NCBI RefSeq assembly: GCF_020171745.1
Contig: NZ_JAIVAH010000018.1
Location: 1-64,000, forward strand
DNA length: 64,000 bases
DNA from: Prescottella equi
GTDB lineage: Bacteria; Actinomycetota; Actinomycetes; Mycobacteriales; Mycobacteriaceae
Direction: 5' to 3'
Below, piece after piece: positions 1 through 64,000 of this stretch. The notes beneath the pieces are model-generated. The model saw only the letters and a list, made by a program, of their open reading frames with translations. It was not told the DNA's origin and made no database searches. Every line of letters begins with the position of its first letter. Within the stretch, counting starts at the first letter, position 1. The position numbers and the translations under genes are program-made.

Positions 1-209
1 GAGCCAACCAACTTCCGGGAATATCAGGCGCTCCCCGTACAACCTCGTTTTCCCTCGCTGACCTGTGAAGATCGCGTCCGGGTCGGTGTCCGTGTCGCTC
101 TGACTTGGAATAAGTTACGCGAACCCGCCGGAGAATGCCAAATCGCCAGGTCAAGCCGCAGATAGCACCGGAACATGCGTTCCGCGGACCCCTCGGGCCG
201 GCTCCGGAG

Positions 210-428
210 TCAGGGAACCCAGTACTTGGTCGCCAACTCTTCCACGAGGGGATCGTCCTCGGAGACCTCTTCGAGGGCCGCCAGGTCGGAATCGATCGCG
301 ACGAGGCGCGGATCGTCACTCTCCACCTCCTCCACCGGGTGCCCCCCGTTCTCGGAGAGTTGGCGCAGAAGTTTCTCGCGAACGCGGGCCTTCAGCGAAT
401 CACTCACCTTCCGAGCATGCCGCCTCAC
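210..428 (-). CDS. Small acidic hypothetical protein
   Basis: I do not recognise this 72-residue protein. It has a basic, helix-prone N-terminal third (KARVREKLLRQL) followed by an acidic stretch rich in Asp and Glu, and no membrane segment. Two GTG starts are possible, at 428 and at 407; neither has a convincing Shine-Dalgarno sequence. It lies 24 bases downstream of a better supported 38-residue membrane protein gene on the same strand, so the two may be co-transcribed. The opposite strand also carries open frames, so coding is not certain, but the amino-acid make-up here looks more protein-like than that of the overlapping Arg/Pro-rich frames. Confidence 0.4.
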   Translation of the reverse strand: MRRHARKVSDSLKARVREKLLRQLSENGGHPVEEVESDDPRLVAIDSDLAALEEVSEDDPLVEELATKYWVP

Positions 429-452
429 GCGCAGCGCTGTCGAGACCTCTCG

Positions 453-569
453 TCACGAATCGTCGCGCCGCTGGTCGTCGTCGGATCGACGGAACACCTG
501 CCTCGCGACCGGTATCAACATGACCAACGCTCCGACGAGAAGAAGGAGCCAGAAGATCTCCATCCACAC
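453..569 (-). CDS. 38-residue single-pass membrane protein
   Basis: A GTG start at 569 is preceded by a strong AAGGAGG (579-585) at 9-base spacing. The product opens with VWMEIFWLLLLVGALVMLIP, one hydrophobic helix, followed by an Arg/Asp-rich cytoplasmic tail ending RRDDS. Translation could also begin at the ATG at 563. Function is unknown; the shape is that of the small membrane proteins often missed by gene callers. The strong ribosome binding site is the main support. It is followed on the same strand by the acidic hypothetical gene at 210-428. Confidence 0.55.
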   Translation of the reverse strand: MWMEIFWLLLLVGALVMLIPVARQVFRRSDDDQRRDDS

Positions 570-699
570 GATGAGCCACCTCCTTACCCGGAGTGCCGGG
601 CCGGACCCACCGGCCACACGGTCCATCCTCCCCGTGTCGGCGCGGGACAGCCAGACTTCGGCGTCCGCCGAACATCCGCCGGGAGACCATGGAAACCAG

Positions 700-737
700 A
701 AGGGCCCCTCACCTGGTTTCCCAGGTGAGGGGCCCTT
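700..737 (-). terminator. Strong hairpin downstream of tRNA-Thr
   Basis: A perfect 17-bp stem (700-716 with 721-737) closes a four-base loop that reads GAAA on the minus strand. It sits 4 bases past the 3' end of the tRNA-Thr gene and in its direction. A weak T-containing stretch follows. It is best read as the tRNA terminator. Confidence 0.8.
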
Positions 738-741
738 GCGG

Positions 742-814
742 AGCTGCCTGCGAGAATCGAACTCGCGACCTTTTCATTACGAGTGAAATGCTCTACCGAC
801 TGAGCTAAGGCAGC
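742..814 (-). tRNA. tRNA-Thr (anticodon CGU)
   Basis: On the minus strand the sequence folds as a full cloverleaf. The 7-bp acceptor stem is GCTGCCT with AGGCAGC, the D arm carries AGCTCAGTCGGTAGAGC, and the anticodon stem TTTCA/TGAAA encloses CTCGTAA, giving anticodon CGT. The T arm contains GTTCGATTC. CCA is not encoded. This tRNA decodes ACG threonine codons. A strong hairpin at 700-737 follows directly. Confidence 0.95.
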
Positions 815-876
815 GTGCCTTTCGGCGCACGCGAGTCTATCCCGTCCCCCCGGCCCAAATGCAAATCGGGCTCGTT

Positions 877-2064
877 CTACCTGAACTCCGCACCCAGACG
901 GGCGACCAGAGCGTCGGCCGCGAACTTCGGCTTGACGTTCTGATCGAGCGCCTCCCGGCAGTCCAGGATCGCCTCGATGCAGCGCAGCAGGCCCTCCCTC
1001 GACGTGCGACCCGCGAGCTCTGCAGCGTGTTCCGCCATGTCCGGATGGTTCGGCGTGGCGGACGACCCGAACGAGTAGGCCAGTGCATCGCGATACAGAC
1101 CGGCCAGATCCATCAGCGCGCGATCGAGCGAGTCGCGCCCCGTTCGGGTTGCGCGGGACTTCTGTCGTTTTTCGAGGTCCTTGAGAACTCCCGCCGATCC
1201 GCGCAGGGCGCCGGCCGCTCCCTTGCCGGTGCCGCCCGCACCGAGTGCCGTCCTCATCTCCTCGGTCTCACGCTCGTTGCGCTCGGCCGTGAGTTCCTTG
1301 GCTTCGAGTTCCGCGGCCTGCACCAGTTCCTCGGCAGCCGCGTAGGCGGTGCCGGGCCGAAGTGCCGCGTTCGCGAGAGCGAGCGCGCGCTTGCGTCGGC
1401 CCCGGGCGTCCTCGTCCCGCGCGAGGCGCCGGGCCCGTCCGACATGCCCACCGCAGATCGATGCGGCCCAGTCGGCGGTCTCGGCGTCGAGCTGGTCGCG
1501 CTCCCGCAGTACCTGCGCGATCGCGTCCACGCTCGGTGTCACCAACGGAATGTGCCGGCACCGCGAACGCAGGGTCACCGAGATGTCCTGCGGGTCCACC
1601 GACGGTGCGCACAGAAGGAACACCGTCCGCTCCGGCGGTTCCTCGACCACCTTGAGCAGCGCATTGGCCGCGCCCTCCGTGAGTCGGTCCGCATCCTCGA
1701 CGACGACGACCTGCCAGCGACCGGTACTGGGTCGCCGGGAGGCGGTCTGCACGATGCCGCGCATCTCGCTGACGCTGATGCTCAGGCCCTCGGGCACGAC
1801 ACGACGGACGTCTCCGTGGGTTCCGGCCATCGTCGTCGTGCAGGCCTGACACTCGCCGCAGCCGGGGACGCCGTCGGACGTGCACTGCAGTGCCGCGGCA
1901 AAGCACACGGCCGCAACCGAACGACCCGACCCGGGTGGGCCGGTGAACAACCACGAGTGCGTCATCCGCGAACCGGCGTCGCCGCCGCGCGCCGCGGTCG
2001 CGGCAGCCGTCAACTCGACCTCGACATGCTCCTGGCCGACCAGTCGATCGAAGACACCCGCCAC
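877..2064 (-). CDS. holB: DNA polymerase III subunit delta prime
   Basis: This is a clamp-loader subunit that helps load the beta sliding clamp at primer termini. The 395-residue protein has an N-terminal AAA+ domain with GPPGSGRS at residues 42-49. Arg replaces the Walker A Lys, as expected for the non-hydrolysing delta prime subunit. A zinc module follows at C61, C69, C72 and C75. VVVVEDADRLTEGAANALLK and the sensor segment TLRSRCRHIPL are visible. The start is GTG. It lies 44 bases downstream of topA on the same strand, matching the Rv3646c-Rv3644c area of M. tuberculosis, although the adenylate cyclase gene found there is absent here. Confidence 0.95.
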   Translation of the reverse strand: MAGVFDRLVGQEHVEVELTAAATAARGGDAGSRMTHSWLFTGPPGSGRSVAAVCFAAALQCTSDGVPGCGECQACTTTMAGTHGDVRRVVPEGLSISVSEMRGIVQTASRRPSTGRWQVVVVEDADRLTEGAANALLKVVEEPPERTVFLLCAPSVDPQDISVTLRSRCRHIPLVTPSVDAIAQVLRERDQLDAETADWAASICGGHVGRARRLARDEDARGRRKRALALANAALRPGTAYAAAEELVQAAELEAKELTAERNERETEEMRTALGAGGTGKGAAGALRGSAGVLKDLEKRQKSRATRTGRDSLDRALMDLAGLYRDALAYSFGSSATPNHPDMAEHAAELAGRTSREGLLRCIEAILDCREALDQNVKPKFAADALVARLGAEFR

Positions 2065-2108
2065 GCGCCGAGCCTAGCTGTCCCCGCCGACGGCGACGGC
2101 GCCACCGG

Positions 2109-5000
2109 TCACGACTTCTTCGCCGCAGCCTTCTTGGCCGGCGCCTTCTTGGCAGCAGTCTTCTTAGCCGCAGTCTTCTTGGCCGGCGCCTTCTTCGCGG
2201 CGGCCTTCTTCTTCACCGGGCCACGGGCGCGACGGTCGGCGAGAAGTTCGGAGGCACGCTCGTCGGTGATGGACTCGACCTCGTCGCCCTTGCGCAGGCT
2301 CGCGTTGGTCTCGCCGTCGGTGACGTACGGGCCGAACCGCCCGTCCTTGATGACCATCGGCTTGCCGGTGGCGGCATCATTGCCGAGTTCGCGCAGCGGC
2401 GCCGCCGCCGAAGCCTGACGTCCGCGCCGCTTGGGCTCGGCGTAGATCTTCAGTGCGTCCTCGAGGGTCACCGTGAACATCTGCTCCTCGTTCTCCAACG
2501 AACGGGAGTCGGTGCCCTTCTTGAGATACGGACCGTAACGGCCGTTCTGCGCGGTGATCTCTTCCTTCGACTCGGGATCGACGCCGACGACGCGCGGCAG
2601 CGACAGCAGTCGCAGCGCGTCCTCCAACGTCACGGTCTCCAGGTCCATCGACTTGAGCAGCGACCCGGTACGCGGCTTGGGTCCGGCCGCCTTCTTCGCG
2701 GCCTTCTTGGCGGGAGCCTTCTTGGCGGGCGCCTTCGTCTTGGTCGTGCCGTCGGCCGCCGTCTCGACCGGCACGATTTCCGGCTCCGGCTCGGGTGCCG
2801 GTTCGGGCAGGATCTCGGTCACGTACGGACCGAAGCGGCCTTCCTTCGCGACGATCTCGTGGCCGGTCAGCGGGTCGACGCCGAGCTTGCGCCCCTCCTG
2901 CGGGGTCGAGAACAGCTTCTCCGCGTACTCGGGCGTGAGCTCGTCCGGCGGCAGATCGTCGGGCAGGTTGGCGCGCTGCGAGATCGGATCGCCATCGGGA
3001 TCGTCGGGGTTCTGGACCATCCGCTCGAGGTAGGGGCCGAAACGACCCACACGCACATGGACCTCGCGACCCTCGGCGTCGTCGAACAGGCGGATCGAGT
3101 TGATCTCGCGGGCGTCGATGTCCTCGAGGTTCTGGCCGACCATCTTCTTCAGGCCACCGGCCCGGGCGATCGAGTCGTCCGCAGCGTCCGTGTCACCGAA
3201 GTAGAACCTCGACAACCAGTTGCCCCGCTGCTCGCGGCCGCCGGCGATCTCGTCGAGGTCGTCCTCCATCGCGGCGGTGAAGTCGAAGTCGACGAGTCGG
3301 CCGAAGTGCGTCTCGAGCAGACCGATCACCGCGAACGCCACCCACGACGGAACGAGCGCGCTGCCGCGCTTGTAGACGTAGCCGCGGTCGAGGATGGTCT
3401 TGATGATCGACGAGTACGTCGACGGGCGACCGATGCCGAGCTCTTCGAGGGCCTTGATGAGGCTGGCCTCGGTGTAGCGGGCCGGCGGGTTGGTGGCGTG
3501 GCCGTCCGGATCGAGCTTGGTGGCGGTCACCTCCTGGCCCTGCGTCAGCACCGGCAGACGCGACTCCGCGTCGTCGGACTGGCCGCCGGCCTCCTCGTCG
3601 ACGCTCTCGACGTAGGCCTTGAGGAAGCCGGGGAACGTGATGGTGCGGCCGGACGCCGAGAACGTGCACTCCTCGCCGGTGCCGGCGGTGCCGGTGATCC
3701 GCAGCGTGAGGGTGGTGCCGCGGACGTCGGCCATCTGGGAGGCGACGGTGCGCTGCCAGATCAGCTCGTAGAGGCGGAACTCGTCGTTCTCGAGGCGCGA
3801 ATGCAGCTGGCCGGGCGTCTGGAAGACGTCGCCGGCGGGACGGATCGCCTCGTGCGCCTCCTGCGCGTTCTTCACCTTGCGGGTGTACTGGCGCGGGGTG
3901 TCGTGCACGTACTCGGCACCGTACAACTCGGTGGCCTGGGCACGGGCCGCGGCGATCGCCGACTGCGACAGCGTGGTCGAGTCGGTTCGCATGTAGGTGA
4001 TGTAGCCGTTCTCGTACAGACGCTGCGCGACACGCATGGTCCGCTCCGAGGAGAAGCGCAGCTTGCGCGCGGCCTCCTGCTGCAGCGTCGACGTCATGAA
4101 CGGTGCGTACGGCTTGCGGGTGTACGGCTTGTCCTCGGCCGAGGAAACGACCAGGTCGGCACCCTCGAGGGCCTCGGCGAGCCGACGGGCGTACGCCTCG
4201 TCGATCACCGTGACACCGGTGGACTTGAGCTTGCCGTCGGGCCCGAAGTCGCGTCCGGCCGCGACGCGGGAGCCGTCGACCGAGACGAGGCGCGCACCGA
4301 ACGCACGGGGGCTGGCGGCGGCACCGGCGTCGAGTGTGGCCGAGATGTCCCAGTACTCCGCCGAACGGAACGCCATGCGCTCACGCTCGCGCTGCACGAT
4401 GACGCGCGTCGCGACGGACTGCACGCGGCCCGCCGACAGCTTCGGCATGACCTTCTTCCACAGCACGGGGCTGACCTCGTAGCCGTAGAGGCGGTCGAGG
4501 ATGCGGCGGGTCTCCTGGGCGTCGACCAGGTCGGTATCGAGATCGCGGGTGTCCTCGGCGGCCGCGCGGATCGCGGGCTCGGTGATCTCGTGGAACACCA
4601 TCCGGCGGACCGGGATCTTGGGCTTGAGGGTCTCGAGCAGGTGCCAGGCGATGGCCTCGCCCTCGCGGTCGGGGTCGGTGGCGAGGTACAGCTCGTCGGC
4701 GTCCTTGAGGAGGCTCTTGAGCTCGGTGACCTTCGACTTCTTCTCCGGGCTGACGACGTACAGCGGCTCGAAGTCGTGGTCGACGTTCACACCGAGACGG
4801 GCCCACGGCTCGCCCTTGTACTTCGCGGGCACATCCGCGGCACCGCGCGGCAGGTCACGAATGTGGCCGACCGACGCCTCCACGACGTAATTCTTGCCGA
4901 GGTAGGGCGCGATCTTCTTGGCCTTCGTCGGTGACTCGACAATGACGAGGCGGCGCGTGCCGGACGCTCCGTCCGCCGTGCTCTTCTCCCGTGATGCCAC
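2109..5000 (-). CDS. topA: DNA topoisomerase I (type IA)
   Basis: It relaxes negatively supercoiled DNA by single-strand passage. A GTG start at 5000 gives 963 residues; an upstream in-frame start at 5045 would add 15 poorly conserved residues. The Toprim domain opens with RLVIVESPTKAKKI and carries the acidic TDPDREGEA motif near residue 110. The catalytic tyrosine lies in YITYMRTDS near residue 336. The C-terminal half has the repeated actinobacterial GRFGPY/GRYGPY modules instead of Cys4 zinc fingers. Two Lys/Ala-rich low-complexity tracts (KKAPAKK type), one internal and one at the extreme C-terminus, resemble the lysine tails that make mycobacterial TopA processive. Confidence 0.96.
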   Translation of the reverse strand: MASREKSTADGASGTRRLVIVESPTKAKKIAPYLGKNYVVEASVGHIRDLPRGAADVPAKYKGEPWARLGVNVDHDFEPLYVVSPEKKSKVTELKSLLKDADELYLATDPDREGEAIAWHLLETLKPKIPVRRMVFHEITEPAIRAAAEDTRDLDTDLVDAQETRRILDRLYGYEVSPVLWKKVMPKLSAGRVQSVATRVIVQRERERMAFRSAEYWDISATLDAGAAASPRAFGARLVSVDGSRVAAGRDFGPDGKLKSTGVTVIDEAYARRLAEALEGADLVVSSAEDKPYTRKPYAPFMTSTLQQEAARKLRFSSERTMRVAQRLYENGYITYMRTDSTTLSQSAIAAARAQATELYGAEYVHDTPRQYTRKVKNAQEAHEAIRPAGDVFQTPGQLHSRLENDEFRLYELIWQRTVASQMADVRGTTLTLRITGTAGTGEECTFSASGRTITFPGFLKAYVESVDEEAGGQSDDAESRLPVLTQGQEVTATKLDPDGHATNPPARYTEASLIKALEELGIGRPSTYSSIIKTILDRGYVYKRGSALVPSWVAFAVIGLLETHFGRLVDFDFTAAMEDDLDEIAGGREQRGNWLSRFYFGDTDAADDSIARAGGLKKMVGQNLEDIDAREINSIRLFDDAEGREVHVRVGRFGPYLERMVQNPDDPDGDPISQRANLPDDLPPDELTPEYAEKLFSTPQEGRKLGVDPLTGHEIVAKEGRFGPYVTEILPEPAPEPEPEIVPVETAADGTTKTKAPAKKAPAKKAAKKAAGPKPRTGSLLKSMDLETVTLEDALRLLSLPRVVGVDPESKEEITAQNGRYGPYLKKGTDSRSLENEEQMFTVTLEDALKIYAEPKRRGRQASAAAPLRELGNDAATGKPMVIKDGRFGPYVTDGETNASLRKGDEVESITDERASELLADRRARGPVKKKAAAKKAPAKKTAAKKTAAKKAPAKKAAAKKS

Positions 5001-5146
5001 CTGTTGTCCGCACCCTTCCTGGTCGATCAGTGCCGCTGTGTGCACCTGATGCGAATCTCGCCTCCGCCCCCGTTATACCGGGTCCGGTCAGTAACAGGGT
5101 GTCACACCGCGAAGCCGAGTACGTAGATCCGTCCCGGTCCGTTCGC

Positions 5147-5731
5147 TCAAATGTGCGGCCAGTTGCGGCGAGCGTCCGGATCGTCGGGCGCTTCGCCGAT
5201 GTTCTCCGCCAGGTGCATCAGGCGTCTTCTCCCGGAAATGCGCAATCCAGGCGCGGATCCCCTGATTCCGACAATTGTCGGCGCAACGCCGGCACGCATG
5301 AGGGACTGGGCCAGGACTACATGAGTGTCCGGCGCGTGCGGATCCAGACCGAGCAGATAGCGCTGACCGTCGGCTTCGACCCGACCGGCCGCCAGCACCC
5401 ACGCCCGTTGTTCACGGGCCCCGGGAATCCAGCCGGCGGGCACCGACTTGACCGCGCCCCGAGTCCATCGGGATGCGAGATCGATCAGATGCGGGACCGG
5501 CGCCGTCCGGACCAGCGGCCGCCCCTCGTCCGACCTGCCGATTTCCGGCTCGAGGTCCGCCTCGGCCATCAGGACGGCGATCGCTTCGGCCCGCCACATA
5601 CTGTCGACGACGACGGACACCCGGGCGCCGTCCTTCGAGACGACCACCTGGCCCTGGGCCGCGAGCAGTCCACCGAGGTCGGTCACCGCAGGGGGCACCG
5701 ATTCGGCGGAGAAGAATGACAGCTGGGCCAC
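5147..5731 (-). CDS. Conserved actinobacterial protein, Rv3647c-like
   Basis: This is a 194-residue soluble protein with a GTG start. Its function is unknown. Its position between cspA and topA matches Rv3647c of M. tuberculosis. No signal peptide, membrane helix or catalytic motif is visible. The middle reads as alternating beta strands and helices (VVVSKDGARVSVVVDSMWRA; LLGLDPHAPDTHVV). An RGSAPGLRISGRRRL segment near the C-terminus is basic. A hairpin at 5813-5840 separates it from cspA, so it is probably transcribed from its own promoter. Confidence 0.85.
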   Translation of the reverse strand: MAQLSFFSAESVPPAVTDLGGLLAAQGQVVVSKDGARVSVVVDSMWRAEAIAVLMAEADLEPEIGRSDEGRPLVRTAPVPHLIDLASRWTRGAVKSVPAGWIPGAREQRAWVLAAGRVEADGQRYLLGLDPHAPDTHVVLAQSLMRAGVAPTIVGIRGSAPGLRISGRRRLMHLAENIGEAPDDPDARRNWPHI

Positions 5732-5812
5732 AAGTGGACACTAGGCCACGGATTCGCATTGTTTGCGTTGTTCGCGCATCTGGACCACCGAACAGGCCCT
5801 TTAACGCAGTCG

Positions 5813-5840
5813 ACCCCCGCTACCGAAGTCGGTAGCGGGG
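5813..5840 (-). terminator. Hairpin terminator after cspA
   Basis: A 13-bp perfect stem (5813-5825 with 5828-5840) lies 73 bases downstream of the cspA stop, before the Rv3647c-like gene. The following sequence has few T residues. It would fold equally well on either strand, but only cspA runs into it directly. Confidence 0.65.
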
Positions 5841-5913
5841 GACGACGTCAGACAGTGGCCGTAACGACCGGATCTGCCTGTCGTTCAGTTCTGACGTTCA
5901 GCAGGTGAACGGA

Positions 5914-6117
5914 TCAGATAGCGCGAACGCCGGTGGCCTGCGGGCCCTTGGTGCCCTGGCCGACCTCGAACTCGACGCGCTGGTTCTCTTCCAGGGTGCG
6001 GAAACCGCTGCCCTGAATCTCGGAGTAGTGGACGAAGACGTCAGCGGAGCCGTCCTCGGGAGCGATGAAGCCGAAGCCCTTTTCCGCGTTGAACCACTTC
6101 ACAGTGCCCTGTGCCAT
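5914..6117 (-). CDS. cspA: Cold-shock protein
   Basis: This 67-residue CspA-family protein binds single-stranded nucleic acid and melts RNA structure. The RNP1 motif [11 protein letters not shown] and RNP2 motif DVFVHYSEI are intact, and the N-terminus [18 protein letters not shown] is typical. The ATG at 6117 is chosen because it opens the conserved domain and follows a GGA-containing site (gaaggaaaagc). A 376-base leader separates it from the divergent helicase gene, in keeping with the long leaders of cold-shock genes. It corresponds to Rv3648c. Confidence 0.97.
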
Positions 6118-6493
6118 GCTTTTCCTTCTCTTTCTTACACCGGATTCGATGGACAGCACTTCCGGTCCATCGGGCCGGTTCCGACCGCTGTACTTTCTCG
6201 ATTCCCCCTCAGGAACGCACAAGCACCGCGCTCGCAACATCGATCCTGCGGGCGTGTAAACGAACACAGAAGCTGCGACCAGGTCATAGTCAACCACGTC
6301 CGACCCGCCCGCAACAGTCGAAAGACGAACAAAAACTGCAAATAGTTGATCTTGCACGCAGTGCCACTCCGGCTACTCTCCGGTACACCCCTCTCGGATA
6401 TTTCCGACAGGCCGTCGATAGGATGAAAACCGCAGGTCCAGCGCGTAGCAGGCACCCAGAACGCAACACCGACGAGTTTCCCGAGAGGCCCCC
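6118..6493. promoter_or_regulatory. cspA leader and divergent promoter region
   Basis: This gene-free stretch lies between the divergent cspA and helicase genes. It holds an 8-bp stem-loop (6147-6154 with 6165-6172), about 30 bases upstream of the cspA start, as expected in a structured cold-shock leader. On the plus strand a TAGGAT -10-like box occurs near 6419. Short frames on both strands are AT- and Arg-biased and look non-coding. Confidence 0.5.
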
Positions 6494-8860
6494 GTGAATC
6501 CCTCGCCCCACCCCCGTCGAGCCGACGGAAACGGCGACGACTCATTCGGCAGGATGCTTCTCGACCGAATACTGGCGGGTACCCCGGCGGGCGAGCACCC
6601 CCTCACCTTCACCGCGGAACTCCCGCCACGCGTGTCCAGTTACGCCGATTGGCCGGAATGGGCGGACCCGGCCGTGGTCCGGGCCCTTCGCGCGGCCGGT
6701 ATCCCGCAGCCGTGGAGCCACCAGGCCGCCGCGGCATCCATCGCAGCGGCGGGTGAGCACGTCGTCGTCGCGACCGGAACCGCGTCGGGCAAGTCGCTGG
6801 CGTACCAACTTCCCGTTCTGACCGCGCTCGCCGGCGACTCCCGCGGCACCGCGCTGTATCTGTCGCCGACCAAGGCGCTCGGCGCCGACCAACTACGTGC
6901 CACGGCCGCCCTCACCGAGTCCGAGCCGGACCTGCGATCGATCCACCCGAGCCTGTTCGACGGCGACACCTCCATCGAGCTCCGGCAGTGGGCGCGCGCG
7001 AACTCGCGATGGATCTTCACCAATCCCGACATGCTCCACCTCGGGATCCTGCGATCGCACCAACGGTGGTCACACCTGCTGCGCAACCTCCGCTACGTCG
7101 TGGTCGACGAGTGCCACTCGTACCGCGGAGTCTTCGGATCGAATGTCGCGCTGGTCCTGCGGCGGCTCCGCCGCGTCGCGGCCCGCTACGGGGCTCACCC
7201 GGTCTTCGTGCTGGCCAGCGCCACCACCGCCGACCCGGGGGCGGCCGCGTCCCGGCTGATCGGCGCGCCGTGCGCGCAGGTCACCGAGGACGGTTCACCG
7301 CACGGACCCCGCACGATCGCGCTGTGGGAGCCCCCGCTGCTCCCATCGGTCACGGGAGAGAACGGTGCACCGGTCCGTCGGGCCGCCGCGTCGGAGGCGT
7401 CGCGCATCATGGCGGACCTGTTGGTCGAGGGTGCCCGGACGTTGACGTTCGTGCGGTCCCGGCGCGGCGCGGAACTCACCGCGATCGGCGCGCGGCGTGC
7501 CCTCGCCGAAGTCGACCCGGACCTGCCCGACCGCGTCGCCGCGTACCGCGCCGGGTATCTCGCGGAGGACCGTCGCGAGCTCGAGTCCGCCCTCGCCGAC
7601 GGCCGGCTACTCGGGGTCGCGACGACCAACGCACTGGAGTTGGGCGTGGACATCGCCGGACTCGACGCCGTCGTGGTGGCCGGCTTCCCGGGAACCGTCG
7701 CGTCGTTCTGGCAGCAGGCCGGGCGGTCCGGGCGCCGCGGCCAGGGCTCGCTGGTGGTGCTCGTGGCGCGCGACGACCCGCTCGACACGTATCTCGTGCA
7801 CCATCCGTCGGCGCTGCTCGACCGCCCCGTCGAGGCGACCGTCACCGACCCCACCAACCCGTACGTGCTCGGGCCGCAACTGTTGTGCGCGGCACTCGAA
7901 CTGCCGCTGTCCGACGCCGAGGTGGCCGAGTTCGGCGCCACCGAGGTGCTGACCGAACTCGCGGCACGGGGTCTGATCCGTCGTCGCGCACACGGATGGT
8001 TCGTCACGGCCGAATCGGACCCGCACAGTGCGCTCGACATCCGGGGCGGCATCGGATCCCAGATCGCGATCGTCGACGGCGAGTCCGGCCGGCTGCTGGG
8101 CACCGTCGACGCCGGGCGGGCCCCGGCCACCGCCCACCCGGGCGCGGTACACATCCATCAGGGCGAGTCGTTCGTCGTGGACCATCTCGACCTCGACGAG
8201 GGCCTCGCCCTCGTCCACCCCGAGGAACCCGACTGGACCACGTCGGCCCGCGAGGTGACCGACATCGCGATCGCCGACATCGCCGAGAACAAGCGGTACG
8301 GCGACGTCGGCGTCGCGCTGGTGCAGGTGGAGGTGACCCATCAGGTGGTGGGCTACCTGCGCCGACTGTCGTCCGGTGAAGTGCTCGACTCGGTGGAACT
8401 CGACATGCCCGCACAGACCCTGCACACCCGCGCCGTGATGTACACGATCACACCGGAACTGCTCGAGGAGCACGGCATCGGGGCGGACCGGGTCCCGGGC
8501 GCGCTACACGCCGCCGAGCACGCCGCGATCGGCCTGCTGCCGCTCGTGGCGACGTGCGACCGCGGCGACATCGGCGGCGTCTCGACCGCGCTGCACCCGG
8601 ACACCGGCCTGCCCACCGTGTTCGTCTACGACGGCCACCCGGGCGGGGCCGGGTTCGCCGACCGCGGCCACGACGAACTCGCCCGCTGGCTCGGCGCGAC
8701 GCGGGACGCGATCGACGCGTGCGAGTGCGCCGCCGGGTGTCCGTCGTGCGTGCACTCCCCCAAGTGCGGCAACGGCAACCATCCGCTCGACAAGGACGGC
8801 GCAGTCCGGGTGCTGACCGCAATCCTGGACGCCGTGAGGCCGTCGAACCCCGCGGCCTGA
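6494..8860 (+). CDS. DUF1998 superfamily 2 DNA helicase (SftH/MrfA-like)
   Basis: This is a 788-residue DEAH-type helicase. The RecA1 domain has Walker A ATGTASGKS and Walker B VVVDECHSYRG (DECH). The second domain has the motif VI segment QQAGRSGRRGQGS. The C-terminal region contains four cysteines in CECAAGCPSCVHSPKC, the signature of DUF1998 proteins such as B. subtilis MrfA and mycobacterial SftH, which are 3'-to-5' DNA translocases. MrfA acts in mitomycin-lesion repair; a repair role here is by analogy. It is convergent with the TadG-like gene, 4 bases apart, the 'helicase/secretion neighbourhood' arrangement. The GTG start follows GAGAGG at 5 bases. Confidence 0.93.
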   Translation: MNPSPHPRRADGNGDDSFGRMLLDRILAGTPAGEHPLTFTAELPPRVSSYADWPEWADPAVVRALRAAGIPQPWSHQAAAASIAAAGEHVVVATGTASGKSLAYQLPVLTALAGDSRGTALYLSPTKALGADQLRATAALTESEPDLRSIHPSLFDGDTSIELRQWARANSRWIFTNPDMLHLGILRSHQRWSHLLRNLRYVVVDECHSYRGVFGSNVALVLRRLRRVAARYGAHPVFVLASATTADPGAAASRLIGAPCAQVTEDGSPHGPRTIALWEPPLLPSVTGENGAPVRRAAASEASRIMADLLVEGARTLTFVRSRRGAELTAIGARRALAEVDPDLPDRVAAYRAGYLAEDRRELESALADGRLLGVATTNALELGVDIAGLDAVVVAGFPGTVASFWQQAGRSGRRGQGSLVVLVARDDPLDTYLVHHPSALLDRPVEATVTDPTNPYVLGPQLLCAALELPLSDAEVAEFGATEVLTELAARGLIRRRAHGWFVTAESDPHSALDIRGGIGSQIAIVDGESGRLLGTVDAGRAPATAHPGAVHIHQGESFVVDHLDLDEGLALVHPEEPDWTTSAREVTDIAIADIAENKRYGDVGVALVQVEVTHQVVGYLRRLSSGEVLDSVELDMPAQTLHTRAVMYTITPELLEEHGIGADRVPGALHAAEHAAIGLLPLVATCDRGDIGGVSTALHPDTGLPTVFVYDGHPGGAGFADRGHDELARWLGATRDAIDACECAAGCPSCVHSPKCGNGNHPLDKDGAVRVLTAILDAVRPSNPAA

Positions 8861-8864
8861 CTGG

Positions 8865-9221
8865 TCATTCGACCGGCCCGGCGCGGGCGACGGCCCGGGC
8901 CGGACCGATCGGCAGGACACCAGCCGACGCCGTCGTCGACACGACGACCCGCCAGCCGTCGACCGAACAGCCGGCGAGTTCGACGCGCATCCGATCCGCG
9001 ATCGACGACGCCGCCGCACAGGCGGACTCGTCACCACCGTCCAACGCATACGCGGCGGCGAGCGCCGCGAGGTCGGCCGCGGCCTGCGCCCGGTGCCGGC
9101 TGACGACGACCCCGCCCAGGTGCACGAGGGCTGCCGTGACCACGACGAGCGCGGCCAGCGTGAAACACGCGAGCACCGTCGCGCCGCCGGACTCGTCCCG
9201 CAGCAGCGTCCGCGACCTCAT
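8865..9221 (-). CDS. TadG-like secreted/pilus-associated protein (Rv3654c-like)
   Basis: This 118-residue protein has one N-terminal membrane helix (VLACFTLAALVVVTAALVHL). It is followed by RAQAAADLAALAAAYAL, the hallmark of Rv3654c-type 'helicase/secretion neighbourhood TadE-like' proteins. The ATG at 9221 overlaps the tadE stop as ATGA, showing translational coupling. It belongs to the Tad/Flp pilus operon whose other genes lie at 21.7-25.5 kb. Because an 11.9-kb element has inserted upstream within the pilin gene, it is now separated from the operon promoter. Confidence 0.85.
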   Translation of the reverse strand: MRSRTLLRDESGGATVLACFTLAALVVVTAALVHLGGVVVSRHRAQAAADLAALAAAYALDGGDESACAAASSIADRMRVELAGCSVDGWRVVVSTTASAGVLPIGPARAVARAGPVE

Positions 9222-9574
9222 CCGCCCTCCAGCTCGGGTTCCTTGACGGCCACCGCCTCCGCGGACAGTTCGACCAGCGGGAACAACGTCGCCCGTGCCC
9301 GGACCGTCGCGACGACGAACGCACCGTCGTCGCGGATCACGATCTCCGCCCCGTTCGGGGCCACCCGGCCCGCCGCGACGGCCGCATTGGTGCGGTCGTC
9401 GCGGGCGGCGAGTCGGGCGGCCTCGCGGGCCGCGTCGATGCACCGCACCTGCGTGGACACGGCCACGATCGCCCCGATGCAGAGCACCACGACCGTCACG
9501 ATGGACGCGATCGCGATGGCCGCCTCCACCGTGACGGCACCTGCGTCGCCGCGCGGGCCGGGGCGTCCGGTCAC
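9218..9574 (-). CDS. tadE: TadE-like minor pseudopilin (Rv3655c-like)
   Basis: This 118-residue protein has a short basic leader, then DAGAVTVEAAIAIASIVTVV, the TadE pattern of a processing-type site with Glu followed by a long hydrophobic helix. A conserved CIDAAREAARLAARDD segment comes next. The GTG start at 9574 overlaps the pilin stop codon (GTGA), so it was once coupled to translation of the pilin. That pilin gene is now broken 117 bases upstream, leaving tadE with neither its upstream cistron nor the operon promoter. It may therefore be poorly expressed. Confidence 0.85.
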   Translation of the reverse strand: MTGRPGPRGDAGAVTVEAAIAIASIVTVVVLCIGAIVAVSTQVRCIDAAREAARLAARDDRTNAAVAAGRVAPNGAEIVIRDDGAFVVATVRARATLFPLVELSAEAVAVKEPELEGG

Positions 9575-9694
9575 ACCGACGTGGCGAGCGCCTTGTCGAT
9601 GATCCCGGTGAGCGCCGACACGATCGAGTCGCCGGTGACCACCGTGTACAGCACCGCGCCGAACGCCGCGGCCGCGATGGTGCCGATGGCGTAC
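9571..9694 (-). pseudogene. Flp pilin (DUF4244, Rv3656c-like), C-terminal fragment
   Basis: In frame this reads YAIGTIAAAAFGAVLYTVV and continues to a natural stop after ALATSV. That is the hydrophobic core and tail of an actinobacterial Flp/DUF4244 pilin. Upstream the frame enters the integrated element and meets a TAA within six codons, with no usable start, so the fragment is dead. Joined at the shared GTAC (9691-9694 and 21625-21628), it restores a 67-residue pilin with the N-terminal part at 21625-21708. Confidence 0.92.
9691..9694. other. attL core (GTAC)
   Basis: This is the left junction of the element. Host sequence gatggc precedes GTAC, and element sequence ccgttgcccc follows. Comparison with the right junction shows only GTAC, plus GG one base upstream, in common, the short identity typical of large serine integrases. 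Just inside lies an imperfect inverted repeat GTTTACAT/ATGCAAAC (9707-9714 with 9719-9726). Confidence 0.85.
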
Positions 9695-9726
9695 CCGTTG
9701 CCCCTTGTTTACATCCCAATGCAAAC

Positions 9727-9761
9727 GACCCCCGAGGTGCTACCAACACCGAGCGGGGGTC
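9727..9761 (+). other. Stem-loop at the left end of the element
   Basis: An 8-bp stem (GACCCCCG 9727-9734 with CGGGGGTC 9754-9761) encloses a further 4-bp GGTG/CACC stem. It lies 25 bases before the ATG of the small gene at 9786 and close to attL. It could be a leader structure or block transcription across the attachment site; I cannot tell which. Confidence 0.5.
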
Positions 9762-9785
9762 TAGGACACAACGGAGTACGCCGTT

Positions 9786-10064
9786 ATGAACCGTTCCAGA
9801 AGTGTATCCGCAGCGCGGACACGATCCGAGCACCGCCAAGACCCGCCCTGCCGCGTGTGCGGACATGTCGAGCAACTGCATGCGCCAAACGGCCATCCGT
9901 TCATGCTGAAAACCAGCGACGTCTTCGAAGCGCTGGCCGCCCACCTTGGCGATGACCCGACCGGCGACCGCGCGTTTCGCCTACTGACGGTGCTCGTCAT
10001 CGACAACCCGGGCGTGCTCCTGGACACCATCGCCACCGACAAACGGCTGTACCCGACCAAGTAG
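9786..10064 (+). CDS. Small element protein with CxxC motif
   Basis: This is a 92-residue protein of unknown function, the first gene inside the left end. It has a basic N-terminus, then CRVCGHVEQLHAPNGHPF, a possible Cys2-His zinc site, then a helical C-terminal half (SDVFEALAAHL; FRLLTVLVIDN). GGAG lies 11 bases before the ATG, a loose but possible ribosome site. In the excised circle this gene and the integrase would diverge from attP, so a role in excision (recombination directionality factor) or control is conceivable but unproven. A shorter form could start at the Met before LKTSDVF. Confidence 0.5.
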   Translation: MNRSRSVSAARTRSEHRQDPPCRVCGHVEQLHAPNGHPFMLKTSDVFEALAAHLGDDPTGDRAFRLLTVLVIDNPGVLLDTIATDKRLYPTK

Positions 10065-10079
10065 CGACCCGTTCTCTCA

Positions 10080-10101
10080 GCCACGGACTTAGATCCGTGG
10101 C
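10080..10101 (+). terminator. Hairpin after the left-end gene
   Basis: GCCACGGA (10080-10087) pairs with TCCGTGGC (10094-10101) around a 6-base loop, 15 bases past the stop of the gene at 9786-10064. No T-run follows, so termination is only suggested. Between here and 10423 I see no convincing gene. Confidence 0.5.
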
Positions 10102-10367
10102 CGGGGGTGCGGGCCGTTGGCCTGCTCGGTCGTCTACAGGGTGTCCCGACCTCGCAACCAGACACTCCCGGTGTTCCTAATCCCGTGAACCGGCACGGGC
10201 GCTCTCGCGGATGGTTCCGGCCGGACGCTGTGAGGGTCAGCGCCAGCCTGCCCGCTCTCAGCGGGTGGGCTACTGGTGTTGCCGAGACGCGATATCGGGG
10301 CATGGTTCGTGGGTTGTTCCGGGGCGGGGTTAACGACACCGGCGCCCGTGGGCGCTCCGCTCGGTCC

Positions 10368-10395
10368 GGTGCGGTGCCCCGCGGGGCACCGCACC
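10368..10395. terminator. 28-bp perfect palindrome after the nuclease gene
   Basis: Thirteen bases, GGTGCGGTGCCCC, are followed by GC and then the exact reverse complement, so the whole 28 bp is palindromic. It lies 28 bases beyond the stop of the minus-strand DUF3578-DUF3883 gene and probably acts as a terminator, although no T-run follows. It should also stop element transcripts from reaching the tadE remnant. Confidence 0.55.
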
Positions 10396-10423
10396 AGGTA
10401 AGGCGCCCAGCACGATTCAGCGA

Positions 10424-11509
10424 TTACGGCGTCTTGTATCTGTAGGAGATCGCTCGTAGCGAGCTCTCTTCGATTGACCACGGCTGCGTCACGACCAGTG
10501 TTCCTCCGCTTGCCTTGGGTGCGTCCTGAGAACGGTCCAGATCAATCGAGTGCACGACTGCCAAAGCGTTTGCGGGATATACCGACTGGTGATGCTCCAC
10601 CTCAGCGATCGTGAGAATCACTTCGGCGCCAGCTGAGGTCGTCCCCTTCACTTCGACGCTGACCGTCTCCAACCCACGTTTGGCTTCCAAGTCGAACGAC
10701 TTCTTGGCGCCGACGTCCTTGACCGTGTACCCCTCAGCCTTGAAGTACTCGGTCGCGGCATCAACTGCGTGTCGCTCAATCGCCAACTTCTCTGCAACAG
10801 TGAGGTTGATTCCCTGCCCAGAATCGGTACGAGCCTTGCCTGCCGACTGTCGAGCTGTGACAACTGCATCTTCCACTTCAGGCGGTGGGTCGCCAGGAAC
10901 GTAAATGCTCGCTTCTTCTGCGGCGTAGATCGTTGCCAGCAACCCGCACATCTCCAGAAGGTCGGTTCTCAAGACATCTTCCGACGGGATTGCATCGATC
11001 GGATATGCAATCGCGTCTACGCTGCCCTTCTCATACCCCTTGCCGAGCCGCTGTTTGGCTTGAAGTGCCACCGGCCGTGACAGGTTGTGCCCAGCATCCC
11101 CCAACACGCCCTGGGCCCATTTCACCCGCAAGGCAAGCTGCTCGGGCGGCCTAGGAACGAAATCCCCCTTGTCCAGGTCCCATTCCGATGTTCCCTGGAT
11201 CAGCGAGAGATAGACGGTGTCTCCGTTTGCGCTGAACAGATAGACCAGGTACCACCCGATGGTTGCCGATCGGCTCTTGGTCTTGTCGTAAACGCGGGAC
11301 CAGGGGATCTCGGAGTTATTTCCCGCCCGGCCTTTTCCTTGAACGAGGAAGTCCTCCACCGAAGGAAGCGAGGCGCCTTCAAGTTGCGCGCGAATCCAGG
11401 CCGGAATCTCTTGCTCGACCAGCTTGCTGCGGCGCAGCATGTCGGGGTCCTTCGGGTCGTGTGTGTAGTCCGTCTGGAGGAGCAAGGTCTCCTCAAGCAG
11501 TTCGCGCAT
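10424..11509 (-). CDS. DUF3578 (MrcB-N)-DUF3883 putative restriction nuclease
   Basis: This 361-residue protein has two recognisable parts. Residues 1-190 look like DUF3578, the MrcB-type N-terminal domain found in modification-dependent restriction enzymes (WSRVYDKTKSRSATIGWYLV, then YLSLIQGTSEWD). Residues 240-340 look like DUF3883, an Mrr/PD-(D/E)XK-type nuclease fold: E245 and the helix HAVDAATEYFKAEGY, then D273 in SFDLEAKR and E287/K289 in VEVKGT. The likely role is cleavage of foreign, possibly modified, DNA. No methyltransferase or McrB-type GTPase is adjacent. It sits in a lower-G+C-looking cargo block and diverges from the membrane protein gene at 11562 with 52 bases between them. 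Confidence 0.8.
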   Translation of the reverse strand: MRELLEETLLLQTDYTHDPKDPDMLRRSKLVEQEIPAWIRAQLEGASLPSVEDFLVQGKGRAGNNSEIPWSRVYDKTKSRSATIGWYLVYLFSANGDTVYLSLIQGTSEWDLDKGDFVPRPPEQLALRVKWAQGVLGDAGHNLSRPVALQAKQRLGKGYEKGSVDAIAYPIDAIPSEDVLRTDLLEMCGLLATIYAAEEASIYVPGDPPPEVEDAVVTARQSAGKARTDSGQGINLTVAEKLAIERHAVDAATEYFKAEGYTVKDVGAKKSFDLEAKRGLETVSVEVKGTTSAGAEVILTIAEVEHHQSVYPANALAVVHSIDLDRSQDAPKASGGTLVVTQPWSIEESSLRAISYRYKTP

Positions 11510-11561
11510 AGCAAGTGATCCTGCCAGCTGGAAATCCCGAATAGCACGCTATCTTCGTCCC

Positions 11562-12170
11562 ATGCAGAGCCCCGCTAAGGAAAATGAGGTGTTCGCCGTC
11601 GTCGCCGCCGTCGCGCCGCTCAGCGTTGCGGGCATCGTCGTATGCCTCCTTGCGCTCGACAAGTCCGGGTGGCGCGTCCAGCTCGGGGACCTCGGAACTT
11701 GGGTTGGTGGAATCGGCTCCGCTGCTGCCGCGTTCGCTGCGTTCGTGACCCTGCGGCAGTTGCTTAAGACAAACAGGCAGGAACGCAACGAGATGCGCGA
11801 TCGTGCGCTGCGCCGGGCCAAGCGGGTCACCTTGAAGGTTGATATGAAGGCCGGGCTGTGGACGGCGGTCGTTGCGAACCAATCTGGCCATCCGATCTAT
11901 GACCCTGTGTGGCGCGGATTCGTCTCGATCGATCCGGATACTGAGTCCAGTGAGTTCTTCAAGGAACCCCCTCAGCCAGTCTCCCTCCCCACGGTCATCT
12001 TTAACGAAGGTTCACAGACGCTCTATCAACAGCGGACGGGGGCATTCTTGAACGGCGACAAACCGGAGAAAATGGTTCCCGACATTGAGTTCACAGACGA
12101 CGACGGATACCGATTCAGGCGCAGCCTGACCCCGAACGGAGTCGGCTCGAGTTGGACTCATGTCGACTGA
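11562..12170 (+). CDS. Membrane protein of unknown function (cargo gene 1)
   Basis: This is a 202-residue protein. Two hydrophobic helices (about residues 10-32 and 44-64) are joined by a short polar loop. A basic coiled stretch (RQLLKTNRQERNEMRDRALRR) and a soluble, probably beta-rich C-terminal domain of about 110 residues follow. The ATG has no clear Shine-Dalgarno; TATCTT lies 7 bases upstream, which would suit a leaderless transcript. This two-helix plus soluble-domain layout recurs in many uncharacterised membrane proteins of mobile elements. Codon use includes many AT-ending codons, unlike the flanking host genes. No function can be assigned. Confidence 0.75.
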   Translation: MQSPAKENEVFAVVAAVAPLSVAGIVVCLLALDKSGWRVQLGDLGTWVGGIGSAAAAFAAFVTLRQLLKTNRQERNEMRDRALRRAKRVTLKVDMKAGLWTAVVANQSGHPIYDPVWRGFVSIDPDTESSEFFKEPPQPVSLPTVIFNEGSQTLYQQRTGAFLNGDKPEKMVPDIEFTDDDGYRFRRSLTPNGVGSSWTHVD

Positions 12171-12345
12171 CTCAATGAGGCTGCCGGTGTACCTTCCACT
12201 CAAGAACGGATCTGGAAGACCCGCGTGAACGAGTAAGGTAAGCCGGACGTGCTGATCGCCGACTCGATCACGAATACCCACTCACGGCTGACCGGTCGGC
12301 CCGCATGCCTATGCACACTGCCTTTCCCACAAACGCTAGGAACCC

Positions 12346-13074
12346 ATGTCAACTGAGGTTACGGTCGCGCTCATTGCGGCTAGCGCGGCGGTCGTGGGAC
12401 CGCTCGTTACCTGGATCATCGCCAGGCAGACGCGATCGGACGAGCGCGCTGACATCGTCCGAGATCTTGAGATTCTCAAGAACCTAAATCCTGCGTCGCC
12501 GCAATACGAGAAGCTGGACAAGCGTGTGGCCACGAACGTCGACCGCCTTGTCAATGAACAGGACCGGAGGGACGGTAGCCGTTTCCTGCTGCAGTTGTAC
12601 TTCGCCATGGTCACGACGCTCGCGGCTGGCACAACTGCCAACTGGCTAATCACTCGAAAGTGGCTCCCTGCGGAGCTGTACGGCTACGTCAAGATCATTG
12701 AAGTTCTATCCCCGACACTTACGGCCATCACATTGCTGATGATCCTCGCCATCATGGGCAAGATCATTTGGCTTCTAGCTCGCCTCGCTGGGGTGCATTT
12801 CCAGTTGGTGTGGCACCGCTTTAGGCGGTGGCGTGCCGAACGGAGTCAGCGTCGCGCAGACGCTGCGACCGCGCAAGCCATGAGTCTAGCCCTCACCAGA
12901 GGGGTAACTCGTGAGCAGATTCTCGATACTCTTCAGCGGTCAATCTCACGCTCATCGGACGCTCAGACCCTAGACGACACCATGAAAGAGGAACTCCTCA
13001 CCTCAAGGATGGAAATCTTCGATCGTGTTGCTGCCGAGCACGGCTCACCGAATGGTTCGTCCAGCACTCGGTAG
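12346..13074 (+). CDS. Membrane protein of unknown function (cargo gene 2)
   Basis: This is a 242-residue protein. An N-terminal helix (VALIAASAAVVGPLVTWII) is followed by a charged segment, two further helices (about residues 85-105 and 120-150), and a long Arg-rich cytoplasmic tail. The tail includes HRFRRWRAERSQRRADAATAQAM and a helical C-terminus (REQILDTLQRSI). The ATG at 12346 is preceded by aggaac. It lies 175 bases downstream of cargo gene 1 on the same strand, and the two may form one unit. I do not recognise a family. Low-G+C codon use and its place beside a restriction-like gene suggest acquired cargo. Confidence 0.75.
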   Translation: MSTEVTVALIAASAAVVGPLVTWIIARQTRSDERADIVRDLEILKNLNPASPQYEKLDKRVATNVDRLVNEQDRRDGSRFLLQLYFAMVTTLAAGTTANWLITRKWLPAELYGYVKIIEVLSPTLTAITLLMILAIMGKIIWLLARLAGVHFQLVWHRFRRWRAERSQRRADAATAQAMSLALTRGVTREQILDTLQRSISRSSDAQTLDDTMKEELLTSRMEIFDRVAAEHGSPNGSSSTR

Positions 13075-13170
13075 GACGACTCCGAGGTGGTCATCACCAT
13101 CCGATGGGCGCAATCCCTAGCATCGCAACCAGATCACGGTCGGCCGACTGCCGAGCAGGGGTCCTCATGC

Positions 13171-13539
13171 CTACCTGGGGTGGCCCATAGCGACCCGATG
13201 CATCTCCGCCGGGTTGTTCGACAAGTAGCCCGTGAACCCATTCAGGCGCTCCTGCAGATCGGCCGCAGCGGGGGTTCCGGTCATCGCGTAACGGAACCAA
13301 TCTGCGACCGTGATACCGATCGCTTCCATGATCGCTAGGGTCATCCCGTGGTACTTGACGCCGTGGCGCTGAGGGAGACCTAGCGTCCCCCGAACCCAAT
13401 CATCCAGGCCGGACGCGTATTCATCCAGACCACACAACGGCTTGGATCGGTCGATGACGATTCGGCAGAAACGACTGGGCAGTCGGTCCAAGAGACTGTC
13501 CAGGTTGAATCCGTCATCGGGCCGGCGTCGGATCGTCAC
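13171..13539 (-). CDS. Hypothetical protein coupled to terS
   Basis: This is a 122-residue soluble protein whose GTG start overlaps the terS stop (GTGA), so it is translated together with the terminase small subunit. It contains DRSKPLCGLDEYASGLDDWV and an aromatic helix (ADWFRYAMTG). No known domain is evident and it is far too short for a large terminase. Its coupling suggests a role in packaging or in interfering with a helper phage, but this is inference. It is convergent with cargo gene 2. Confidence 0.65.
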   Translation of the reverse strand: MTIRRRPDDGFNLDSLLDRLPSRFCRIVIDRSKPLCGLDEYASGLDDWVRGTLGLPQRHGVKYHGMTLAIMEAIGITVADWFRYAMTGTPAAADLQERLNGFTGYLSNNPAEMHRVAMGHPR

Positions 13540-13922
13540 TGAACCACCGTGAACCTTGCTGCCTGCGCCGCTCTCCGGCGGGTCTCGGAGATCTTGTCGG
13601 CCTTAGCCTCCTGGGCTTCGTCGGTGTCGGGTAGTCCCAGCTTCCCGAGGAGCTGGGCGAGAAGTCCTCGCTGGAACCGAACCTCGGAGATCAGCGGATG
13701 GATCACAAGCTGTTGCGTGGACCCCCTGGTGGTCGGCGGCTGGCCCTTCTGGGCTGCGTCCAGCTCGGAGATCTTGTCGGTGACCTTGCAGGCCTGGGTC
13801 AGGATCTCGATCTTGTGCGGCTCCGTATCCAGCTCGAACTCATCCAGGGTGGACTTCCAGAGCCGCCGGCCTGCGCCTCCGAGCCCGCGTGGCATCCTCG
13901 GCTTGTGTGCCGTCTGGGCCAT
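13536..13922 (-). CDS. terS: Phage terminase small subunit (P27-like)
   Basis: This 128-residue protein resembles P27-type small terminases. It has a basic PRMPRGLGGAGRRLWKSTL segment, a helical core (EILTQACKVTDKISELDAAQ), then the conserved-style HPLISEVRFQRGLLAQLLGKLGLPD region that usually precedes the TerS C-terminus. TerS recognises pac/cos DNA and recruits the large subunit. The ATG at 13922 is preferred over the GTG at 13943 because AGAGG lies 8 bases ahead of it. There is no large terminase or portal gene anywhere in the element. Satellites of the PICI type carry just such an orphan TerS to redirect a helper phage's packaging. Confidence 0.72.
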   Translation of the reverse strand: MAQTAHKPRMPRGLGGAGRRLWKSTLDEFELDTEPHKIEILTQACKVTDKISELDAAQKGQPPTTRGSTQQLVIHPLISEVRFQRGLLAQLLGKLGLPDTDEAQEAKADKISETRRRAAQAARFTVVQ

Positions 13923-14095
13923 CGAAAACACCTCTTTCTTCACAGTGAATTAGCCCCTGAACTGGGGTTGATCTAAAAATTCCGGAAATGGTTTGCCCAG
14001 CGGAAGGCGCATCCGCATTACGCGCCGGTAGGGAGCACGCGGGCAGGGGGTGCGCCCCCTGGGGGTGAGTGGCCGATGCTGTGTGCCTGCTACCC

Positions 14096-14117
14096 ACTAG
14101 TCGACTACTCGACTAGT
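14096..14117. promoter_or_regulatory. Operator-like inverted repeat
   Basis: ACTAGTCGA (14096-14104), a four-base spacer, then TCGACTAGT (14109-14117) form a perfect 9-bp dyad about 175 bases upstream of terS. A further GTCGAC hexamer follows near 14124. The symmetry and spacing suit a dimeric regulator; no such regulator is identified in the element. Confidence 0.5.
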
Positions 14118-14217
14118 TGACTTGTCGACTGCGGTGATGACGCTAAGGACACCTTCTGGTCGAGGTGCCTACGCCAAGTGCCACGTGCTCACGTGTGCCA
14201 GCGCCCTAGCGGGGGAC

Positions 14218-14294
14218 CTAAGCCCGGTACCTAAGCCCGGTACCTAAGCGGGGACACCGGGCACCTAAGCAGTGAACTAAGCGGGTACCTAAGC
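14218..14294. repeat. Six CTAAGC direct repeats (iteron-like)
   Basis: CTAAGC starts at 14218, 14231, 14244, 14265, 14277 and 14289, at intervals of 13, 13, 21, 12 and 12 bases. Three copies are extended to GGTACCTAAGC (14226-14236, 14239-14249 and 14284-14294). The near-regular spacing on one strand resembles iterons bound by replication initiators. Confidence 0.6.
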
Positions 14295-14412
14295 TCGAAT
14301 CCCGGTGCGAGCTAATCGGACTCGAGGCCAATCGAGGACCTATGCCGGGCTGCCACCCAGAGCAGCCCCGCCCTACCCACTCCGCGGTCAGTGGTCAGCC
14401 CGGGGTGGTTAA

Positions 14413-14441
14413 GGGGACGGGCTTAGCCGTGGCCCGTCCCC
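14413..14441 (-). terminator. Terminator of the 256-residue gene
   Basis: GGGGACGGGC (14413-14422) pairs with GCCCGTCCCC (14432-14441). On the minus strand it lies 12 bases past the stop of the gene at 14454-15224 and is followed by TTAACC. Confidence 0.65.
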
Positions 14442-14453
14442 GATCGGCGATGG

Positions 14454-15224
14454 TCAGAATCGGCCGTTCCCGTGGAACTTCTGAACAGCAGTCACGGGCT
14501 TAGACGCCTCGAGCTTCGCTCGGAGCGTCGCGGCCTCTACCGGGGTGTTGATCTGGAACTTAGTGCTGCGGTGAGCGGCTGCGAAGTACAGGGGGCCGAT
14601 TTGGCGGACCAGCGGGTCCGCGGTCCCCGCACCGTTGTGTGCAGTCAACAACGCACGGAGGTGTCCGTAGCTGTCCGGGGTGAGCACCCGGAGGGCGGGC
14701 TCTGCCTCGTGTCCCGCATAGGCGGGGAACTGAGAGAGTGAGCCCGCCCAAGCATCCACCTTGGCAATGAACTTTGCTGCCTCCGTAGCTTCACCGAACG
14801 CTGCCAGAATCGCGGGGTCACCGGATCGGACGATCGAGTCCGAGTTGAGTTCACGAGGGAGCTTGGCAACCGCTGCGGTGTACTTCGCAGCCTGTGCCTC
14901 GAAACCGGGCGTGAGCTGGCCGATGATCCCCGGCACTGCGGTCCCGGCCTCGTGCAAGATCCGGCGGTTGAGCCGGTTCAAGATCCGGCGCTTAGCCTCG
15001 AATCGGTGCTCCTTAACGCTCAGCTCCCGGGCTACCGCTTCGACCTCGTCGGCTACGTTGGCAGGCTTCAGACGGTCCAGGTCGATCACTGGTTCGTGTC
15101 CGGTCTCGACGTGGGTCAACGCGTCTCGGGTAGCGAGCAAGCCGGAAAGCGGCTTAGGGAGCTTGACGCTAAGGCCCGCCTCCCAATTGGAGACCTGGTT
15201 CACGGTTACGTTGGCGTCGATCAT
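14454..15224 (-). CDS. Element protein of unknown function (256 aa)
   Basis: The start is the ATG at 15224, preceded by AGGAGG at 8 bases, giving MIDANVTVNQVSNWEAGL; the longer frame to 15260 is not needed. The protein is soluble, Ala-rich and mostly helical in the first two thirds (ADEVEAVARELSVKEHRFEA; RRILNRLNRRIL). A histidine-containing C-terminal part follows (YGHLRALLTAHNGAG; PLYFAAAHRSTKFQI). I recognise no domain. It is the largest unknown in the replication/packaging half and sits between the iteron-like repeats and two smaller genes on the same strand. Structural or capsid-directing roles cannot be ruled in or out. Confidence 0.75.
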   Translation of the reverse strand: MIDANVTVNQVSNWEAGLSVKLPKPLSGLLATRDALTHVETGHEPVIDLDRLKPANVADEVEAVARELSVKEHRFEAKRRILNRLNRRILHEAGTAVPGIIGQLTPGFEAQAAKYTAAVAKLPRELNSDSIVRSGDPAILAAFGEATEAAKFIAKVDAWAGSLSQFPAYAGHEAEPALRVLTPDSYGHLRALLTAHNGAGTADPLVRQIGPLYFAAAHRSTKFQINTPVEAATLRAKLEASKPVTAVQKFHGNGRF

Positions 15225-15306
15225 GTGTGTGTTCCTCCTGGAAACGACAACGGACGGCACTGTTGGCCGTCCGGGGTGGTGGTTGTTCGATTGTGCGAGT
15301 GGGTGG

Positions 15307-15696
15307 TTAGCCCGCGAAGTCCTGGCGCCCTGCGATGACGCTTCGGATCAGACCGGCAGCGGAGTCGGTGGCGTGGCCGTTGATGGTCCCGGTGTTTCCT
15401 CCGAGAGCGGCTCGGAGCAGCCCGGCCCCGTTCAGCGGCAGCGGGTTGTCCTTCGGGGTCTCGTCGTCCTCGGGCTTCTGCTTTGGCGAGAACACCCGGA
15501 GGAACTTGTCCCAGTCGTCCTCATCGGCGTAAGGATCGGTCTGGACGTTCTGGCCTGTGATTACGGCCTTACGGACGTCGGTCGACCTAAGCCGAGCGAG
15601 GACGATTCCAAGATCCTGGTCGGTCACGGCTTCGGCCGGGTGGCCGTGGACTGATCGTGCAATCCCGCGCTTGAGTGCGTCTGCGGCACCGTTCAT
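15307..15696 (-). CDS. Element protein of unknown function (129 aa)
   Basis: The ATG at 15696 follows AGGAGA at 6 bases, giving a product starting MNGAADALKRGIARSVHG. The C-terminal half has an acidic linker (QKPEDDETPKDNP) and a short internal repeat: GAGLLRAALGG and AAGLIRSVIAG, two amphipathic helices of the same pattern. No family is recognised. It is 82 bases upstream of the 256-residue gene on the same strand and is probably in one transcript with it. Confidence 0.7.
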   Translation of the reverse strand: MNGAADALKRGIARSVHGHPAEAVTDQDLGIVLARLRSTDVRKAVITGQNVQTDPYADEDDWDKFLRVFSPKQKPEDDETPKDNPLPLNGAGLLRAALGGNTGTINGHATDSAAGLIRSVIAGRQDFAG

Positions 15697-15777
15697 GGTG
15701 TTCTCCTGTGGGTTGGGCACCTCGGGTGCCAGGTGGGTTGTTCTGATCGCGCACAAGCGATCTGGGGCGCCTCTAGG

Positions 15778-16038
15778 TCAGTCGACGCCAGGACCGAACA
15801 CCGAGACGAGTCGTTCGGCCACTGCCTCCGGCGTAGCGGTCGGGTCCGTGCCGAGCGCCATACGGTCGATGTCGACGTGGATTCCTCGTGCTTCCAGCGA
15901 GCGGACCAGTGCGAGCGCCGCGGCTTGCTTGAGCCGATACTTACGGTTGTCGTCTCGCTGACACTCGCGGCAGTAGCCGTTCCGTAAGCGGTCCTTAGCG
16001 GACTCGATCCGGTGCCCGTTGCGGCAATGCGTGGACAT
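15778..16038 (-). CDS. Small zinc-ribbon protein
   Basis: This 86-residue protein begins MSTHCRNGHRIESAKD and has a second pair YCRECQRDDNRKYR, together a Cys/His-Cys-Cys zinc ribbon of the kind common among small actinophage proteins. A helical tail (LALVRSLEARGIHVDID) follows. The ATG is preceded by a strong GGGAGGAGG. It probably binds nucleic acid or protein; the exact role is unknown. A terminator at 16083-16106 separates it from the next zinc-finger gene. Confidence 0.75.
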   Translation of the reverse strand: MSTHCRNGHRIESAKDRLRNGYCRECQRDDNRKYRLKQAAALALVRSLEARGIHVDIDRMALGTDPTATPEAVAERLVSVFGPGVD

Positions 16039-16082
16039 GTGTTGCCTCCTCCCTTCTCGATAGGGGTTGTGGGCAGAAGAAA

Positions 16083-16106
16083 GGCCCAGGCCTGTTGGCC
16101 TGGGCC
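16083..16106 (-). terminator. Intrinsic terminator in the element
   Basis: GGCCCAGGCC (16083-16092) and GGCCTGGGCC (16097-16106) form a perfect 10-bp stem with a 4-base loop. On the minus strand TTTCTTCT follows, a classic intrinsic terminator for the gene at 16215-16673. Confidence 0.85.
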
Positions 16107-16214
16107 GTGATGTGAAGTTGCCGGGGAGCAGCAGCCTTAGGCCCAGCGGCCCAAGGGCTTGCCCCGCTCCATCCCCTTACATCTATGAGTAGTAGTTCGG
16201 AACACAAGCGCTGG

Positions 16215-16673
16215 TCACCAAGTGCCGGCCTTGACTCCCTGACGCACAGGCGGGAGCCCTGCCGCCGCGAACTGTGCGTCTCGAAACTCTTTCCGCTGGG
16301 CGCGGAGTCGGCGCATTCGGCCGGCAGCGCCGTCGTCATGCTTGTCTGCGCGCTTACGGCTGCACTCGATGCAAAACGACGGCCAGCGGCCCGTCTGCGT
16401 ACTTCCCCGCTTGTGTCGCTCGATGTTCCGACGCGTTGTGACGAGTCCGGTGCAATCGGCGCACCGGCCGTAGTAGATCCGGTACCCCCAGAACTGGACG
16501 ACGCAACCTCCGGTCGCGTCGACCGTGTACGTGTAGAACGCGTTTGGGTTCTCGCGTCGCCACTTGTCGACCTTGGTCGGAGTCGCCTTGGGACGTTCAG
16601 GCCGGGTGGGGTCGCCGAACAAGGCTCTTTCGAGTCGTTCGGCGGGGCTCAGGGAACGGTCGTATTTCATCAT
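16215..16673 (-). CDS. Zinc-finger protein of the element
   Basis: This 152-residue protein starts at the ATG at 16673, the second codon pair being ATG ATG, with AAGGAG 7 bases ahead. It has a basic N-terminal half (RLERALFGD; KVDKWRRENPNAFYTYTV). A zinc site made of GRCADCTGLV and FCIECSRKRAD, spaced about 29 residues apart, is followed by an Arg-rich helix (GRMRRLRAQRKEFRDAQF). Such HNH-less Cys4 proteins are common in actinophages. DNA binding is likely; its target is unknown. Confidence 0.7.
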   Translation of the reverse strand: MMKYDRSLSPAERLERALFGDPTRPERPKATPTKVDKWRRENPNAFYTYTVDATGGCVVQFWGYRIYYGRCADCTGLVTTRRNIERHKRGSTQTGRWPSFCIECSRKRADKHDDGAAGRMRRLRAQRKEFRDAQFAAAGLPPVRQGVKAGTW

Positions 16674-17114
16674 GTTGACTTCTCCTTCGGGGTTGGTGGA
16701 CGGCGCCGGGGCAGGCGTCGCCAAACTCCGGGTCCGGCCATCGGACCCGTTGGTGGCTAACGGCTTGGGGGATCTGCGCCTAAGGCAGATCCCTAAGGTT
16801 GGAGGCAGCCCTCAGGGCTGCTAGGACTGCACGGACCGGGAGCCGCTAGGGCTCCCTCTCGTGCCCTTGACCAGAGTCGGCCCTAAGCTGACCCTGCTTT
16901 CGTCTCCTACGGGAGCAGCCCGTAAGGCTGCGACAATCAGTCCTTACCGTGGGGGTAAGGACACGGAGCGAAGCGGAGTGTCCTATAGGGGGATGCAGTG
17001 CAGCGTGCAGCCCCTCTGACCTGCGGTTTTACAGCGCAAGTGCACTAGGTCGTGCAGCGATCGTGCAGCTCTGACCTGCACAAACGCTGAACCGCTGTAC
17101 GGATCGTGCAGCCG
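16674..17114. other. Structured, repeat-rich region next to repA (ori-like)
   Basis: No gene fits here. Four inverted repeats occur in a row: 16805-16821, GGGAGCC/GGCTCCC around 16838-16855, GCAGCC/GGCTGC at 16915-16931, and GTCCTTAC/GTAAGGAC around 16940-16962. Then GTGCAGC occurs five times (16998, 17005, 17052, 17063 and 17106), and the 11-mer CTCTGACCTGC twice (17014-17024 and 17069-17079). The stretch directly abuts the 3' end of the RepA-like gene. It looks like a replication origin or a packaging site; the last repeat copy lies just outside the repA stop. Confidence 0.55.
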
Positions 17115-18104
17115 CTACGGGGCCGGTGTGAACTTGTCGATCAAGGTCCTGATCGGCCCGCCCTCACCGAGATGGTTACGAAACGTGCTCGCGGCACGGG
17201 TCCCGGGGAACTGCTCCGCCAGCCGCTGCGCTGCCTCCACATTGCTCAGGGCTCCGAGGTTCGCGGCAACGTAGAACTGGGCGGCCTCAAGGTTAAGGTC
17301 CAACGCCTCCGCACTGCGGGCGTGCGGCTTCGCGGCGTGCTCGTCGGATTCGAGCCGGTACTCGTAGGCAACCTCTCCCACGCGGGTGCTCTCCACGGTC
17401 ACGTCCTTGTTGACGCCCTGGTTGCCACGCAGGCGGAGCCGACGACGACCCGACAAACCTCCGCCAGTCGTCTCGACGTGGACACCGTGACGCCGCCACG
17501 CCTTGTATGCGGTCGGCCCCATCGGGTCCGTCGATCCCGACTTAGCGGAATGGTGGACGGCCAGCACCGGAATACCGGAACGGATGATTGACGTAAGCGG
17601 CCGGGTGATCTCGCCGGCGTCGGTCTCGTTCAGTGCCCCGCTGAGACCTCCGGTGATGTTGTCGAACACGAGCAACGACGCCTTCTCGTCGGCGGCGACG
17701 TCGCAGTACATCTCCCAGTTCGCCGGGTCGAACGATCCGATCAACAGTCGGTCGTTCGGCATCCCCAGCTCGTCCCGACGATGCGCCCACTCGACTTCGT
17801 CGCCGGGGTCCGTGGTCAACACAACCACCGGACCGTCGTTGATCGGGGTCACCGGCTGCCCCAGAAACTCGGTGTCTCGGCGTGCGATCGCTGCCACGAG
17901 AGCGGCGACGAACGACGTCTTACCCGCTTCGGAGGCCCCGGTGACCATCGTCGCCGTCGATGCGACGTACTCCGGGATGATCCACCGCGAGGCCGCAGCG
18001 TCGGCCAGCACCTCGGAGGACGTCCTGAACCCCGCCAGGAACCGCCCGTAAGCGCGTTCTTCGGCGGGGGTCAGCTCGTAGCCGTCAGTTGTCAGTGCGT
18101 TCAT
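17115..18104 (-). CDS. RepA-like hexameric ATPase/helicase (AAA_25)
   Basis: This 329-residue protein has a RecA-type ATPase core: Walker A GASEAGKTS at residues 56-64, Walker B LLVFDNI at 144-150, and VLAVHHSAKSG near 180-190. These features fit the RepA/AAA_25 group of plasmid and phage replicative helicases (RSF1010 RepA type). The C-terminal 90 residues are helical and may bind DNA or partners. The start is ATG with AAGGA 5 bases ahead. In this element it most likely drives autonomous replication after excision, with the repeat region at 16674-17114 as candidate origin. Confidence 0.8.
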   Translation of the reverse strand: MNALTTDGYELTPAEERAYGRFLAGFRTSSEVLADAAASRWIIPEYVASTATMVTGASEAGKTSFVAALVAAIARRDTEFLGQPVTPINDGPVVVLTTDPGDEVEWAHRRDELGMPNDRLLIGSFDPANWEMYCDVAADEKASLLVFDNITGGLSGALNETDAGEITRPLTSIIRSGIPVLAVHHSAKSGSTDPMGPTAYKAWRRHGVHVETTGGGLSGRRRLRLRGNQGVNKDVTVESTRVGEVAYEYRLESDEHAAKPHARSAEALDLNLEAAQFYVAANLGALSNVEAAQRLAEQFPGTRAASTFRNHLGEGGPIRTLIDKFTPAP

Positions 18105-18350
18105 GTGTTCCTTAGCTCGTTAGGTGGGCAGCGCAAAGCCGCCGCTTGTGTGCGGTGTGCGTGTTTGGGCAGGGGCTACCTGCCTGGAGTTGGTGAAGAT
18201 CGTCAGCGTGCAGGTCCGAGCCGGTAAGGGCTACGGGTACAGCTCGGCTAAGGACTAAGAATGACGCGCGGGCTCGCTTCACTTGTTGCGTACGCACCGG
18301 CAGACCGTCACAGGGCAGATTGCCCTTATCTGTAGCTAAACACATGGTTG

Positions 18351-18379
18351 TTGACATGTCAAATCGACAGGTGTATAAG
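18351..18379 (+). promoter_or_regulatory. Consensus promoter with palindromic -35 region
   Basis: TTGACA (18351-18356), a 17-base spacer and TATAAG (18374-18379) form a near-perfect housekeeping promoter on the plus strand. The -35 box is part of the perfect palindrome TTGACATGTCAA (18351-18362), a likely repressor site. The transcript would run away from repA and antisense to any repA leader starting further right. No plus-strand gene follows, so a small antisense RNA is possible. Confidence 0.5.
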
Positions 18380-18455
18380 CCCCCACCGGTTCGGGGTCCC
18401 CGCTTACGGGACGTTCGTCGCCAGGTGTACCCCCGTATCCCGGGCACACGAAAAA

Positions 18456-18480
18456 GCCCCTCAGAATCGAAATGAGGGGC
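18456..18480 (-). terminator. Terminator of the secreted-protein gene
   Basis: GCCCCTCA (18456-18463) pairs with TGAGGGGC (18473-18480), and the minus strand continues with TTTTT (18451-18455). It lies 16 bases after the stop of the gene at 18496-18978. Confidence 0.85.
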
Positions 18481-18495
18481 AGATTCGCTGTTCTT

Positions 18496-18978
18496 CTATG
18501 ATCCGAACATCAGGGAACCGGCGGGTTCCGGCTTCGGTTCCGGCCCCACCCAAATCTCGTAGGTCACCGGGTCCGACAGCTGCCCGTACTGCCACAGCCA
18601 CCCGCCGTCGCTAGCCAGCTGTCCGCACGTTCCGGAAAGGCTGTAGCGGCCCTGCGGCAAGTTGTCGCGGGTGATCGTGACCGTCTGACCCGCCTGCGGG
18701 TAGATGGTGGCATCGGTGGGGTCCGGCCGAGTGGTCTGCCAGTTGGGGTTCTCGAAGGGCTCGACCGAGCCAGCGATTCCGATTCCCAACGAGCAGGTGC
18801 GCGTGTACCCGGCGACGACATAGGGGCCGTTCGGGTTCGTGATCGTCGCGGTGATCGACGAGTCGTCACTGGTCAGCGTCACTACCGGCGGCAGGGTCGA
18901 GGATGGAGCCTGGGCGCTCGCAACAGCGGGCACCGCCAGCGGGGTCAGCAAAGCTGCGGCAACAACTAGGGATTTCAT
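18496..18978 (-). CDS. Secreted protein carried by the element
   Basis: This 160-residue protein starts at the ATG at 18978 with a Sec signal peptide: MKSLVVAAALLTPLAVPAV then ASAQA, with likely cleavage after ASA. The mature part is Thr/Pro-rich and beta-like, with two cysteines about 54 residues apart (RTCSLGIG and SGTCGQLA) that could form a disulfide. It ends in PEPKPEPAGSLMFGS. A similar signal-peptide-plus-small-beta-domain design is seen in actinobacterial exported proteins. Why a satellite-like element should export a protein is unclear: surface exclusion or receptor masking are possibilities. It has its own terminator and an upstream dyad (19016-19039). Confidence 0.7.
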   Translation of the reverse strand: MKSLVVAAALLTPLAVPAVASAQAPSSTLPPVVTLTSDDSSITATITNPNGPYVVAGYTRTCSLGIGIAGSVEPFENPNWQTTRPDPTDATIYPQAGQTVTITRDNLPQGRYSLSGTCGQLASDGGWLWQYGQLSDPVTYEIWVGPEPKPEPAGSLMFGS

Positions 18979-19015
18979 TGTGGGTTGGTACCACAAACGT
19001 CCGACGTCACGGGCG

Positions 19016-19039
19016 AATGTCGGTTAAGTGGCCGACATT
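19016..19039. promoter_or_regulatory. Inverted repeat upstream of the secreted-protein gene
   Basis: AATGTCGG (19016-19023) and CCGACATT (19032-19039) form a perfect 8-bp dyad with an 8-base spacer, 38-61 bases upstream of the start codon. The position suits an operator. Confidence 0.45.
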
Positions 19040-19137
19040 TCCGCTCCCAATCGCTAAGACCAGTCCGTTCACGACCTAAGTGGACCGACCCGCCGCTAGC
19101 GGGCTCTTAGCTCATCTAAGCCCGACTATGGTGTCCG

Positions 19138-19230
19138 CTACTCGGACGACTCGCCTGGTGAATCCTGCGACCGATACCGGTCGCGGTATATCTCCAGCTC
19201 CCAGAGTAGGAAGTGCTCTCGTTCGTCCAT
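19138..19230 (-). CDS. Possible 30-residue protein
   Basis: An ATG at 19230 opens a 30-codon frame whose product is charged and helical (MDEREHFLLWELEIYRDRY) and ends in SSE. No good ribosome site precedes it. It lies between the HNH gene and the secreted-protein gene, on their strand. The only support is its position and its protein-like composition. Confidence 0.25.
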   Translation of the reverse strand: MDEREHFLLWELEIYRDRYRSQDSPGESSE

Positions 19231-19252
19231 ACTGGCTTAGACGCTGCAAGCC

Positions 19253-19744
19253 TTAGCTCGGTTCCAAGGATGCAGGGGCCTTACTAGTTTGCCGCGGTGA
19301 GGTTTCCTCGCGTGGCCGTAGCTGGGTTAACGAGCGGGATTCTTCCCGCCAGTCGACAACAGAGTTCTTACTCATGGTGCCGTCCGGGTTCCGACGGTTC
19401 CTCGGGACAAACTCGGGCTTACTCGGCTGCTGCGGCTTCTTCGCTTGCTTGCGGCGCCTGCGTCCTCGTCGGCCCTGGAGTAGATGGATCACCTCGAACG
19501 TGGCGATCGTCAGAGATCCGCGCTTGCGCTTGTGGTGCCGGTGGATCAGGTCGTGGCACGTCTTGCATACCGGGACCATGTCTCCGTCTCGCTCGTGGCC
19601 CATACGCTCGTAAGTGTGGTGGTGGAGCTGGATGTCGTCGGTCGATCCGCAGCCTTGGCACTTCCTCCCGTGCTTCGCGTAGTAAGCCAGCTTGCGGGCC
19701 TCCCACTCGGGGGAATGGATGTACTGGTCGTAACCGATGTTCAT
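19253..19744 (-). CDS. HNH endonuclease
   Basis: This 163-residue protein starts at the ATG at 19744 (MNIGYDQYIHSPEWEARK); the upstream in-frame extension is Arg/His-rich and unlikely. The HNH core reads CQGCGSTDDIQLHHHTYERM, then VCKTCHDLIHRHHKR, with two CxxC pairs for structural zinc. The C-terminus is very basic (GRRGRRRRKQAKK). In many HK97-like phages an HNH nuclease beside the terminase is needed for packaging. Here it sits 124 bases downstream of the integrase and about 5 kb from terS. Confidence 0.85.
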   Translation of the reverse strand: MNIGYDQYIHSPEWEARKLAYYAKHGRKCQGCGSTDDIQLHHHTYERMGHERDGDMVPVCKTCHDLIHRHHKRKRGSLTIATFEVIHLLQGRRGRRRRKQAKKPQQPSKPEFVPRNRRNPDGTMSKNSVVDWREESRSLTQLRPREETSPRQTSKAPASLEPS

Positions 19745-19868
19745 GGAATCTCTCTGCACGCCGGGATCTTGGGGTGACCATGTCAGATGGTGCCGACACT
19801 CGGCCTTGGCTCGGTTCCGATGGTGCCGAGTCCTGCCGTGCAGTTCGGCCGGCACCGGCGCCCGGCCG

Positions 19869-21602
19869 TTACTCCCCGGCTTCGCTGGTCGGGATCTCGA
19901 CCCACTCGCCGGTCGGCTGTTCGTAGAACGCCCGTCCGCCGATCCAATACACCTCGACTCCGTCTTGAATCTCGATTCCCTCGACCCCGTGCGTGGTCAT
20001 AGCGGCTTGCAGGTCAGTCGCACCCTTGAGTCGAGCAGTCGGCTTGACCTCGGAGGCCATCTTGTTCAGTTCACCAAGCGTCAGCTTGAGTTGCAGTGCT
20101 TCCCGCTTGTCGAACCGGACCGAGACGCCCATTGACCGCAGGTAAACGTTCCGTTCCTGGACACCCTGGCGCTCCCACCACTCAGCGAAGGTCTCGCCGG
20201 TCGGCTGCCAGGTCCATCCCGCGGGACGGGTCGTGACAGCCACCAGGTCGTCCCTGGTTTTGGCCAAGGCAGCAATCCGGTCATCGAGCGTCGCCCGCTG
20301 GGGAGTCCCAGATCGGTACGGGCCGGAACCGAGTTGTCCCACAAGGTCGGTCAGAGTTTCGTCCACCTCGGCCAGCTCGGCCGCGGTGTCTTCTCCGGCA
20401 TCCCATACCCGAGACAGCCGCTCGGATTCACCCATCAGTCCGAGGACCTGTGACTCCACGAAGTCGTCCAGGTCAGCTTCTGGCACGGTCAGATTCCCAC
20501 ATGTGGCCTTGTACTGGGCAGAGGCGCACCGGTATCGGGACGCTCGACCCTTCCCGCCCTTTAGGCGGTAAGCGGGCCGTCCGCACACGTCGCAAAACAC
20601 CACCTGTAGCAACAGGGCGCTGGACCGCTTGGTGGGCTCCTTGCGGTTCTCGCGGTCGGCCAGCTCGACGCCCAGCCGGTCGAACACCGGCTTGGTAAGG
20701 ATCGGCTCCGACCGCTGCACTGGCGAGCCGTCCCCTCCTCGCACGATCTCCTCGGGACCGAATTGCTTACGGTCCTTGGAATCTCGAAGGACTCGGCCGT
20801 GCGCGTCCGTGATCGGCTCGCGCCTGGTCACGTACCCGAGCAACGTCGGGGAGGTCAGCGCACGCTTGAGGCCGGCAGAGTGCCACCCGTAGCCCTTAGG
20901 CTCTCGGCCCTGGTGGGAGTTGTACCGATCTCGGGCAGTCGGGATGCCGCGCTCGGTCAGGTCGTGGGCGATAGCGCGGAGAGGCTCGCCTGTTAGCACC
21001 CGCTCCACCACCTCTTGGATGACCGGGACGGCTTCGGCGTCGTGCACCAGTCGCCAGCCGTCCGGAGTCTCCACTGGGAGCAGCCCCCAGGGCGGGACGC
21101 CGCCTGTCCACTTCCCAAGCTGGATGTTGTGCCGGTGCGAGGACGTATTCCTCTCGCTGATTGCTTCCAACTCCATCTCCGCGAACGACGCGACGAGTTG
21201 GGCGATCAAACGGCCTACCGAGCTAGACAAGTCGAAGTGCGTCTCCGTGGCAGACACGAGGTTGACCCCGTACTGCTCGGACCAGGCAATCATCTTCCCG
21301 AGATGCCGCACTCGCCTCACGAGTCGGTCCACCCGGAAGAACACAAGTACGTCGAACTCACCGATCCGACCGGGGTTGGCGTCGTCGTCCCCGATCCACT
21401 GAGAGAGCGCAGGACGCTCGAACGGAGAGGTCTTACCTGCGCTTACGTCCAGGTCTTCGGCAACGCCTACGACCTCCCACCCGCGCGCGGCGCAAAGCTG
21501 TTCGCACGCCGCACGCTGACGCTCTGGGCTCGTGGATTCGTCGGTCATGCGAGACAGCCGAACAACGATCAATGCGCGTTTCGGATTGTGCTGGGCGACC
21601 AT
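19869..21602 (-). CDS. int: Large serine recombinase (integrase)
   Basis: This is a 577-residue site-specific integrase. The N-terminal resolvase domain carries the nucleophile Ser17 in VVRLSRMTDESTSPERQ and the arginine-containing LVFFRVDRLVRRVRHL. The recombinase domain follows (GVPPWGLLP...). A zinc ribbon with FCDVCGRPAYR and CASAQYKATC lies around residues 330-365, then a coiled-coil and a C-terminal tail. The start codon lies only 22 bases inside attR. Because the gene runs in the same direction as the tad genes, it may be transcribed by read-through from that operon while integrated. It recombines at a GTAC-centred site in the pilin gene. Confidence 0.95.
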   Translation of the reverse strand: MVAQHNPKRALIVVRLSRMTDESTSPERQRAACEQLCAARGWEVVGVAEDLDVSAGKTSPFERPALSQWIGDDDANPGRIGEFDVLVFFRVDRLVRRVRHLGKMIAWSEQYGVNLVSATETHFDLSSSVGRLIAQLVASFAEMELEAISERNTSSHRHNIQLGKWTGGVPPWGLLPVETPDGWRLVHDAEAVPVIQEVVERVLTGEPLRAIAHDLTERGIPTARDRYNSHQGREPKGYGWHSAGLKRALTSPTLLGYVTRREPITDAHGRVLRDSKDRKQFGPEEIVRGGDGSPVQRSEPILTKPVFDRLGVELADRENRKEPTKRSSALLLQVVFCDVCGRPAYRLKGGKGRASRYRCASAQYKATCGNLTVPEADLDDFVESQVLGLMGESERLSRVWDAGEDTAAELAEVDETLTDLVGQLGSGPYRSGTPQRATLDDRIAALAKTRDDLVAVTTRPAGWTWQPTGETFAEWWERQGVQERNVYLRSMGVSVRFDKREALQLKLTLGELNKMASEVKPTARLKGATDLQAAMTTHGVEGIEIQDGVEVYWIGGRAFYEQPTGEWVEIPTSEAGE

Positions 21603-21624
21603 GCGTGTAATCTACTTCAAAGGG

Positions 21625-21628
21625 GTAC
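21625..21628. other. attR core (GTAC)
   Basis: This is the right junction. Element sequence cttcaaaggg precedes GTAC, and host sequence tcggccgtcgac follows. Joining host left (gatggc), GTAC and host right recreates an uninterrupted attB that encodes TAEYAIG in the pilin frame. Confidence 0.85.
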
Positions 21629-21708
21629 TCGGCCGTCGACATGCCGTCGTCGGCGGTGGCGGCCATCATGATCCGGGCCTGCATCCCTCGAAACATCCTC
21701 GACCACAT
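21625..21708 (-). pseudogene. Flp pilin (DUF4244, Rv3656c-like), N-terminal fragment
   Basis: This fragment encodes 28 residues beginning MWSRMFRGMQARIMM and ending DDGMSTAEY. DDGMSTAEYA is the processing-site/helix start typical of the actinobacterial pilin family. After the Tyr codon the frame runs into the element and yields a chimeric 91-residue tail without a hydrophobic core (PFEVDYTHGRP...). The pilin helix is therefore lost and no functional subunit can be made. The missing part lies at 9571-9694. Confidence 0.92.
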
Positions 21709-21767
21709 TGCTTTCCCCCTTCATCGATACCGACGCGGCGAGTCCACGCCGGAGCCTTCCGATCCGG

Positions 21768-22370
21768 TCAGAGCAGCCCACCCTCGAGCACCCGACCGGC
21801 CAGCCCGATCACGACCGGGACGATGCCCAGGCACACGAACGCGGGCAGGAAGCACAGACCCAGCGGCCCGCCGATCAGCACGCCGGCCTTCTCGACGGCG
21901 GCGATCGCGCGATCCTCGGCCTCGGTTCGCTGCTGCGTCGCCAGTTCGGCCATCGCCGACGACAACGCGGCACCCGAACGAGCGGACCGTCGGGCCATCC
22001 GAGCCAGTGCTTCGGTCGCGGGCTCCGTCGCCACGACGTCCCACGCCGTGGCCGGATCTGCACCCAGCGCGAGCCGGTCCGCGGTGCGCCGCAGCGACTC
22101 TCCCAGCGGGTCCGGCGCCGACGCCGCTACCGCGGCGACGGCATCCGACACCGGCAGACCCGCCTTCAGACAGGCGGCGAGCAGGTCGAACGTGCCAGCA
22201 ACGGCGAGCGGATCCGGCGGGCCGGACGGCGAATCGTGCGCGGCACGGTCGGAGTCGGCGCCGGCGATCGCATCGGTGGTCCCGGCCGCGACCCTCAGCC
22301 GTCGGCGGAGGCGATCGGTTCCGGGGACGACCAGCACCGCCGTGGCCAGCATCAGCGCCGGCATCCACAT
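21768..22370 (-). CDS. tadC: Tad secretion inner-membrane protein TadC
   Basis: This is a 200-residue protein of the T2SF/GspF type, equivalent to Rv3657c, forming the membrane platform of the Tad pilus machine. The start ATG at 22370 overlaps the tadB stop by one base. An N-terminal helix (MWMPALMLATAVLVV) is followed by a cytoplasmic T2SF domain (LAACLKAGLPVSDAVAAVA) and two C-terminal helices (PLGLCFLPAFVCLGIVPVVI). It is the last intact gene of the operon before the broken pilin, 59 bases away. Confidence 0.88.
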   Translation of the reverse strand: MWMPALMLATAVLVVPGTDRLRRRLRVAAGTTDAIAGADSDRAAHDSPSGPPDPLAVAGTFDLLAACLKAGLPVSDAVAAVAASAPDPLGESLRRTADRLALGADPATAWDVVATEPATEALARMARRSARSGAALSSAMAELATQQRTEAEDRAIAAVEKAGVLIGGPLGLCFLPAFVCLGIVPVVIGLAGRVLEGGLL

Positions 22371-23176
22371 CACGGCACCGCCCGATCGACGATGCGGTCG
22401 GTCCACGCCAGGCCGAGCGCGACCAGCACGGTTCCCGCCACCAACAGGGCGCTGCCGAGGCCACCTCCGGCGAGCACCCGCACGGGCGCGGCCCCCATGA
22501 GCTGCCCCAACCCGATCCCGAGGACCGGCAGGCCCGCGAGTACCGCGGCCGTGGCCCGGGCGCCGGCCAATCCCGCGTCGGCACGGGCCCGGAATCTACT
22601 GCGGCCCTGCAGGTCCGATCGTGCCGCCTGCAGCAGGTCGGCGAGCGGCAGTCCTCTGGTCTCGGCCACCGCCCACGCCTCCGCCAACCGGGACAGTTCG
22701 TCCGCAACGACGCTGCCCGGCAGCTCGAGGCCACCGGCCGCCGACCCGCCGAGACGTGCCCGCCCCGCGGCGGTACGCAGCGCCACCGACGCATCGCCGC
22801 GGCACTCCTGCGCGGCGACGTCGCATGCCGCCGCAGGATGCGCGCCCACACCCAGTTCCCCGATCACGGCCTCGAGCCCGACCAGCACCTGCGCGCGCTC
22901 ACGGTCCCGTCGCTCTACCTCGGTGCGCCTCCGGTGACGCCGGCGCGCTGTGGCGATGACGACCGCCGCTGCGAGCGCCGGGCCGAGCGCCCCCACGACC
23001 GCGAGCGGCACACACGCCGCGAAGGCGGCGTCGTACGGCGACAGCCGACGCCACCGCGACCGACGCGACGGCGCGCCCTCACTGCTCAGGGGCAGCACGG
23101 ACCGCAGACGAACCAGCGCACCCCGGCGGGGCGCGACCAGGAGTGCCGCGGCGAGCGCCAGGGCGACGGCGCTCAC
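22370..23176 (-). CDS. tadB: Tad secretion inner-membrane protein TadB
   Basis: This 268-residue GspF-type membrane protein is equivalent to Rv3658c. The GTG start at 23176 overlaps the tadA stop (GTGA). Hydrophobic segments at the N-terminus (VALALAAALLVAP), around residues 50-75 and at the C-terminus flank a helical T2SF domain with VAETRGLPLADLLQAA. It pairs with TadC under the TadA motor. Tight overlaps on both sides show one coupled operon. Confidence 0.88.
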   Translation of the reverse strand: MSAVALALAAALLVAPRRGALVRLRSVLPLSSEGAPSRRSRWRRLSPYDAAFAACVPLAVVGALGPALAAAVVIATARRRHRRRTEVERRDRERAQVLVGLEAVIGELGVGAHPAAACDVAAQECRGDASVALRTAAGRARLGGSAAGGLELPGSVVADELSRLAEAWAVAETRGLPLADLLQAARSDLQGRSRFRARADAGLAGARATAAVLAGLPVLGIGLGQLMGAAPVRVLAGGGLGSALLVAGTVLVALGLAWTDRIVDRAVP

Positions 23177-24351
23177 GAAGCACCTCTTCGAACGAGCATG
23201 TCGTGCAGCGTTCTCCCCGCCGGGTGCGCTCCCCCGCGCCACGTCCAGGCCGGCGCCACCTCGACCGTGCCCGCCACGTCGCGGCGGAGCACCGCGATCT
23301 CGGCGAGACGTCGGCGCCCCTCGGCGCCCCGCTCGACGTGCAGCACCACCTGGACCGCGGCCGCCAACTGGCTGTGCAGCGCCGCCCGGTCGAGCCCGCC
23401 GAGCGCGGCCAGCGCTTCGAGTCGGGCGGGGAGCTCACGCGGCGAGTTGGCGTGCACCGTGCCCGCGCCCCCGTCGTGGCCGGTATTGAGTGCCGTCAGC
23501 AGGTCCACCACCTCCGCGCCCCGCACCTCACCGACGACGATCCGATCGGGGCGCATCCGCAGCGACTGCCGGACGAGGTCGCGCACCGTCACCGCGCCGA
23601 CGCCCTCGACGTTGGCCACCCGCGCGACCAGACGGACCACGTGCGGGTGGGCCGGGGCGAGTTCGGCCGCATCCTCGACGCACACGATGCGCTCACCCGG
23701 ATCGACCCGGCCGAGCAGAGCCGCCAACATCGTCGTCTTCCCTGCCCCGGTTCCACCCGTCACCAGAAAAGCGAGGCGCGCCTGCACGATTCGTTCGAGC
23801 AGTGCACGCGCATCACCAGGTAGCGCACCGGACGCCGCCAGTTCGTCGAACCCCTGCGTCGCCTGCCGGAGCACGCGCAGCGACAGACAGGTTCCGGCCT
23901 GCGCGACCGGGGCGAGCACGGCATGCAGCCGGACACCCGAGTCACCGTCTCCGGCCGCCGGGAGCCGGCCGTCGACCCACGGCTGCGCGTCGTCCAGCCG
24001 TCGACCCGCGGACAGCGCCAACCGCTGCGCGAGCCTGCGCACCGCCGCCTCGTCCGCGAACGTCACGTCGGTCCGTTCGAGTCCGGCGCCCCGATCGACC
24101 CAGACCGCGTCGGGGGCGGTGACGAGGACGTCGGTGACGCCCGGCTCGGCGAGCAGGGCGTCGAGCGGACCGGCACCGGTCAGTTCGGTCTGCAGCACCC
24201 GCAGCGCGGCCAGTAGATCCGTGTCGCCGAGCACGCCTCCCGACTCGGATCGGATGGCCGCGGCGACGGTCGCCGGGGTCGGATCACCGTCGGCGGCCGC
24301 GAGACGCTCACGCACCCGGTCGAGCAGCTCGGTCGAGAACAGCACACTCAT
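23173..24351 (-). CDS. tadA: Tad secretion ATPase TadA (CpaF-like)
   Basis: This 392-residue type II/IV secretion ATPase, equivalent to Rv3659c, powers pilus assembly. Walker A is GGTGAGKTT in FLVTGGTGAGKTTMLAAL, the Asp box is CVEDAAEL, and Walker B is IVVGEVRGAEVVD. An HDGGAGTVHANSP histidine box is also visible. The ATG at 24351 overlaps the upstream tadZ stop as ATGA. The enzyme looks fully intact although its pilin substrate gene is interrupted. Confidence 0.95.
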   Translation of the reverse strand: MSVLFSTELLDRVRERLAAADGDPTPATVAAAIRSESGGVLGDTDLLAALRVLQTELTGAGPLDALLAEPGVTDVLVTAPDAVWVDRGAGLERTDVTFADEAAVRRLAQRLALSAGRRLDDAQPWVDGRLPAAGDGDSGVRLHAVLAPVAQAGTCLSLRVLRQATQGFDELAASGALPGDARALLERIVQARLAFLVTGGTGAGKTTMLAALLGRVDPGERIVCVEDAAELAPAHPHVVRLVARVANVEGVGAVTVRDLVRQSLRMRPDRIVVGEVRGAEVVDLLTALNTGHDGGAGTVHANSPRELPARLEALAALGGLDRAALHSQLAAAVQVVLHVERGAEGRRRLAEIAVLRRDVAGTVEVAPAWTWRGGAHPAGRTLHDMLVRRGAS

Positions 24352-25466
24352 GCCGCCCACCGCCCGGAGCGGGGACGCGCCGCGAGCACGTCGAGCACTG
24401 AACGTGCCGCGGCAGCGAGCGGCGAGCGATCACCCGGATCGAGCCCACCGCGTTCGAGCATCGCGTCCAGCCGCGGTGCCGGGCGCATCACCGCGATCAC
24501 AGGCGCGTCCAGACTCTCGGCGAGGTCCGTTCCCCGCAGTCCACCCGGAGCGGGACCTCGAACCACGATGCCCCGGTGCGGGTTCCGCTGCGTGATCCAC
24601 GAAAGCACCCGCCCGGAGGCCACGCCCCCACGCACCGTCGCCGGAACGACCACGACGACGAGATCGGCGAGGTCGACGAGGCTGTCACCGACCGCGCCGG
24701 GATGCCGGGCGACGTCGCACACGACGAGGCATCCGGCCCGGCGGCCGGCCTCCACGACCGCCGTCGCCGCCGCGGGAGTGAGACCGCCCGCACGGCTGCC
24801 GCGATCACACGCCAGGATGCTGACCCCGGCCCGCGAGGGCAGGGCGGCGTGCAGCGCGTCGGCGAGCACCCGGCCGCCCTCGACTGCGAGGCCGGACCAC
24901 CGCAGCCCCGGAGCGCCTTCCACCCCCAGCAGCAGGTCGAGTCCACTCCCGAGGGGATCCGCATCGAGCAGCAACACCCCCGGCGCACGTTCCGTCTTCC
25001 GCGTCCGCGCACCGCCGAGGGCGATCGCGGCCGCCAGCGTCGAGGCCCCCGCACCACCCGTGCCCGCGACGACGGACACGACCGCGCCACCCGCTTCTCG
25101 TCGGGTGTTCCGGTCGGCGAAGACCGCAACGAGGACGTCCTCGTCGTCGGGGATGCCGAGCACCCGATCGGCACCCACCTCCGCCGCGGCCTGCCAGTCG
25201 GCGATGGCCGGGACGCCGGAGCAGACGACCACCACGCGGTCGCGGCGCGGCAGCCGCGCGGCGCACTCACGCGCCGCTGCGGCGTCGAGCACCACCAGGT
25301 CCGCCGACATCCACACACTCCGGCCGACCGGCGCGGCCGACTCGACAAACGATTGATCAGTCGCTGCGGCGACGGAGCGCAGAATCTCGATCACGGCACG
25401 CTCACCGACGGCGGCGAGAACGCCGGGACAGTCGAGCGCGGGAGCGACGGAGGATTCGGAGGTCAT
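24348..25466 (-). CDS. TadZ/CpaE-like protein (Ssd, Rv3660c-like)
   Basis: This 372-residue protein starts at the ATG at 25466. An N-terminal receiver-like half (VVLDAAAARECAARLPRRDR...) is followed by a MinD/ParA-type ATPase half. There the P-loop reads AGTGGAGAST and lacks the usual lysines, as known for the CpaE/Ssd group. LLLDADPLGSGLDLLLG is the Walker A' / switch segment. In M. tuberculosis Ssd influences septum placement; in Tad systems TadZ places the machine at the pole. It heads the tad operon, with the promoter expected in the 25467-25640 region. Confidence 0.88.
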   Translation of the reverse strand: MTSESSVAPALDCPGVLAAVGERAVIEILRSVAAATDQSFVESAAPVGRSVWMSADLVVLDAAAARECAARLPRRDRVVVVCSGVPAIADWQAAAEVGADRVLGIPDDEDVLVAVFADRNTRREAGGAVVSVVAGTGGAGASTLAAAIALGGARTRKTERAPGVLLLDADPLGSGLDLLLGVEGAPGLRWSGLAVEGGRVLADALHAALPSRAGVSILACDRGSRAGGLTPAAATAVVEAGRRAGCLVVCDVARHPGAVGDSLVDLADLVVVVVPATVRGGVASGRVLSWITQRNPHRGIVVRGPAPGGLRGTDLAESLDAPVIAVMRPAPRLDAMLERGGLDPGDRSPLAAAARSVLDVLAARPRSGRWAA

Positions 25467-25862
25467 GGCGCCAGCCTGCGGCATTCGGGCACACCCCGAA
25501 CCGTCGATCCGCCGAATGTGGACAGGTCCGGGGGCTGTGGATGAATTGTCGTACGTTCGTACCAGTTTTGCGGCATGGAACTGTGCCGGAAGCGTGGCCA
25601 CGAGAGCAGTAGGGCGCCGGAGACATCCGGGCCTGGATATGGGACGACCCCCGCCAGGGGGGGAGGAGGCGGGGGTCGTCAGAGTTCAGCCCCGGGGGGT
25701 CGGGCTGAACACGCCTGGATCGCGTCCAGGTAGAAGCAATACTACACCTAGGTCCAGGAATAATTGCAAGTTCAGCGATCGCCCGAATCCGCCCGGATAG
25801 CCGGGATCGTCCGGTACCCCGTACCGGGCCGAAGGCGAGGTCTCTCCCCTATTCTTGGTCAG
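25467..25862. promoter_or_regulatory. tadZ/HAD intergenic region containing 6C RNA
   Basis: This 396-base gap lies between divergent genes. It contains the 6C small RNA gene (25640-25731) with its -10 box TAGTAT (minus strand, 25739-25744). The tadZ promoter region should lie between 25467 and 25640. TATTCT near 25849 could be the -10 of the HAD gene, whose GTG would then be nearly leaderless. Confidence 0.6.
25640..25731 (-). ncRNA. 6C small RNA
   Basis: On the minus strand two stem-loops display C-rich loops. The first is GTTCAGCCC paired with GGGCTGAAC (25684-25710), with a loop containing six C. The second is a 13-bp stem (25643-25655 with 25668-25680), with a loop containing seven C. 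This is the defining architecture of the actinobacterial 6C RNA. In M. tuberculosis the same RNA (B11) lies in the same Rv3660c-Rv3661 gap. The predicted start is near 25731, 8 bases after TAGTAT. Known 6C targets in mycobacteria include G-rich leaders such as those of panD and dnaB; C-loop to G-rich pairing is the accepted mode. Confidence 0.88.
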
Positions 25863-26681
25863 GTGACCGCCCACCCGAGCGACCTCACCCAACGCGGACG
25901 CGTCGCCGCGTTCTTCGACCTGGACAAGACGATCATCGCCAAGTCCAGCGCCCTGGCGTTCAGCAAGCCGTTCTTCGCCCAAGGGTTGATCACGCGGCGG
26001 TCGGTACTGCAGAGCAGCTACGCGCAGTTCCTCTTCATCCTCTCCGGCGCCGATCACGACCAGATGGAGCGGATGCGGAGCCACCTGACGAGCATGACGG
26101 CCGGCTGGGACGTCGAACAGATTCGTGCGATCGTCGCCGAGACACTGCACGACATCGTCGATCCGCTGGTCTACGCGGAGGCCGCGGACCTCATCGCCGA
26201 CCACAAGCTGCGCGGCCACGACGTCGTGATCGTGTCGGCGTCCGGCGAGGAGGTCGTCACGCCCATCGCCGACGCGCTCGGCGCGTCGCACAGTTGCGCA
26301 ACCCGCATGGTGGTCGAGGACGGCCGGTACGCCGGCGACGTGGAGTTCTACTGCTACGGCGACGGCAAGGTCGAGGCGATGCGCGAGCTCGCCGAACGCG
26401 AGGGCTACGACCTCTCGCAGTGCTACGCCTACTCGGATTCCGTGACGGACCTGCCGATGCTCGAGGCCGTCGGCCACCCCACCGCGGTCAACCCGGACCG
26501 CGGTCTCCGCCGCGCCGCCACCGAAAATGGTTGGCCCGTATTGTCTTTCTCGAACCCTGTCTCGCTGCGCGCCCGGCTGCAGTCCCCGTCGCGGTCGACG
26601 GTCACCGCTGCCGCCGCCGTGCTGTCGAGCGCCGCGGTCGCCGGCGCCTTCACCTACGGGATGCGCCGCCGCAAACGCTGA
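25863..26681 (+). CDS. HAD-family phosphatase (SerB-like, Rv3661-like)
   Basis: This is a 272-residue protein. The HAD motif I is FFDLDKTII, motif II is VIVSASGEE, and motif III/IV is YAYSDSVTDLPML, typical of the HAD-IB (phosphoserine phosphatase-like) subclass. A C-terminal hydrophobic stretch (AAAAVLSSAAVAGAFTYGM) followed by RRRKR suggests a membrane anchor. The GTG at 25863 is chosen since the upstream extension is Arg-rich. A TATTCT box ends about 8 bases earlier, so the mRNA may be leaderless. The substrate is unknown. Confidence 0.88.
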   Translation: MTAHPSDLTQRGRVAAFFDLDKTIIAKSSALAFSKPFFAQGLITRRSVLQSSYAQFLFILSGADHDQMERMRSHLTSMTAGWDVEQIRAIVAETLHDIVDPLVYAEAADLIADHKLRGHDVVIVSASGEEVVTPIADALGASHSCATRMVVEDGRYAGDVEFYCYGDGKVEAMRELAEREGYDLSQCYAYSDSVTDLPMLEAVGHPTAVNPDRGLRRAATENGWPVLSFSNPVSLRARLQSPSRSTVTAAAAVLSSAAVAGAFTYGMRRRKR

Positions 26682-27101
26682 ACCCGCATCTGCCACAAAG
26701 GAAAATTGCCACTTGAAGTGGGTCGGGGCACAGGGTACAAAGGAGTTACGGAAGGCCGGAAAGCCAGGATCGATCCGGAAGAGAAGGACCGATTCCCCGA
26801 CCGGAATTCCCAGCACGGGCACCAGGTACCCACGCGGAGCACAAGCCACTATAAGGGCAGAAGCGTTGTGGGCTTGCGTGACTCGGATGACTGACGGTAA
26901 GGACCCCGCACCCGTTGTGGGGACGACCCGCCACCGCCCGAGACCACGCCGAGGCCGTTGACACACAACCCACCTTGCACGCTTGGTAACCCGGCATCCG
27001 TGCTAGCGGGTGGCGACGCCGACCACGGTCGGTGGCACCACCCGCTTCGCATGTGCGGGTGGCACTCGACTCGCCTGCCACTCGCCTACCGCGGCCCGAC
27101 G
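26682..27101. other. Intergenic region between convergent genes, unassigned
   Basis: This 420-base region has no confident gene. It holds AAAGGAG (26738-26744) without a nearby start codon, a hairpin CCCCGCA/TGTGGGG near 26904-26922, and a larger nested hairpin at 27006-27045. One plus-strand frame stays open from within the HAD gene to 26961, but its product is Arg/Pro-rich and looks non-coding. It does not match any riboswitch class that I can recognise. Confidence 0.4.
27006..27045. terminator. Nested hairpin between convergent genes
   Basis: GCGGGTGG (from 27006) pairs with CCACCCGC (to 27045), enclosing a second stem GCCGACC/GGTCGG. It lies between the plus-strand HAD gene and the minus-strand Rv3662c-like gene and could terminate both. 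Confidence 0.5.
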
Positions 27102-27854
27102 TCAGCCTGCTGCGGCGGCATCCGCAATCGACATCGCCTCGCGGGCACCGGCTTCCAGGGCGCCGCAGCACAGGATCACCCAACTACCGACGCCCTCGGC
27201 CGTCCCTGACTCGAATCCTGCGATGCCGTCCCGGTACGCGGGGGCGCGACGCATCCAGCTCACCTCGGGCACGCCCAGATTGTGCGGGTCCAGACCCGAC
27301 GACGTGGCAACCAGTCGGGATGCTGCACGGGCAACGATCCCGTCGGCCACTCCGAACGGCCTCAGGGCGAGCAGTTCACCGTGCACGACCGCCGCCAGCA
27401 CCGGTGCCGGCGCGTTCGTTCCGCCCGTCACCAACTGCGCCAGCATGTCGAGTCGCTCACCGACTCCAGGGTCGGTGCGCGGGCGTCCCAGGACTTCGGC
27501 ATCGTCGACCAGATCGGCCGCCGCGAGCAGGTGGAGCCGGGCCAGTGCCTGCAGCGGCGCGCGCTGCCACGTCGGCAGGATGATCGTGAGCGCCTCCCCG
27601 TCCAGCGCCTGCGCGACCCGCAGCGCACCCGACAGCACCGGATCGCCGACCGTCCCCGGCGCCGGCAGCTCGGTCGAGCCGCCGTCGATGGATGCGGACG
27701 CACGCGCGGCACGAACGGACGCCTCGGTGGCCGTCTTCGGCCAGTCCCGGCGGTTGGTTCGGTGGCGGTGCACCTCACCTAGTGCATCACGCGCACGATC
27801 CGCGGCGTCGACGACGCCCGGGAGGTCCAGAAGCGGCTGCAAGGGATCGGTCAC
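27102..27854 (-). CDS. Rv3662c-like protein with degenerate Fic-like motifs
   Basis: This 250-residue protein has a GTG start at 27854, 11 bases after the dppD stop, so it is probably the last gene of the dpp operon. Two segments recall Fic enzymes: SASIDGGSTEL resembles the inhibitory-helix region of Fic_N proteins. LRPFGVADGIVARAASRL follows the spacing of the Fic core (HPFx[D/E]GNGRxxR), but with the catalytic His and the GNGR residues replaced. It is therefore unlikely to transfer AMP. The C-terminus is Ala-rich (ADAAAAG). Function is unknown; position matches Rv3662c. Confidence 0.8.
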   Translation of the reverse strand: MTDPLQPLLDLPGVVDAADRARDALGEVHRHRTNRRDWPKTATEASVRAARASASIDGGSTELPAPGTVGDPVLSGALRVAQALDGEALTIILPTWQRAPLQALARLHLLAAADLVDDAEVLGRPRTDPGVGERLDMLAQLVTGGTNAPAPVLAAVVHGELLALRPFGVADGIVARAASRLVATSSGLDPHNLGVPEVSWMRRAPAYRDGIAGFESGTAEGVGSWVILCCGALEAGAREAMSIADAAAAG

Positions 27855-27865
27855 GCCGTCAGACG

Positions 27866-29476
27866 CTACCCGCCTCTTCGGCGTCGGCGCCCGGCCGGTA
27901 CGGCGTCGAGCAGGCGTCGGGTGTACTCGTTGGCGGGGTGCTCGAACACGTCCTCCGCGGCCGCCTCCTCCACCACCCGGCCGCCGTGCATGACGACCAC
28001 GCGGTCGGCGATCCGTCGCACCACCGCCAGGTCGTGGCTGACGAACACGTACGTCAGGCCGAGGTCGCGCTGCAGGTCGTCGAGCAGTCGCAGGATCTGG
28101 TCCTGGACCACGACGTCGAGGGCCGACACCGCCTCGTCGCACACCAGCAGTTCCGGCGCGAGCGCGAGAGCCCGGGCGATCGCCACCCGCTGCCGCTGCC
28201 CGCCGGACAGCTCGGCCGGGAACCGACGCGACAGATCCGCGGGCAGCGCGACGCGGTCGAGCAGTTCACGCACCCGCCGCGCGCGCTCGCCGCGGTCGCC
28301 GATCCGGTGCACCCGCAGCGGCTCCTCGACGATCCGGAACACCGAATACGTCGGGTCGAGGCTGCCGTACGGATCCTGGAACACCGGCTGGACCCGGCGG
28401 CGGAACGTCTTCTCGCCGCGTCCGAGCGCGGCGGGATCGGTGCCGTCGAACAGCACCGTGCCGGCGTCGGGCGCCAGCAGTCCCAGGATCATCCGCGAGA
28501 CCGTGGTCTTGCCCGATCCCGACTCGCCGACGATCGCGGTGGTGGTTCCGCGATCCACGGTGAACGAGACGTCGTCGACGGCGGTCACCTCGGTGCGTCT
28601 GCTGCGGAAAGCCTTTCGGAGACCGTCGACGATGAGCAGCGGACGCGTCCCGGCCGGCGCGGCCGCAGCCGGCCGGGCACGGGCGGTGCCGAGCGACGGC
28701 GCCGCCGCGACCAGCCGTCGGGTGTACGGATGTTCCGGTGCGGTGAGAATCTGCTCCGGCGAACCGGATTCGACGACCCTGCCGTCGTGCATGACGACGA
28801 CGTGTTCGGCCCGTTCGGCGGCGACCCCGAGATCGTGCGTGATGAGCAGCAGCGCCGTCCCCAGCTCGTCGGTCAGACCTTCGAGGTGATCGAGAACGCG
28901 CTGCTGGACGGTGACGTCCAGCGCGGACGTCGGCTCGTCGGCGATCAACAGCCGTGGGCGGGCGGCCAGTCCGATCGCGATGAGGACGCGCTGGCGCATT
29001 CCACCGGAGAACTCGTGCGGGTAGCGTCCGGCGCGAGCCTCGGCGTCGTCGAGTCCGGCCTCCGCGAGCAGTCCGGCCGCCCGCCGGTGGGCGGCGCGAC
29101 CCTTCGCGATCCCGTTGGCCGCCAGGGTCTCGCGCACCTGGAACCCGATCTTCCAGACCGGGTCGAGGTTGGTAGCCGGGTCCTGCGGCACGAAACCGAT
29201 TCCGCTCCCCCGGATCCCGACGAACGTCCGCTCCGACGCGCGTGTCAGGTCGCGCCCCTCGAACGCGATGCGGCCGCCCGTCACCCGGCCCCCACCGGGC
29301 AGCAGCCCGATCAGCGCGTGCGCGAGAGTCGACTTCCCCGAACCGGACTCGCCGACGATTGCGACGGTCTGCCCGCGTGCGATCGTCAGGTCGACGCCGC
29401 GGACCGCGCGCACCGCAGAGCCGCCGGTCCCGAAGGTCACCTCGAGCCCCTCGAGCGCGAGCAGTGGCGCGGTCAT
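27866..29476 (-). CDS. dppD: Dipeptide ABC transporter, fused ATPase subunits
   Basis: This 536-residue protein contains two complete nucleotide-binding domains. The first has Walker A GESGSGKST, signature FSGGMRQRV and Walker B LLIADEPTSALD. The second has GESGSGKTT, LSGGQRQRVAIARAL and LLVCDEAVSALD. Each is followed by an oligopeptide-transporter C-terminal extension (ILTAPEHPYTRRLVAA; VFEHPANEYTRRLLDA). A DppD-DppF fusion powering peptide import is the expected role, as for Rv3663c. It overlaps dppC by 4 bases. Confidence 0.95.
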   Translation of the reverse strand: MTAPLLALEGLEVTFGTGGSAVRAVRGVDLTIARGQTVAIVGESGSGKSTLAHALIGLLPGGGRVTGGRIAFEGRDLTRASERTFVGIRGSGIGFVPQDPATNLDPVWKIGFQVRETLAANGIAKGRAAHRRAAGLLAEAGLDDAEARAGRYPHEFSGGMRQRVLIAIGLAARPRLLIADEPTSALDVTVQQRVLDHLEGLTDELGTALLLITHDLGVAAERAEHVVVMHDGRVVESGSPEQILTAPEHPYTRRLVAAAPSLGTARARPAAAAPAGTRPLLIVDGLRKAFRSRRTEVTAVDDVSFTVDRGTTTAIVGESGSGKTTVSRMILGLLAPDAGTVLFDGTDPAALGRGEKTFRRRVQPVFQDPYGSLDPTYSVFRIVEEPLRVHRIGDRGERARRVRELLDRVALPADLSRRFPAELSGGQRQRVAIARALALAPELLVCDEAVSALDVVVQDQILRLLDDLQRDLGLTYVFVSHDLAVVRRIADRVVVMHGGRVVEEAAAEDVFEHPANEYTRRLLDAVPAGRRRRRGG

Positions 29477-30333
29477 CGGCGTCTCGCCCGCGTCGGATCC
29501 AGGGCGTCGCGCAGGGCGTCACCGAGCAGGACGAACCCGAGCACGGTGATCGCGAGCGCCCCGGCCGGATAGAACAGGATCGCCGACCCGCGCCGCAAGG
29601 TGACCTGTGCGGTGCTGATGTCGCCGCCCCACGAGACCGTGGTGGACGGCAGCCCGATCCCGAGGAACGACAGCGTCGCCTCGGCGACGATGAACGTCCC
29701 CAGCGACATGGTCGCCACCACGATGATCGGGGCGAGCGCGTTGGGCAGCACGTGCCGGACGAGGATCGACGGGCTCGACATGCCCACGGCTCGCGCCGCG
29801 AGGACGTAGTCGTGTGATTTCGCCGAGATGACCGCTCCACGAGCAATTCTCGCCATCTGTGGCCAGCCGAACAGGGCGAGGACCGCGACCACCGTCCAGA
29901 TCGTCCGGACGGCGAACAACTGCATGAGGACGATCGCGGCCAGGATCAGCGGAATGCCGAAGAAGATGTCGGTGACCCGGGACAGCAGCGAATCGGCCCA
30001 CCCTCCGTAGTAGCCGGAGAGCGCGCCGAACAGCACTCCGATCGCCAGCACGGCCGCGGTCACGCACACCCCGACGGTGACGGACGGGCGGGCGCCGTAG
30101 ATGGTCCGCGCGTACACGTCGCAGCCCTGACGGTCGAAGCCGAACCAGTGCCCGGACCGCGGCGGCCCGAGACTGTCGGCGATGTTGCAGTAGCGCGGGT
30201 CGACGCTCGTGAACGCCCCGGGGAACAGCGCGATCGCGGCCACGACGAGCAGGATCACGCACGCGAGCAGGAACATCGGACGCCGCCGCAACCGGTGCCA
30301 CGCCGATCCCCACATCCCGCGCGCGTCAGGCAT
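29473..30333 (-). CDS. dppC: Dipeptide ABC transporter permease DppC
   Basis: This 286-residue permease starts at the ATG at 30333, which overlaps the dppB stop by 8 bases. It has an N-terminal helix (FLLACVILLVVAAIALFP), a large periplasmic loop with cysteines (YCNIADSLG; FGFDRQGCDVYAR), five further helices, and the BPD_transp EAA-type loop ARAVGMSSPSILVRHVLPNA. It forms the membrane channel together with DppB. Confidence 0.93.
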   Translation of the reverse strand: MPDARGMWGSAWHRLRRRPMFLLACVILLVVAAIALFPGAFTSVDPRYCNIADSLGPPRSGHWFGFDRQGCDVYARTIYGARPSVTVGVCVTAAVLAIGVLFGALSGYYGGWADSLLSRVTDIFFGIPLILAAIVLMQLFAVRTIWTVVAVLALFGWPQMARIARGAVISAKSHDYVLAARAVGMSSPSILVRHVLPNALAPIIVVATMSLGTFIVAEATLSFLGIGLPSTTVSWGGDISTAQVTLRRGSAILFYPAGALAITVLGFVLLGDALRDALDPTRARRR

Positions 30334-31252
30334 AGCGGATCCTCGGATCCAGGACGGCGTACAGCAGATCGACGAGCAGGTTCGCGACGAGATAGACCAC
30401 GACGAGGACACTGACGAACGAGACGACTGTCGGCGCCTCCCCACGGATGACGGCCTGATAGATCGTGCCGCCGACCCCGTTGATGTTGAAGATGCCCTCG
30501 GTCACCACCGCGCCGCCCATCAGAGCCGCGAGGTCCGCGCCCAGGAACGTCACGACCGGGATCAGCGAATTGCGCAGCACATGCACCCACACGACCCGAG
30601 GCCGGGACAGTCCCTTCGCGGTCGCGGTCCGGACGAAGTCGGCGGAGAGCGTCGTCGCCACCGACGTGCGTGTCAGGCGCAGCACGTACGCGAACGAGAC
30701 CGCCGCGAGCACACACGCCGGGAGCAGCAACCGCGACAGGCTGGTGTCGGCGCCGACGGTGGGCGGCGCCAGGCCCCACCGGATCCCGACGAAGAACTGC
30801 GCCAGGAATCCGAGCACGAACACCGGGATCGCGATGAGCACCAGGCTCAGGACCAGGACGGTGCCGTCGAACACCCCGCCCTGCCGCAGCCCGGCGATCA
30901 GTCCGGCCCCGATCCCCAGCACCGTCTCGATGACGATCGCCGTGAACGCGAGCTTCAACGTGATCGGAAACGCCTGCGCCAGAACCTCTCCGACGGGCCG
31001 ACCGGAGAAGGACGTGCCGAAGTCGAACGTCAGAAGGCCCTTCAGATACAGCAGGTACTGCACCAGGAACGGCTGATCCAGGTGGTACCGGGCGCGCAAC
31101 TGCTCCGTCACCGCCGGAGTGAGCGCCCGGTCCCCGGCGAGCGCCGCGACCGGGTCACCGGGAAGGAGGAACACCATCGCGTAGATGAGGAACGTGGTTC
31201 CGATGAACACCGGAATCATCTGCAGCACACGACGGCCGGTGTAGCGCAGCAC
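30326..31252 (-). CDS. dppB: Dipeptide ABC transporter permease DppB
   Basis: This 308-residue permease has a GTG start at 31252, 2 bases after the dppA stop. It begins VLRYTGRRVLQMIPVFIGTT, the standard DppB/OppB N-terminus, and contains FGTSFSGRPVGEVL, the EAA loop RTATAKGLSRPRVVWVHVLRNSL and a NGVGGTIYQAVI segment. About six membrane helices are visible. The longer frame to 31768 is a shadow over dppA. Confidence 0.93.
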   Translation of the reverse strand: MLRYTGRRVLQMIPVFIGTTFLIYAMVFLLPGDPVAALAGDRALTPAVTEQLRARYHLDQPFLVQYLLYLKGLLTFDFGTSFSGRPVGEVLAQAFPITLKLAFTAIVIETVLGIGAGLIAGLRQGGVFDGTVLVLSLVLIAIPVFVLGFLAQFFVGIRWGLAPPTVGADTSLSRLLLPACVLAAVSFAYVLRLTRTSVATTLSADFVRTATAKGLSRPRVVWVHVLRNSLIPVVTFLGADLAALMGGAVVTEGIFNINGVGGTIYQAVIRGEAPTVVSFVSVLVVVYLVANLLVDLLYAVLDPRIRYA

Positions 31253-31254
31253 GA

Positions 31255-32874
31255 CTATTCCTTCTCGACGAGGTAGTAGAGCGGCACGCCGTCCCACCCG
31301 ATCCGGACGTTGGTCACGTACTCGGACCAGCCACCGGTCGCGTTGCGATTCCAGTTCGGGACGGCCGGCAGGTCGCGCAGCAGGATCTGTTGCGCGCCGT
31401 CGATCAGCCGCTGCGATTCGACCGGATCGGTCGCCCCGGCCGACGCCCGCAGCAGCGCGTCGAACTCCGGGTTGGAGTACTCGCCGTCGTTGGAACTGCC
31501 TCCCGTCTGGTAGTTCTGCGCCAGGAACCCGTACTGCTGCGGATAATCGGCCTGCCAGCCCGAGCGGAACGCGGTCCGGATGGTCCGCTCGGTGGCCTCG
31601 GTCCGCAACTGCGCGAACGTCGGGTACGGCGCACCCCGGGCGTCGATGCCGAGCGTGTTGCGAATGCTGTTGCAGACCGCGTCCACCCAGTCCTGGTGTC
31701 CGCCATCGGAGTTGTAGGCGATCGCGAACGTCCCACTCCACGGCGCGAGGGCGTCGGCCTGCGCCCACAACGCGCGTGCACGGTCGGGGGCGAAGTCCAG
31801 GTTCGCCGATCCCGGCAGATCCGGCGTCCAGCCCGGGACGGCCGGACTCGTGAAGTCGCGCGCCGGGGTACGGGTGCTCGCGAACAGTCGCTCGGTTATC
31901 TGCTCGCGATCGATTGCCAGCGAGATCGCCTGCCGACGCAGCCGACCCTCCTCACCGCCGAAGTGCGGCAACCGTTCCGGGATGGTGAACGTCTCGATCG
32001 TCGCGGACGGCTGGTTCACCGTGCGGCCGGGCAGATCCTCCTCGAACGTGTCCAACGCACTGGCCGGGACGCCGTCGAGGACGTCGAGGTTGTTCGACAG
32101 CAGATCGGTGTACGCGGTGTCGAGGCTGCTGTACATCACGAAGGTGACCCCCTCGTTCCGTGCCGCCCGCGGGCCCCGGTAGTCGGGGTTCACCGTCAGG
32201 TCGATGCGCACGTTGTGCTGCCACGCGTCGTCGCTCGCGAACCGGTACGGGCCGTTGCCGATCGGGTGCTGCCCGAACGCGACCATGTCGGCGTACGCGG
32301 ACTGCGGCAGCGGGTAGTAGGCGGCGAACCCGAGGCGTTTCGGGAATGCCGCCTCCGGCTGTTTCAGCGTGATCGTGAACGTCCGGTCGTCGAGTACCTC
32401 GAGTCCGGACATCGTCGTCGCCGTCGGGTTCGAGACAGCCACCTCGTCGTAGCCCTGGATCGGGTCGAAGAACGACGACTGCAGTTGCGCATTGGTGGAC
32501 AGCGCGCCGTAGTTCCACGCATCGACGAACGAGTGCGCCGTGACGGGGGTTCCGTCGGTGAAAGTCCAGCCGTCCTCGAGCGTCACGGTGTAGCGCCGGC
32601 CGTCGACCGTCTCGATCGACCGCGCCACCTCGTTCTCGACGTCACCGGCGGCGGTGTACGACACCAGACCCGCGAAGAGCGCGTCGAGCACCCGGCCACC
32701 GGTGTTCTCGCCCGTATCGGTGGGCACCAACGGGTTCTGCGGTTCGCCGCTCCACGCGTACACCGTGCGCGCGCTCGGCCCCGCCGGACCGGTGCACGCC
32801 GCGAGCAACGCCGACACCAGCACCACGACAAGTGTCGACGTCACCGCAGCCGCCCTGCTCCGCCGAACGGACAC
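31255..32874 (-). CDS. dppA: Dipeptide-binding lipoprotein DppA
   Basis: This 539-residue family 5 solute-binding protein has a signal peptide with lipobox LLAAC: Cys27 is the lipid-anchor residue in LVSALLAACTGPAG. The mature domain has the family pattern VARSIETVDGRRYTVTLEDG and TFTDGTPVTAHSFVDAW. It captures peptides at the outer face of the membrane for DppBCD. It is the first gene of the operon dppA-B-C-D and Rv3662c-like. Its promoter lies in the 273-base gap shared with the divergent acs gene, which also contains a Crp-type site. Confidence 0.93.
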   Translation of the reverse strand: MSVRRSRAAAVTSTLVVVLVSALLAACTGPAGPSARTVYAWSGEPQNPLVPTDTGENTGGRVLDALFAGLVSYTAAGDVENEVARSIETVDGRRYTVTLEDGWTFTDGTPVTAHSFVDAWNYGALSTNAQLQSSFFDPIQGYDEVAVSNPTATTMSGLEVLDDRTFTITLKQPEAAFPKRLGFAAYYPLPQSAYADMVAFGQHPIGNGPYRFASDDAWQHNVRIDLTVNPDYRGPRAARNEGVTFVMYSSLDTAYTDLLSNNLDVLDGVPASALDTFEEDLPGRTVNQPSATIETFTIPERLPHFGGEEGRLRRQAISLAIDREQITERLFASTRTPARDFTSPAVPGWTPDLPGSANLDFAPDRARALWAQADALAPWSGTFAIAYNSDGGHQDWVDAVCNSIRNTLGIDARGAPYPTFAQLRTEATERTIRTAFRSGWQADYPQQYGFLAQNYQTGGSSNDGEYSNPEFDALLRASAGATDPVESQRLIDGAQQILLRDLPAVPNWNRNATGGWSEYVTNVRIGWDGVPLYYLVEKE

Positions 32875-33082
32875 CGCTCACCTCCCGAACCCCTCGGTTG
32901 GTTCCTGCGACGATAGACAGCGCATCCGCTGCTCGTCGGCGTCCCGTGGCCGCCGACCGGATCGGCACCCGTTCGAGGCCCGATCGCAACGTCGCGCCGG
33001 ATCCGCGACCGCCCGTCGCACCATTTCGACCGATCGGCGCACACGGCGACCGCTCCGCGGGAGGGAACCGTGCGACCCCGGT

Positions 33083-33106
33083 CACGTGTGACTACCCTCA
33101 CACGTG
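33083..33106. promoter_or_regulatory. Crp/GlxR-type operator upstream of acs
   Basis: TGTGA (33087-33091), six bases, then TCACA (33098-33102) is a perfect TGTGAN6TCACA site. The symmetry extends to 9-bp arms, CACGTGTGA and TCACACGTG. It ends 41 bases before the acs ATG and also lies upstream of the divergent dppA. The Crp regulator itself is encoded at 50771-51445. Confidence 0.85.
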
Positions 33107-33147
33107 CGACAACCGTCGATTTCGACCCGGAAAGAAGGCAAGCCGAG

Positions 33148-35076
33148 ATGACGAGCAGTGCAACCGACGCACCCGAGGTGTACCCGCCCAGTGCCGAATT
33201 CGCGGCCGCGGCCAACGCGGGCCCCGAGTTGCAGGCCGAGGCGGACCGCGACCGGCTCGCCTTCTGGGACGCCCAGGCCCGGCGCCTGGACTGGTCGACC
33301 CCGTGGACCGAGGTCCTCGACTGGTCGGACGCCCCCGTCGCGAAGTGGTTCGTCGGCGGCGAACTGAACGTCGCATACAACTGCGTCGACCGGCACGTGT
33401 TGGCCGGCAACGGCGACCGCGTCGCGATCCACTTCGAGGGCGAGCCCGGCGACAGCCGCGACCTCACCTACAACGATCTCCTCGCCGAAGTGAGCCGCGC
33501 GGCAAACGCTTTCACGGAGCTGGGCCTCGTCGCCGGTGATCGCGTCGCGATCTACATGCCGATGATTCCCGAGGCGATCGTGACGATGCTCGCGTGCGCC
33601 CGGCTCGGCCTCACCCACTCGGTCGTGTTCGCCGGATTCTCCGCGACCGCGCTGCGTTCCCGCATCGACGATGCCGCCGCCAAGCTCGTCGTCACCGTCG
33701 ACGGGCAGTGGCGCCGCGGCCAGGCCGCCCCGCTCAAGCCGGCCGTCGACGAGGCCGTCGACGGCGCGGCATCGGTGCAGAACGTGTTGGTGGTCAAGCG
33801 AACCGGCATCGACGTCGACATCACCGCCGGCCGGGACCTGTGGTGGCACGACACCGTCGAGAAGGCGTCGGACACACACGAGGCGCAGCCGTTCGACGCC
33901 GAGCACCCGCTGTTCATCCTCTACACGTCCGGCACCACCGGTAAGCCGAAGGGCATCATCCACACCTCCGGTGGCTACCTGACGCAGGCGTCGTACACGC
34001 ACCACAACGTGTTCGACCACAAGGCCGGACAGGACGTCTACTGGTGCACCGCCGACATCGGCTGGGTCACCGGGCACAGCTACATCGTGTACGGCCCGCT
34101 GAGCAACGGCGTCACGCAGGTCGTCTACGAGGGCACCCCCAACTCCCCCGACGAGCACCGCCACTTCCAGATCATCGAGAAGTACGGCGTCTCCATCTAC
34201 TACACCGCGCCGACGCTGGTGCGCACGTTCATGAAGTGGGGCCGCGAGATCCCCGACGCGCACGACCTGTCGTCGATCCGGCTGCTCGGCTCGGTGGGCG
34301 AGCCCATCAACCCGGAGGCGTGGCGCTGGTTCCGCGACGTCATCGGCGGCGGGACCGCCCCGATCGTCGACACGTGGTGGCAGACCGAGACCGGCGCGAT
34401 CATGATCTCGCCACTGCCCGGCATCACCGCGACCAAGCCCGGTTCCGCGATGGCCCCGCTGCCCGGCATATCCGCGAAGATCGTCGACGACGAGGCCCAC
34501 GAGCTCGGCGCGGGCGGCAGCGGCTACCTGGTCCTCGACCAGCCGTGGCCGTCGATGCTGCGCGGCATCTGGGGCGACATGGAGCGCTACAAGGACACCT
34601 ACTGGTCGCGGTACGCCCAGGAGGGTTGGTACTTCGCCGGCGACGGCGCCAAGTACGACGAGGACGGCGCGCTGTGGGTGCTCGGCCGCGTCGACGACGT
34701 CATGAACGTCTCCGGGCACCGCATCTCCACGTCCGAGGTGGAGTCGGCGCTCGTCGGGCACCCGTCGATCGCCGAGGCCGCCGTCGTCGGCGCCGCCGAC
34801 GACACGACCGGCCAGGGCATCGTCGCGTTCGTGATCCTCCGTGAGGGCGCCGACAACACTGGCGAGGCACTGATCGCGGAGCTGCGCGTGCAGGTCTCCA
34901 CCGAGATCTCCCCGATCGCCAAGCCGCGGCAGATCACCGTCGTGCCCGAACTACCCAAGACCCGCTCCGGCAAGATCATGCGCCGCCTGTTGCGCGACGT
35001 CGCCGAGGGCCGCGACCTGGGCGACACCTCGACCCTCGTCGACCCCAAGGTGTTCGACGCGATTCGCGGTAAGTAG
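33148..35076 (+). CDS. acs: Acetyl-CoA synthetase
   Basis: This 642-residue AMP-forming enzyme makes acetyl-CoA from acetate, ATP and CoA in the cytosol. The ATP motif is YTSGTTGKPKGI, followed by a YWCTADIGWVTGHSY segment and DTWWQTETGA. The C-terminal PKTRSGKIMRRLLR carries the lysine that is reversibly acetylated in this family. The ATG at 33148 opens the conserved N-terminus and follows GAAGG. A Crp-type site upstream fits catabolite control of acetate use. It corresponds to Rv3667. Confidence 0.97.
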   Translation: MTSSATDAPEVYPPSAEFAAAANAGPELQAEADRDRLAFWDAQARRLDWSTPWTEVLDWSDAPVAKWFVGGELNVAYNCVDRHVLAGNGDRVAIHFEGEPGDSRDLTYNDLLAEVSRAANAFTELGLVAGDRVAIYMPMIPEAIVTMLACARLGLTHSVVFAGFSATALRSRIDDAAAKLVVTVDGQWRRGQAAPLKPAVDEAVDGAASVQNVLVVKRTGIDVDITAGRDLWWHDTVEKASDTHEAQPFDAEHPLFILYTSGTTGKPKGIIHTSGGYLTQASYTHHNVFDHKAGQDVYWCTADIGWVTGHSYIVYGPLSNGVTQVVYEGTPNSPDEHRHFQIIEKYGVSIYYTAPTLVRTFMKWGREIPDAHDLSSIRLLGSVGEPINPEAWRWFRDVIGGGTAPIVDTWWQTETGAIMISPLPGITATKPGSAMAPLPGISAKIVDDEAHELGAGGSGYLVLDQPWPSMLRGIWGDMERYKDTYWSRYAQEGWYFAGDGAKYDEDGALWVLGRVDDVMNVSGHRISTSEVESALVGHPSIAEAAVVGAADDTTGQGIVAFVILREGADNTGEALIAELRVQVSTEISPIAKPRQITVVPELPKTRSGKIMRRLLRDVAEGRDLGDTSTLVDPKVFDAIRGK

Positions 35077-35098
35077 GTCCGGCAAAGTAGGTCAGCCG

Positions 35099-35139
35099 AG
35101 AAGCCGGGTGTTCTCCGTCCACGGAGGCACCCGGCTTCT
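35099..35139 (+). terminator. acs terminator
   Basis: AGAAGCCGGGTG (35099-35110) pairs with CACCCGGCTTCT (35128-35139), with an additional inner CTCCGT/ACGGAG stem; TTCG follows. It lies 23 bases past the acs stop. Confidence 0.8.
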
Positions 35140-35210
35140 TCGTGCCGGTGGACGCCGGTGGCGAGTCGACGGGCGTACCGTGACCTGAGGGGACCGAAAG
35201 AAGGTCGCGG

Positions 35211-37541
35211 ATGGCAGCTGCCGTACGAGGCAAGGTCGGCAACCTGCCTCTCGATCTGACCAGTTTCATCGGTCGGCGCCGCGAGGTGGCCGAGACGAGA
35301 CGGGCGCTGGGTGCGTCGCGACTGGTGACCCTGACCGGCATCGGCGGAGTCGGCAAGACCCGTCTCGCACTCCGCGTGGCCGCCGACTCGCAGCGATCGT
35401 TCTCCGACGGCGTCTGGCTGGTCGAATTCGGGGAGCGCCGTGATCCGCAGCTGGTCGCCGAGTCCGTCGCCGCGGCATTGGGATTGCGCGAGCAGGCAGC
35501 GGTACCGACCACGCAGATCCTCACCGACTACCTGGCCTCCCGGAATCTGCTGCTCGTCCTCGACAACTGCGAGCACCTCATCGACGACGTCGCGAAGCTC
35601 GCCGAGACCCTACTGCGGGCGAGTCCCGACCTGCGGATCCTCGCCACCAGCCGCGAGCCCCTCGCGATCAGCGGCGAGATGGTGTTCCGCGTCCCGCCGA
35701 TGACCGTCCCCGTACCCGACGAGTCGACACCGCTGCGGGCACTCGCCCAGTACGAGGCGGTGAACCTGTTCGCCGAGCGCGCGGCCGCCGCCGTACCGGG
35801 GTTCGAGCTGACCGACGAGAACCGCGAATCCGTCGTCGCGATCTGCACCGAACTCGACGGGCTCCCGTTGCCGATCGAACTCGCCGCGGCGCGGCTGCGG
35901 GCGATGTCGGTCGATCAGATCCTCGAACGGTTGACCGACCGGTTCCGCCTGCTCACGGGCGGCAGCCGCTCCGCGCCCGATCGCCAGCAGACGCTGCGGA
36001 TGAGCATCGACTGGAGCCACGAACTGTGCAACCCGGACGAGCGGGAACTGTGGCGCCGGCTGTCGGTGTTCACCCGCGGGTTCGAACTCGACGCGGCGGA
36101 AGCGATCGTAGCGGGCGAGCACACGTCGCACGACCTCCTCGACGTCGTGGCCTCACTCGTCGACAAGTCGATCCTCATCCGCGAGGAGCACTCCGGCGTG
36201 GTGCGCTATCGACTGCTCGACAACCTCCGCGAGTACGGACTCGAGCGGTTGCACGAGTCCGGTGAGTTCCCCGATCTGAGCAGACGCCACCGGGACTGGT
36301 ACCTGGCGCTGCTGGACCGCGCCGAGGCCGAATGGATCGGGCCGGACCAGCCCTCGTGGATCACCCGGATCGAGCGCGAACGTCCAAATCTGGCGGCCGC
36401 TCTCGAGTACTGCCTGACCGAACCGGGTGAGGCCGAGACCGGGCTGCGCATCGCAAATGTTCTGTACATTTTCTGGATCTCACGAGGACTGCTCAACGAG
36501 GGCCGCCTCTGGCTCGCACGAGTGCTCTCCGCGCAGGGCGGGGAGCCGACACGCGAGCGGGTGAAGGCCCTGGCCGCCTCGGCGATCCTGGCCGCGAACC
36601 AGGGCGACCTCCCGGTCGGCCACGCGCTCGTCGACGAGGCACTCGTCGCTGCAACCCGGCTCGACGATCGCGAGTCCGAGATCATCGCTACCCATGCCGC
36701 CGGACATGTCCAGATCTACGCCGGCAACCCTGACGAGGCGATCCGACTGCTCGGAAGCATCGTCGATGCCGTTCGCGCCGGACAGAACACGTTGCGCCAC
36801 GTCTCCACGGTCCTCGGCCTCGCAACGGCCACGGCGGTCCTTCGCGAGCGCGAGCAGACCGCGGAGTACACCGACGAAGTACTCGAGATCACCCGCGCCC
36901 ACGGCGAGTCGATCTACCGCTCGTACGCCCTCTGCATGAGGGGACTCGCCCTGTGGCAGGACGACCCCGACGCGGCACGCCCGCACTTCGCCCAGGCGGC
37001 GGCGCTGAGCGGCGAGGTGGACGACCTCCTCGGCACCGCGATCTCTGTGGAGGCCCTCGCGTGGACCGCGGCCGCGACCGCCCAGTTCCAGCGGTCCGCG
37101 ATTCTGCTGGGCGCCGCCGACACCCTCTGGTCCGCCGCCGGCAATCCGGGCGTCGTGATTCCCGCGCTCCGTTTCAACCGCGACGAGGCCCGCGACCGGT
37201 GCGAGCGCGCCCTGGGCGACCGCGCCTTCGACACCGCCGTACGCCAGGGATGCGAGCTGACACTCGACGAGGTCGTCGACTTCGCCGTCGACGACCGGCT
37301 GCCCGAGGAGGAGTCGGCCGAGCGCTCCGCGACCGATCTGACGCCACGCGAGCAGGAGGTCGCCGAACTGGTGGCTCAGGGCCTGACGAACAAGGCGATC
37401 GCGGAAAAACTGGTGATCTCTCAGCGCACCGTCCAGGGCCATGTCGAGCATGCCCTCGCGAAACTCGGGTTCAACTCGCGGACCCAGATCGCCGCTTGGG
37501 TCGTCGAACAGGGGCGCGGGGTCGAAAGCGACTCCGCCTGA
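35211..37541 (+). CDS. LuxR-family regulator with NB-ARC-type ATPase (AfsR/LAL-like)
   Basis: This is a 776-residue regulator. Residues 10-300 form a STAND-type ATPase with Walker A TGIGGVGKT at 42-50, LLLVLDNCEHLID as Walker B, and RILATSREPL as sensor. The middle region consists of TPR-like helical repeats. The C-terminus is a LuxR HTH (DLTPREQEVAELVAQGLTNK...). Such proteins act as signal-triggered oligomerising activators. The start ATG follows AAGAAGG. It stands alone between acs and a DUF35 gene; its target genes and ligand are unknown. Confidence 0.92.
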   Translation: MAAAVRGKVGNLPLDLTSFIGRRREVAETRRALGASRLVTLTGIGGVGKTRLALRVAADSQRSFSDGVWLVEFGERRDPQLVAESVAAALGLREQAAVPTTQILTDYLASRNLLLVLDNCEHLIDDVAKLAETLLRASPDLRILATSREPLAISGEMVFRVPPMTVPVPDESTPLRALAQYEAVNLFAERAAAAVPGFELTDENRESVVAICTELDGLPLPIELAAARLRAMSVDQILERLTDRFRLLTGGSRSAPDRQQTLRMSIDWSHELCNPDERELWRRLSVFTRGFELDAAEAIVAGEHTSHDLLDVVASLVDKSILIREEHSGVVRYRLLDNLREYGLERLHESGEFPDLSRRHRDWYLALLDRAEAEWIGPDQPSWITRIERERPNLAAALEYCLTEPGEAETGLRIANVLYIFWISRGLLNEGRLWLARVLSAQGGEPTRERVKALAASAILAANQGDLPVGHALVDEALVAATRLDDRESEIIATHAAGHVQIYAGNPDEAIRLLGSIVDAVRAGQNTLRHVSTVLGLATATAVLREREQTAEYTDEVLEITRAHGESIYRSYALCMRGLALWQDDPDAARPHFAQAAALSGEVDDLLGTAISVEALAWTAAATAQFQRSAILLGAADTLWSAAGNPGVVIPALRFNRDEARDRCERALGDRAFDTAVRQGCELTLDEVVDFAVDDRLPEEESAERSATDLTPREQEVAELVAQGLTNKAIAEKLVISQRTVQGHVEHALAKLGFNSRTQIAAWVVEQGRGVESDSA

Positions 37542-37680
37542 GCTGCGGTTTCACCGCATACGGGTACCCGCCCCGCGGGAAACAGGTATGTGCACGGGTA
37601 CTTCTACCGTCGTGGCCTTGCGCGTCTCTTGGAACTGTGGGAGTCGGACATCCCAAGCTTCACGAAGTCGAGGTATCCCG

Positions 37681-38043
37681 ATGCACGATCAACTGACCCG
37701 CACCACCACCGATGTGGACAGCTTCACCATCGGCCGCTGCGACAGCTGCGACGCCCTGCTCGCCCCCGACGCGGCGGTCTGCTCGTCGTGCCGCGGCACC
37801 GAGATCAGCCGCGCACCGTCCGCCGGCAACGGATCGATCGTCTCGTGGACCGTCATCGAGATCTCGCCCAGCCGGACCTGCACCGACTTCACCCCGTACA
37901 CGATCGCGATCGTCGCGCTCGACGAAGGGCCGTGGGCGTACGCCTGGATCGAGGGAGCACTCGACGAGAGCGAGAAGCGCGCCCGGGTTCGCTACGACCG
38001 AATGATCGCCGGCGAGCGGTATCCGCTGTTCGTCCGCCAGTAG
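37681..38043 (+). CDS. DUF35 OB-fold / zinc-ribbon protein
   Basis: This 120-residue protein has a rubredoxin-like zinc site at its N-terminus (RCDSCDALL and VCSSCRGTE), followed by an OB-fold (SIVSWTVIEISPS; TPYTIAIVALDEGPWAYAWI). DUF35 proteins (ChsH2 type) normally bind thiolases or hydratases in acyl-CoA metabolism, but no such partner lies beside it here. The ATG at 37681 opens the domain; upstream frame extensions overlap the regulator gene. A strong terminator follows at 38061-38101. Confidence 0.85.
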   Translation: MHDQLTRTTTDVDSFTIGRCDSCDALLAPDAAVCSSCRGTEISRAPSAGNGSIVSWTVIEISPSRTCTDFTPYTIAIVALDEGPWAYAWIEGALDESEKRARVRYDRMIAGERYPLFVRQ

Positions 38044-38060
38044 CGACGAGACCTCGACGC

Positions 38061-38101
38061 AGACGAGTGGCCCGGGACTTCACGTCCCGGGCCACTCGTC
38101 T
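38061..38101. terminator. Bidirectional-type terminator
   Basis: An 18-bp stem (38061-38078 with 38084-38101) with a 5-base loop stands between the DUF35 gene and the convergent secreted-protein gene, 18 and 31 bases from their ends. It should stop transcripts from both sides. Confidence 0.85.
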
Positions 38102-38131
38102 GTCTCGAGCTTTGCGGGTCCGGCGCTTCGG

Positions 38132-38872
38132 TCAGGGTCCCTCGGGGTTCTGACCGCCGTTCGGTTCGCCGGGGCACGGCGAGGTCAGCATCGGAACGTA
38201 CGGGAACGGCACGTTCTGGAAAGGCGCGTTCAGGCACTGAGCCACCGGGGCCGGCTGGTACGGAGTGGTGAGAGCCACGCCGATCAGGCCGCCCAACCCG
38301 CCCAGCAAACCCAACGAGCCCAGCCCCAGGGACCCCACGGCCAACGGCCCCAGAGCGAACAATCCGCCTTCCCCCGCCGATCCCAGTGCCGCCGGCAGGA
38401 AGGCGCTTCCGGCAAAGTCGGCACCGCAGTCCGTGAGAACCTGCGCGGAGTCGGGCGCCGATACGACGTCGGCGGGATCGACGCCGGTGGCCTGGGCCGT
38501 GTTGGTGATGACACAGGCGGCCTGGTCCTCGTCGGTCACGTCGTACGTAGCGACACAGGTCGTCGACTGCGTCGGTTCGAGAGTGTCCTCGTCACAGGAC
38601 ACCTCGGGCGGTCCGCCCGAACCCGTGAATGCAGTTTCCACCACGGTGATCTCGGAGACCGTCGTCGTGCCGGTATTGCTCACCGCGAAGGTGTAGGTGA
38701 CCGTGTCGCCCGATGCGACGCCGAAGCTCGGCGCGGCCGTTTTCTGCAGCGTGAGTTCACCTGCGGGAGGCTGAGCGACGCTGGTCGGCCCGGCGATCAC
38801 CGTCGTCAGCGCGACCAGGGCAGTGAGCACCGCGATGACCAGAATTCGGAAAGCTGCACCGAAATTACGCAC
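38132..38872 (-). CDS. Exported DUF11-like surface protein
   Basis: This is a 246-residue protein. The GTG at 38872 is chosen for its AAGGAG site 8 bases upstream. An N-terminal signal sequence (ILVIAVLTALVALTTVIAG) is followed by one DUF11/DUF7507-type beta domain (LTLQKTAAPSFGVASGDTVT; VSNTGTTTVSEITVVE; CVITNTAQATGV). A Gly/Leu-rich hydrophobic stretch of about 50 residues (LGSLGLLGGLGGLIGVAL) and a Pro/Asn-rich tail with two Cys come next. The hydrophobic region lies well before the C-terminus, unlike a standard anchor. A cell-envelope role is probable; the function is unknown. Confidence 0.75.
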   Translation of the reverse strand: MRNFGAAFRILVIAVLTALVALTTVIAGPTSVAQPPAGELTLQKTAAPSFGVASGDTVTYTFAVSNTGTTTVSEITVVETAFTGSGGPPEVSCDEDTLEPTQSTTCVATYDVTDEDQAACVITNTAQATGVDPADVVSAPDSAQVLTDCGADFAGSAFLPAALGSAGEGGLFALGPLAVGSLGLGSLGLLGGLGGLIGVALTTPYQPAPVAQCLNAPFQNVPFPYVPMLTSPCPGEPNGGQNPEGP

Positions 38873-39035
38873 TCTGGAAACTCCTTTTCGCCATTTACAG
38901 GACAAATCGGGTTCGAACTCAGGTGCCGCGTATTACAAGCGTTTCGGAAGATACTGGATATTCGCCATCAATGCTCGCGAACGAAACTGACGAGCGGTTT
39001 TCGGAATCCCGGGAAACCACGCACAGTTGACGAAA

Positions 39036-39073
39036 ACGGGCACGTCCCCGCACCAGCGCGTAGACGTGCCCGT
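39036..39073 (-). terminator. Terminator after the MHS transporter
   Basis: ACGGGCACGTC (39036-39046) pairs with GACGTGCCCGT (39063-39073). On the minus strand TTTTCGTC follows. It lies 14 bases past the transporter stop. Confidence 0.8.
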
Positions 39074-39086
39074 CGGAGGTCGACCG

Positions 39087-40487
39087 TCAGACCTCGTCGA
39101 GCGAGTCGTCCTTGGTTTCGCGCATGACCAGCAGCGACACGAACGTCAGGGCCGACGCGATCAGCAGGTAGATGCCCACCCAACCGACGCCGTAGGTCTC
39201 GGCCAGCCACGTCGCGATGAACGGCGCGACGGCCGCGCCCAGGATGCTCGCGGTGTTGTAGGCGATGCCCGAACCCGTGTAGCGGACATTGGTCGGGAAC
39301 AATTCCGGCAGAACGGCGCTCATCGGGCCGAACGTGAGCCCCATCAACACCATGCCGATGACCAGGAACACCAGCATCCGGGTGTCGGTCATGCCCTCGG
39401 CCGCGAGCAGGAGCCCGAACGTCAGGCCGAAGACCATCATCGCGGCGGTGATGACGAGCAGCGTGATGCGCCGGCCGTAGCGGTCGGCCAGCCAACCGGC
39501 CACCGGGATGGTCGCCGCGAAGAACAGCACTGCCACCAGCTGCAGGACGAGGAAGTCCCGGTACTGGAAGCCCGCGCCGTAACCGCCGTCGGCGGCGGTC
39601 TTGCCGGTGCCGTAGCTCAGCACCCACGTCGTCATGATGTAGAAGAGCGTGTACGTCGCGAGCATCACGAACGTGCCGATGATCAGCTGACGCCAACTGG
39701 TCTTGAAGACCTGCTTGAGCGGGGTCTTGACCTTCTCGCCGTTCGCGACGGCGCGCGCGAACACCGGCGTCTCCTCGAGCTTGAGACGGACGTACAGGCC
39801 GATCATCACCATCACCGCGCTGAGCAGGAACGGAATGCGCCAGCCCCACGTGAGGAACGCGCTGTCGAGGTCCGGGTTCGAACTGCTGGTGTAGCCGAGC
39901 GCCAGCGTGAGGAGCAGGAACAGGCCGTTGGCGAAGAAGAAGCCGATGGGGGCGCCCAACTGCGGCCACATCGCCGCCCACGCGCGCTTGCCGCTCTTCG
40001 CGGTCTCGGTCGCGAGCAGCGCCGCACCGGACCACTCGCCGCCGAGGCCGAGACCCTGGCAGAACCGCATCAGCGCCAGCAGCGCGGGCGCCCACAGCCC
40101 CACCGCGGCATAGGTCGGCAGCAGACCGATGAGGAACGTCGCCACGCCCATCGTGAGCAGCGAACCGACGAGCGTGGCCTTGCGGCCGATCCGGTCACCG
40201 AAATGGCCGAAGACGATCGAGCCGAGCGGACGGGCGACGAACGCGAGACCGAACGTCGCGAACGACGCGAGCAGCGCCGTCGTGTCGTTGCCCTTGGGGA
40301 AGAACAGGTGCGGGAAGACCGATACCGCGGCCGTCGCATAGATGTAGAAGTCGTAGAACTCGATCGACGTGCCGACCATGCTGGCCACGACGATGCGGCT
40401 ACGGGGCACACCGGCCACCGTCCCGTCGTCGGCCGACGCCGATAAGTCACCGTGTCCGCGCTCGGCGGACTCCACACCCTTGCTCAC
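39087..40487 (-). CDS. MFS transporter, metabolite:H+ symporter family
   Basis: This 466-residue protein has about 12 membrane helices. GTSIEFYDFYIYATAA near the N-terminus and the loop motif GHFGDRIGRKATLVGSL are typical of the MHS subfamily (proline/betaine, shikimate, dicarboxylate carriers). FCQGLGLGGEWSGAAL and WGWRIPFLLSAVMV are further family signatures. The start is GTG. It stands alone, with its own terminator and a 238-base gap to the divergent nhaA. The substrate cannot be told from sequence. Confidence 0.9.
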   Translation of the reverse strand: MSKGVESAERGHGDLSASADDGTVAGVPRSRIVVASMVGTSIEFYDFYIYATAAVSVFPHLFFPKGNDTTALLASFATFGLAFVARPLGSIVFGHFGDRIGRKATLVGSLLTMGVATFLIGLLPTYAAVGLWAPALLALMRFCQGLGLGGEWSGAALLATETAKSGKRAWAAMWPQLGAPIGFFFANGLFLLLTLALGYTSSSNPDLDSAFLTWGWRIPFLLSAVMVMIGLYVRLKLEETPVFARAVANGEKVKTPLKQVFKTSWRQLIIGTFVMLATYTLFYIMTTWVLSYGTGKTAADGGYGAGFQYRDFLVLQLVAVLFFAATIPVAGWLADRYGRRITLLVITAAMMVFGLTFGLLLAAEGMTDTRMLVFLVIGMVLMGLTFGPMSAVLPELFPTNVRYTGSGIAYNTASILGAAVAPFIATWLAETYGVGWVGIYLLIASALTFVSLLVMRETKDDSLDEV

Positions 40488-40725
40488 GTGAATTTCTCCT
40501 GCACCTGTGTCCCCGACGGACCCCGCGGGCCCCTGCGGACGCTTCCACTGAGTGGAAGTTCATCCCAAACCTTAGGAATTGAACACTTCACCCGGATGCG
40601 TCGCAACCACGCGCTATCGGACTGATCGGTTGCAAAGAACACGTTAAGATCTATGGAGGTGTGCCGGGAAGTCTGGTCGGCGATGTTCTGCCGTACCCGT
40701 CGAAACCCCTGGTGAGAGGCTTTCC

Positions 40726-41934
40726 TTGATTTCTGCCGCACGCTCCGAACTCGGCCGCTATCTCCGCACGGAGACGGTCGGCGGATCAATCCTCCTGATC
40801 GCCGCCGCGGTCGCGGTCCTGTGGGCAAACTCTCCCCTCGCCGACGCCTACACCTCGCTGCGGGACTGGCAGATCGGCCCCAGCGCGATCCACCTGAACC
40901 TGTCGCTCGGCACGTGGGCGCAGGACGGTCTCCTCGCGATCTTCTTCTTCGTCGCGGGCCTCGAGCTCAAACGCGAACTCGTCGTCGGCGAACTCGCCGA
41001 CCGGAAGAAAGCCGCGCTGCCGATCATCGCCGCGTGCGGCGGTGTGTTGCTGCCCGCGATCATCGCGGCCGCCGTCGGCGCCGGCGCGCCCGGCATGGAC
41101 CGCGGCTGGGCGATTCCCGTCGCCACCGACATCGCGTTCGCACTCGGTGTCCTCGCCCTGACCGGTTCCCGTATCCCGGCGAGCGCCCGCGTCTTCCTGC
41201 TCAGCCTCGCGGTGGTCGACGACCTGCTCGCGATCATCCTCATCGCGGTGCTGTTCACCGGATCGATCGCGATGCTGTGGATCCTCACCGCGGTCGCGTG
41301 CATGGTCGTCTACTGGTACGCGCAGCACCGCCGGATCACGACGCCGTTCCTGTACGTCCCGCTCGCGCTGCTGACCTGGTACAGCGTCCACGAGGCCGGC
41401 ATCCACGCGACGCTCGCGGGCGTGGCGCTGGGGCTGCTCACCCGGGTCCGCACCGATCCCGACGAGCAGTTCTCGCCCGCGGCCCGGCTCGAGCACCGTC
41501 TGCAGCCGTGGTCCGCGGCCGTCTGTGTGCCACTGTTCGCCCTGTTCGCGTCGGGAGTCCCGATCAACGGGGAGGTGCTCGGCGCGCTGTTCACCGACCG
41601 GATCTCGCTCGCGATCATCCTCGGTCTGCTGGTCGGCAAGACCGTCGGAATCTTCGGGATCTCGTGGCTGGCGATCCGTCTCGGCATCGCCACCAAGCCC
41701 CGCTCGCTCGGCTTCCGCGACATGTTCGCCCTGTCGGTGCTCGGCGCCATCGGGTTCACGGTTAGCCTTCTTGTGGCCGATCTCGCTCTCGCGGGTGTCG
41801 GCGACGGCAGCGAAGCGGACATCGCGAAGGCCGCGGTGCTCATGACGTCGTTGGCTGCGTCACTGATCGGATCGGCGCTACTGTTGCGGCGCGGACGGGT
41901 TCATCAGGCTCGCGCCGCTGCCACCGATGTGTGA
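40726..41934 (+). CDS. nhaA: Na+/H+ antiporter NhaA
   Basis: This 402-residue inner-membrane antiporter exports Na+ in exchange for protons. The conserved FFFVAGLELKRELV, the VATDIAFALGVLAL segment and the ion-binding Asp pair in LAVVDDLLAIILIA are all present. The apparent start is TTG at 40726, with GAGAGG 9 bases ahead. It is followed 57 bases later by the holin-like gene. M. tuberculosis has no NhaA at this point, so this is a lineage-specific insertion into the acs-ephE interval. Confidence 0.94.
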   Translation: MISAARSELGRYLRTETVGGSILLIAAAVAVLWANSPLADAYTSLRDWQIGPSAIHLNLSLGTWAQDGLLAIFFFVAGLELKRELVVGELADRKKAALPIIAACGGVLLPAIIAAAVGAGAPGMDRGWAIPVATDIAFALGVLALTGSRIPASARVFLLSLAVVDDLLAIILIAVLFTGSIAMLWILTAVACMVVYWYAQHRRITTPFLYVPLALLTWYSVHEAGIHATLAGVALGLLTRVRTDPDEQFSPAARLEHRLQPWSAAVCVPLFALFASGVPINGEVLGALFTDRISLAIILGLLVGKTVGIFGISWLAIRLGIATKPRSLGFRDMFALSVLGAIGFTVSLLVADLALAGVGDGSEADIAKAAVLMTSLAASLIGSALLLRRGRVHQARAAATDV

Positions 41935-41991
41935 GGTCGACTTGCACATCACAGCTACCAGCGCGTCAGAGCTACCTGGAGGGGTCGAGAA

Positions 41992-42516
41992 GTGAGTGTC
42001 ACCAACGGCAGTGGAGTCACCGGAAACGGCAGCCGGGCCACCGGCGACGGGGTCCCGACGACGATCTCCTCGATCCCCCTGACCGATCCGCACAACCCGG
42101 AGACGGCCTCGATCGGCACCCTGGTGCGCGACGCGACCGCCCAGGTCTCCACGCTCTTCCGCGCCGAGGTGGAACTGGCGAAGGCCGAGGTGACCAGCGA
42201 GGTCAAGAAGGGCCTGCAGGGCAGCCTCTTCTTCATCCTCGCGCTCGCCGTCCTGGTGTTCAGCTCGTTCTTCTTCTTCTTCTTCCTCGCCGAACTGCTC
42301 AGCGTGTGGCTGGACCGGTGGGCCTCGTTCCTGATCGTGTTCGCCCTGATGGTCGTCGTCACGGGCGTCCTCGCCCTGCTCGGCTACCTGCGGGTTCGCA
42401 AGCTCCGCGCGCCGAACAAGACGATCGATTCCCTCAAGCAGGCCGCCACGGTGCTGCCCGGTCAGCGTCCGGAGGCAGGCTCTCCGCTGGGCACCGGAAC
42501 GGGCACCGCCGGCTGA
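41992..42516 (+). CDS. Phage-holin-family membrane protein (Rv3669-like)
   Basis: This 174-residue protein starts at the GTG at 41992, with GGAGG 11 bases ahead. The polar N-terminus is followed by an amphipathic segment (VSTLFRAEVELAKAEVTSEV) characteristic of the actinobacterial 'phage holin family' (YqjE-like). Two helices follow (LFFILALAVLVFSSFFFFFF and FLIVFALMVVVTGVLALL). Despite the name it is a core cell-envelope protein, not a lysis gene. It is 8 bases upstream of ephE and probably co-transcribed with it. Confidence 0.88.
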   Translation: MSVTNGSGVTGNGSRATGDGVPTTISSIPLTDPHNPETASIGTLVRDATAQVSTLFRAEVELAKAEVTSEVKKGLQGSLFFILALAVLVFSSFFFFFFLAELLSVWLDRWASFLIVFALMVVVTGVLALLGYLRVRKLRAPNKTIDSLKQAATVLPGQRPEAGSPLGTGTGTAG

Positions 42517-42524
42517 TCGCCGCC

Positions 42525-43472
42525 GTGGCCCCATCAGTGACACAGCCAGATCCGTCCACGGTCCGTTTCGACGGACCGTGGACCCATCGGGACATCCACG
42601 CCAACGGCATCCGTATCCACGCCGCCGAGGCCGGACCGTCCCACCCCGACGCCCCACTCGTCGTGCTCCTGCACGGCTTCGCCGACTTCTGGTGGACGTG
42701 GCGCCACCAGCTGACCGCACTGGCCGACGCAGGATTCCGAACGGTCGCGGTCGACCTGCGCGGCTACGGCGACACCGACACCCCGCCCCGCGGCTACGAC
42801 GGCTGGACGCTGGCCGGTGACATCGCCGGCCTGATCCGCGCGATGGGCCACACCGACGCGACGCTCATCGGACACGCCGACGGCGGACTGGTCTGCTGGG
42901 CCACCGCGCTCCTGCACCCGCGGCTGGTGCGTTCCATCGGCCTCGTCAGTTCGCCGCACCCGATCGCACTCAAGGACGCCGTCCTGCGCGACCGCGGGCA
43001 GCGGTCGGCGCTGCTCCCGACGTTCCTCCGGTACCAGGTGCCGTGGCGCCCCGAACGGCGTCTGCTGCGATCCGAGGGCGCCGAGGTCGAACGTCTGCTG
43101 CGAGCCCGGTCCGGGCCGGCCTGGGCGCAGTCCGACGAGTTCCCCGAGGTGGTGGGCCGCCTGCGGTCCGCGATCCGGATTCCGGGCGTCGCCCACTCCG
43201 CGCTCGAGTACCAGCGCTGGGCGTTCCGCAGCCAGTTCCGCCCCGACGGCCACCGGTTCATGACCGCGATGGACCACACGCTGCGGATCCCCGTCCTACA
43301 GATGCACGGCGACCTCGATCCGTACGTGCTGAAGCGCACCGTCGAGCGGTCCACCCGGCACGCACCCGGTCAGCAGCTGCACTCGATCCCCGACGTCGGC
43401 CACTTCGCGCACCAGGAGGCACCGGCCGAGGTGACGGCCGAGCTGCTGCGCTTCGCCCTCGCCTCCCGCTGA
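42525..43472 (+). CDS. ephE: Alpha/beta hydrolase, epoxide hydrolase EphE-like
   Basis: This is a 315-residue hydrolase with a GTG start at 42525. The oxyanion motif LLHGFADFWWTW, nucleophile Asp in GHADGG, and catalytic His in VGHFAHQEAP fit the epoxide hydrolase branch, in which Asp replaces Ser. FDGPWTHRDIHANGIRIH is the usual N-terminus of the Rv3670 group. It probably opens lipid or xenobiotic epoxides; the substrate is unknown. Confidence 0.88.
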   Translation: MAPSVTQPDPSTVRFDGPWTHRDIHANGIRIHAAEAGPSHPDAPLVVLLHGFADFWWTWRHQLTALADAGFRTVAVDLRGYGDTDTPPRGYDGWTLAGDIAGLIRAMGHTDATLIGHADGGLVCWATALLHPRLVRSIGLVSSPHPIALKDAVLRDRGQRSALLPTFLRYQVPWRPERRLLRSEGAEVERLLRARSGPAWAQSDEFPEVVGRLRSAIRIPGVAHSALEYQRWAFRSQFRPDGHRFMTAMDHTLRIPVLQMHGDLDPYVLKRTVERSTRHAPGQQLHSIPDVGHFAHQEAPAEVTAELLRFALASR

Positions 43473-43487
43473 CACACCAGCAGCGCA

Positions 43488-44693
43488 TCAGTTGTTCCTC
43501 TCGGAGGTCAGGAAGTCGAGCAGGATCTGCCGACTGTGCTGTGCGGGGATGCTGCCGAACGCGTCGTCGAACGCGTGATCGGCGAAGGGGAGCACCTCGA
43601 GAGTGGAGTCGACGCCGTCGGCGCGGAGCTCGTCGTGGAGTTGGCGGACGGAGGCCGGTGTCGCGCTGTGGTCGCGGTCGCCGACTACGAGCAGGGTGGG
43701 CGGTAGGCCCGGACCGACGGCTCCGAGCGGTGAAACCTCTGCGTAGCGATCGGGAAATTGATCCGGGGTGCCACCGGTGAACAGTTCCGCGGCGTTGCGG
43801 CTGCCGAGAATGTTCTGCTCCCACATCTGGGAGACGTCGGTGCCGGGATAGAAGCCGACGACCGACGCCGGTGCGGGTGGCGTCGGGCCGCCGTCGGTGG
43901 CGGTCAGAGTTCCGTTCTGCAGACGGTAGGCCGTGTTCATTGCGAGGGTGCCGCCGGCCGACATTCCGCCCAGGGCGATCCGATCCGGGTCGAGTCCGTA
44001 CTCACCGGCGTGGTCACGTACCCAGCGCAGCGACGTGACCAGGTCCTGCGGCGCCGCGTCCCAAGTGGGGCGGTCCTCCGTGGCGAGCCGGTACTGGACG
44101 GCGAACACCGCGACGCCGCGGTCGGCGAGCCAGCGCCCCGTCCCCCGCAGGTCCGCCTTGTCGAACGTGTGGAACCCGCCGGCATGCGCGAGGATCACCG
44201 CCGGGATCTTCTCGGCCGACGGAGCGGCCGGGTCGTGGCCCTCGGGCAGGTACACGTCGACATCGAGAGGTTCGCCGTCACGGACGGTGTAGGTACGTGT
44301 CGCGTCGGGTGTGGTTCCCGGGTACGCAAGTTGCGTGCCGACATCGCGGAGCGAGATGTCGGTGCCGGCTCCGGCCGCCGCGGCGATCTGAGTGCCGCCG
44401 ATCCCCAGCGCGGCAACGAGTGCCAGGGAACCGATCGCGGTGATAGCGGCGCCCCATCGGCGGAGTCCGGCGCGCCAGGCGAGCAGTGCGAGGACGGTCC
44501 CGCACAGCGCGAAGAGTGCCATGTGGAACGGGTACTGGCCACCGAGGACGGGGCCGAACAAGCCCACCTTCGGGATCGACGGGAAGTAGGCGCCGATCAT
44601 GACGATTGCGAGCAGCACGGCGATGATCGTCGCCGCGGTCGCCGCGACTGTGCGTGAGATGCGAATGGGTAGGCCGGGTGAGTCCGTCGGCAT
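43488..44693 (-). CDS. Membrane-anchored esterase/lipase (HSL-like alpha/beta hydrolase)
   Basis: This is a 401-residue protein. Three hydrophobic helices occupy residues 15-110 (ATAATIIAVLLAIVMIGAYF; MALFALCGTVLALLAWRAG; AITAIGSLALVAALGI). An alpha/beta hydrolase domain follows, with ILAHAGGFH as the oxyanion motif, nucleophile Ser in GGMSAGG, Asp in VGDRDHS and His in ADHAFD. The catalytic domain probably lies outside the cell. It diverges from a histidine kinase gene by 159 bases and may be its regulated target. This gene and the two-component pair are absent from the M. tuberculosis order. Confidence 0.87.
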   Translation of the reverse strand: MPTDSPGLPIRISRTVAATAATIIAVLLAIVMIGAYFPSIPKVGLFGPVLGGQYPFHMALFALCGTVLALLAWRAGLRRWGAAITAIGSLALVAALGIGGTQIAAAAGAGTDISLRDVGTQLAYPGTTPDATRTYTVRDGEPLDVDVYLPEGHDPAAPSAEKIPAVILAHAGGFHTFDKADLRGTGRWLADRGVAVFAVQYRLATEDRPTWDAAPQDLVTSLRWVRDHAGEYGLDPDRIALGGMSAGGTLAMNTAYRLQNGTLTATDGGPTPPAPASVVGFYPGTDVSQMWEQNILGSRNAAELFTGGTPDQFPDRYAEVSPLGAVGPGLPPTLLVVGDRDHSATPASVRQLHDELRADGVDSTLEVLPFADHAFDDAFGSIPAQHSRQILLDFLTSERNN

Positions 44694-44852
44694 CGTGGTT
44701 TCCGCTCCTGTGGGTGTGAGAAATGTCGGGGTCGATCGACCCCTTCACTGTCGCCCGCGGGGTCGGGCATCCACCTCCCCCGCGGGAGCCAACTTCCCGG
44801 GTAGCTCTCACGGGGGACGCGACCGCGCACAGGGTGGTCGACAATCGACGAC

Positions 44853-46094
44853 GTGGAAGCCGCACCGCACCCGAAGCCGTCCGGATCGAGCCTGATCGAC
44901 GCGGTCCGGGCCGGTTCCGGTGAACTCTTCACGCTCGAACCGATGCCGCTGCCCGGCCTCTCGTGGCCACGCGCACTGCGGTGGCTACCGCACGTACTCC
45001 TCGTCGTCCTCGCCGTTCTGCTGTCGATGACCGGCGCGGACGACACCGCGACGGCGCTGGCGACGGCGCACGCGGCGACGATCGTCGTGGCGTTGAGGTG
45101 GCCGGTACCGGCCTGGTGGATCTCGCTGGGGTTCGTCGTCGTGCAGGCTGTCGCCCATCCACCGAGCTACGACAACCAGCAGTGGATGTGGCTGGTCCAC
45201 GCGATCGTCCTGGCGTTGCTGGCCTTCCGGGTCCGGACGGCCACCGCCCTCGTTGCGGCAGTGGTGAGTGTCGCGGTCGCGGTGGTGCTCGAACTGGTCG
45301 GGATGCAGATCGGGTCCTGGCTCGTCGTGGCGGCCGCGGCCACGGAGTTCGCGTGTGCGGTCGCCCTCGGCATCCTGGCGCACGGGTGGCGGACCGACCG
45401 GGCGAATCTGGCCGCCCAGATGGAACTGAACGCCCGCGAGAGGGCCCAACGAACCGTTCTCGAGGAGCGCTCGGCGATCGCTCGGGAACTCCACGACGTG
45501 ATCGCGCACCACATGTCGGTGATCTCCATCCAGGCGCAGGCGGCGCCGTACCGGGTCGAGAACCCCCCGGACGAGCTCGTGAACCAGTTCCGGCAGATTC
45601 GGGAGACGGCACTCGACGGTCTCGCCGAGCTACGGGCCCTCCTCGGGGTGCTCCGGCCGACGCCGGACGGTGCAGCGCCGACAACGCCCCAGCCGTCGTT
45701 GAGCGACATACCGGCACTGGTCGATTCGATGCGCGCGGCCGGCGTCACCGTCACCCTCGATCGACGCGGCCCTCTGGACACCCTCCCCGACGGGGTTCAG
45801 CTGGCGTTGTACCGAATTCTGCAGGAATCCTCGAGCAACGTGGTGCGCCACGCGTCAGGGGCAGCCACCCGCGTCGAACTCGTCCACACCGGGGAGTCGG
45901 TCAGGCTGTGCGTGTCCAACGAAGCGCCGCCGCAGCCCACACGAGCGAACGACATGTCCCCCACCGGCGGCCACGGGCTGATCGGCATGCGCGAACGCGC
46001 GGTGATGCTCGGAGGTCACCTGACCGCGGGTCCCACGCAGTCCGGCGGATTCGAGGTCCAGGCCGAGCTGCCCACTCGCCCGGCGACGTCGTGA
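44853..46094 (+). CDS. Sensor histidine kinase (NarX/DesK type)
   Basis: This 413-residue kinase starts with GTG. About five membrane helices (residues 40-185) have almost no external loops, the intramembrane-sensing style of the DesK/LiaS group. The HisKA_3 motif ERSAIARELHDVIAHHMSVI holds the phosphorylated His. The ATPase domain has the N-box LYRILQESSSNVVRHA and G-box GGHGLIGMRERA. It is 16 bases upstream of its response regulator. The signal is probably envelope stress or a lipid state, which is inference. Confidence 0.92.
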   Translation: MEAAPHPKPSGSSLIDAVRAGSGELFTLEPMPLPGLSWPRALRWLPHVLLVVLAVLLSMTGADDTATALATAHAATIVVALRWPVPAWWISLGFVVVQAVAHPPSYDNQQWMWLVHAIVLALLAFRVRTATALVAAVVSVAVAVVLELVGMQIGSWLVVAAAATEFACAVALGILAHGWRTDRANLAAQMELNARERAQRTVLEERSAIARELHDVIAHHMSVISIQAQAAPYRVENPPDELVNQFRQIRETALDGLAELRALLGVLRPTPDGAAPTTPQPSLSDIPALVDSMRAAGVTVTLDRRGPLDTLPDGVQLALYRILQESSSNVVRHASGAATRVELVHTGESVRLCVSNEAPPQPTRANDMSPTGGHGLIGMRERAVMLGGHLTAGPTQSGGFEVQAELPTRPATS

Positions 46095-46110
46095 ACGACA
46101 ATCTCAGAGC

Positions 46111-46776
46111 ATGAGCATCCGGGTCATCATCGCCGACGATCAGGCAATGGTTCGCGACGGCTTCTCGGTTCTGCTGGGCGCAACGCCGGACATCGAGGTG
46201 ATCGCCACCGCGGGCAACGGGGCCGAGGCCGTCGCCTTGACGTCGGAACTCGGGCCGGACGTCGTGTTGATGGACATCCGGATGCCGTTCCTCGACGGAA
46301 TCGAGGCCACCCGCCGGATCGTCGCCGCGGGCGGCCCGGCTCCCCACGTCCTGGTGCTCACCACCTTCGACCTCGACGAGTACGTCTACCAGGCACTGCG
46401 GGCGGGCGCATCCGGATTCCTGCTCAAGGAAGCGTCCGCTGCCGACCTTGCCGACGCCGTCCGGACCGTCGCGCGGGGAGACGCGCTGCTCTCACCGGAC
46501 CTGACCAGACGACTGATCACCGAGTTCTGCCGCCTGGAACCTCGCGACACCGCCGACGACTCCGCACGGGTACACACCCTCACCGCCCGCGAGTCGGAGG
46601 TCCTCGTCCTCATCGCGAGCGGACTGTCCAACAGTGAGATCGCCTCGAAGCTCTTCGTCTCGGACGAAACCGTCAAAACCCACGTCGGCAGGATCCTCGG
46701 CAAGCTGCAGCTCCGGGACCGCACCCAAGCCGCCATCTACGCCTACGAGTCCAGACTCGTCCGCCCCAAGGACTAG
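46111..46776 (+). CDS. Response regulator, NarL/LuxR family
   Basis: This 221-residue protein has a receiver domain: acidic pocket DDQ near residue 10, phospho-acceptor Asp in VVLMDIRMP, switch Thr in VLVLTTFD, and Lys in LLKEAS. A LuxR-type HTH follows (LTARESEVLVLIASGLSNSE...). It is the partner of the kinase just upstream and most likely controls the divergent esterase. It is convergent with marP, 27 bases apart. Confidence 0.93.
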   Translation: MSIRVIIADDQAMVRDGFSVLLGATPDIEVIATAGNGAEAVALTSELGPDVVLMDIRMPFLDGIEATRRIVAAGGPAPHVLVLTTFDLDEYVYQALRAGASGFLLKEASAADLADAVRTVARGDALLSPDLTRRLITEFCRLEPRDTADDSARVHTLTARESEVLVLIASGLSNSEIASKLFVSDETVKTHVGRILGKLQLRDRTQAAIYAYESRLVRPKD

Positions 46777-46803
46777 GAGACCGAACTCCCGGCCCCGCCT
46801 CGA

Positions 46804-47994
46804 TCAGGCGATGCAGACGCCCGTACCCACAGCGGCGCGCGACTGACCGGCCTGCTCGAGCTGGCGCGACACCTCGTCCGCGGTGAGGACGAATCCGGTG
46901 TCGCTGTCGTCGACGGCGGCACCGAACACGACGCCGAGGACACGTCCCTGCTCGTCGACGAGCGGTCCGCCCGAGTTGCCCTGACGGATCGACCCGCGCA
47001 CCGTGTACACCTCGCGCTCGACGTTGCCGGAGCGGTAGATGTCCGGGCCGCGCAGGTCGAGGACCTCGCGGATGCGGGCGGCGCTGGCCGTGTACGGTCC
47101 TCCGCCCGGGTAGCCCAGCACGATCGCGCTGTCACCGGTGCGCGCCTTCTCGGGCGCGAACTGCAGCGGGGCGGCGGTGAGCCCGGGAACGTCGAGCACC
47201 GCGACGTCCACCGCCGGATCGAACAGGACGACACGTGCGTCGAGCGGTCCCGCCGCCGTGTCGACGGTGACCGACGACGTGCCCGCCACGACGTGCGCGT
47301 TGGTCATGACCCGTTCGGGACCGACGACGAAGCCGGATCCCTCGAGGGCCTTCTGGCAGCTCGGCGCCGCGCCACGGATCCGCAGGACACTCGACTGCAG
47401 CTGCTGCGCCACCGGGCTCGCGAGCACGCTGGCGTCGGGCGGTTCCACGTTCGTGATGGGGGTCCGGCCGAACGGGCCGATGACGTCCGGCAGACCGGAG
47501 GTGTCGAGCAGGGCCGAGAACTCGCTCGGCACGTTGCGCAGCCAGTTCGGGGCGACGTCGTCGACGGTGCTGAGCACCTTCGACCCGCGCACCGCGGTGG
47601 CCACGTTGGCCTGAGTCGACGTGGCCAGCGGGATCGCGAGCAGCCACGCCGCGACCAGGACGGCCGTCAGCTGCAGACCCGCGCCGACGACGCTGTCCAC
47701 CGATCGCGCGACGGGGCTGTGCATGCCGCTACGGGCGGCCCGGCCCAACACCATGCCGGCGACCTCACCGATCACGACGAGGACGACGATCAGCGCGATG
47801 CCGGCGAGCACCCGGGCCCGCCCCTCGTCGACGTGGACGAGGACGTGCGGGGCGATGAGGATGCCGGCGACCGCACCGAGCACGACGCCGAGGAACGCGA
47901 GCGCCGACGCGACCGCACCCTGCCGCCAGCCCGACGACGCGGCCAGCAGCGCGATCAGGATCACCGCCAGGTCGATCCATCCGGATCCGCTCAA
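46804..47994 (-). CDS. marP: Membrane serine protease MarP
   Basis: This 396-residue protein has four N-terminal membrane helices forming a CvpA-like domain, and a periplasmic chymotrypsin-like domain. The triad is His in MTNAHVV, Asp in DPAVDVAVL and Ser in RQGNSGGP. A pair of cysteines (PSCQKAL and the C-terminal GVCIA) matches the regulatory disulfide known in MarP. In M. tuberculosis MarP (Rv3671c) maintains pH homeostasis in acid by processing a cell-wall hydrolase. It overlaps the NUDIX gene by 4 bases. Confidence 0.95.
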   Translation of the reverse strand: MSGSGWIDLAVILIALLAASSGWRQGAVASALAFLGVVLGAVAGILIAPHVLVHVDEGRARVLAGIALIVVLVVIGEVAGMVLGRAARSGMHSPVARSVDSVVGAGLQLTAVLVAAWLLAIPLATSTQANVATAVRGSKVLSTVDDVAPNWLRNVPSEFSALLDTSGLPDVIGPFGRTPITNVEPPDASVLASPVAQQLQSSVLRIRGAAPSCQKALEGSGFVVGPERVMTNAHVVAGTSSVTVDTAAGPLDARVVLFDPAVDVAVLDVPGLTAAPLQFAPEKARTGDSAIVLGYPGGGPYTASAARIREVLDLRGPDIYRSGNVEREVYTVRGSIRQGNSGGPLVDEQGRVLGVVFGAAVDDSDTGFVLTADEVSRQLEQAGQSRAAVGTGVCIA

Positions 47995-48764
47995 CGCTCC
48001 CCCTTCCGAGCCTGCTGCCCGAAGTTTCCGTCGTTCTCGTCCATCCCGGTCGCGACCCGGGTGAGCGTCGCGTCGAGGTCACGCACGTCGTGGTGATCCC
48101 ACTCGATCTCCCAGCCGGACACCGTGAGCAGTCCCGCGAGCACGCCGGCGGTGAAGCCCCACACGAGCATGCCGTCCACCTCGAACGCCGGGCCCTGATA
48201 GCCGGCGCGGTGCCGGACCTGGAACCGGTTGTCGGGGTCGATCAGATCCCGCACCGGCACCCGCACCACACGTTCGGCCTCGGCCGCGTCGACGACGCCG
48301 ACCGGGCTGGGATCCCGCCAGTAGGCGAGCACGGGGGTGACGTCGAACCCGGACGGCGGGATGAACAGCTCCGGCAGCGTCACGAGCGGTTGCACGCCGG
48401 CGCGCACGAGCCCGGTCTCCTCCTCCGCCTCACGCAGGGCCGTGTCGACCGGGCCGTCGTCCTCCGGGTCGGCCGCGCCGCCGGGGAAGGCCACCTGACC
48501 GCTGTGCTGACGCATCGTCGACGCCCGCTGTGTCAGCAGCACGTCGGCGTCGGCGGGCAGGCCGCCGACGGCGAGGGGGTCGGATTCGGGCGATCCACCG
48601 AACAGCACCAGCACCGCCGCGGGCCGCACGGCGGCGCCGTCGGGCGCACGCCGGTTCAGCACCGGGTTGACGCGATTGGGGTCCGCGGGCGGGGTGTGTG
48701 TGACACCGCGCAACCACTCGGGCGCGGCCGCGGGATTCAAGGACGGGTGCGATCGGAAGCTCAT
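47991..48764 (-). CDS. NUDIX hydrolase, CoA pyrophosphatase-like
   Basis: This 257-residue protein contains a full Nudix box, GGAADPEDDGPVDTALREAEEETGL in scattered match (Gly-x5-Glu-x7-REAEEETGL), and the upstream LLTQRASTMRQHSGQVAFPGG pattern typical of CoA diphosphatases (NudL type). It probably removes 4'-phosphopantetheine from oxidised or acyl CoA. It lies in the tight chain nth-TlpA-NUDIX-marP with 4-base overlaps, matching Rv3672c. Confidence 0.92.
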   Translation of the reverse strand: MSFRSHPSLNPAAAPEWLRGVTHTPPADPNRVNPVLNRRAPDGAAVRPAAVLVLFGGSPESDPLAVGGLPADADVLLTQRASTMRQHSGQVAFPGGAADPEDDGPVDTALREAEEETGLVRAGVQPLVTLPELFIPPSGFDVTPVLAYWRDPSPVGVVDAAEAERVVRVPVRDLIDPDNRFQVRHRAGYQGPAFEVDGMLVWGFTAGVLAGLLTVSGWEIEWDHHDVRDLDATLTRVATGMDENDGNFGQQARKGER

Positions 48765-49429
48765 GCGGCGACGCCGAGGTACTGCTGGACGACGTCGGCG
48801 ATCTCGTCGACGCTACGGAACGGCTGCGGCAGGATCTTCGCGACGGATCCGTCGGGGCGGATCAGCACCGACACCGGCAACACCGCGGGCGATCCGACGG
48901 CGGCCTGCACGCGCGCCGACCCGTCCTGGACGCCGGGCAGGTGGACGTCGTACTCGGCGAGGCGCGCGAGGGCGTTCGCCTCGTTGGGATCGGTGTGCAC
49001 CGTGAGTACGGTAACCGCGCTGCCCGCCCGATCCGCGTACTGCTGCAGATACGGCAGTTCCTCCCGGCACGGCCCACACCAGTAGGCCCACAGGTTGAGC
49101 AGGACCGGCTTGCCGGCCAGCGACGCCGCGAGGTCGACGCGACTGCCGTCGCCGACACATTCGAGGGTGATGCCGTCGAGCACCGACCCCACGGGAGCGG
49201 GACCGCCCGGTGCGGGGCACGGCGCCAACTCCGCGTCGGCCCGGGCCGCGGCCAGCGACTCCGGGGTGTCGGCGGCCCGCCGCTCCTGCTGCGAACCCGA
49301 ACGGTCCGCGCCGGGATAGCCCCCGACGTCGGCCGCCTCGTCGCCGCCGCGTGGCCAGATGGCCACGATCAGGGCCGCCACCACCACGAGCGCGACCAGA
49401 CTCCACCGCGCTGCACTCGACATCCGCAT
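48761..49429 (-). CDS. TlpA/thioredoxin-like membrane-anchored protein
   Basis: This is a 222-residue protein. The ATG at 49429 lies 5 bases past the nth stop. A single N-terminal helix (WSLVALVVVAALIVAIW) anchors an extracytoplasmic thioredoxin fold with the active site YWCGPCREE. A second Cys pair (LAPCPAP and LECVGDG) lies before it. It is equivalent to Rv3673c. It may reduce or oxidise envelope disulfides, possibly that of MarP two genes downstream, which is inference. Confidence 0.92.
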   Translation of the reverse strand: MRMSSAARWSLVALVVVAALIVAIWPRGGDEAADVGGYPGADRSGSQQERRAADTPESLAAARADAELAPCPAPGGPAPVGSVLDGITLECVGDGSRVDLAASLAGKPVLLNLWAYWCGPCREELPYLQQYADRAGSAVTVLTVHTDPNEANALARLAEYDVHLPGVQDGSARVQAAVGSPAVLPVSVLIRPDGSVAKILPQPFRSVDEIADVVQQYLGVAA

Positions 49430-49434
49430 ACCGC

Positions 49435-50208
49435 TCACATACCTGCCAGTTCGAGAAGGTGCTCGGTCTCGGGGCCCTTCACGAGCGCGGCCGCCGCGGC
49501 CTTGTCGGTGGGCCCGGTGCCGTAGGACGGGCAGTCCTTGGCCAGTACGCACACCCCGCACGCCGGCTTGCGCGCGTGACAGACCCGACGACCGTGGAAG
49601 ATCACGCGATGCGAGAGGTCGGTCCACTCCTTGCGTTCGATGAGTGCGCCGACCGCGTGCTCGACCTTGACCGGGTCCGTCTCCTCGGTCCACTTCCAGC
49701 GTCGGACGAGCCGACCGAAGTGAGTGTCGACTGTGATTCCGGGCACGCCGAACGCATTACCGAGGACGACGTTCGCGGTCTTGCGGCCGATACCCGGCAG
49801 CGTCACGAGGTCCTTCAACTTGTCGGGAACCTCGCCGTCGTAGCGCTCGAGAAGCGCCTGTCCGAGGCCGATGATCGAGTTCGCCTTGTTCCGGTAGAAA
49901 CCGGTCGACCGGATGTACTCCTCGAGTTCCACACGATCGGCCTCGGCGTACGCGCGGGCGTCGGGGTAGTGCGCGAAGAGAGCGGGAGTTACCTGGTTGA
50001 CCCGCACATCCGTGCACTGCGCCGACAGGATCGTCGCCACCGTCAGCTCGAGCGGCGTGGTGAAATCCAGCTCGCAGTAGACGTGCGGGAATGCCACCTT
50101 CAGGCGGCGGTTCATGCGCCGGGCCCGGCGCACCAAGGCCAGCCGGGACTCACCCGACGTGACGGGTTCTACGTCCGATTTCGGGCCACCGGCCGAGGTC
50201 GCATGCAC
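49435..50208 (-). CDS. nth: Endonuclease III
   Basis: This 257-residue DNA glycosylase/AP lyase removes oxidised pyrimidines. The helix-hairpin-helix [13 protein letters not shown] includes the catalytic Lys, and the catalytic Asp lies in TVDTHFGRL. The [4Fe-4S] cluster cysteines follow the C-x6-C-x2-C-x5-C pattern in [18 protein letters not shown]. The N-terminus has about 30 extra residues before the core ([16 protein letters not shown]), so a shorter start at one of the in-frame GTG codons is possible. It corresponds to Rv3674c. Confidence 0.96.
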
Positions 50209-50290
50209 CCCGACAACTCTACGGACTCAGCAGCCGATCGGATTCCGGACCGTGTCGCTTCTGAGACCTTCGTTGTGTTTACTTCCGCAT

Positions 50291-50560
50291 ATGCAAGGTC
50301 TGGCTGTGGTGCTGTTTCCTGTGCTGCTGATGCTGTTCGCTCTGGCCATGGAGCGCGTCGAGTTCCGGCTCCGTCGACTCACGGTCCGCGAACAGGAGGT
50401 CGAGGAGTTCCTCGACCAGGCGAGCCAGTCGGAGGTGGCGACGCTCGCGTCCGAGGGCTTCCCGCACGCCCTGGCCCGTTTCAACCGCCGTCGGCGCAGT
50501 GGCCGCGGCGAGGCCGACGATTCGGACGATGCCGACAGGACCGCCCGCCGGGCGAGCTGA
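50291..50560 (+). CDS. Small membrane protein, Rv3675-like
   Basis: This is an 89-residue protein. One N-terminal helix (MQGLAVVLFPVLLMLFALAM) is followed by a charged cytoplasmic domain (RVEFRLRRLTVREQEVEEFL) and an Arg/Asp-rich tail. The ATG at 50291 opens the membrane helix. It lies between nth and crp in the same place as Rv3675. No function is known for the family. Confidence 0.75.
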   Translation: MQGLAVVLFPVLLMLFALAMERVEFRLRRLTVREQEVEEFLDQASQSEVATLASEGFPHALARFNRRRRSGRGEADDSDDADRTARRAS

Positions 50561-50770
50561 AACGACACCGGCCGAGATGCGGCCGACCCGAATCATGTTG
50601 TCCCGACACTCCGAATCGGGCATCTTCCGCAAAGTTGTGAAACTCTACGTGGTGTCCGTGACTCGTCACACAGGCGCGGCAAGTAGACTTTGTGTGCGTA
50701 CTCGTTGCATGAGACCTCCGTCATGTGCAGCAACTTGCATCGATGAACAGTTTTTCCCAAAGGAGCGCAC

Positions 50771-51445
50771 GTGGACGAGGTCCTGGCCAGAGCCGGCATC
50801 TTCCAAGGAGTCGAGCCCTCGGCGGTGGCTGCACTGGTCAAGCAGCTTCAGCCCGTCGATTTCCCGCGCGGGCACGTCATCTTCAACGAGAATGAGCCCG
50901 GTGACCGGCTGTACATCATCGTTTCCGGCAAGGTGAAGCTCGGCCGCCGCTCGCCGGACGGCCGCGAGAACCTGCTGACGATCATGGGTCCGTCGGACAT
51001 GTTCGGCGAACTCTCCATCTTCGATCCGGGTCCCCGCACCTCGACCGCGACCACCGTCACCGAGGTCCGCGCCGTGAGCATGGACCGGGACGCCCTCAAG
51101 TCGTGGATCGACCAGCGTCCGGAGATCGCGGAGCAGCTGCTGCGCGTCCTCGCACGTCGTCTGCGTCGTACCAACAACAACCTCGCGGACCTGATCTTCA
51201 CCGACGTCCCCGGTCGTGTCGCGAAGGCGCTGCTGCAGCTCGCCCAGCGCTTCGGCACCCAGGAGGCCGGCTCGCTCCGCGTCACGCACGACCTGACGCA
51301 GGAAGAGATCGCCCAGCTCGTCGGCGCGTCCCGCGAGACCGTGAACAAGGCCCTGGCCGACTTCGCGCACCGCGGCTGGCTGCGACTCGAGGGCAAGAGC
51401 GTCCTGATCTCCGACTCGGAGCGTCTGGCGCGTCGCGCTCGCTGA
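50771..51445 (+). CDS. crp: cAMP-responsive regulator Crp (Rv3676/GlxR-like)
   Basis: This is a 224-residue CRP/FNR-family protein. The GTG start follows AAAGGAG at 6 bases. The cNMP-binding beta roll includes [18 protein letters not shown] and the phosphate-binding cassette [17 protein letters not shown]. The C-terminal HTH is [20 protein letters not shown]. It is the global carbon and respiration regulator of this group. A perfect target site lies upstream of acs (33083-33106), and a looser one at 55017-55032. A 16-bp terminator follows. Confidence 0.97.
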
Positions 51446-51474
51446 TCGCCTCCGGCGTCGGCACCTGAACAATC

Positions 51475-51510
51475 GAAGCCGCCCTGTCCCACGCGGGACA
51501 GGGCGGCTTC
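51475..51510 (+). terminator. crp terminator
   Basis: A perfect 16-bp stem (51475-51490 with 51495-51510) with loop ACGC lies 29 bases after the crp stop; GCTGTTCC follows. Confidence 0.85.
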
Positions 51511-51604
51511 GCTGTTCCCGGCCGTGTCCGATATAGCAGTACGGACATATCTCGAGTCCGATTTCGCATTCGACAGGCATTCGCACGCGCCCGAGGATGG
51601 GACG

Positions 51605-52462
51605 GTGACCGACCCGCAGATCGACGCGGACTACAACGTCCGCAACACCGTCTCCCCCCAACTGTTCGACGCGACCGTCGAGGAGTATCGACGGCGCTCG
51701 CGGGAGACCGTCGACGGACTCGACGGATTCGCCGATCTTCGCTTCGATCCCGACAGCACCGAACGCCTCGACGTCTGGGGAACCGGACCGGGACTGCGTC
51801 CGGTGTTCGTGGCCGTCCACGGCGGGTACTGGCGGGCGCTGTCGCGGCACCACACCGCGTTCATGGCGCGCATGCTCGACGACGCCGGGATCGCCACCGT
51901 CGCGGTCGACTACGGACTGGCACCCCACACGCCGCTCGAGGAGATCGTCCGGCAGGTCCGGGCGGCGGTCGCCTGGGTGTACCACCACGGTGCCGAGCAC
52001 GGACTCGACCGGGACCGGATCGTGGTGGGGGGCAGCTCCGCGGGCGGTCACCTGACCGCCACCACGATGGTGTCCGGGTGGCAGGCCGATTTCGGACTGC
52101 CCGACGACGTCGTGCGCGCCGCGATGCCGATCAGTGGACTGTTCGACATCCGCCCGCTCGTGAACTCGTTCGCCAACGAGTGGCTGAGCCTGGACGACAC
52201 CCGTGCGAGCGCCCTGAGCCCGATGCTGCAGACCGATCGTGTGGGCCCGCGCGCGGTGATCGCGGTCGCGGAGCACGACGGCGTCGGTTTCCTCGAGCAG
52301 AGCCGGATGTTCCACAGCGCGTGGGCACGCCGGTCGGAGAGCGAACTACTGGTCGTCCCCGACCGCAACCACTACGACATCTTCCTCGATCTCACCGAAC
52401 CGGACTCCGCGCTCAGTCGCGCGCTACTGGGGTTGTTCGCCGGTCTCGGCGACCCGTCCTGA
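51605..52462 (+). CDS. Alpha/beta hydrolase, kynurenine formamidase-like
   Basis: This is a 285-residue hydrolase with a GTG start at 51605. VHGGYWRALSRH is the oxyanion loop typical of arylformamidases (HGGYW), the Ser nucleophile is in VGGSSAGG, Asp in VAEHDG and His in RNHYDIF. Because it is next to a 3-hydroxyanthranilate degradation cluster, hydrolysis of N-formylkynurenine is a reasonable proposal, but other carboxylesterase roles remain possible. It is followed 106 bases later by a LysR regulator on the same strand. Confidence 0.75.
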   Translation: MTDPQIDADYNVRNTVSPQLFDATVEEYRRRSRETVDGLDGFADLRFDPDSTERLDVWGTGPGLRPVFVAVHGGYWRALSRHHTAFMARMLDDAGIATVAVDYGLAPHTPLEEIVRQVRAAVAWVYHHGAEHGLDRDRIVVGGSSAGGHLTATTMVSGWQADFGLPDDVVRAAMPISGLFDIRPLVNSFANEWLSLDDTRASALSPMLQTDRVGPRAVIAVAEHDGVGFLEQSRMFHSAWARRSESELLVVPDRNHYDIFLDLTEPDSALSRALLGLFAGLGDPS

Positions 52463-52568
52463 CACGATGGCGGCACGCGAAAGCTGCTTCACCGCAATAC
52501 AGTTGCGCATCGCAACCACCAAATCGCTGACGGTATACGCGGGACAGGGTCGTCGCTAGGATTCCCCC

Positions 52569-53501
52569 ATGGACATGCCCAAACTGCTGGACGGGCGCCT
52601 CAAGCTCCGCCACCTTCTCCTCGTCGACGCACTGACCAGTCAGGGCAGCGTCGTCGCCGCGGCCGCGGCCCTGCATGTCACCCAGCCGGTCGCGACACGG
52701 AGCCTGCACGACATCGAGTCCATTCTCGGTGTCTCCCTGTACGACCGGGGGCCTCGCGGCATCACTCCGACGATCTTCGGGGAGGCGTTCACCGCGCATG
52801 CCCGCGCGGTGATCGCGCAGCTGACGCAGGCCGGTCGGCATGTCGTCGAGCTCGCGGACGCCGACCGTGGAACCGTGGTCGTGGGAACACATCTCGCGGG
52901 TTCGAATGTGCTCCTGCCCGGCGCGATCGCCCGGCTGAAGAAGGAGCGCCCACTTCTGACAGTGGTGGTCCGCGAGGGCACCCCGGAGATGCTGCTGACC
53001 GAACTGCAGTCCGGGCGTATCGATCTCATCGTCGGCCGGCTCACGTCCCCCACCGACGAGATGGCCGTGCGCCGCACGTTGTACGCCGAATCGGTCGAGC
53101 TCGTGACGCGTCGGGGCCACCCCCTGGCCGGCCGGAGCGAGATCCAGCTGAGCGATCTCACGCAGTACCCCTGGATCCTGCCGGGCGTGGAGACGGCACT
53201 GCGCCGCGAACTCGAGGAGTTCTTCGCCCGCAACAGCCTCGCGCTGCCCGAGAACCGGGTGGAGGCCACGTCGTTCCTCACGGTGCGTCAGCTACTGATC
53301 GAGACCGACATGGTCGCGGTCCTCCCCAGCCTCATCCCCCGCGACGACGTTCGGCTCACCACCCTGCCGATCACGCTGGATCCGATCGGCCACAGCGTCG
53401 GCATCACACTGTCGGCCGGACGCACCCTGAGCCCGTCGGCCTCCGCACTGGTGGACTTCCTTGCCGAGTTCGCGGCCGAGATCGCACCGGCCCGAGCCTG
53501 A
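52569..53501 (+). CDS. LysR-family transcriptional regulator
   Basis: This 310-residue protein has an N-terminal winged HTH (LLLVDALTSQGSVVAAAAAL) followed by a helix/linker and a PBP2-like effector domain (GTVVVGTHLAGSNVLLPGAI; LLTELQSGRIDLIVGRL). It resembles the GbpR/PcaQ branch that controls aromatic and sugar-acid catabolism. It is convergent with the MHS transporter and probably regulates that gene or the 3-hydroxyanthranilate operon, which is inference. Confidence 0.9.
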   Translation: MDMPKLLDGRLKLRHLLLVDALTSQGSVVAAAAALHVTQPVATRSLHDIESILGVSLYDRGPRGITPTIFGEAFTAHARAVIAQLTQAGRHVVELADADRGTVVVGTHLAGSNVLLPGAIARLKKERPLLTVVVREGTPEMLLTELQSGRIDLIVGRLTSPTDEMAVRRTLYAESVELVTRRGHPLAGRSEIQLSDLTQYPWILPGVETALRRELEEFFARNSLALPENRVEATSFLTVRQLLIETDMVAVLPSLIPRDDVRLTTLPITLDPIGHSVGITLSAGRTLSPSASALVDFLAEFAAEIAPARA

Positions 53502-53516
53502 CACGGAGAACGAGTC

Positions 53517-53547
53517 GGAGCCGCCCACCGAGAAGGTGGACGGCTCC
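53517..53547. terminator. Hairpin between convergent lysR and transporter genes
   Basis: A 13-bp stem (53517-53529 with 53535-53547) with one mismatch and a 5-base loop lies 15 bases after lysR and 16 bases after the end of the convergent transporter gene. It probably serves both. Confidence 0.7.
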
Positions 53548-53563
53548 GGTTCCCCCGACGGGA

Positions 53564-54907
53564 TCAGGCGGGAACGACCGCAGGTTCGTCGTGCTGCAGG
53601 CCCCGCGAGGAGTCCGGCACGACCCGGAACAGGGCGATCGCACCGACCAGGCTGATCGCGCAGACGGTCGCGAGGTACCACGTGACGCCGGCGGACGATC
53701 CGGTGGCGTCCAGCAGCGCGGTGGCGATCATCGGCGCGAGACCGCCGCCCAGGATCGCGCCGCTCTGCAGGATCAGCGACGAACCCGAGTAGCGCACCTT
53801 CGCGGGGAACGTGTCGGCGATGATGCTGCCCTGCACGCAGTGCGTGACCGGGACGATCAGACCCATACCGAGGAACGCGATCACGGCGATCACCGAGTTC
53901 TCGGTGTTGAGCAGCGGGAAGAACACGATGCACCACGCCAGGATCGCCGCCGAGCCCGCGATGAACATCGTGCGGCGACCGTGCTTGTCGGCCACCCTGG
54001 TCCACACCGGAATCGACGCGAACCACAGCACGGCGGCGGCCGTCACGCACAGGATCAGGAACTGCTTGTCGAAGCCGAGGTGCTGACTGCCGTAGGACAG
54101 CGAGAACACCATGAAGGCGTACGCGACCGCAGAGTTCGCGAGAACCGCGAGCAGGGTGAGCGACAGGCGCGGGAAGCCGACCTTCAACGACTCACGCAGC
54201 GGGAACTTCGACACCTCGTTGTTCTCGACGATCCCGGTGAACGACGGGGATTCGGTGACCCGCAGACGGATGACGAGACCGATTGCGACGAGAACGAAGC
54301 TGAGCAGGAACGGGATCCGCCAGCCCCACGAGGAGAACGCGCTGTCCGACATCACCGAACTGGTGGTCAGGAAGATGCCGTTCGCGAGCACCAGCCCGGC
54401 CGGCGTGCCCATCTGGGGGAAGCCGGCATAGAGATTCTTCTTCCCGGCGGGGGCGTGCTCCATCGACATCAGTGTCGCTCCGGCACCCTCACCGCCGAGT
54501 CCGATGCCCTGCACGACGCGCATCGCCACGAGCAGGATCGGGGCCCACACTCCGATCGCGTCGTAGTTGGGGATGAGGCCGATCAAGGTCGAGCCGATGC
54601 CCATCATGACGAGCGAGACCACGAGCGTCGCCTTGCGGCCGATCCGGTCTCCGTAGTGCCCGAACACCAGGCCGCCGAGCGGACGGGCGATGAACCCGAC
54701 TGCGAACGTACTGAACGCGGCGAGCGTACCGGCCGTAGGACTCAGGCTCGGGAAGAACTGCTTGTTGAAGATCAGGGCGGCGGCAGTGCCGTAGAGGAAG
54801 AAGTCGTACCACTCGAGGGTGGTGCCGGCCAGGGTCGCCATGGCGACGCGGCTGCGCGCGGCCGGGGCGGGGGCGGGGCCCCGCCCTCGTGTCGTACTGT
54901 CGGTCAT
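53564..54907 (-). CDS. MFS transporter, MHS family, linked to aromatic catabolism
   Basis: This 447-residue protein has about 12 helices. TTLEWYDFFLYGTAAALIF and GHYGDRIGRKATLVVSL are MHS-family marks, as is VVQGIGLGGEGAGATL. It is clearly related to, but distinct from, the transporter at 39087-40487. Position between lysR and the 3-hydroxyanthranilate operon suggests uptake of an aromatic acid such as anthranilate, hydroxyanthranilate or kynurenine. A TGAGA-N6-TCACA sequence lies about 110 bases upstream. Confidence 0.88.
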   Translation of the reverse strand: MTDSTTRGRGPAPAPAARSRVAMATLAGTTLEWYDFFLYGTAAALIFNKQFFPSLSPTAGTLAAFSTFAVGFIARPLGGLVFGHYGDRIGRKATLVVSLVMMGIGSTLIGLIPNYDAIGVWAPILLVAMRVVQGIGLGGEGAGATLMSMEHAPAGKKNLYAGFPQMGTPAGLVLANGIFLTTSSVMSDSAFSSWGWRIPFLLSFVLVAIGLVIRLRVTESPSFTGIVENNEVSKFPLRESLKVGFPRLSLTLLAVLANSAVAYAFMVFSLSYGSQHLGFDKQFLILCVTAAAVLWFASIPVWTRVADKHGRRTMFIAGSAAILAWCIVFFPLLNTENSVIAVIAFLGMGLIVPVTHCVQGSIIADTFPAKVRYSGSSLILQSGAILGGGLAPMIATALLDATGSSAGVTWYLATVCAISLVGAIALFRVVPDSSRGLQHDEPAVVPA

Positions 54908-55016
54908 CGCAGATACCTATCGGGTGTCGAGGGGAGGCGGTCGGATATCCGAGATCCGTTCTTCGCCAAAGGAATCCGGCGGCCTTTTCGGCCTCGTACG
55001 AAAGATTCTGCACGCG

Positions 55017-55032
55017 TGAGACATGACTCACA
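55017..55032. promoter_or_regulatory. Possible Crp-type site upstream of the transporter
   Basis: TGAGA (55017-55021), six bases, then TCACA (55028-55032) matches the Crp consensus at nine of ten positions. It sits between the transporter start (54907) and the end of the ACMSD gene (55074). Function is untested. Confidence 0.35.
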
Positions 55033-55073
55033 AATGCCGAATCGGCCGCCGGGTATCTCAATTTGGCTATGCC

Positions 55074-56078
55074 TCAGGCGATGTCGGAGAGCCCGAGGAA
55101 CCGCTCGGCATTGCCGCGCTGGATCAGGTCCCGCGAGACCTCGTCCAGGAACTCACTCTTGCGCACGACCTCCCCCACCGGCCGCTCCCCCAGCGGGTAC
55201 GGATAGTCGCTGCCCACCATGACTCGGTCCACACCGACGGTGTCGACCAGCAGGCGCAGCGCACGGTCGTCGAACACCACCGAGTCCACGTAGAACCGGC
55301 CGAGGTAGTGCGACGGCGGCATCTCGGACGTGCCGATGATGTCGTTGCGACGGTGCCAGGCGTTCTCCATCCGCCCGAGCCAGAACGCGAACGATCCACC
55401 GCCGTGGGCGAACCCGATCTTCAGCCGGTCGTCGATGCGGTCGAAGACACCACCGAGGATCAGCGCCAGGATCGACAGGTGGGTCTCGGCCGGCATCGCG
55501 GTGAGCCACTGCGCCATCCACCGATCCAGGCGCGGCGACGAGTCCATGTCCCACGGATGCACGAACACCGGGACGTCGAGCGACGCGCAGTGCTGCAGGA
55601 ACGTCACGACGCCCTCGCTGTCGAGGTCGCGGTCGCCCACGTGGTTGCCGATCTCGACGCCGCGGTGCCCGTTGGCGACACAGCGTTCCACCTCACGGCA
55701 GGCCGCGTCGGCGTCCTGCAGCGGCACCTGACAGAACGGGATCAGCCGGTCCGGGGCCGGGGCGACGATGTCGAGTGCGAGGTCGTTGAAGATGCGGGAG
55801 ATCCGCTCGGCCTGCTCCCCGGTGCGCCCGTAGTTGAAGAACGCCGGCGTGGGCGAGACCACCTGGGTCCGGACACCGTCGGCATCCATGTCCCGCAGTC
55901 TCGTCCCGGCATCCCAGGCGTCGGCCTGGATGCGCCGGAACTCCTTGGAGCCCATCATGATGACGGCCTCCGACTCGCTCTCGACCCGTAGCCACGGGGC
56001 GTCCGGACCGGCGTCCGCGGTGAGGTCGGGCCACCCCTTGGGGACGTAGTGGGTGTGGATGTCGATGATGCCGCTCAC
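55074..56078 (-). CDS. nbaD: 2-amino-3-carboxymuconate-6-semialdehyde decarboxylase (ACMSD)
   Basis: This 334-residue amidohydrolase-family enzyme decarboxylates the ring-cleavage product of 3-hydroxyanthranilate and so diverts it from quinolinate and NAD synthesis. A metal site HTH lies at residues 8-10 (VSGIIDIHTHYVPKGW). Further zinc ligands are probably the His in VFVHPWDMD and the Asp in MVGSDYPYPLG. The GTG at 56078 follows the dioxygenase stop by one base, with GGAAAGGG ahead. It is the last gene of the operon. Confidence 0.9.
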   Translation of the reverse strand: MSGIIDIHTHYVPKGWPDLTADAGPDAPWLRVESESEAVIMMGSKEFRRIQADAWDAGTRLRDMDADGVRTQVVSPTPAFFNYGRTGEQAERISRIFNDLALDIVAPAPDRLIPFCQVPLQDADAACREVERCVANGHRGVEIGNHVGDRDLDSEGVVTFLQHCASLDVPVFVHPWDMDSSPRLDRWMAQWLTAMPAETHLSILALILGGVFDRIDDRLKIGFAHGGGSFAFWLGRMENAWHRRNDIIGTSEMPPSHYLGRFYVDSVVFDDRALRLLVDTVGVDRVMVGSDYPYPLGERPVGEVVRKSEFLDEVSRDLIQRGNAERFLGLSDIA

Positions 56079-56079
56079 G

Positions 56080-56601
56080 TCAGCCCTTTCCGGGGTGCAG
56101 TGCACCGCAGTTGTCGCACGTGCGGGCCTGCTCGTCCTCGTAGAACTGCACGAACACGGGCGGCAGGTCGGCGACGATGTCGCGCACCTGCAGCTCGATC
56201 TCGTGGATGAGGTGGTTGCAGTCCAGGCAGTACCACTGGAACTTCTCGAGGGTGCCCTCGCGCCGAACCCGCTCGATGACCAGACCGATCGAGCCCGCGG
56301 TGGGCCGCTGCGGCGAGTGCGGCAGATTGCCCGGCAGCAGCCAGGTCTCGCCCTCGCGGATGTGGACCCGCTGCGGCCCGTCCTCGGTCATGACGTCGAC
56401 GTGGATGTCGCCCTCGAGCTGGTAGAACCACTCCTCGTACGGGTCGAGGTGGTAGTCGGTGCGCTGGTTGGGTCCGCCGACGACCTGGACGATGAAGTCG
56501 TCGCCGAGCGCCATCGTCTGGTTGTTCACCGGCGGCGCGAGCAGATGGCGGTTCTCGGCGATCCACTTCTGGAAGTCGATGACGGGCGGGATACTGGTCA
56601 T
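56080..56601 (-). CDS. nbaC: 3-hydroxyanthranilate 3,4-dioxygenase
   Basis: This 173-residue cupin dioxygenase opens the aromatic ring of 3-hydroxyanthranilate. Catalytic iron ligands H51, E57 and H95 are present ([20 protein letters not shown]), with the same numbering as the well-studied Cupriavidus enzyme. The bacterial rubredoxin-like iron site is complete at C125, C128, C162 and C165. The ATG overlaps the upstream RidA gene as ATGA. The product goes to the ACMSD encoded next. Confidence 0.95.
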
Positions 56602-57056
56602 GAGTGATCCTTCGTGTCGGCGGAGGTCGTGCGTCGGTCGGCGGGGAGGTACGCCACGCCCTGGATTTCGATCAGTAGGTGCGGGTGCGGAAGCTGGTGC
56701 ACCGCAACCGTGGTTCGGGTGGGACCGGTCTCGTCGAACATCTCGGCGTACACCTCGTTGTATCCGCCGAAGTCGTTCATCGAGACGAGGTAGGACGTGA
56801 CCTGGACCAGGTCGCTCAGGTCGCCGCCGACCTCGGCCAGGATCGCCGCGATGTTCTCGATCACCGCGCGGGTCTGGGCTCGGATGTCGAGGTTGGTCGT
56901 TCCCATCTCGTCGACCTCGACGCCGACGAATGTGTTGTCCGGGCGGCGTGAACTGGTCCCGGAGACGTAGACGAAGTCACCGGCCACCTTCACGTGTGGG
57001 AAGCGCCCGCGAGGTGTGGCCAGGCGCTCGATCACCTTGGCGGCATTGTCGCTCAT
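56598..57056 (-). CDS. RidA-family 2-aminomuconate deaminase-like protein
   Basis: This 152-residue protein has a YjgF/RidA fold, with [30 protein letters not shown] and a C-terminal [24 protein letters not shown]. The Arg of the RTTVAV segment and the terminal acidic residue are the usual ligand-binding points. In the 3-hydroxyanthranilate pathway the NbaF-type member deaminates 2-aminomuconate to 4-oxalocrotonate. ATGA overlaps on both sides show tight coupling. Confidence 0.87.
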
Positions 57057-57832
57057 GCGATTCCCTCCACCGTCACGCTGCCCAGACCATCGATGTCGCA
57101 TCGCGCGACGCCGACGGTGAGCGGGATCGCCGCCGTCGCGGCGCCCGCGAGAACGACGTCGCCGGCGCGCAGCGGGATGCGTCGGCGCCGGCTCATGTCG
57201 AGCAGCGCGTGCAGCGCATTGACAGGGTCGTCGAGGATCGCGGCGGTGGAGCCGTCGACCGTCTGCCCGCCCGCTTCGAGGCGCACCGCGAGATCGCCGA
57301 CAGACCGCACCGACTGCCACCGGCCGACGACATACGCGGCCGCGGACGTGTTGTCGGCAACCACGTCGGTGTAGGTGAATCGGAAGTCCCGGTAGCGGGA
57401 GTCGATGATCTCCATCGCCGGAGCGACCGCGTCGATGCAGTCCTCGATATCGACGGTGGGGTCGTCGAGGTCGACGTCGCGCGCCAGGCGGTATGCGATC
57501 TCGGGCTCGATCTTGGGGTGGATGAAGCGGTGGAGATCCACGGTTCCACCGTCGTCGACGGTCATGGTGTCGGTGAGCCGGCCGACGATCACGTCGGACA
57601 CCCCCATCTGGGCCATCTTCGCCTTGCTCGTGAAACCGAGCTTGACGCCGACGAGCGTCTCGCCGCGGTCCAGACGACGTCCGACGAGCGCCTCCTGGAT
57701 GCGGTACGCGTCGTCGACGCCCAGCTCGACGTCGTCCGCGAGGCTGAGGGTGTCGTGCACCCCCACCTGCGCGCCGTCGAGTCGCTGCGCGAGCGCCTCG
57801 ATCTCGTTGCTGCTCAATGTCTTCGATGTCAC
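57053..57832 (-). CDS. 4-oxalocrotonate decarboxylase / 2-keto-4-pentenoate hydratase family
   Basis: This 259-residue enzyme of the hydratase/decarboxylase family (NbaG-like) has the conserved [17 protein letters not shown] and the metal-binding [13 protein letters not shown] with its Glu-x-Glu. Within this operon the expected step is decarboxylation of 4-oxalocrotonate to 2-oxopent-4-enoate. Decarboxylase and hydratase members are hard to tell apart by eye, so the exact reaction is tentative. No other lower meta-pathway gene (hydratase, aldolase, acetaldehyde dehydrogenase) lies in the window. Confidence 0.87.
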
Positions 57833-57850
57833 GGTTATCGCTCCTGAGGG

Positions 57851-59326
57851 TTACAGCGCCACGCACACGTTGGTCGGCTCGGTGTAGAAGTGCAACGAGG
57901 ATTCGCCGCCCTCCCGGCCGATGCCGGAGAGTCCGACACCGCCGAAGGGCGATCGCAGCTCGCGGGTGAACCACGTGTTGACCCAGGAGATCCCGACGTT
58001 CATCTTCTGCGCGACACGGTGTCCGCGTCGCAGGTCGTTGGTCCACACCGACGCGGCCAGGCCGTACTTGGTGTCGTTGGCGAGCGCGATCGCTTCCGCC
58101 TCGGTTTCGAACGGCACCAGCGCCGCCACGGGCCCGAAGATCTCCTCCCGAAGAACGGGGTCCTCGTTGGTCAGCCCGGTCCACAGCGTGGGCTCGATCC
58201 ACGACCCGAACGCGAACTCCTGCCCCAGATCCGGAATCCCGCCGCCGGTCAGGGTCTTGGCCCCCAACTGCTCGGCCATCTTGAAGAAGCTCATCACCTT
58301 GTCGCGGTGTCCCTGCGAGATCAGCGGCCCGGTGGTGGTGGCGGGGTCGGTCGGGTCGCCCAGCCGCAGCCGCTCGGCGCGCTCGGCGAGACCGGTGGCG
58401 ATGTCGTCGAAGATGCTGCGGTGCACGTACACCCGTTCGGTGCACAGGCACACCTGCCCGGTGTTGGTGAACACGGACTTGGTGAGTCCGGTGAGCGCCT
58501 CGTCGAGATCGACGTCGTCGAACACGATCGCGGCGTTCTTTCCCCCGAGTTCGAACGAGACCGGGCGCACTCGCGGTGCAACGGTTTTCATCACGTGCGA
58601 GCCGGTCGCGGAGGAGCCGGTGAAGGTGACGCCGTCGATCCCGGGATGTGCCGTGAGGTACTCACCGGCGGAGTTGCCACCGAAGCCGTGCACGACGTTG
58701 TACACGCCGGCCGGCAGCCCGACCTCGGCGAGCACCTCCGCCAGCAGGGTCGCGGTCGCCGGGGTCTCCTCGCTGGGCTTGACCACCACGGCATTGCCGC
58801 ACGCGAGCGCCGGCGCCACCTTCCAGGTGAGCAGCAGCAGCGGCAGGTTCCACGGCACGATCACCGCGACCACGCCGAGCGGCTTGCGGACCGCGTAGTT
58901 GAGCGCCTGCCGTCCGCCCGCGAGGTCGGTCATGAACGATTCCTGACCGGCGGCGGCCGCGACGTCGGCGAAGGTACGGAAGTTGGTGAGGGCGCGGGCG
59001 ACGTCGAGTTCGCGGGCCTGGGTGATCGGCTTGCCGGTGTCCGCCATCTCGGCGGCGACGAATTCCTCGAAGCGCTCCTCGATACGGTCCGCGGCCCGCC
59101 GCAGGAGTGCGGCACGTTCACGGACCGGGGTGTCGGCCCAGCCGTTGTCGAGCGCCCTACGGGCGGAGTTCACGGCGCGGTCGACCAACGCCTGGTCGGC
59201 CTCGTGCACCTGGGCGAGGACGCGTCCGGTCGCCGGGTCGACCTGGTCGAATCCGCGTCGCGGATCGGGGTCGACGAAGGTGCCGTCGACGAAGTTACGG
59301 ATCCAGCCGTCGAGGATTGAAGTCAT
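57851..59326 (-). CDS. 2-aminomuconate-6-semialdehyde dehydrogenase-like ALDH
   Basis: This 491-residue NAD-dependent aldehyde dehydrogenase has its catalytic Cys in [15 protein letters not shown], the general-base Glu in [12 protein letters not shown], and the cofactor-binding [13 protein letters not shown]. Members of this group (NbaE, AmnC, hydroxymuconic semialdehyde dehydrogenases) oxidise the semialdehyde left after ACMSD. It is first in the operon, 18 bases ahead of the decarboxylase. The promoter should lie in the 104-base gap to tetR. Confidence 0.9.
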
Positions 59327-59430
59327 GGCTCAATGGTCGAGGCCCGTTCCATGCCGAACAAATGCCAAATCAGCTGCGTGCCATGCCTGAAATGACATAC
59401 GTCGCCGACGGGGCTGCGGGAGCGGGCGGT

Positions 59431-60189
59431 TCAGCCCCTCGACACCTCGCGCATGATCCCGTCCAGCAGTTTGGTGAGCCCGTATTCGAACGCGCCGTCC
59501 GGGTCCGCGGGCGCCTGATAGAGCTCACCGACAGCGGAACCCACCCGCGCCGACAGCGGGAACAGACTCGGCGGCATGGCCGCCGCCAGTAACGGGCCGT
59601 ACACCTGCCACCACTCCGCGTCGCTCAGTTGCCGCGTGGCGTCGAGCGCCGCAACCGCCACCCGGGCGTTGCCGGTGGCGAACTCCGACAGCACCGCGAT
59701 CACCCTGTCCATCGCAAGGTCCGACAGGCCGATGCCCTCGATCGCGGCGAGGTGCTGTTCGAAGCGGCGCATGCGCCCCGGACCGAGGACGTGCCGCCAG
59801 GGCGGCACCTCGAGGAGCCAGGGGTGCGCGATCAGCTCGGCGCGGACCTGGCGGGCGATGGCGGCCATGCGTTCACGCGGCCCGAGCTCACCCGAGATCA
59901 GGATGGTGTCCTCGTCCGCGACCGCGTCGACCATGAGGACCGCGAGCGCATCCTTGCTGGGGATGTAGGTGTACAGGCTCATCGGACGCAGCCCCAACTC
60001 GGCGGCGACCGCACGGATGGAGACGCTCGCATACCCCTCCCGGTCGGCGAGAACGATCGCTGCAGCGACAACGGCGTCGACACTGACCGTCTGCTTCGGG
60101 CCACGCCTGACCGGATGCGACGGAAGCTCGTGCCGCCACAACAGGTCGACCACCTGTTTTGCCTGGTCGGCGCTGATCTCCTCGGCCAC
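59431..60189 (-). CDS. TetR-family transcriptional regulator
   Basis: This 252-residue protein has a GTG start at 60189 and GGGG just before it. The HTH lies near residues 40-75 (VAAAIVLADREGYASVSIRAV, then LGLRPMSLYTYIPSKDAL), set behind a 35-residue N-terminal extension. The long C-terminal domain is the TetR_C type found in drug- and aromatic-responsive members. It lies upstream of, and on the same strand as, the catabolic operon, and diverges from the SNF2 gene across a clear dyad (60217-60247), probably its own operator. Confidence 0.9.
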   Translation of the reverse strand: MAEEISADQAKQVVDLLWRHELPSHPVRRGPKQTVSVDAVVAAAIVLADREGYASVSIRAVAAELGLRPMSLYTYIPSKDALAVLMVDAVADEDTILISGELGPRERMAAIARQVRAELIAHPWLLEVPPWRHVLGPGRMRRFEQHLAAIEGIGLSDLAMDRVIAVLSEFATGNARVAVAALDATRQLSDAEWWQVYGPLLAAAMPPSLFPLSARVGSAVGELYQAPADPDGAFEYGLTKLLDGIMREVSRG

Positions 60190-60216
60190 GGATCCCCTTC
60201 GGAACAAATTCGGTAC

Positions 60217-60247
60217 GGTGTACGTTGTAACCGATACTCCGTACACC
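60217..60247. promoter_or_regulatory. TetR operator-like dyad
   Basis: GGTGTACG (60217-60224) and CGTACACC (60240-60247) are perfect inverted copies 15 bases apart. Similarity extends outward (TACGGTGTACG against TATGGTGTACG on the other strand). It is 28 bases upstream of the tetR start and overlaps the 5' region of the divergent helicase gene. Confidence 0.65.
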
Positions 60248-60310
60248 ATACGTCAATTTCGGGGGTCCGCTCTGCCCAGCACACACGCCACCTATCTGCC
60301 CGATCGGCAC

Positions 60311-62068
60311 ATGTTCGCGCTCTGGACGTGGACGGGCCACCGGAGCGGTCCGGCCCCGGACATCCGGGGCGACCGCGAAAAGATCGCCCTCGCACTCCCG
60401 GTCGGCCCGGGCGGCGCGATCGAGGTAGCCGACGTGGACACCAGGCTCGTCGACACCACGACCCTCGCCGGTCTGACGCTCGATCCCGCGGGAGAGTCGC
60501 TGACAATCTGGCAGGACGCTCTGCGGGCCGCCGACCCACGCGCCGGCGCGGATACCGAAAGCCCGACCCTGCCGGTCGCAGCCCACGCGGTGCCGAACGC
60601 CTCCGGCACCGCGATCGTGTCGGCGGAACACGCCGTTCGCGTCCTGCACGGCACCGAGGCCGTGGCGACGGAACTGCTTTCGACACTGCAGGCACAGCTC
60701 CGGCCCTATCAGGCACGCGGCATCGGCTGGCTCCAGGACACCGTCGCCGCACACGGCGGTGCGGTGCTCGCCGACGAGATGGGACTCGGCAAGACCGTGC
60801 AGACCATCGGCCTCCTGCTCGGGCGCGCGGAGGCCGAGCCGCAGCTGGTGGTGTGCCCGACATCGCTCACCGGGAACTGGGCGCACGAGATCGGACGGTT
60901 CGCGCCCGGACTGCATGCGACGGTGTGGCGCGGCGGGGAGATCCCCGGCGGACCGGCAACCGTCGTCGTCGTGGGATACCCGACCTTGCGCATCCACGGC
61001 GAACTGTTGGCCGGACAGCGCTGGGGCACGGTGGTCTTCGACGAGGCGCAGGCTCTGAAGAATCCGCGCACCCAGATCTCCAAGGCCGCGCGGGCGTTGG
61101 ACAGCGCAGCGAAGGTCGCGTTGACCGGGACCCCGGTGGAGAACCACCTCGACGAGCTGTGGGCGCTGGTGAACCTGGTCTCCCCCCACTTTCTCGGCCA
61201 CCGGGCGCAGTTCCGGCGACGATTCGTCCAACCGATCGGGGCAGGTTCAGCCGCTGCGGCAACTCGGCTGCGTGACGCGATCGAACCGATCGTGCTCGCA
61301 CGCAAGAAGATCCAGGTGGCCTCGGCGCTGCCTCCGAAGATCCACAACCACATGCTCTGCGATCTCACCGCCGAACAGGAGGAGATCTACGACCTACTAC
61401 TCTCGGAGGCCGTCGACGACGGATTCGGCTCCGGTATCGAACGCCACGGTCGCGTCCTCGCGGTCCTGACCTCACTGAAGCAGGTCTGCAATCATCCCGG
61501 GCTCGTCACCGGAGAGCTGGAGTCGCTCGCCGGCCGGTCCGGAAAGCTCGACCTGTGCACGGACATCCTGGCCACCAACTTGGAAACCGACAGCCCGACA
61601 CTGGTTTTCACCCAGTACCGCCGGACGGGCGAGCTCCTCGTGCGCCATCTCGCCGATCAGTTCGCGATCACGGCGCCGTTCCTGCACGGCGGGCTGAGCC
61701 AGTCCGAACGCGCCGGAATCGTGTCCGGGTTCCAGGCCGAGGACGGACCGCCGGTGGTGATCCTGAGCCTGCGCGCCGCCGGTACCGGACTGACGCTGAC
61801 CCGCGCCGCCGACGTGATCCACTTCGACCGCTGGTGGAATCCCGCGGTCGAGGCGCAGGCCTCCGACCGGGCACACCGGATCGGCCAGACCCGCCCGGTC
61901 ACCGTCACCACACTCACCTCGACCACCACCGTCGAGGAACACATCGCGGGCATGCACGACCGCAAGGCCGCACTCACCGATCTCGGCGACACGGCGGGCA
62001 TCGCCGCGCTCGCCGGGCTGAACGACGAACAGCTGATCGAGATCCTGCGCCGCAAGAGGGAGAGCTGA
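60311..62068 (+). CDS. SNF2-family helicase
   Basis: This is a Swi2/Snf2 DNA translocase of 585 residues from the ATG at 60311. A CTG at 60272, with GGGGG 6 bases ahead, would add PSTHATYLPDRH, which looks like real protein, so the true start may be there. Motifs are: I DEMGLGKTVQ, II VVFDEAQALKN, III LTGTPVENHLDELWALV, V RAAGTGLTL and VI QASDRAHRIGQTRPV. It is coupled to the SWIM gene by a TGATG overlap. Such pairs are widespread in actinobacteria; the process they serve is not established. Confidence 0.92.
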   Translation: MFALWTWTGHRSGPAPDIRGDREKIALALPVGPGGAIEVADVDTRLVDTTTLAGLTLDPAGESLTIWQDALRAADPRAGADTESPTLPVAAHAVPNASGTAIVSAEHAVRVLHGTEAVATELLSTLQAQLRPYQARGIGWLQDTVAAHGGAVLADEMGLGKTVQTIGLLLGRAEAEPQLVVCPTSLTGNWAHEIGRFAPGLHATVWRGGEIPGGPATVVVVGYPTLRIHGELLAGQRWGTVVFDEAQALKNPRTQISKAARALDSAAKVALTGTPVENHLDELWALVNLVSPHFLGHRAQFRRRFVQPIGAGSAAAATRLRDAIEPIVLARKKIQVASALPPKIHNHMLCDLTAEQEEIYDLLLSEAVDDGFGSGIERHGRVLAVLTSLKQVCNHPGLVTGELESLAGRSGKLDLCTDILATNLETDSPTLVFTQYRRTGELLVRHLADQFAITAPFLHGGLSQSERAGIVSGFQAEDGPPVVILSLRAAGTGLTLTRAADVIHFDRWWNPAVEAQASDRAHRIGQTRPVTVTTLTSTTTVEEHIAGMHDRKAALTDLGDTAGIAALAGLNDEQLIEILRRKRES

Positions 62069-62625
62069 TGGTGGACGACGAATTCGGCTACACCCCATGG
62101 GGCAGGGACTGGGTACGACTGGCACAGCCGCTGCACCAGAGCGGGCCGGCACGCCTGCTGCTTCCCCGCGCCCGCAGCTTGGCACGCAACAACCTCGTGC
62201 AGGCGACGATCGAGGGACGGTTCGTGCACGCCTCCATCCACCGTGGCGGTCAGGCATCGGTGACCCGACTGGAGGTGGCGCCGCTGAGCAGGGCGTCGAT
62301 CACCGGTATCTCGGAAATCGTTCCGGACACCACCGTGCTGACCGACGACATCCACCAGGCCATCGTCTCGGCTGGGATCTCGCTCGCACCCGTTCTCGCG
62401 GACACCGACTGCTCGTGTTCGGCGCGGTCCGCGCCCTGCCTGCACCTGCTGGCGGTCCTCTACGAGATCGCGCGCCGAGTCGACGAGAATCCCCAGACAG
62501 CCCTGGAGATCCAGGGCTATACAACTGCAGCACTGCATGATTCGGATATTCCAGCGCCCACCGCGCGCTGGACACCGGTCAGCGCGCTCAATCCGGCGGC
62601 GTTCTTCGAGAGCGCGCCGGGCTGA
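62068..62625 (+). CDS. SWIM zinc-finger protein
   Basis: This 185-residue partner of the SNF2 helicase has an ATG that overlaps its stop. The SWIM-type zinc motif reads CSCSARSAPCLHLLAVLYEI (C-x-C-x6-C-x-H). The N-terminal half (GPARLLLPRARSLARNNLV; VQATIEGRFVHASI) resembles other actinobacterial SWIM proteins, and the C-terminus is Pro/Ala-rich. The SWIM finger probably contacts DNA or protein and guides the helicase. Confidence 0.9.
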   Translation: MVDDEFGYTPWGRDWVRLAQPLHQSGPARLLLPRARSLARNNLVQATIEGRFVHASIHRGGQASVTRLEVAPLSRASITGISEIVPDTTVLTDDIHQAIVSAGISLAPVLADTDCSCSARSAPCLHLLAVLYEIARRVDENPQTALEIQGYTTAALHDSDIPAPTARWTPVSALNPAAFFESAPG

Positions 62626-62644
62626 ATCGTTCGGCCGTAGGCAG

Positions 62645-63430
62645 TCAGCTGCGCAGATACTCCAACTGCACCCGCACCGACTGCTCGGCGGCGGGCCACA
62701 GCGTCTCGTCGACGTCGGTGTAGACGTGTTCGACGACCGCCCGCACGTCGGCGTCGGCGCCGAGAAGCGCGAGGGCGCCGCGGACCTGGGCGAGCCGTTC
62801 CTCGCGGTGGGCGAGGTAGTACTTGGCGACCGCTTCGAGGTCGGGGAGTTCCGGACCGTGTCCGGGCAGGACCGTGCGGCCGGGGCCGAGGTCGATGAGG
62901 GTCCGCATCGACTCGAGGTAGTCGCGCAGGTTGCCGTCGGACGCGTCGAGGACGGTGGTGCCGCGGCCGAGGATGGTGTCGGCGGTGAGCACCGACCCCT
63001 CCTCCTCGATCACGAACGACACCGAGTCGGCGGTGTGCCCCGGGGTGTGCAGCACCCGCAGCGTCAGTCCGGCGGCCTCGATCAGTTCGTCGTGGTCGAG
63101 TCCGCCACCGCCGCCGCGGCGGAACTCGTCGCGCACGGCACGGACCGGGGCACCGGTCAGTTCGAAGAACCGATCGATGCCGCCGGTGTGGTCGTGGTGC
63201 CGGTGCGAGATCAGCGTCAGTACGACGGTCCCGACGCCGGCGACCCGCGCCAGGTGCTCGGGGTCGTCGTCTCCGGGATCGACCACGATGCACTCGTCGC
63301 TACCCGGTGCGCGCAGGATCCAGGTGTTGGTGCCGTCGAGCGAGTACATGCTCGGGTTCTGCTCGAGCATGACGGCCGCGACGGGTGTGACCTGGCGTAG
63401 CTGGGCGTACGCGGGGTGCTGGAGCGTCAT
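62645..63430 (-). CDS. Metallo-beta-lactamase-fold hydrolase (Rv3677c-like)
   Basis: This 261-residue protein starts at the ATG at 63430. The HxHxDH motif is SHRHHDHTGG, with a further His in HTPGHTADS and Asp in LTADTIL. The C-terminal extension places it in the LACTB2/glyoxalase II-like group. In M. tuberculosis it lies directly next to crp; here the catabolic island and the SNF2/SWIM pair separate them. Substrate unknown; LACTB2 relatives are ribonucleases, others are thioesterases. Confidence 0.9.
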   Translation of the reverse strand: MTLQHPAYAQLRQVTPVAAVMLEQNPSMYSLDGTNTWILRAPGSDECIVVDPGDDDPEHLARVAGVGTVVLTLISHRHHDHTGGIDRFFELTGAPVRAVRDEFRRGGGGGLDHDELIEAAGLTLRVLHTPGHTADSVSFVIEEEGSVLTADTILGRGTTVLDASDGNLRDYLESMRTLIDLGPGRTVLPGHGPELPDLEAVAKYYLAHREERLAQVRGALALLGADADVRAVVEHVYTDVDETLWPAAEQSVRVQLEYLRS

Positions 63431-63556
63431 GGGCGCGCCTTTCGTGACGGACCGACAGTGGACCCGGAAAATCCGGGCACTCGAAACCGACATCACTGTA
63501 CGACCCCGAGCCACTGCCGGTCGCGCCACCCGACACCTGGTGCGGCGCAGGCGCAC

Positions 63557-64000
63557 TCACATATGCGTGCCGCCGTCGATCCGGATCTCGGTGCCGGTGA
63601 CGAACTTGCCGTCGTCGGAGGCCAGCATCGCGATCACACCGGCGACGTCCTCCGGCGGCGCGAAGCCCTCGCCGATCCACGGGTAGAGCTTGCCGATCAG
63701 GCTCGGATCGACGCCCTCGGGGAAGCCCGGGTCGCTGGTCATGCCGGACGCGATGCTGCCCGGCTCGACGGCGACGGCGCGCAGGCCCTGCTTGGCGTAC
63801 TCGAGCGCGATCGCGTGGGTGAAGGAGCGGATGCCGCCCTTGGTCGCGGCATACGCGGCCATGTACGGGTGCGCGAAGTGCGCGGAGGTGGAACTGAAGT
63901 TCACCACGACGCCCTTGCCGGTCGCGAGCAGCGCGGGCAGCGCCTCGCGGGTGACCAGGAACGTGCCGGTCAGGTTGACCCCGACCACCTTGTTCCAGAA
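63557..64000 (-). CDS. Short-chain dehydrogenase/reductase, cut by the window end
   Basis: Only the C-terminal 147 residues are in the window; the gene continues past 64000. NVSGTFL-type helix VNLTGTFLVTREALPALL, catalytic Ser in VVNFSSTSAHFA, YAATK as the YxxxK motif, and the C-terminal VTGTEIRIDGGTHM identify a classical SDR of the FabG-like group. The N-terminal nucleotide-binding TGxxxGxG is outside the window. The substrate is unknown. Confidence 0.9.
   Translation of the reverse strand, partial: FWNKVVGVNLTGTFLVTREALPALLATGKGVVVNFSSTSAHFAHPYMAAYAATKGGIRSFTHAIALEYAKQGLRAVAVEPGSIASGMTSDPGFPEGVDPSLIGKLYPWIGEGFAPPEDVAGVIAMLASDDGKFVTGTEIRIDGGTHM

What the first reader, a model, noticed from the sequence alone, without database searches (positions are those of the whole stretch)
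9691..21628. Candidate actinobacterial phage satellite with orphan TerS and serine integrase
The element carries integrase, RepA-like ATPase, HNH nuclease and a P27-like terminase small subunit, but no large terminase, portal, capsid, tail or lysis genes. TerS without TerL is a hallmark of PICI-type satellites that hijack a helper phage's packaging. Most described PICIs use tyrosine integrases; one with a large serine integrase in a Rhodococcus-like host would be a distinct group. The gene layout looks complete and organised rather than decayed.
Basis: partly seen in the sequence, partly recalled or inferred. Interest (0 to 1): 0.82.

Follow-up and report, generated by a model that had tools for sequence, protein, structure and literature searches.

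The report
Capsid-less phage satellite in Prescottella
A 12-kilobase DNA element in a Rhodococcus-like bacterium looks like a parasite of phages: it carries a packaging signal and the protein that reads it but no shell or tail genes of its own, and it may borrow a phage's shell by copying the tip of that phage's scaffold protein.

Summary
The element is real: 11.93 kb between two GTAC cores (9691-9694, 21625-21628) inside a DUF4244 gene of a tad cluster, in a Prescottella genome. The orphan TerS call holds (PHROG 1496, E 8.9e-20; Pfam sees nothing). The relatives that could be classified are not full prophages but capsid-forming satellites of 10-12 kb, including 11-kb genomes filed as Mycolicibacterium aichiense phages. 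A profile of these satellites' cos region, built without the window, hits the window once (14066-13972, E 5.1e-8), just upstream of TerS. The same profile hits the genome ends of two Fromanvirus phages, which points to that helper type. The window lacks capsid genes. In their place it has g15307 and g14454; g14454 relatives occur in ten elements of several genera, with TerS nearby in seven. g15307 carries PLPLNG, like the tail of Fromanvirus-like scaffolds (LNG in 44 of 45) and unlike the scaffolds of capsid-forming satellites (0 of 24). I infer scaffold mimicry as in SaPI CpmB. Satellite status is well supported; capsid redirection is a testable guess. Candidate actinobacterial satellites with serine integrases are already published, so this is a new variant rather than a new kind.

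The parts
9691..9694 (.). attachment-site core GTAC at the 3' half of the split DUF4244 gene
10424..11509 (-). cargo: MrcB_N + NOV_C protein, putative restriction/defence
   Evidence: Pfam 3.6e-31 and 7.6e-6; PADLOC only weak HmaA 0.0042
11562..12170 (+). cargo: putative membrane protein, unknown
   Evidence: no Pfam family over cut-off; PADLOC BnzA 0.0018, weak; membrane nature read by eye
12346..13074 (+). cargo: putative membrane protein, unknown
   Evidence: no Pfam family over cut-off; membrane nature read by eye
13171..13539 (-). g13171: 122-aa protein directly downstream of TerS; 39% to a protein of L048, weak match in L215
   Evidence: E 0.004 over 28 residues in L215; no similarity to head-tail adaptors by hhalign
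13536..13943 (-). terminase small subunit (TerS) without TerL
   Evidence: PHROG 1496 8.9e-20; place in the tree
13972..14066 (-). cos-like packaging site
   Evidence: only nhmmer hit at E<=10 in the 64-kb window, E 5.1e-8; profile of 10 satellites without the window
14213..14297 (.). four copies of a 14-nt repeat like GGTACCTAAGCCCG; candidate TerS-binding (cosB-like) or origin repeats
   Evidence: function inferred
14454..15224 (-). g14454: predicted all-helical protein, in the place where relatives have the major capsid protein
   Evidence: relatives in nine other elements (first round, 122); model mean pLDDT 81.5
15307..15696 (-). g15307: 129-aa protein (149 aa from the upstream TTG), candidate scaffold mimic
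   Evidence: PLPLNG motif
15403..15444 (-). PLPLNGAGLLRAAL motif, like the C-terminal tail of Fromanvirus-like scaffolds
15778..16038 (-). g15778: small HNH/zinc-finger-like protein shared with the 11-kb satellites and L048
   Evidence: PHROG 826 9e-7; 36%, 2.7e-15 to JSForest2; 54% to L048
16215..16724 (-). g16215: protein shared with capsid-forming satellites of the genus and of another genus (49-57%)
   Evidence: L045, L046, L047, L064
17115..18104 (-). RepA-like AAA_25 ATPase, probable replication protein
   Evidence: Pfam 4.1e-15; relatives at 51% in G099 and 29-34% in G075, G140 and G242
18496..18996 (-). protein with an apparent N-terminal signal sequence (read by eye), unknown
   Evidence: translation; no Pfam family at E<=1, only a weak PHROG hit of unknown function, E 0.3
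19253..19855 (-). HNH-like endonuclease
   Evidence: PHROG 8060 3.9e-13 (unknown function), PHROG 8048 HNH 6.5e-9
19869..21602 (-). large serine integrase
21625..21628 (.). attachment-site core GTAC at the 5' half of the split DUF4244 gene

Best explanation
This is an integrated phage satellite. Seen in the sequence: a serine integrase, many of whose relatives also sit in DUF4244, in either orientation; a putative replication ATPase; a TerS that groups with satellites; and a cos-like site just upstream of it. Inferred: when a siphophage related to Fromanvirus infects, the element excises, replicates with the help of its AAA_25 protein, and its TerS directs the helper's large terminase to its own cos. 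Its DNA then fills shells built from the helper's capsid protein, portal and tail. Inferred with less confidence (about 0.35): g15307 binds the helper capsid protein through its PLPLNG motif in place of the helper scaffold, and together with g14454 makes shells that suit a 12-kb genome. The distal cargo (MrcB_N/NOV_C protein and two putative membrane proteins) may protect the host from other phages.
For: Exact ends in one gene. Relatives at the same site that could be classified are satellites. TerS of PHROG 1496, on the side of the tree with 25 of 26 capsid-forming satellites and 0 of 54 prophages. Of 80 viral TerS loci kept (of 87), 57 carry TerL, 21 carry capsid or connector genes without TerL, 2 are undecided. 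The cos profile hits once in the window, E 5.1e-8. It also matches the joined genome ends of HerbertWM (1.2e-15), Elephantoon (2.4e-14) and five 11-kb genomes, one of which was in the training set. LNG in the last 34 residues: 44 of 45 distinct Fromanvirus-like scaffolds, 0 of 24 satellite scaffolds; PLNG in 0 of 325 ORFs of 19 satellite loci. The gene just upstream of g14454 has P.{0,3}LN[GD] in 6 of 10 elements against 3 of 422 background ORFs, a set that includes the window. Precedent: SaPI1 CpmB and the helper scaffold share a C-terminal motif (PMC5644958, abstract and passages).
Against: No excision, replication or packaging is shown. No helper that infects Prescottella is known: blastn of the window's own cos finds no Fromanvirus end, and its core (CGGCGCGTAA) differs from HerbertWM's (CGGTCGGTTA). 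Four searches of the host genome found no resident helper, but they do not cover every family, and one had no positive control. The motif is short. About 30 residues follow it in g15307; in L215 it lies near the N-terminus; it is absent upstream of g14454 in L071, L267, L058 and L057, and I loosened the pattern after seeing L070 and L268. TerS of the g14454 elements is not one clade: of 7 rows, 3 lie with the satellites, 2 with prophages (L060, L267) and 2 outside both (L057, L058). The cos profile is found in 3 of 10 g14454 elements. g14454 has no known fold match; its role rests on its place. I recognised no repressor or excisionase.
Confidence: 0.75

Rival explanations
1. A decayed capsid-forming satellite: the ancestor had scaffold, capsid, adaptor and stopper like its genus mates and lost them by deletion.
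For: Integrase (58-62%) and g16215 (50-57%) match capsid-forming satellites of the same genus, so the two kinds exchange parts.
Against: The place of the missing genes is filled by intact genes that recur in L048 (G035) and Corynebacterium L215. A tblastn panel with five capsid proteins and four scaffolds finds no remnant in the element. hhalign against capsid, scaffold, adaptor, stopper and tape measure finds nothing while its positive controls work.
Confidence: 0.08
2. A remnant of a full-length prophage.
For: TerS of this family sits beside TerL in most viral loci kept (57 of 80). TerS of two other g14454 elements (L060, L267) falls among prophages.
Against: The window's TerS falls on the satellite side. 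No integrase relative among 17 actinobacterial loci has a TerL or portal of my panel. Exact ends, full-length integrase.
Confidence: 0.04
3. A satellite that is packaged in full-size helper heads, for example as concatemers; g15307 and g14454 do something else, such as blocking helper packaging or acting with TerS at cos.
For: g14454 has TerS nearby in 7 of 10 elements, and in L070 it stands with HNH and a TerL-like gene. Some SaPIs and proteobacterial PICIs act on TerS (PMC10690885, passages).
Against: A scaffold-tail-like motif in the gene directly upstream in 6 of 10 elements.
Confidence: 0.35
4. An ordinary defence island carried by a serine integrase that picked up a TerS by chance.
For: MrcB_N/NOV_C cargo.
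Against: A cos-like site at the right place and strand and a similar set of genes around TerS in L048 and L215.
Confidence: 0.05

Closest known systems
11-kb 'Mycolicibacterium phages' (OR387110-OR387121; WillG, JSForest2, Maddie1, Alyssa1 and Anya viewed)
   Same: serine integrase (33%), TerS (49-52%), g15778 (36%), cos-like site, size
   Different: they have capsid, adaptor, stopper, tape measure and a scaffold-like gene; the window has none of these
Candidate Mycobacterium PICIs and phiRv1/phiRv2 (PMC10654092, abstract and passages)
   Same: integrated elements in Mycobacteriales, some with serine integrase, some with terminase and replication genes
   Different: that survey's own definition required a major capsid gene, so an element like this one would be missed by it
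SaPI1-type PICIs with CpmA/CpmB (PMC5644958, abstract and passages)
   Same: a small protein that shares a tail motif with the helper scaffold (here by motif only); TerS carried without TerL (for SaPIs, recalled and PMC10690885 passages)
   Different: serine integrase, cos rather than pac (recalled for SaPI1), unrelated genes, no Stl repressor recognised
cfPICIs as summarised in PMC10690885 (passages)
   Same: small element with TerS and HNH
   Different: no capsid, portal, protease, connector or TerL gene here
V. cholerae PLE (PMC6002521, search listing only)
   Same: large serine recombinase, satellite
   Different: helper, host and genes (recalled, not compared here)

Membership tests
PICI (features as in PMC6092414, abstract and passages) | specific attachment site and own integrase | tested here: met
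   GTAC in DUF4244, own serine integrase; whether prophages also use the site was not tested
PICI (features as in PMC6092414, abstract and passages) | no phage structural or lytic genes | tested here: met
   ORFs outside those lists were not scanned
PICI (features as in PMC6092414, abstract and passages) | divergent regulators Stl/Rpr (or AlpA) | tested here: inconclusive
   no such family among the proteins scanned; most small ORFs were only listed, not scanned
PICI (features as in PMC6092414, abstract and passages) | primase/replication initiator with origin repeats | tested here: inconclusive
   AAA_25 ATPase but no primase family; repeats at 14213-14297 of unknown role
PICI (features as in PMC6092414, abstract and passages) | helper-dependent induction, interference and packaging | not testable with these tools
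   needs infection experiments
cfPICI (as in PMC10690885, passages) | own capsid, portal, protease, connectors and TerL | tested here: not met
WillG-type actinobacterial satellites (grouping made here) | integrase, satellite-side TerS, cos-like site upstream of TerS, no TerL | tested here: met
WillG-type actinobacterial satellites (grouping made here) | own scaffold and capsid | tested here: not met
   hhalign controls
CpmB-like scaffold mimic | tail motif shared with the helper scaffold | tested here: inconclusive
   PLPLNG in g15307 and a profile match over 17 columns, E 0.016 for one comparison; but the window's true helper is unknown and the motif is not at the very end
CpmB-like scaffold mimic | binds helper capsid protein and makes small heads | not testable with these tools
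   needs binding assay and electron microscopy

The most novel reading that the evidence does not exclude
Actinobacteria hold an undescribed class of capsid-less satellites of Fromanvirus-like siphophages. They carry g14454 with TerS (the full set g15307/PLNG gene-g14454-cos-TerS-g13171 is seen in the window, L048 and L215), swap serine and tyrosine integrases, and redirect helper capsid assembly with a decoy scaffold that copies the helper's PLNG tail plus a new helical size-determining protein. Sister satellites with the same cos and TerS type solved the same problem by carrying their own capsid and scaffold, whose tail no longer has the motif. (Odds lowered from 0.40 on recheck: the whole set is shared by three elements, not by all ten, and TerS of the ten is not one clade.)
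Probability: 0.35. Interest if true: 0.8.

Novelty: new variant of a known kind. Interest (0 to 1): 0.66.

Why it matters
The one survey of actinobacterial satellites that I saw used capsid genes as bait (PMC10654092, passages) and so would miss elements like this one. If right, satellites with the same type of cos and TerS exist in two forms, one with its own capsid and one that steals it, so that the switch between cfPICI-like and classical PICI-like lives is open to direct comparison. It also names a helper type (Fromanvirus) and a short motif that can be tested at once.

Tried and rejected
Rejected: g14454 as a diverged capsid protein, g15307 as a full scaffold and g13171 as an adaptor (my first idea, note 1). 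hhalign gave E 0.088-0.71 for all 15 comparisons; two positive controls gave 2.7e-8 and 9.4e-10.

An iterative search for g14454 (rounds 1-3) was polluted by proteins that I read by eye as RuvC, from loci; only its first round is used. Of the 12 genomes over threshold I use the window and two (G642, G723). The RuvC-like rows and the remaining short matches (G581, G536, second G041 row) were dropped; the remaining ones were not examined further.

Scans that found nothing: g14454 in viral contigs, genome contigs (31) and phages; the AAA protein in phages and viral contigs (68); the element in plasmids by megablast (11). The literal cos consensus has no match in the window with up to 3 mismatches, although the profile matches. 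blastn of the window's cos against phages gave 7 records at E 0.4-2. The first scaffold-tail count picked wrong reading frames (29 of 45) and was redone with another choice of ORF (44 of 45).

Literature: ten searches, all used. Searches found 0 papers; others gave those listed. Opened, passages only: PMC10654092, PMC11389934, PMC5644958, PMC10690885, PMC6092414. This says nothing about papers outside the library.
Full report
OBSERVATION. The element runs from GTAC at 9691-9694 to GTAC at 21625-21628, 11.93 kb. Both ends lie in one DUF4244 gene of a tad cluster. Joining the two flanks at GTAC gives ...GCCGAGTACGCCATCGGCACC..., the sequence found uninterrupted in genus mates. DUF4244 matches its model over almost full length in 10 of 14 genus genomes; the match is cut short in G000, G001, G005 and G009. 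The first three hold insertions; G009 was not examined. GC is 0.627 in the element and 0.691 in the flanks. TerS is found by PHROG 1496 (8.9e-20) and by tblastn to phage terminases, not by Pfam.

HOST. G001, a genus mate, has a contig 53 of 32,611 bases. The named contig with the same number and length is Prescottella defluvii Ca11 contig053. By the same reasoning G010 is Rhodococcus sp. OK519 (same genus by the tool) and G103 is Rhodococcus triatomae BKS 15-14 (another genus of the family). The window genome is therefore a Prescottella (Rhodococcus-like), species unknown.

RELATIVES BY TERS. The best phage matches include twelve records of about 11 kb from M. aichiense. WillG and JSForest2 are annotated with TerS, adaptor, stopper, serine integrase, major capsid and tape measure (JSForest2 also scaffold), and with no TerL, portal, protease or lysis gene; three more that I viewed are alike. 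Three window genes match them: TerS 49-52%, integrase 33%, g15778 36%. In 251 genomes, 33 have a TerS match. I fetched 20 stretches, chosen by TerS or AAA. Eight of them (L045, L046, L047, L049, L051, L056, L059, L064) carry scaffold and capsid with an integrase match and no TerL match; seven of these (not L051) also carry the adaptor. Of 80 viral TerS loci kept (of 87), 57 have TerL, 21 have capsid or connector genes and no TerL, 2 are undecided (L102, L175). In a tree of 92 TerS rows the window lies on a 29-row side with 25 of 26 capsid-forming satellites, 3 of 7 g14454 elements (window, L048, L215), 1 undecided row and 0 of 54 prophages. Support is 93/72 and the tool warns of few columns. 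L051 and the g14454 elements L057 and L058 fall outside; L060 and L267 fall among prophages.

INTEGRATION. Elements with integrases about 60% identical sit in the same DUF4244 codons in G001, G005 and R. triatomae. The integrase scan gave 21 loci, 17 of them actinobacterial. Eight of the 17 lie at the tad site (L199, L200, L202, L203, L204, L209, L210, L214). Four of the 17 carry scaffold, capsid and TerS (L199-L202); one is a g14454 element (L215). The other twelve show no TerL, portal or capsid of my panel, with at most a weak scaffold (L212, and L214) or TerS match (L203, L204), so their nature is open. The integrase lies beside the 5' half in the window, L202 and, by distance to tadC, L203, L210 and L214. 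It lies beside the 3' half in L046, L199 (the G001 element), L200 (R. triatomae), L204 and L209. Both orientations are expected if the crossover dinucleotide is the palindromic TA of GTAC (inference; in L046 one half reads GTAT). L045 has a 58% integrase but its genome has an uninterrupted DUF4244, so its site differs.

COS. The WillG and JSForest2 genome ends lie just upstream of TerS, and sequence there is conserved among satellites. I built a profile from ten satellites (L046, L049, L056, L064, L103, L105, L107, L108, L141, JSForest2), leaving the window out. It hits the 64-kb window once at E<=10, at 14066-13972 on the TerS strand, E 5.1e-8. It hits upstream of TerS in all 21 viral satellites (five of them in the training set; weakest 0.0024) and in seven of the eight fetched ones (not L051). 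It hits none of the 57 TerL loci at E<=1, many of which begin too close to TerS to hold such a site. The joined ends of JSForest2 (training set), Maddie1, Alyssa1 and Anya score 3e-25 to 2e-20, and WillG 5.7e-5. HerbertWM scores 1.2e-15 and Elephantoon 2.4e-14. Both of these are filed under Fromanvirus ('cluster A' is my recalled label). blastn with a satellite cos lists further mycobacteriophage ends, most at E 0.3. HerbertWM was isolated on M. aichiense ATCC 27280 in Williamsburg, the host species and town of the five 11-kb records that I viewed. The adaptor (49-51%), stopper (45%) and part of the tape measure (62% over 350 residues) of WillG and JSForest2 match HerbertWM. So the helper type of that group is most likely Fromanvirus-like. 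For the window's own host the helper is unknown: blastn of its cos finds no such phage. The host genome gave no match to PF03354, PF04860, PF05065 or HerbertWM TerL (the last without a positive control).

CAPSID-LESS MODULE. Where relatives have scaffold-capsid-TerS-adaptor, the window has g15307-g14454-cos-TerS-g13171. The three new proteins are not related to the satellites' structural proteins by hhalign (controls). The g14454 profile finds G035 (L048), G099 (L061/L071), G242 (L060) and, at 6.2e-5, G381 (L070) among 397 order genomes, besides the window. Corynebacterium sp. NML98-0116 follows from the integrase scan (L215, 27%). At weaker scores come L267 (7.3e-9), L268 (2.4e-7), L058 (7.3e-7) and L057 (1.5e-4) in a small set of ORFs (first round, 122). 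That makes ten elements, of which the weaker five would merit a stricter test. TerS lies on the same strand in 7 of 10: within about 1.3 kb in six, about 3.5 kb away in L048. None was found in L071, L070 or L268. In L215 the order is integrase, primase-like gene, PLNG gene, g14454, cos, HNH, TerS, g13171-like gene. In L048 the order g15307, g14454, replication gene, cos, HNH, TerS, g13171 is kept, but the integrase lies at the other end. The cos profile hits 3 of 10: window, L215 (3.1e-5) and L048 (0.0015). No capsid or portal match was found in any of the ten by the tblastn panel. L071 has tape measure and stopper, L070 a TerL-like gene. The window's TerS, AAA and g14454 genes have their best relatives in different genomes (G010, G099, G035), so the element is a mosaic.

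SCAFFOLD TAIL. The gene just upstream of g14454 carries P.{0,3}LN[GD] in 6 of 10 elements (window, L048, L060, L215, L070, L268), not in L071, L267, L058 or L057. The background is 3 of 422 ORFs of 50-200 aa from 27 loci that include the window. L070 and L268 were found by g14454 alone, but I widened the pattern after seeing them; with the stricter PLNG it is 4 of 10. In Fromanvirus-like phages found by their capsid gene (47 loci), 44 of 45 distinct scaffolds have LNG in the last 34 residues, 40 of them PLNG. In capsid-forming satellites it is 0 of 24 distinct scaffolds, and PLNG occurs in 0 of 325 ORFs picked in 19 such loci. The window motif is PLPLNGAGLLRAAL; HerbertWM ends in PLALNGDGILNAMMELINK. 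hhalign of g15307 against those scaffolds aligns exactly this stretch, E 0.016 for the single comparison, low probability. In SaPI1, CpmB and the helper scaffold share a C-terminal RIIK motif and compete for the capsid protein (PMC5644958, abstract and passages). I infer the same principle here. Weak points: the motif is short, and its place in the protein varies.

FUNCTION. Shown by sequence: anatomy, att site, TerS type, cos-like site. Inferred: excision, replication by the AAA_25 protein, TerS-cos packaging by helper TerL, use of helper heads and tails, capsid redirection.

NOVELTY. Candidate Mycobacterium PICIs with serine integrases are published (PMC10654092), as are Streptomyces satellites with their own capsids (PMC10690885; passages of both). 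A capsid-less actinobacterial class with g14454 is in none of the passages that I saw, nor in the titles and abstract starts listed by my ten searches. I rate it a new variant of a known kind.

Noticed in passing
L003, L004, L192, L193, L194 (OR387121, OR387116, OR387118, OR387110, OR387111): About 11-kb records filed as complete Mycolicibacterium phages look like satellites: annotated TerS, adaptor, stopper, capsid, tape measure and serine integrase, but no TerL, portal, protease or lysis gene.
   Followed up: partly
L003:8075-10030 and homologues in L049, L061, L106, L107, L110-L120, L122: Many of the capsid-forming satellites carry their own tape measure (PHROG 305, 3.9e-190), 651 aa in WillG against 807 aa in HerbertWM, as if they set a shorter tail.
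   Followed up: partly
window 9575-9697 and 21433-21708 (DUF4244 halves); L046, L199, L200, L202, L204, L209: DUF4244 in tad clusters is an insertion site used across several genera in both orientations.
   Followed up: yes
L070:9563-12790: A g14454 element that also carries HNH, a small protein in the TerS place and a TerL-like gene (25% to Krypton555); its integrase looks tyrosine-type by eye.
   Followed up: no
window 14213-14297: Four copies of a 14-nt repeat like GGTACCTAAGCCCG between g14454 and the cos-like site; possible TerS-binding or origin repeats.
   Followed up: no
window 10424-11509; L215:19155-20324: The distal cargo slot holds a MrcB_N/NOV_C protein in the window and a MmeI_N protein in Corynebacterium, both restriction-like.
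   Followed up: no
L062 (G075): An element with AAA (30%) and serine integrase relatives and a cos-profile hit (E 0.00092) but no TerS match.
   Followed up: no
G000:C20:64662-65105: The only other Resolvase-family match of the host genome.
   Followed up: no
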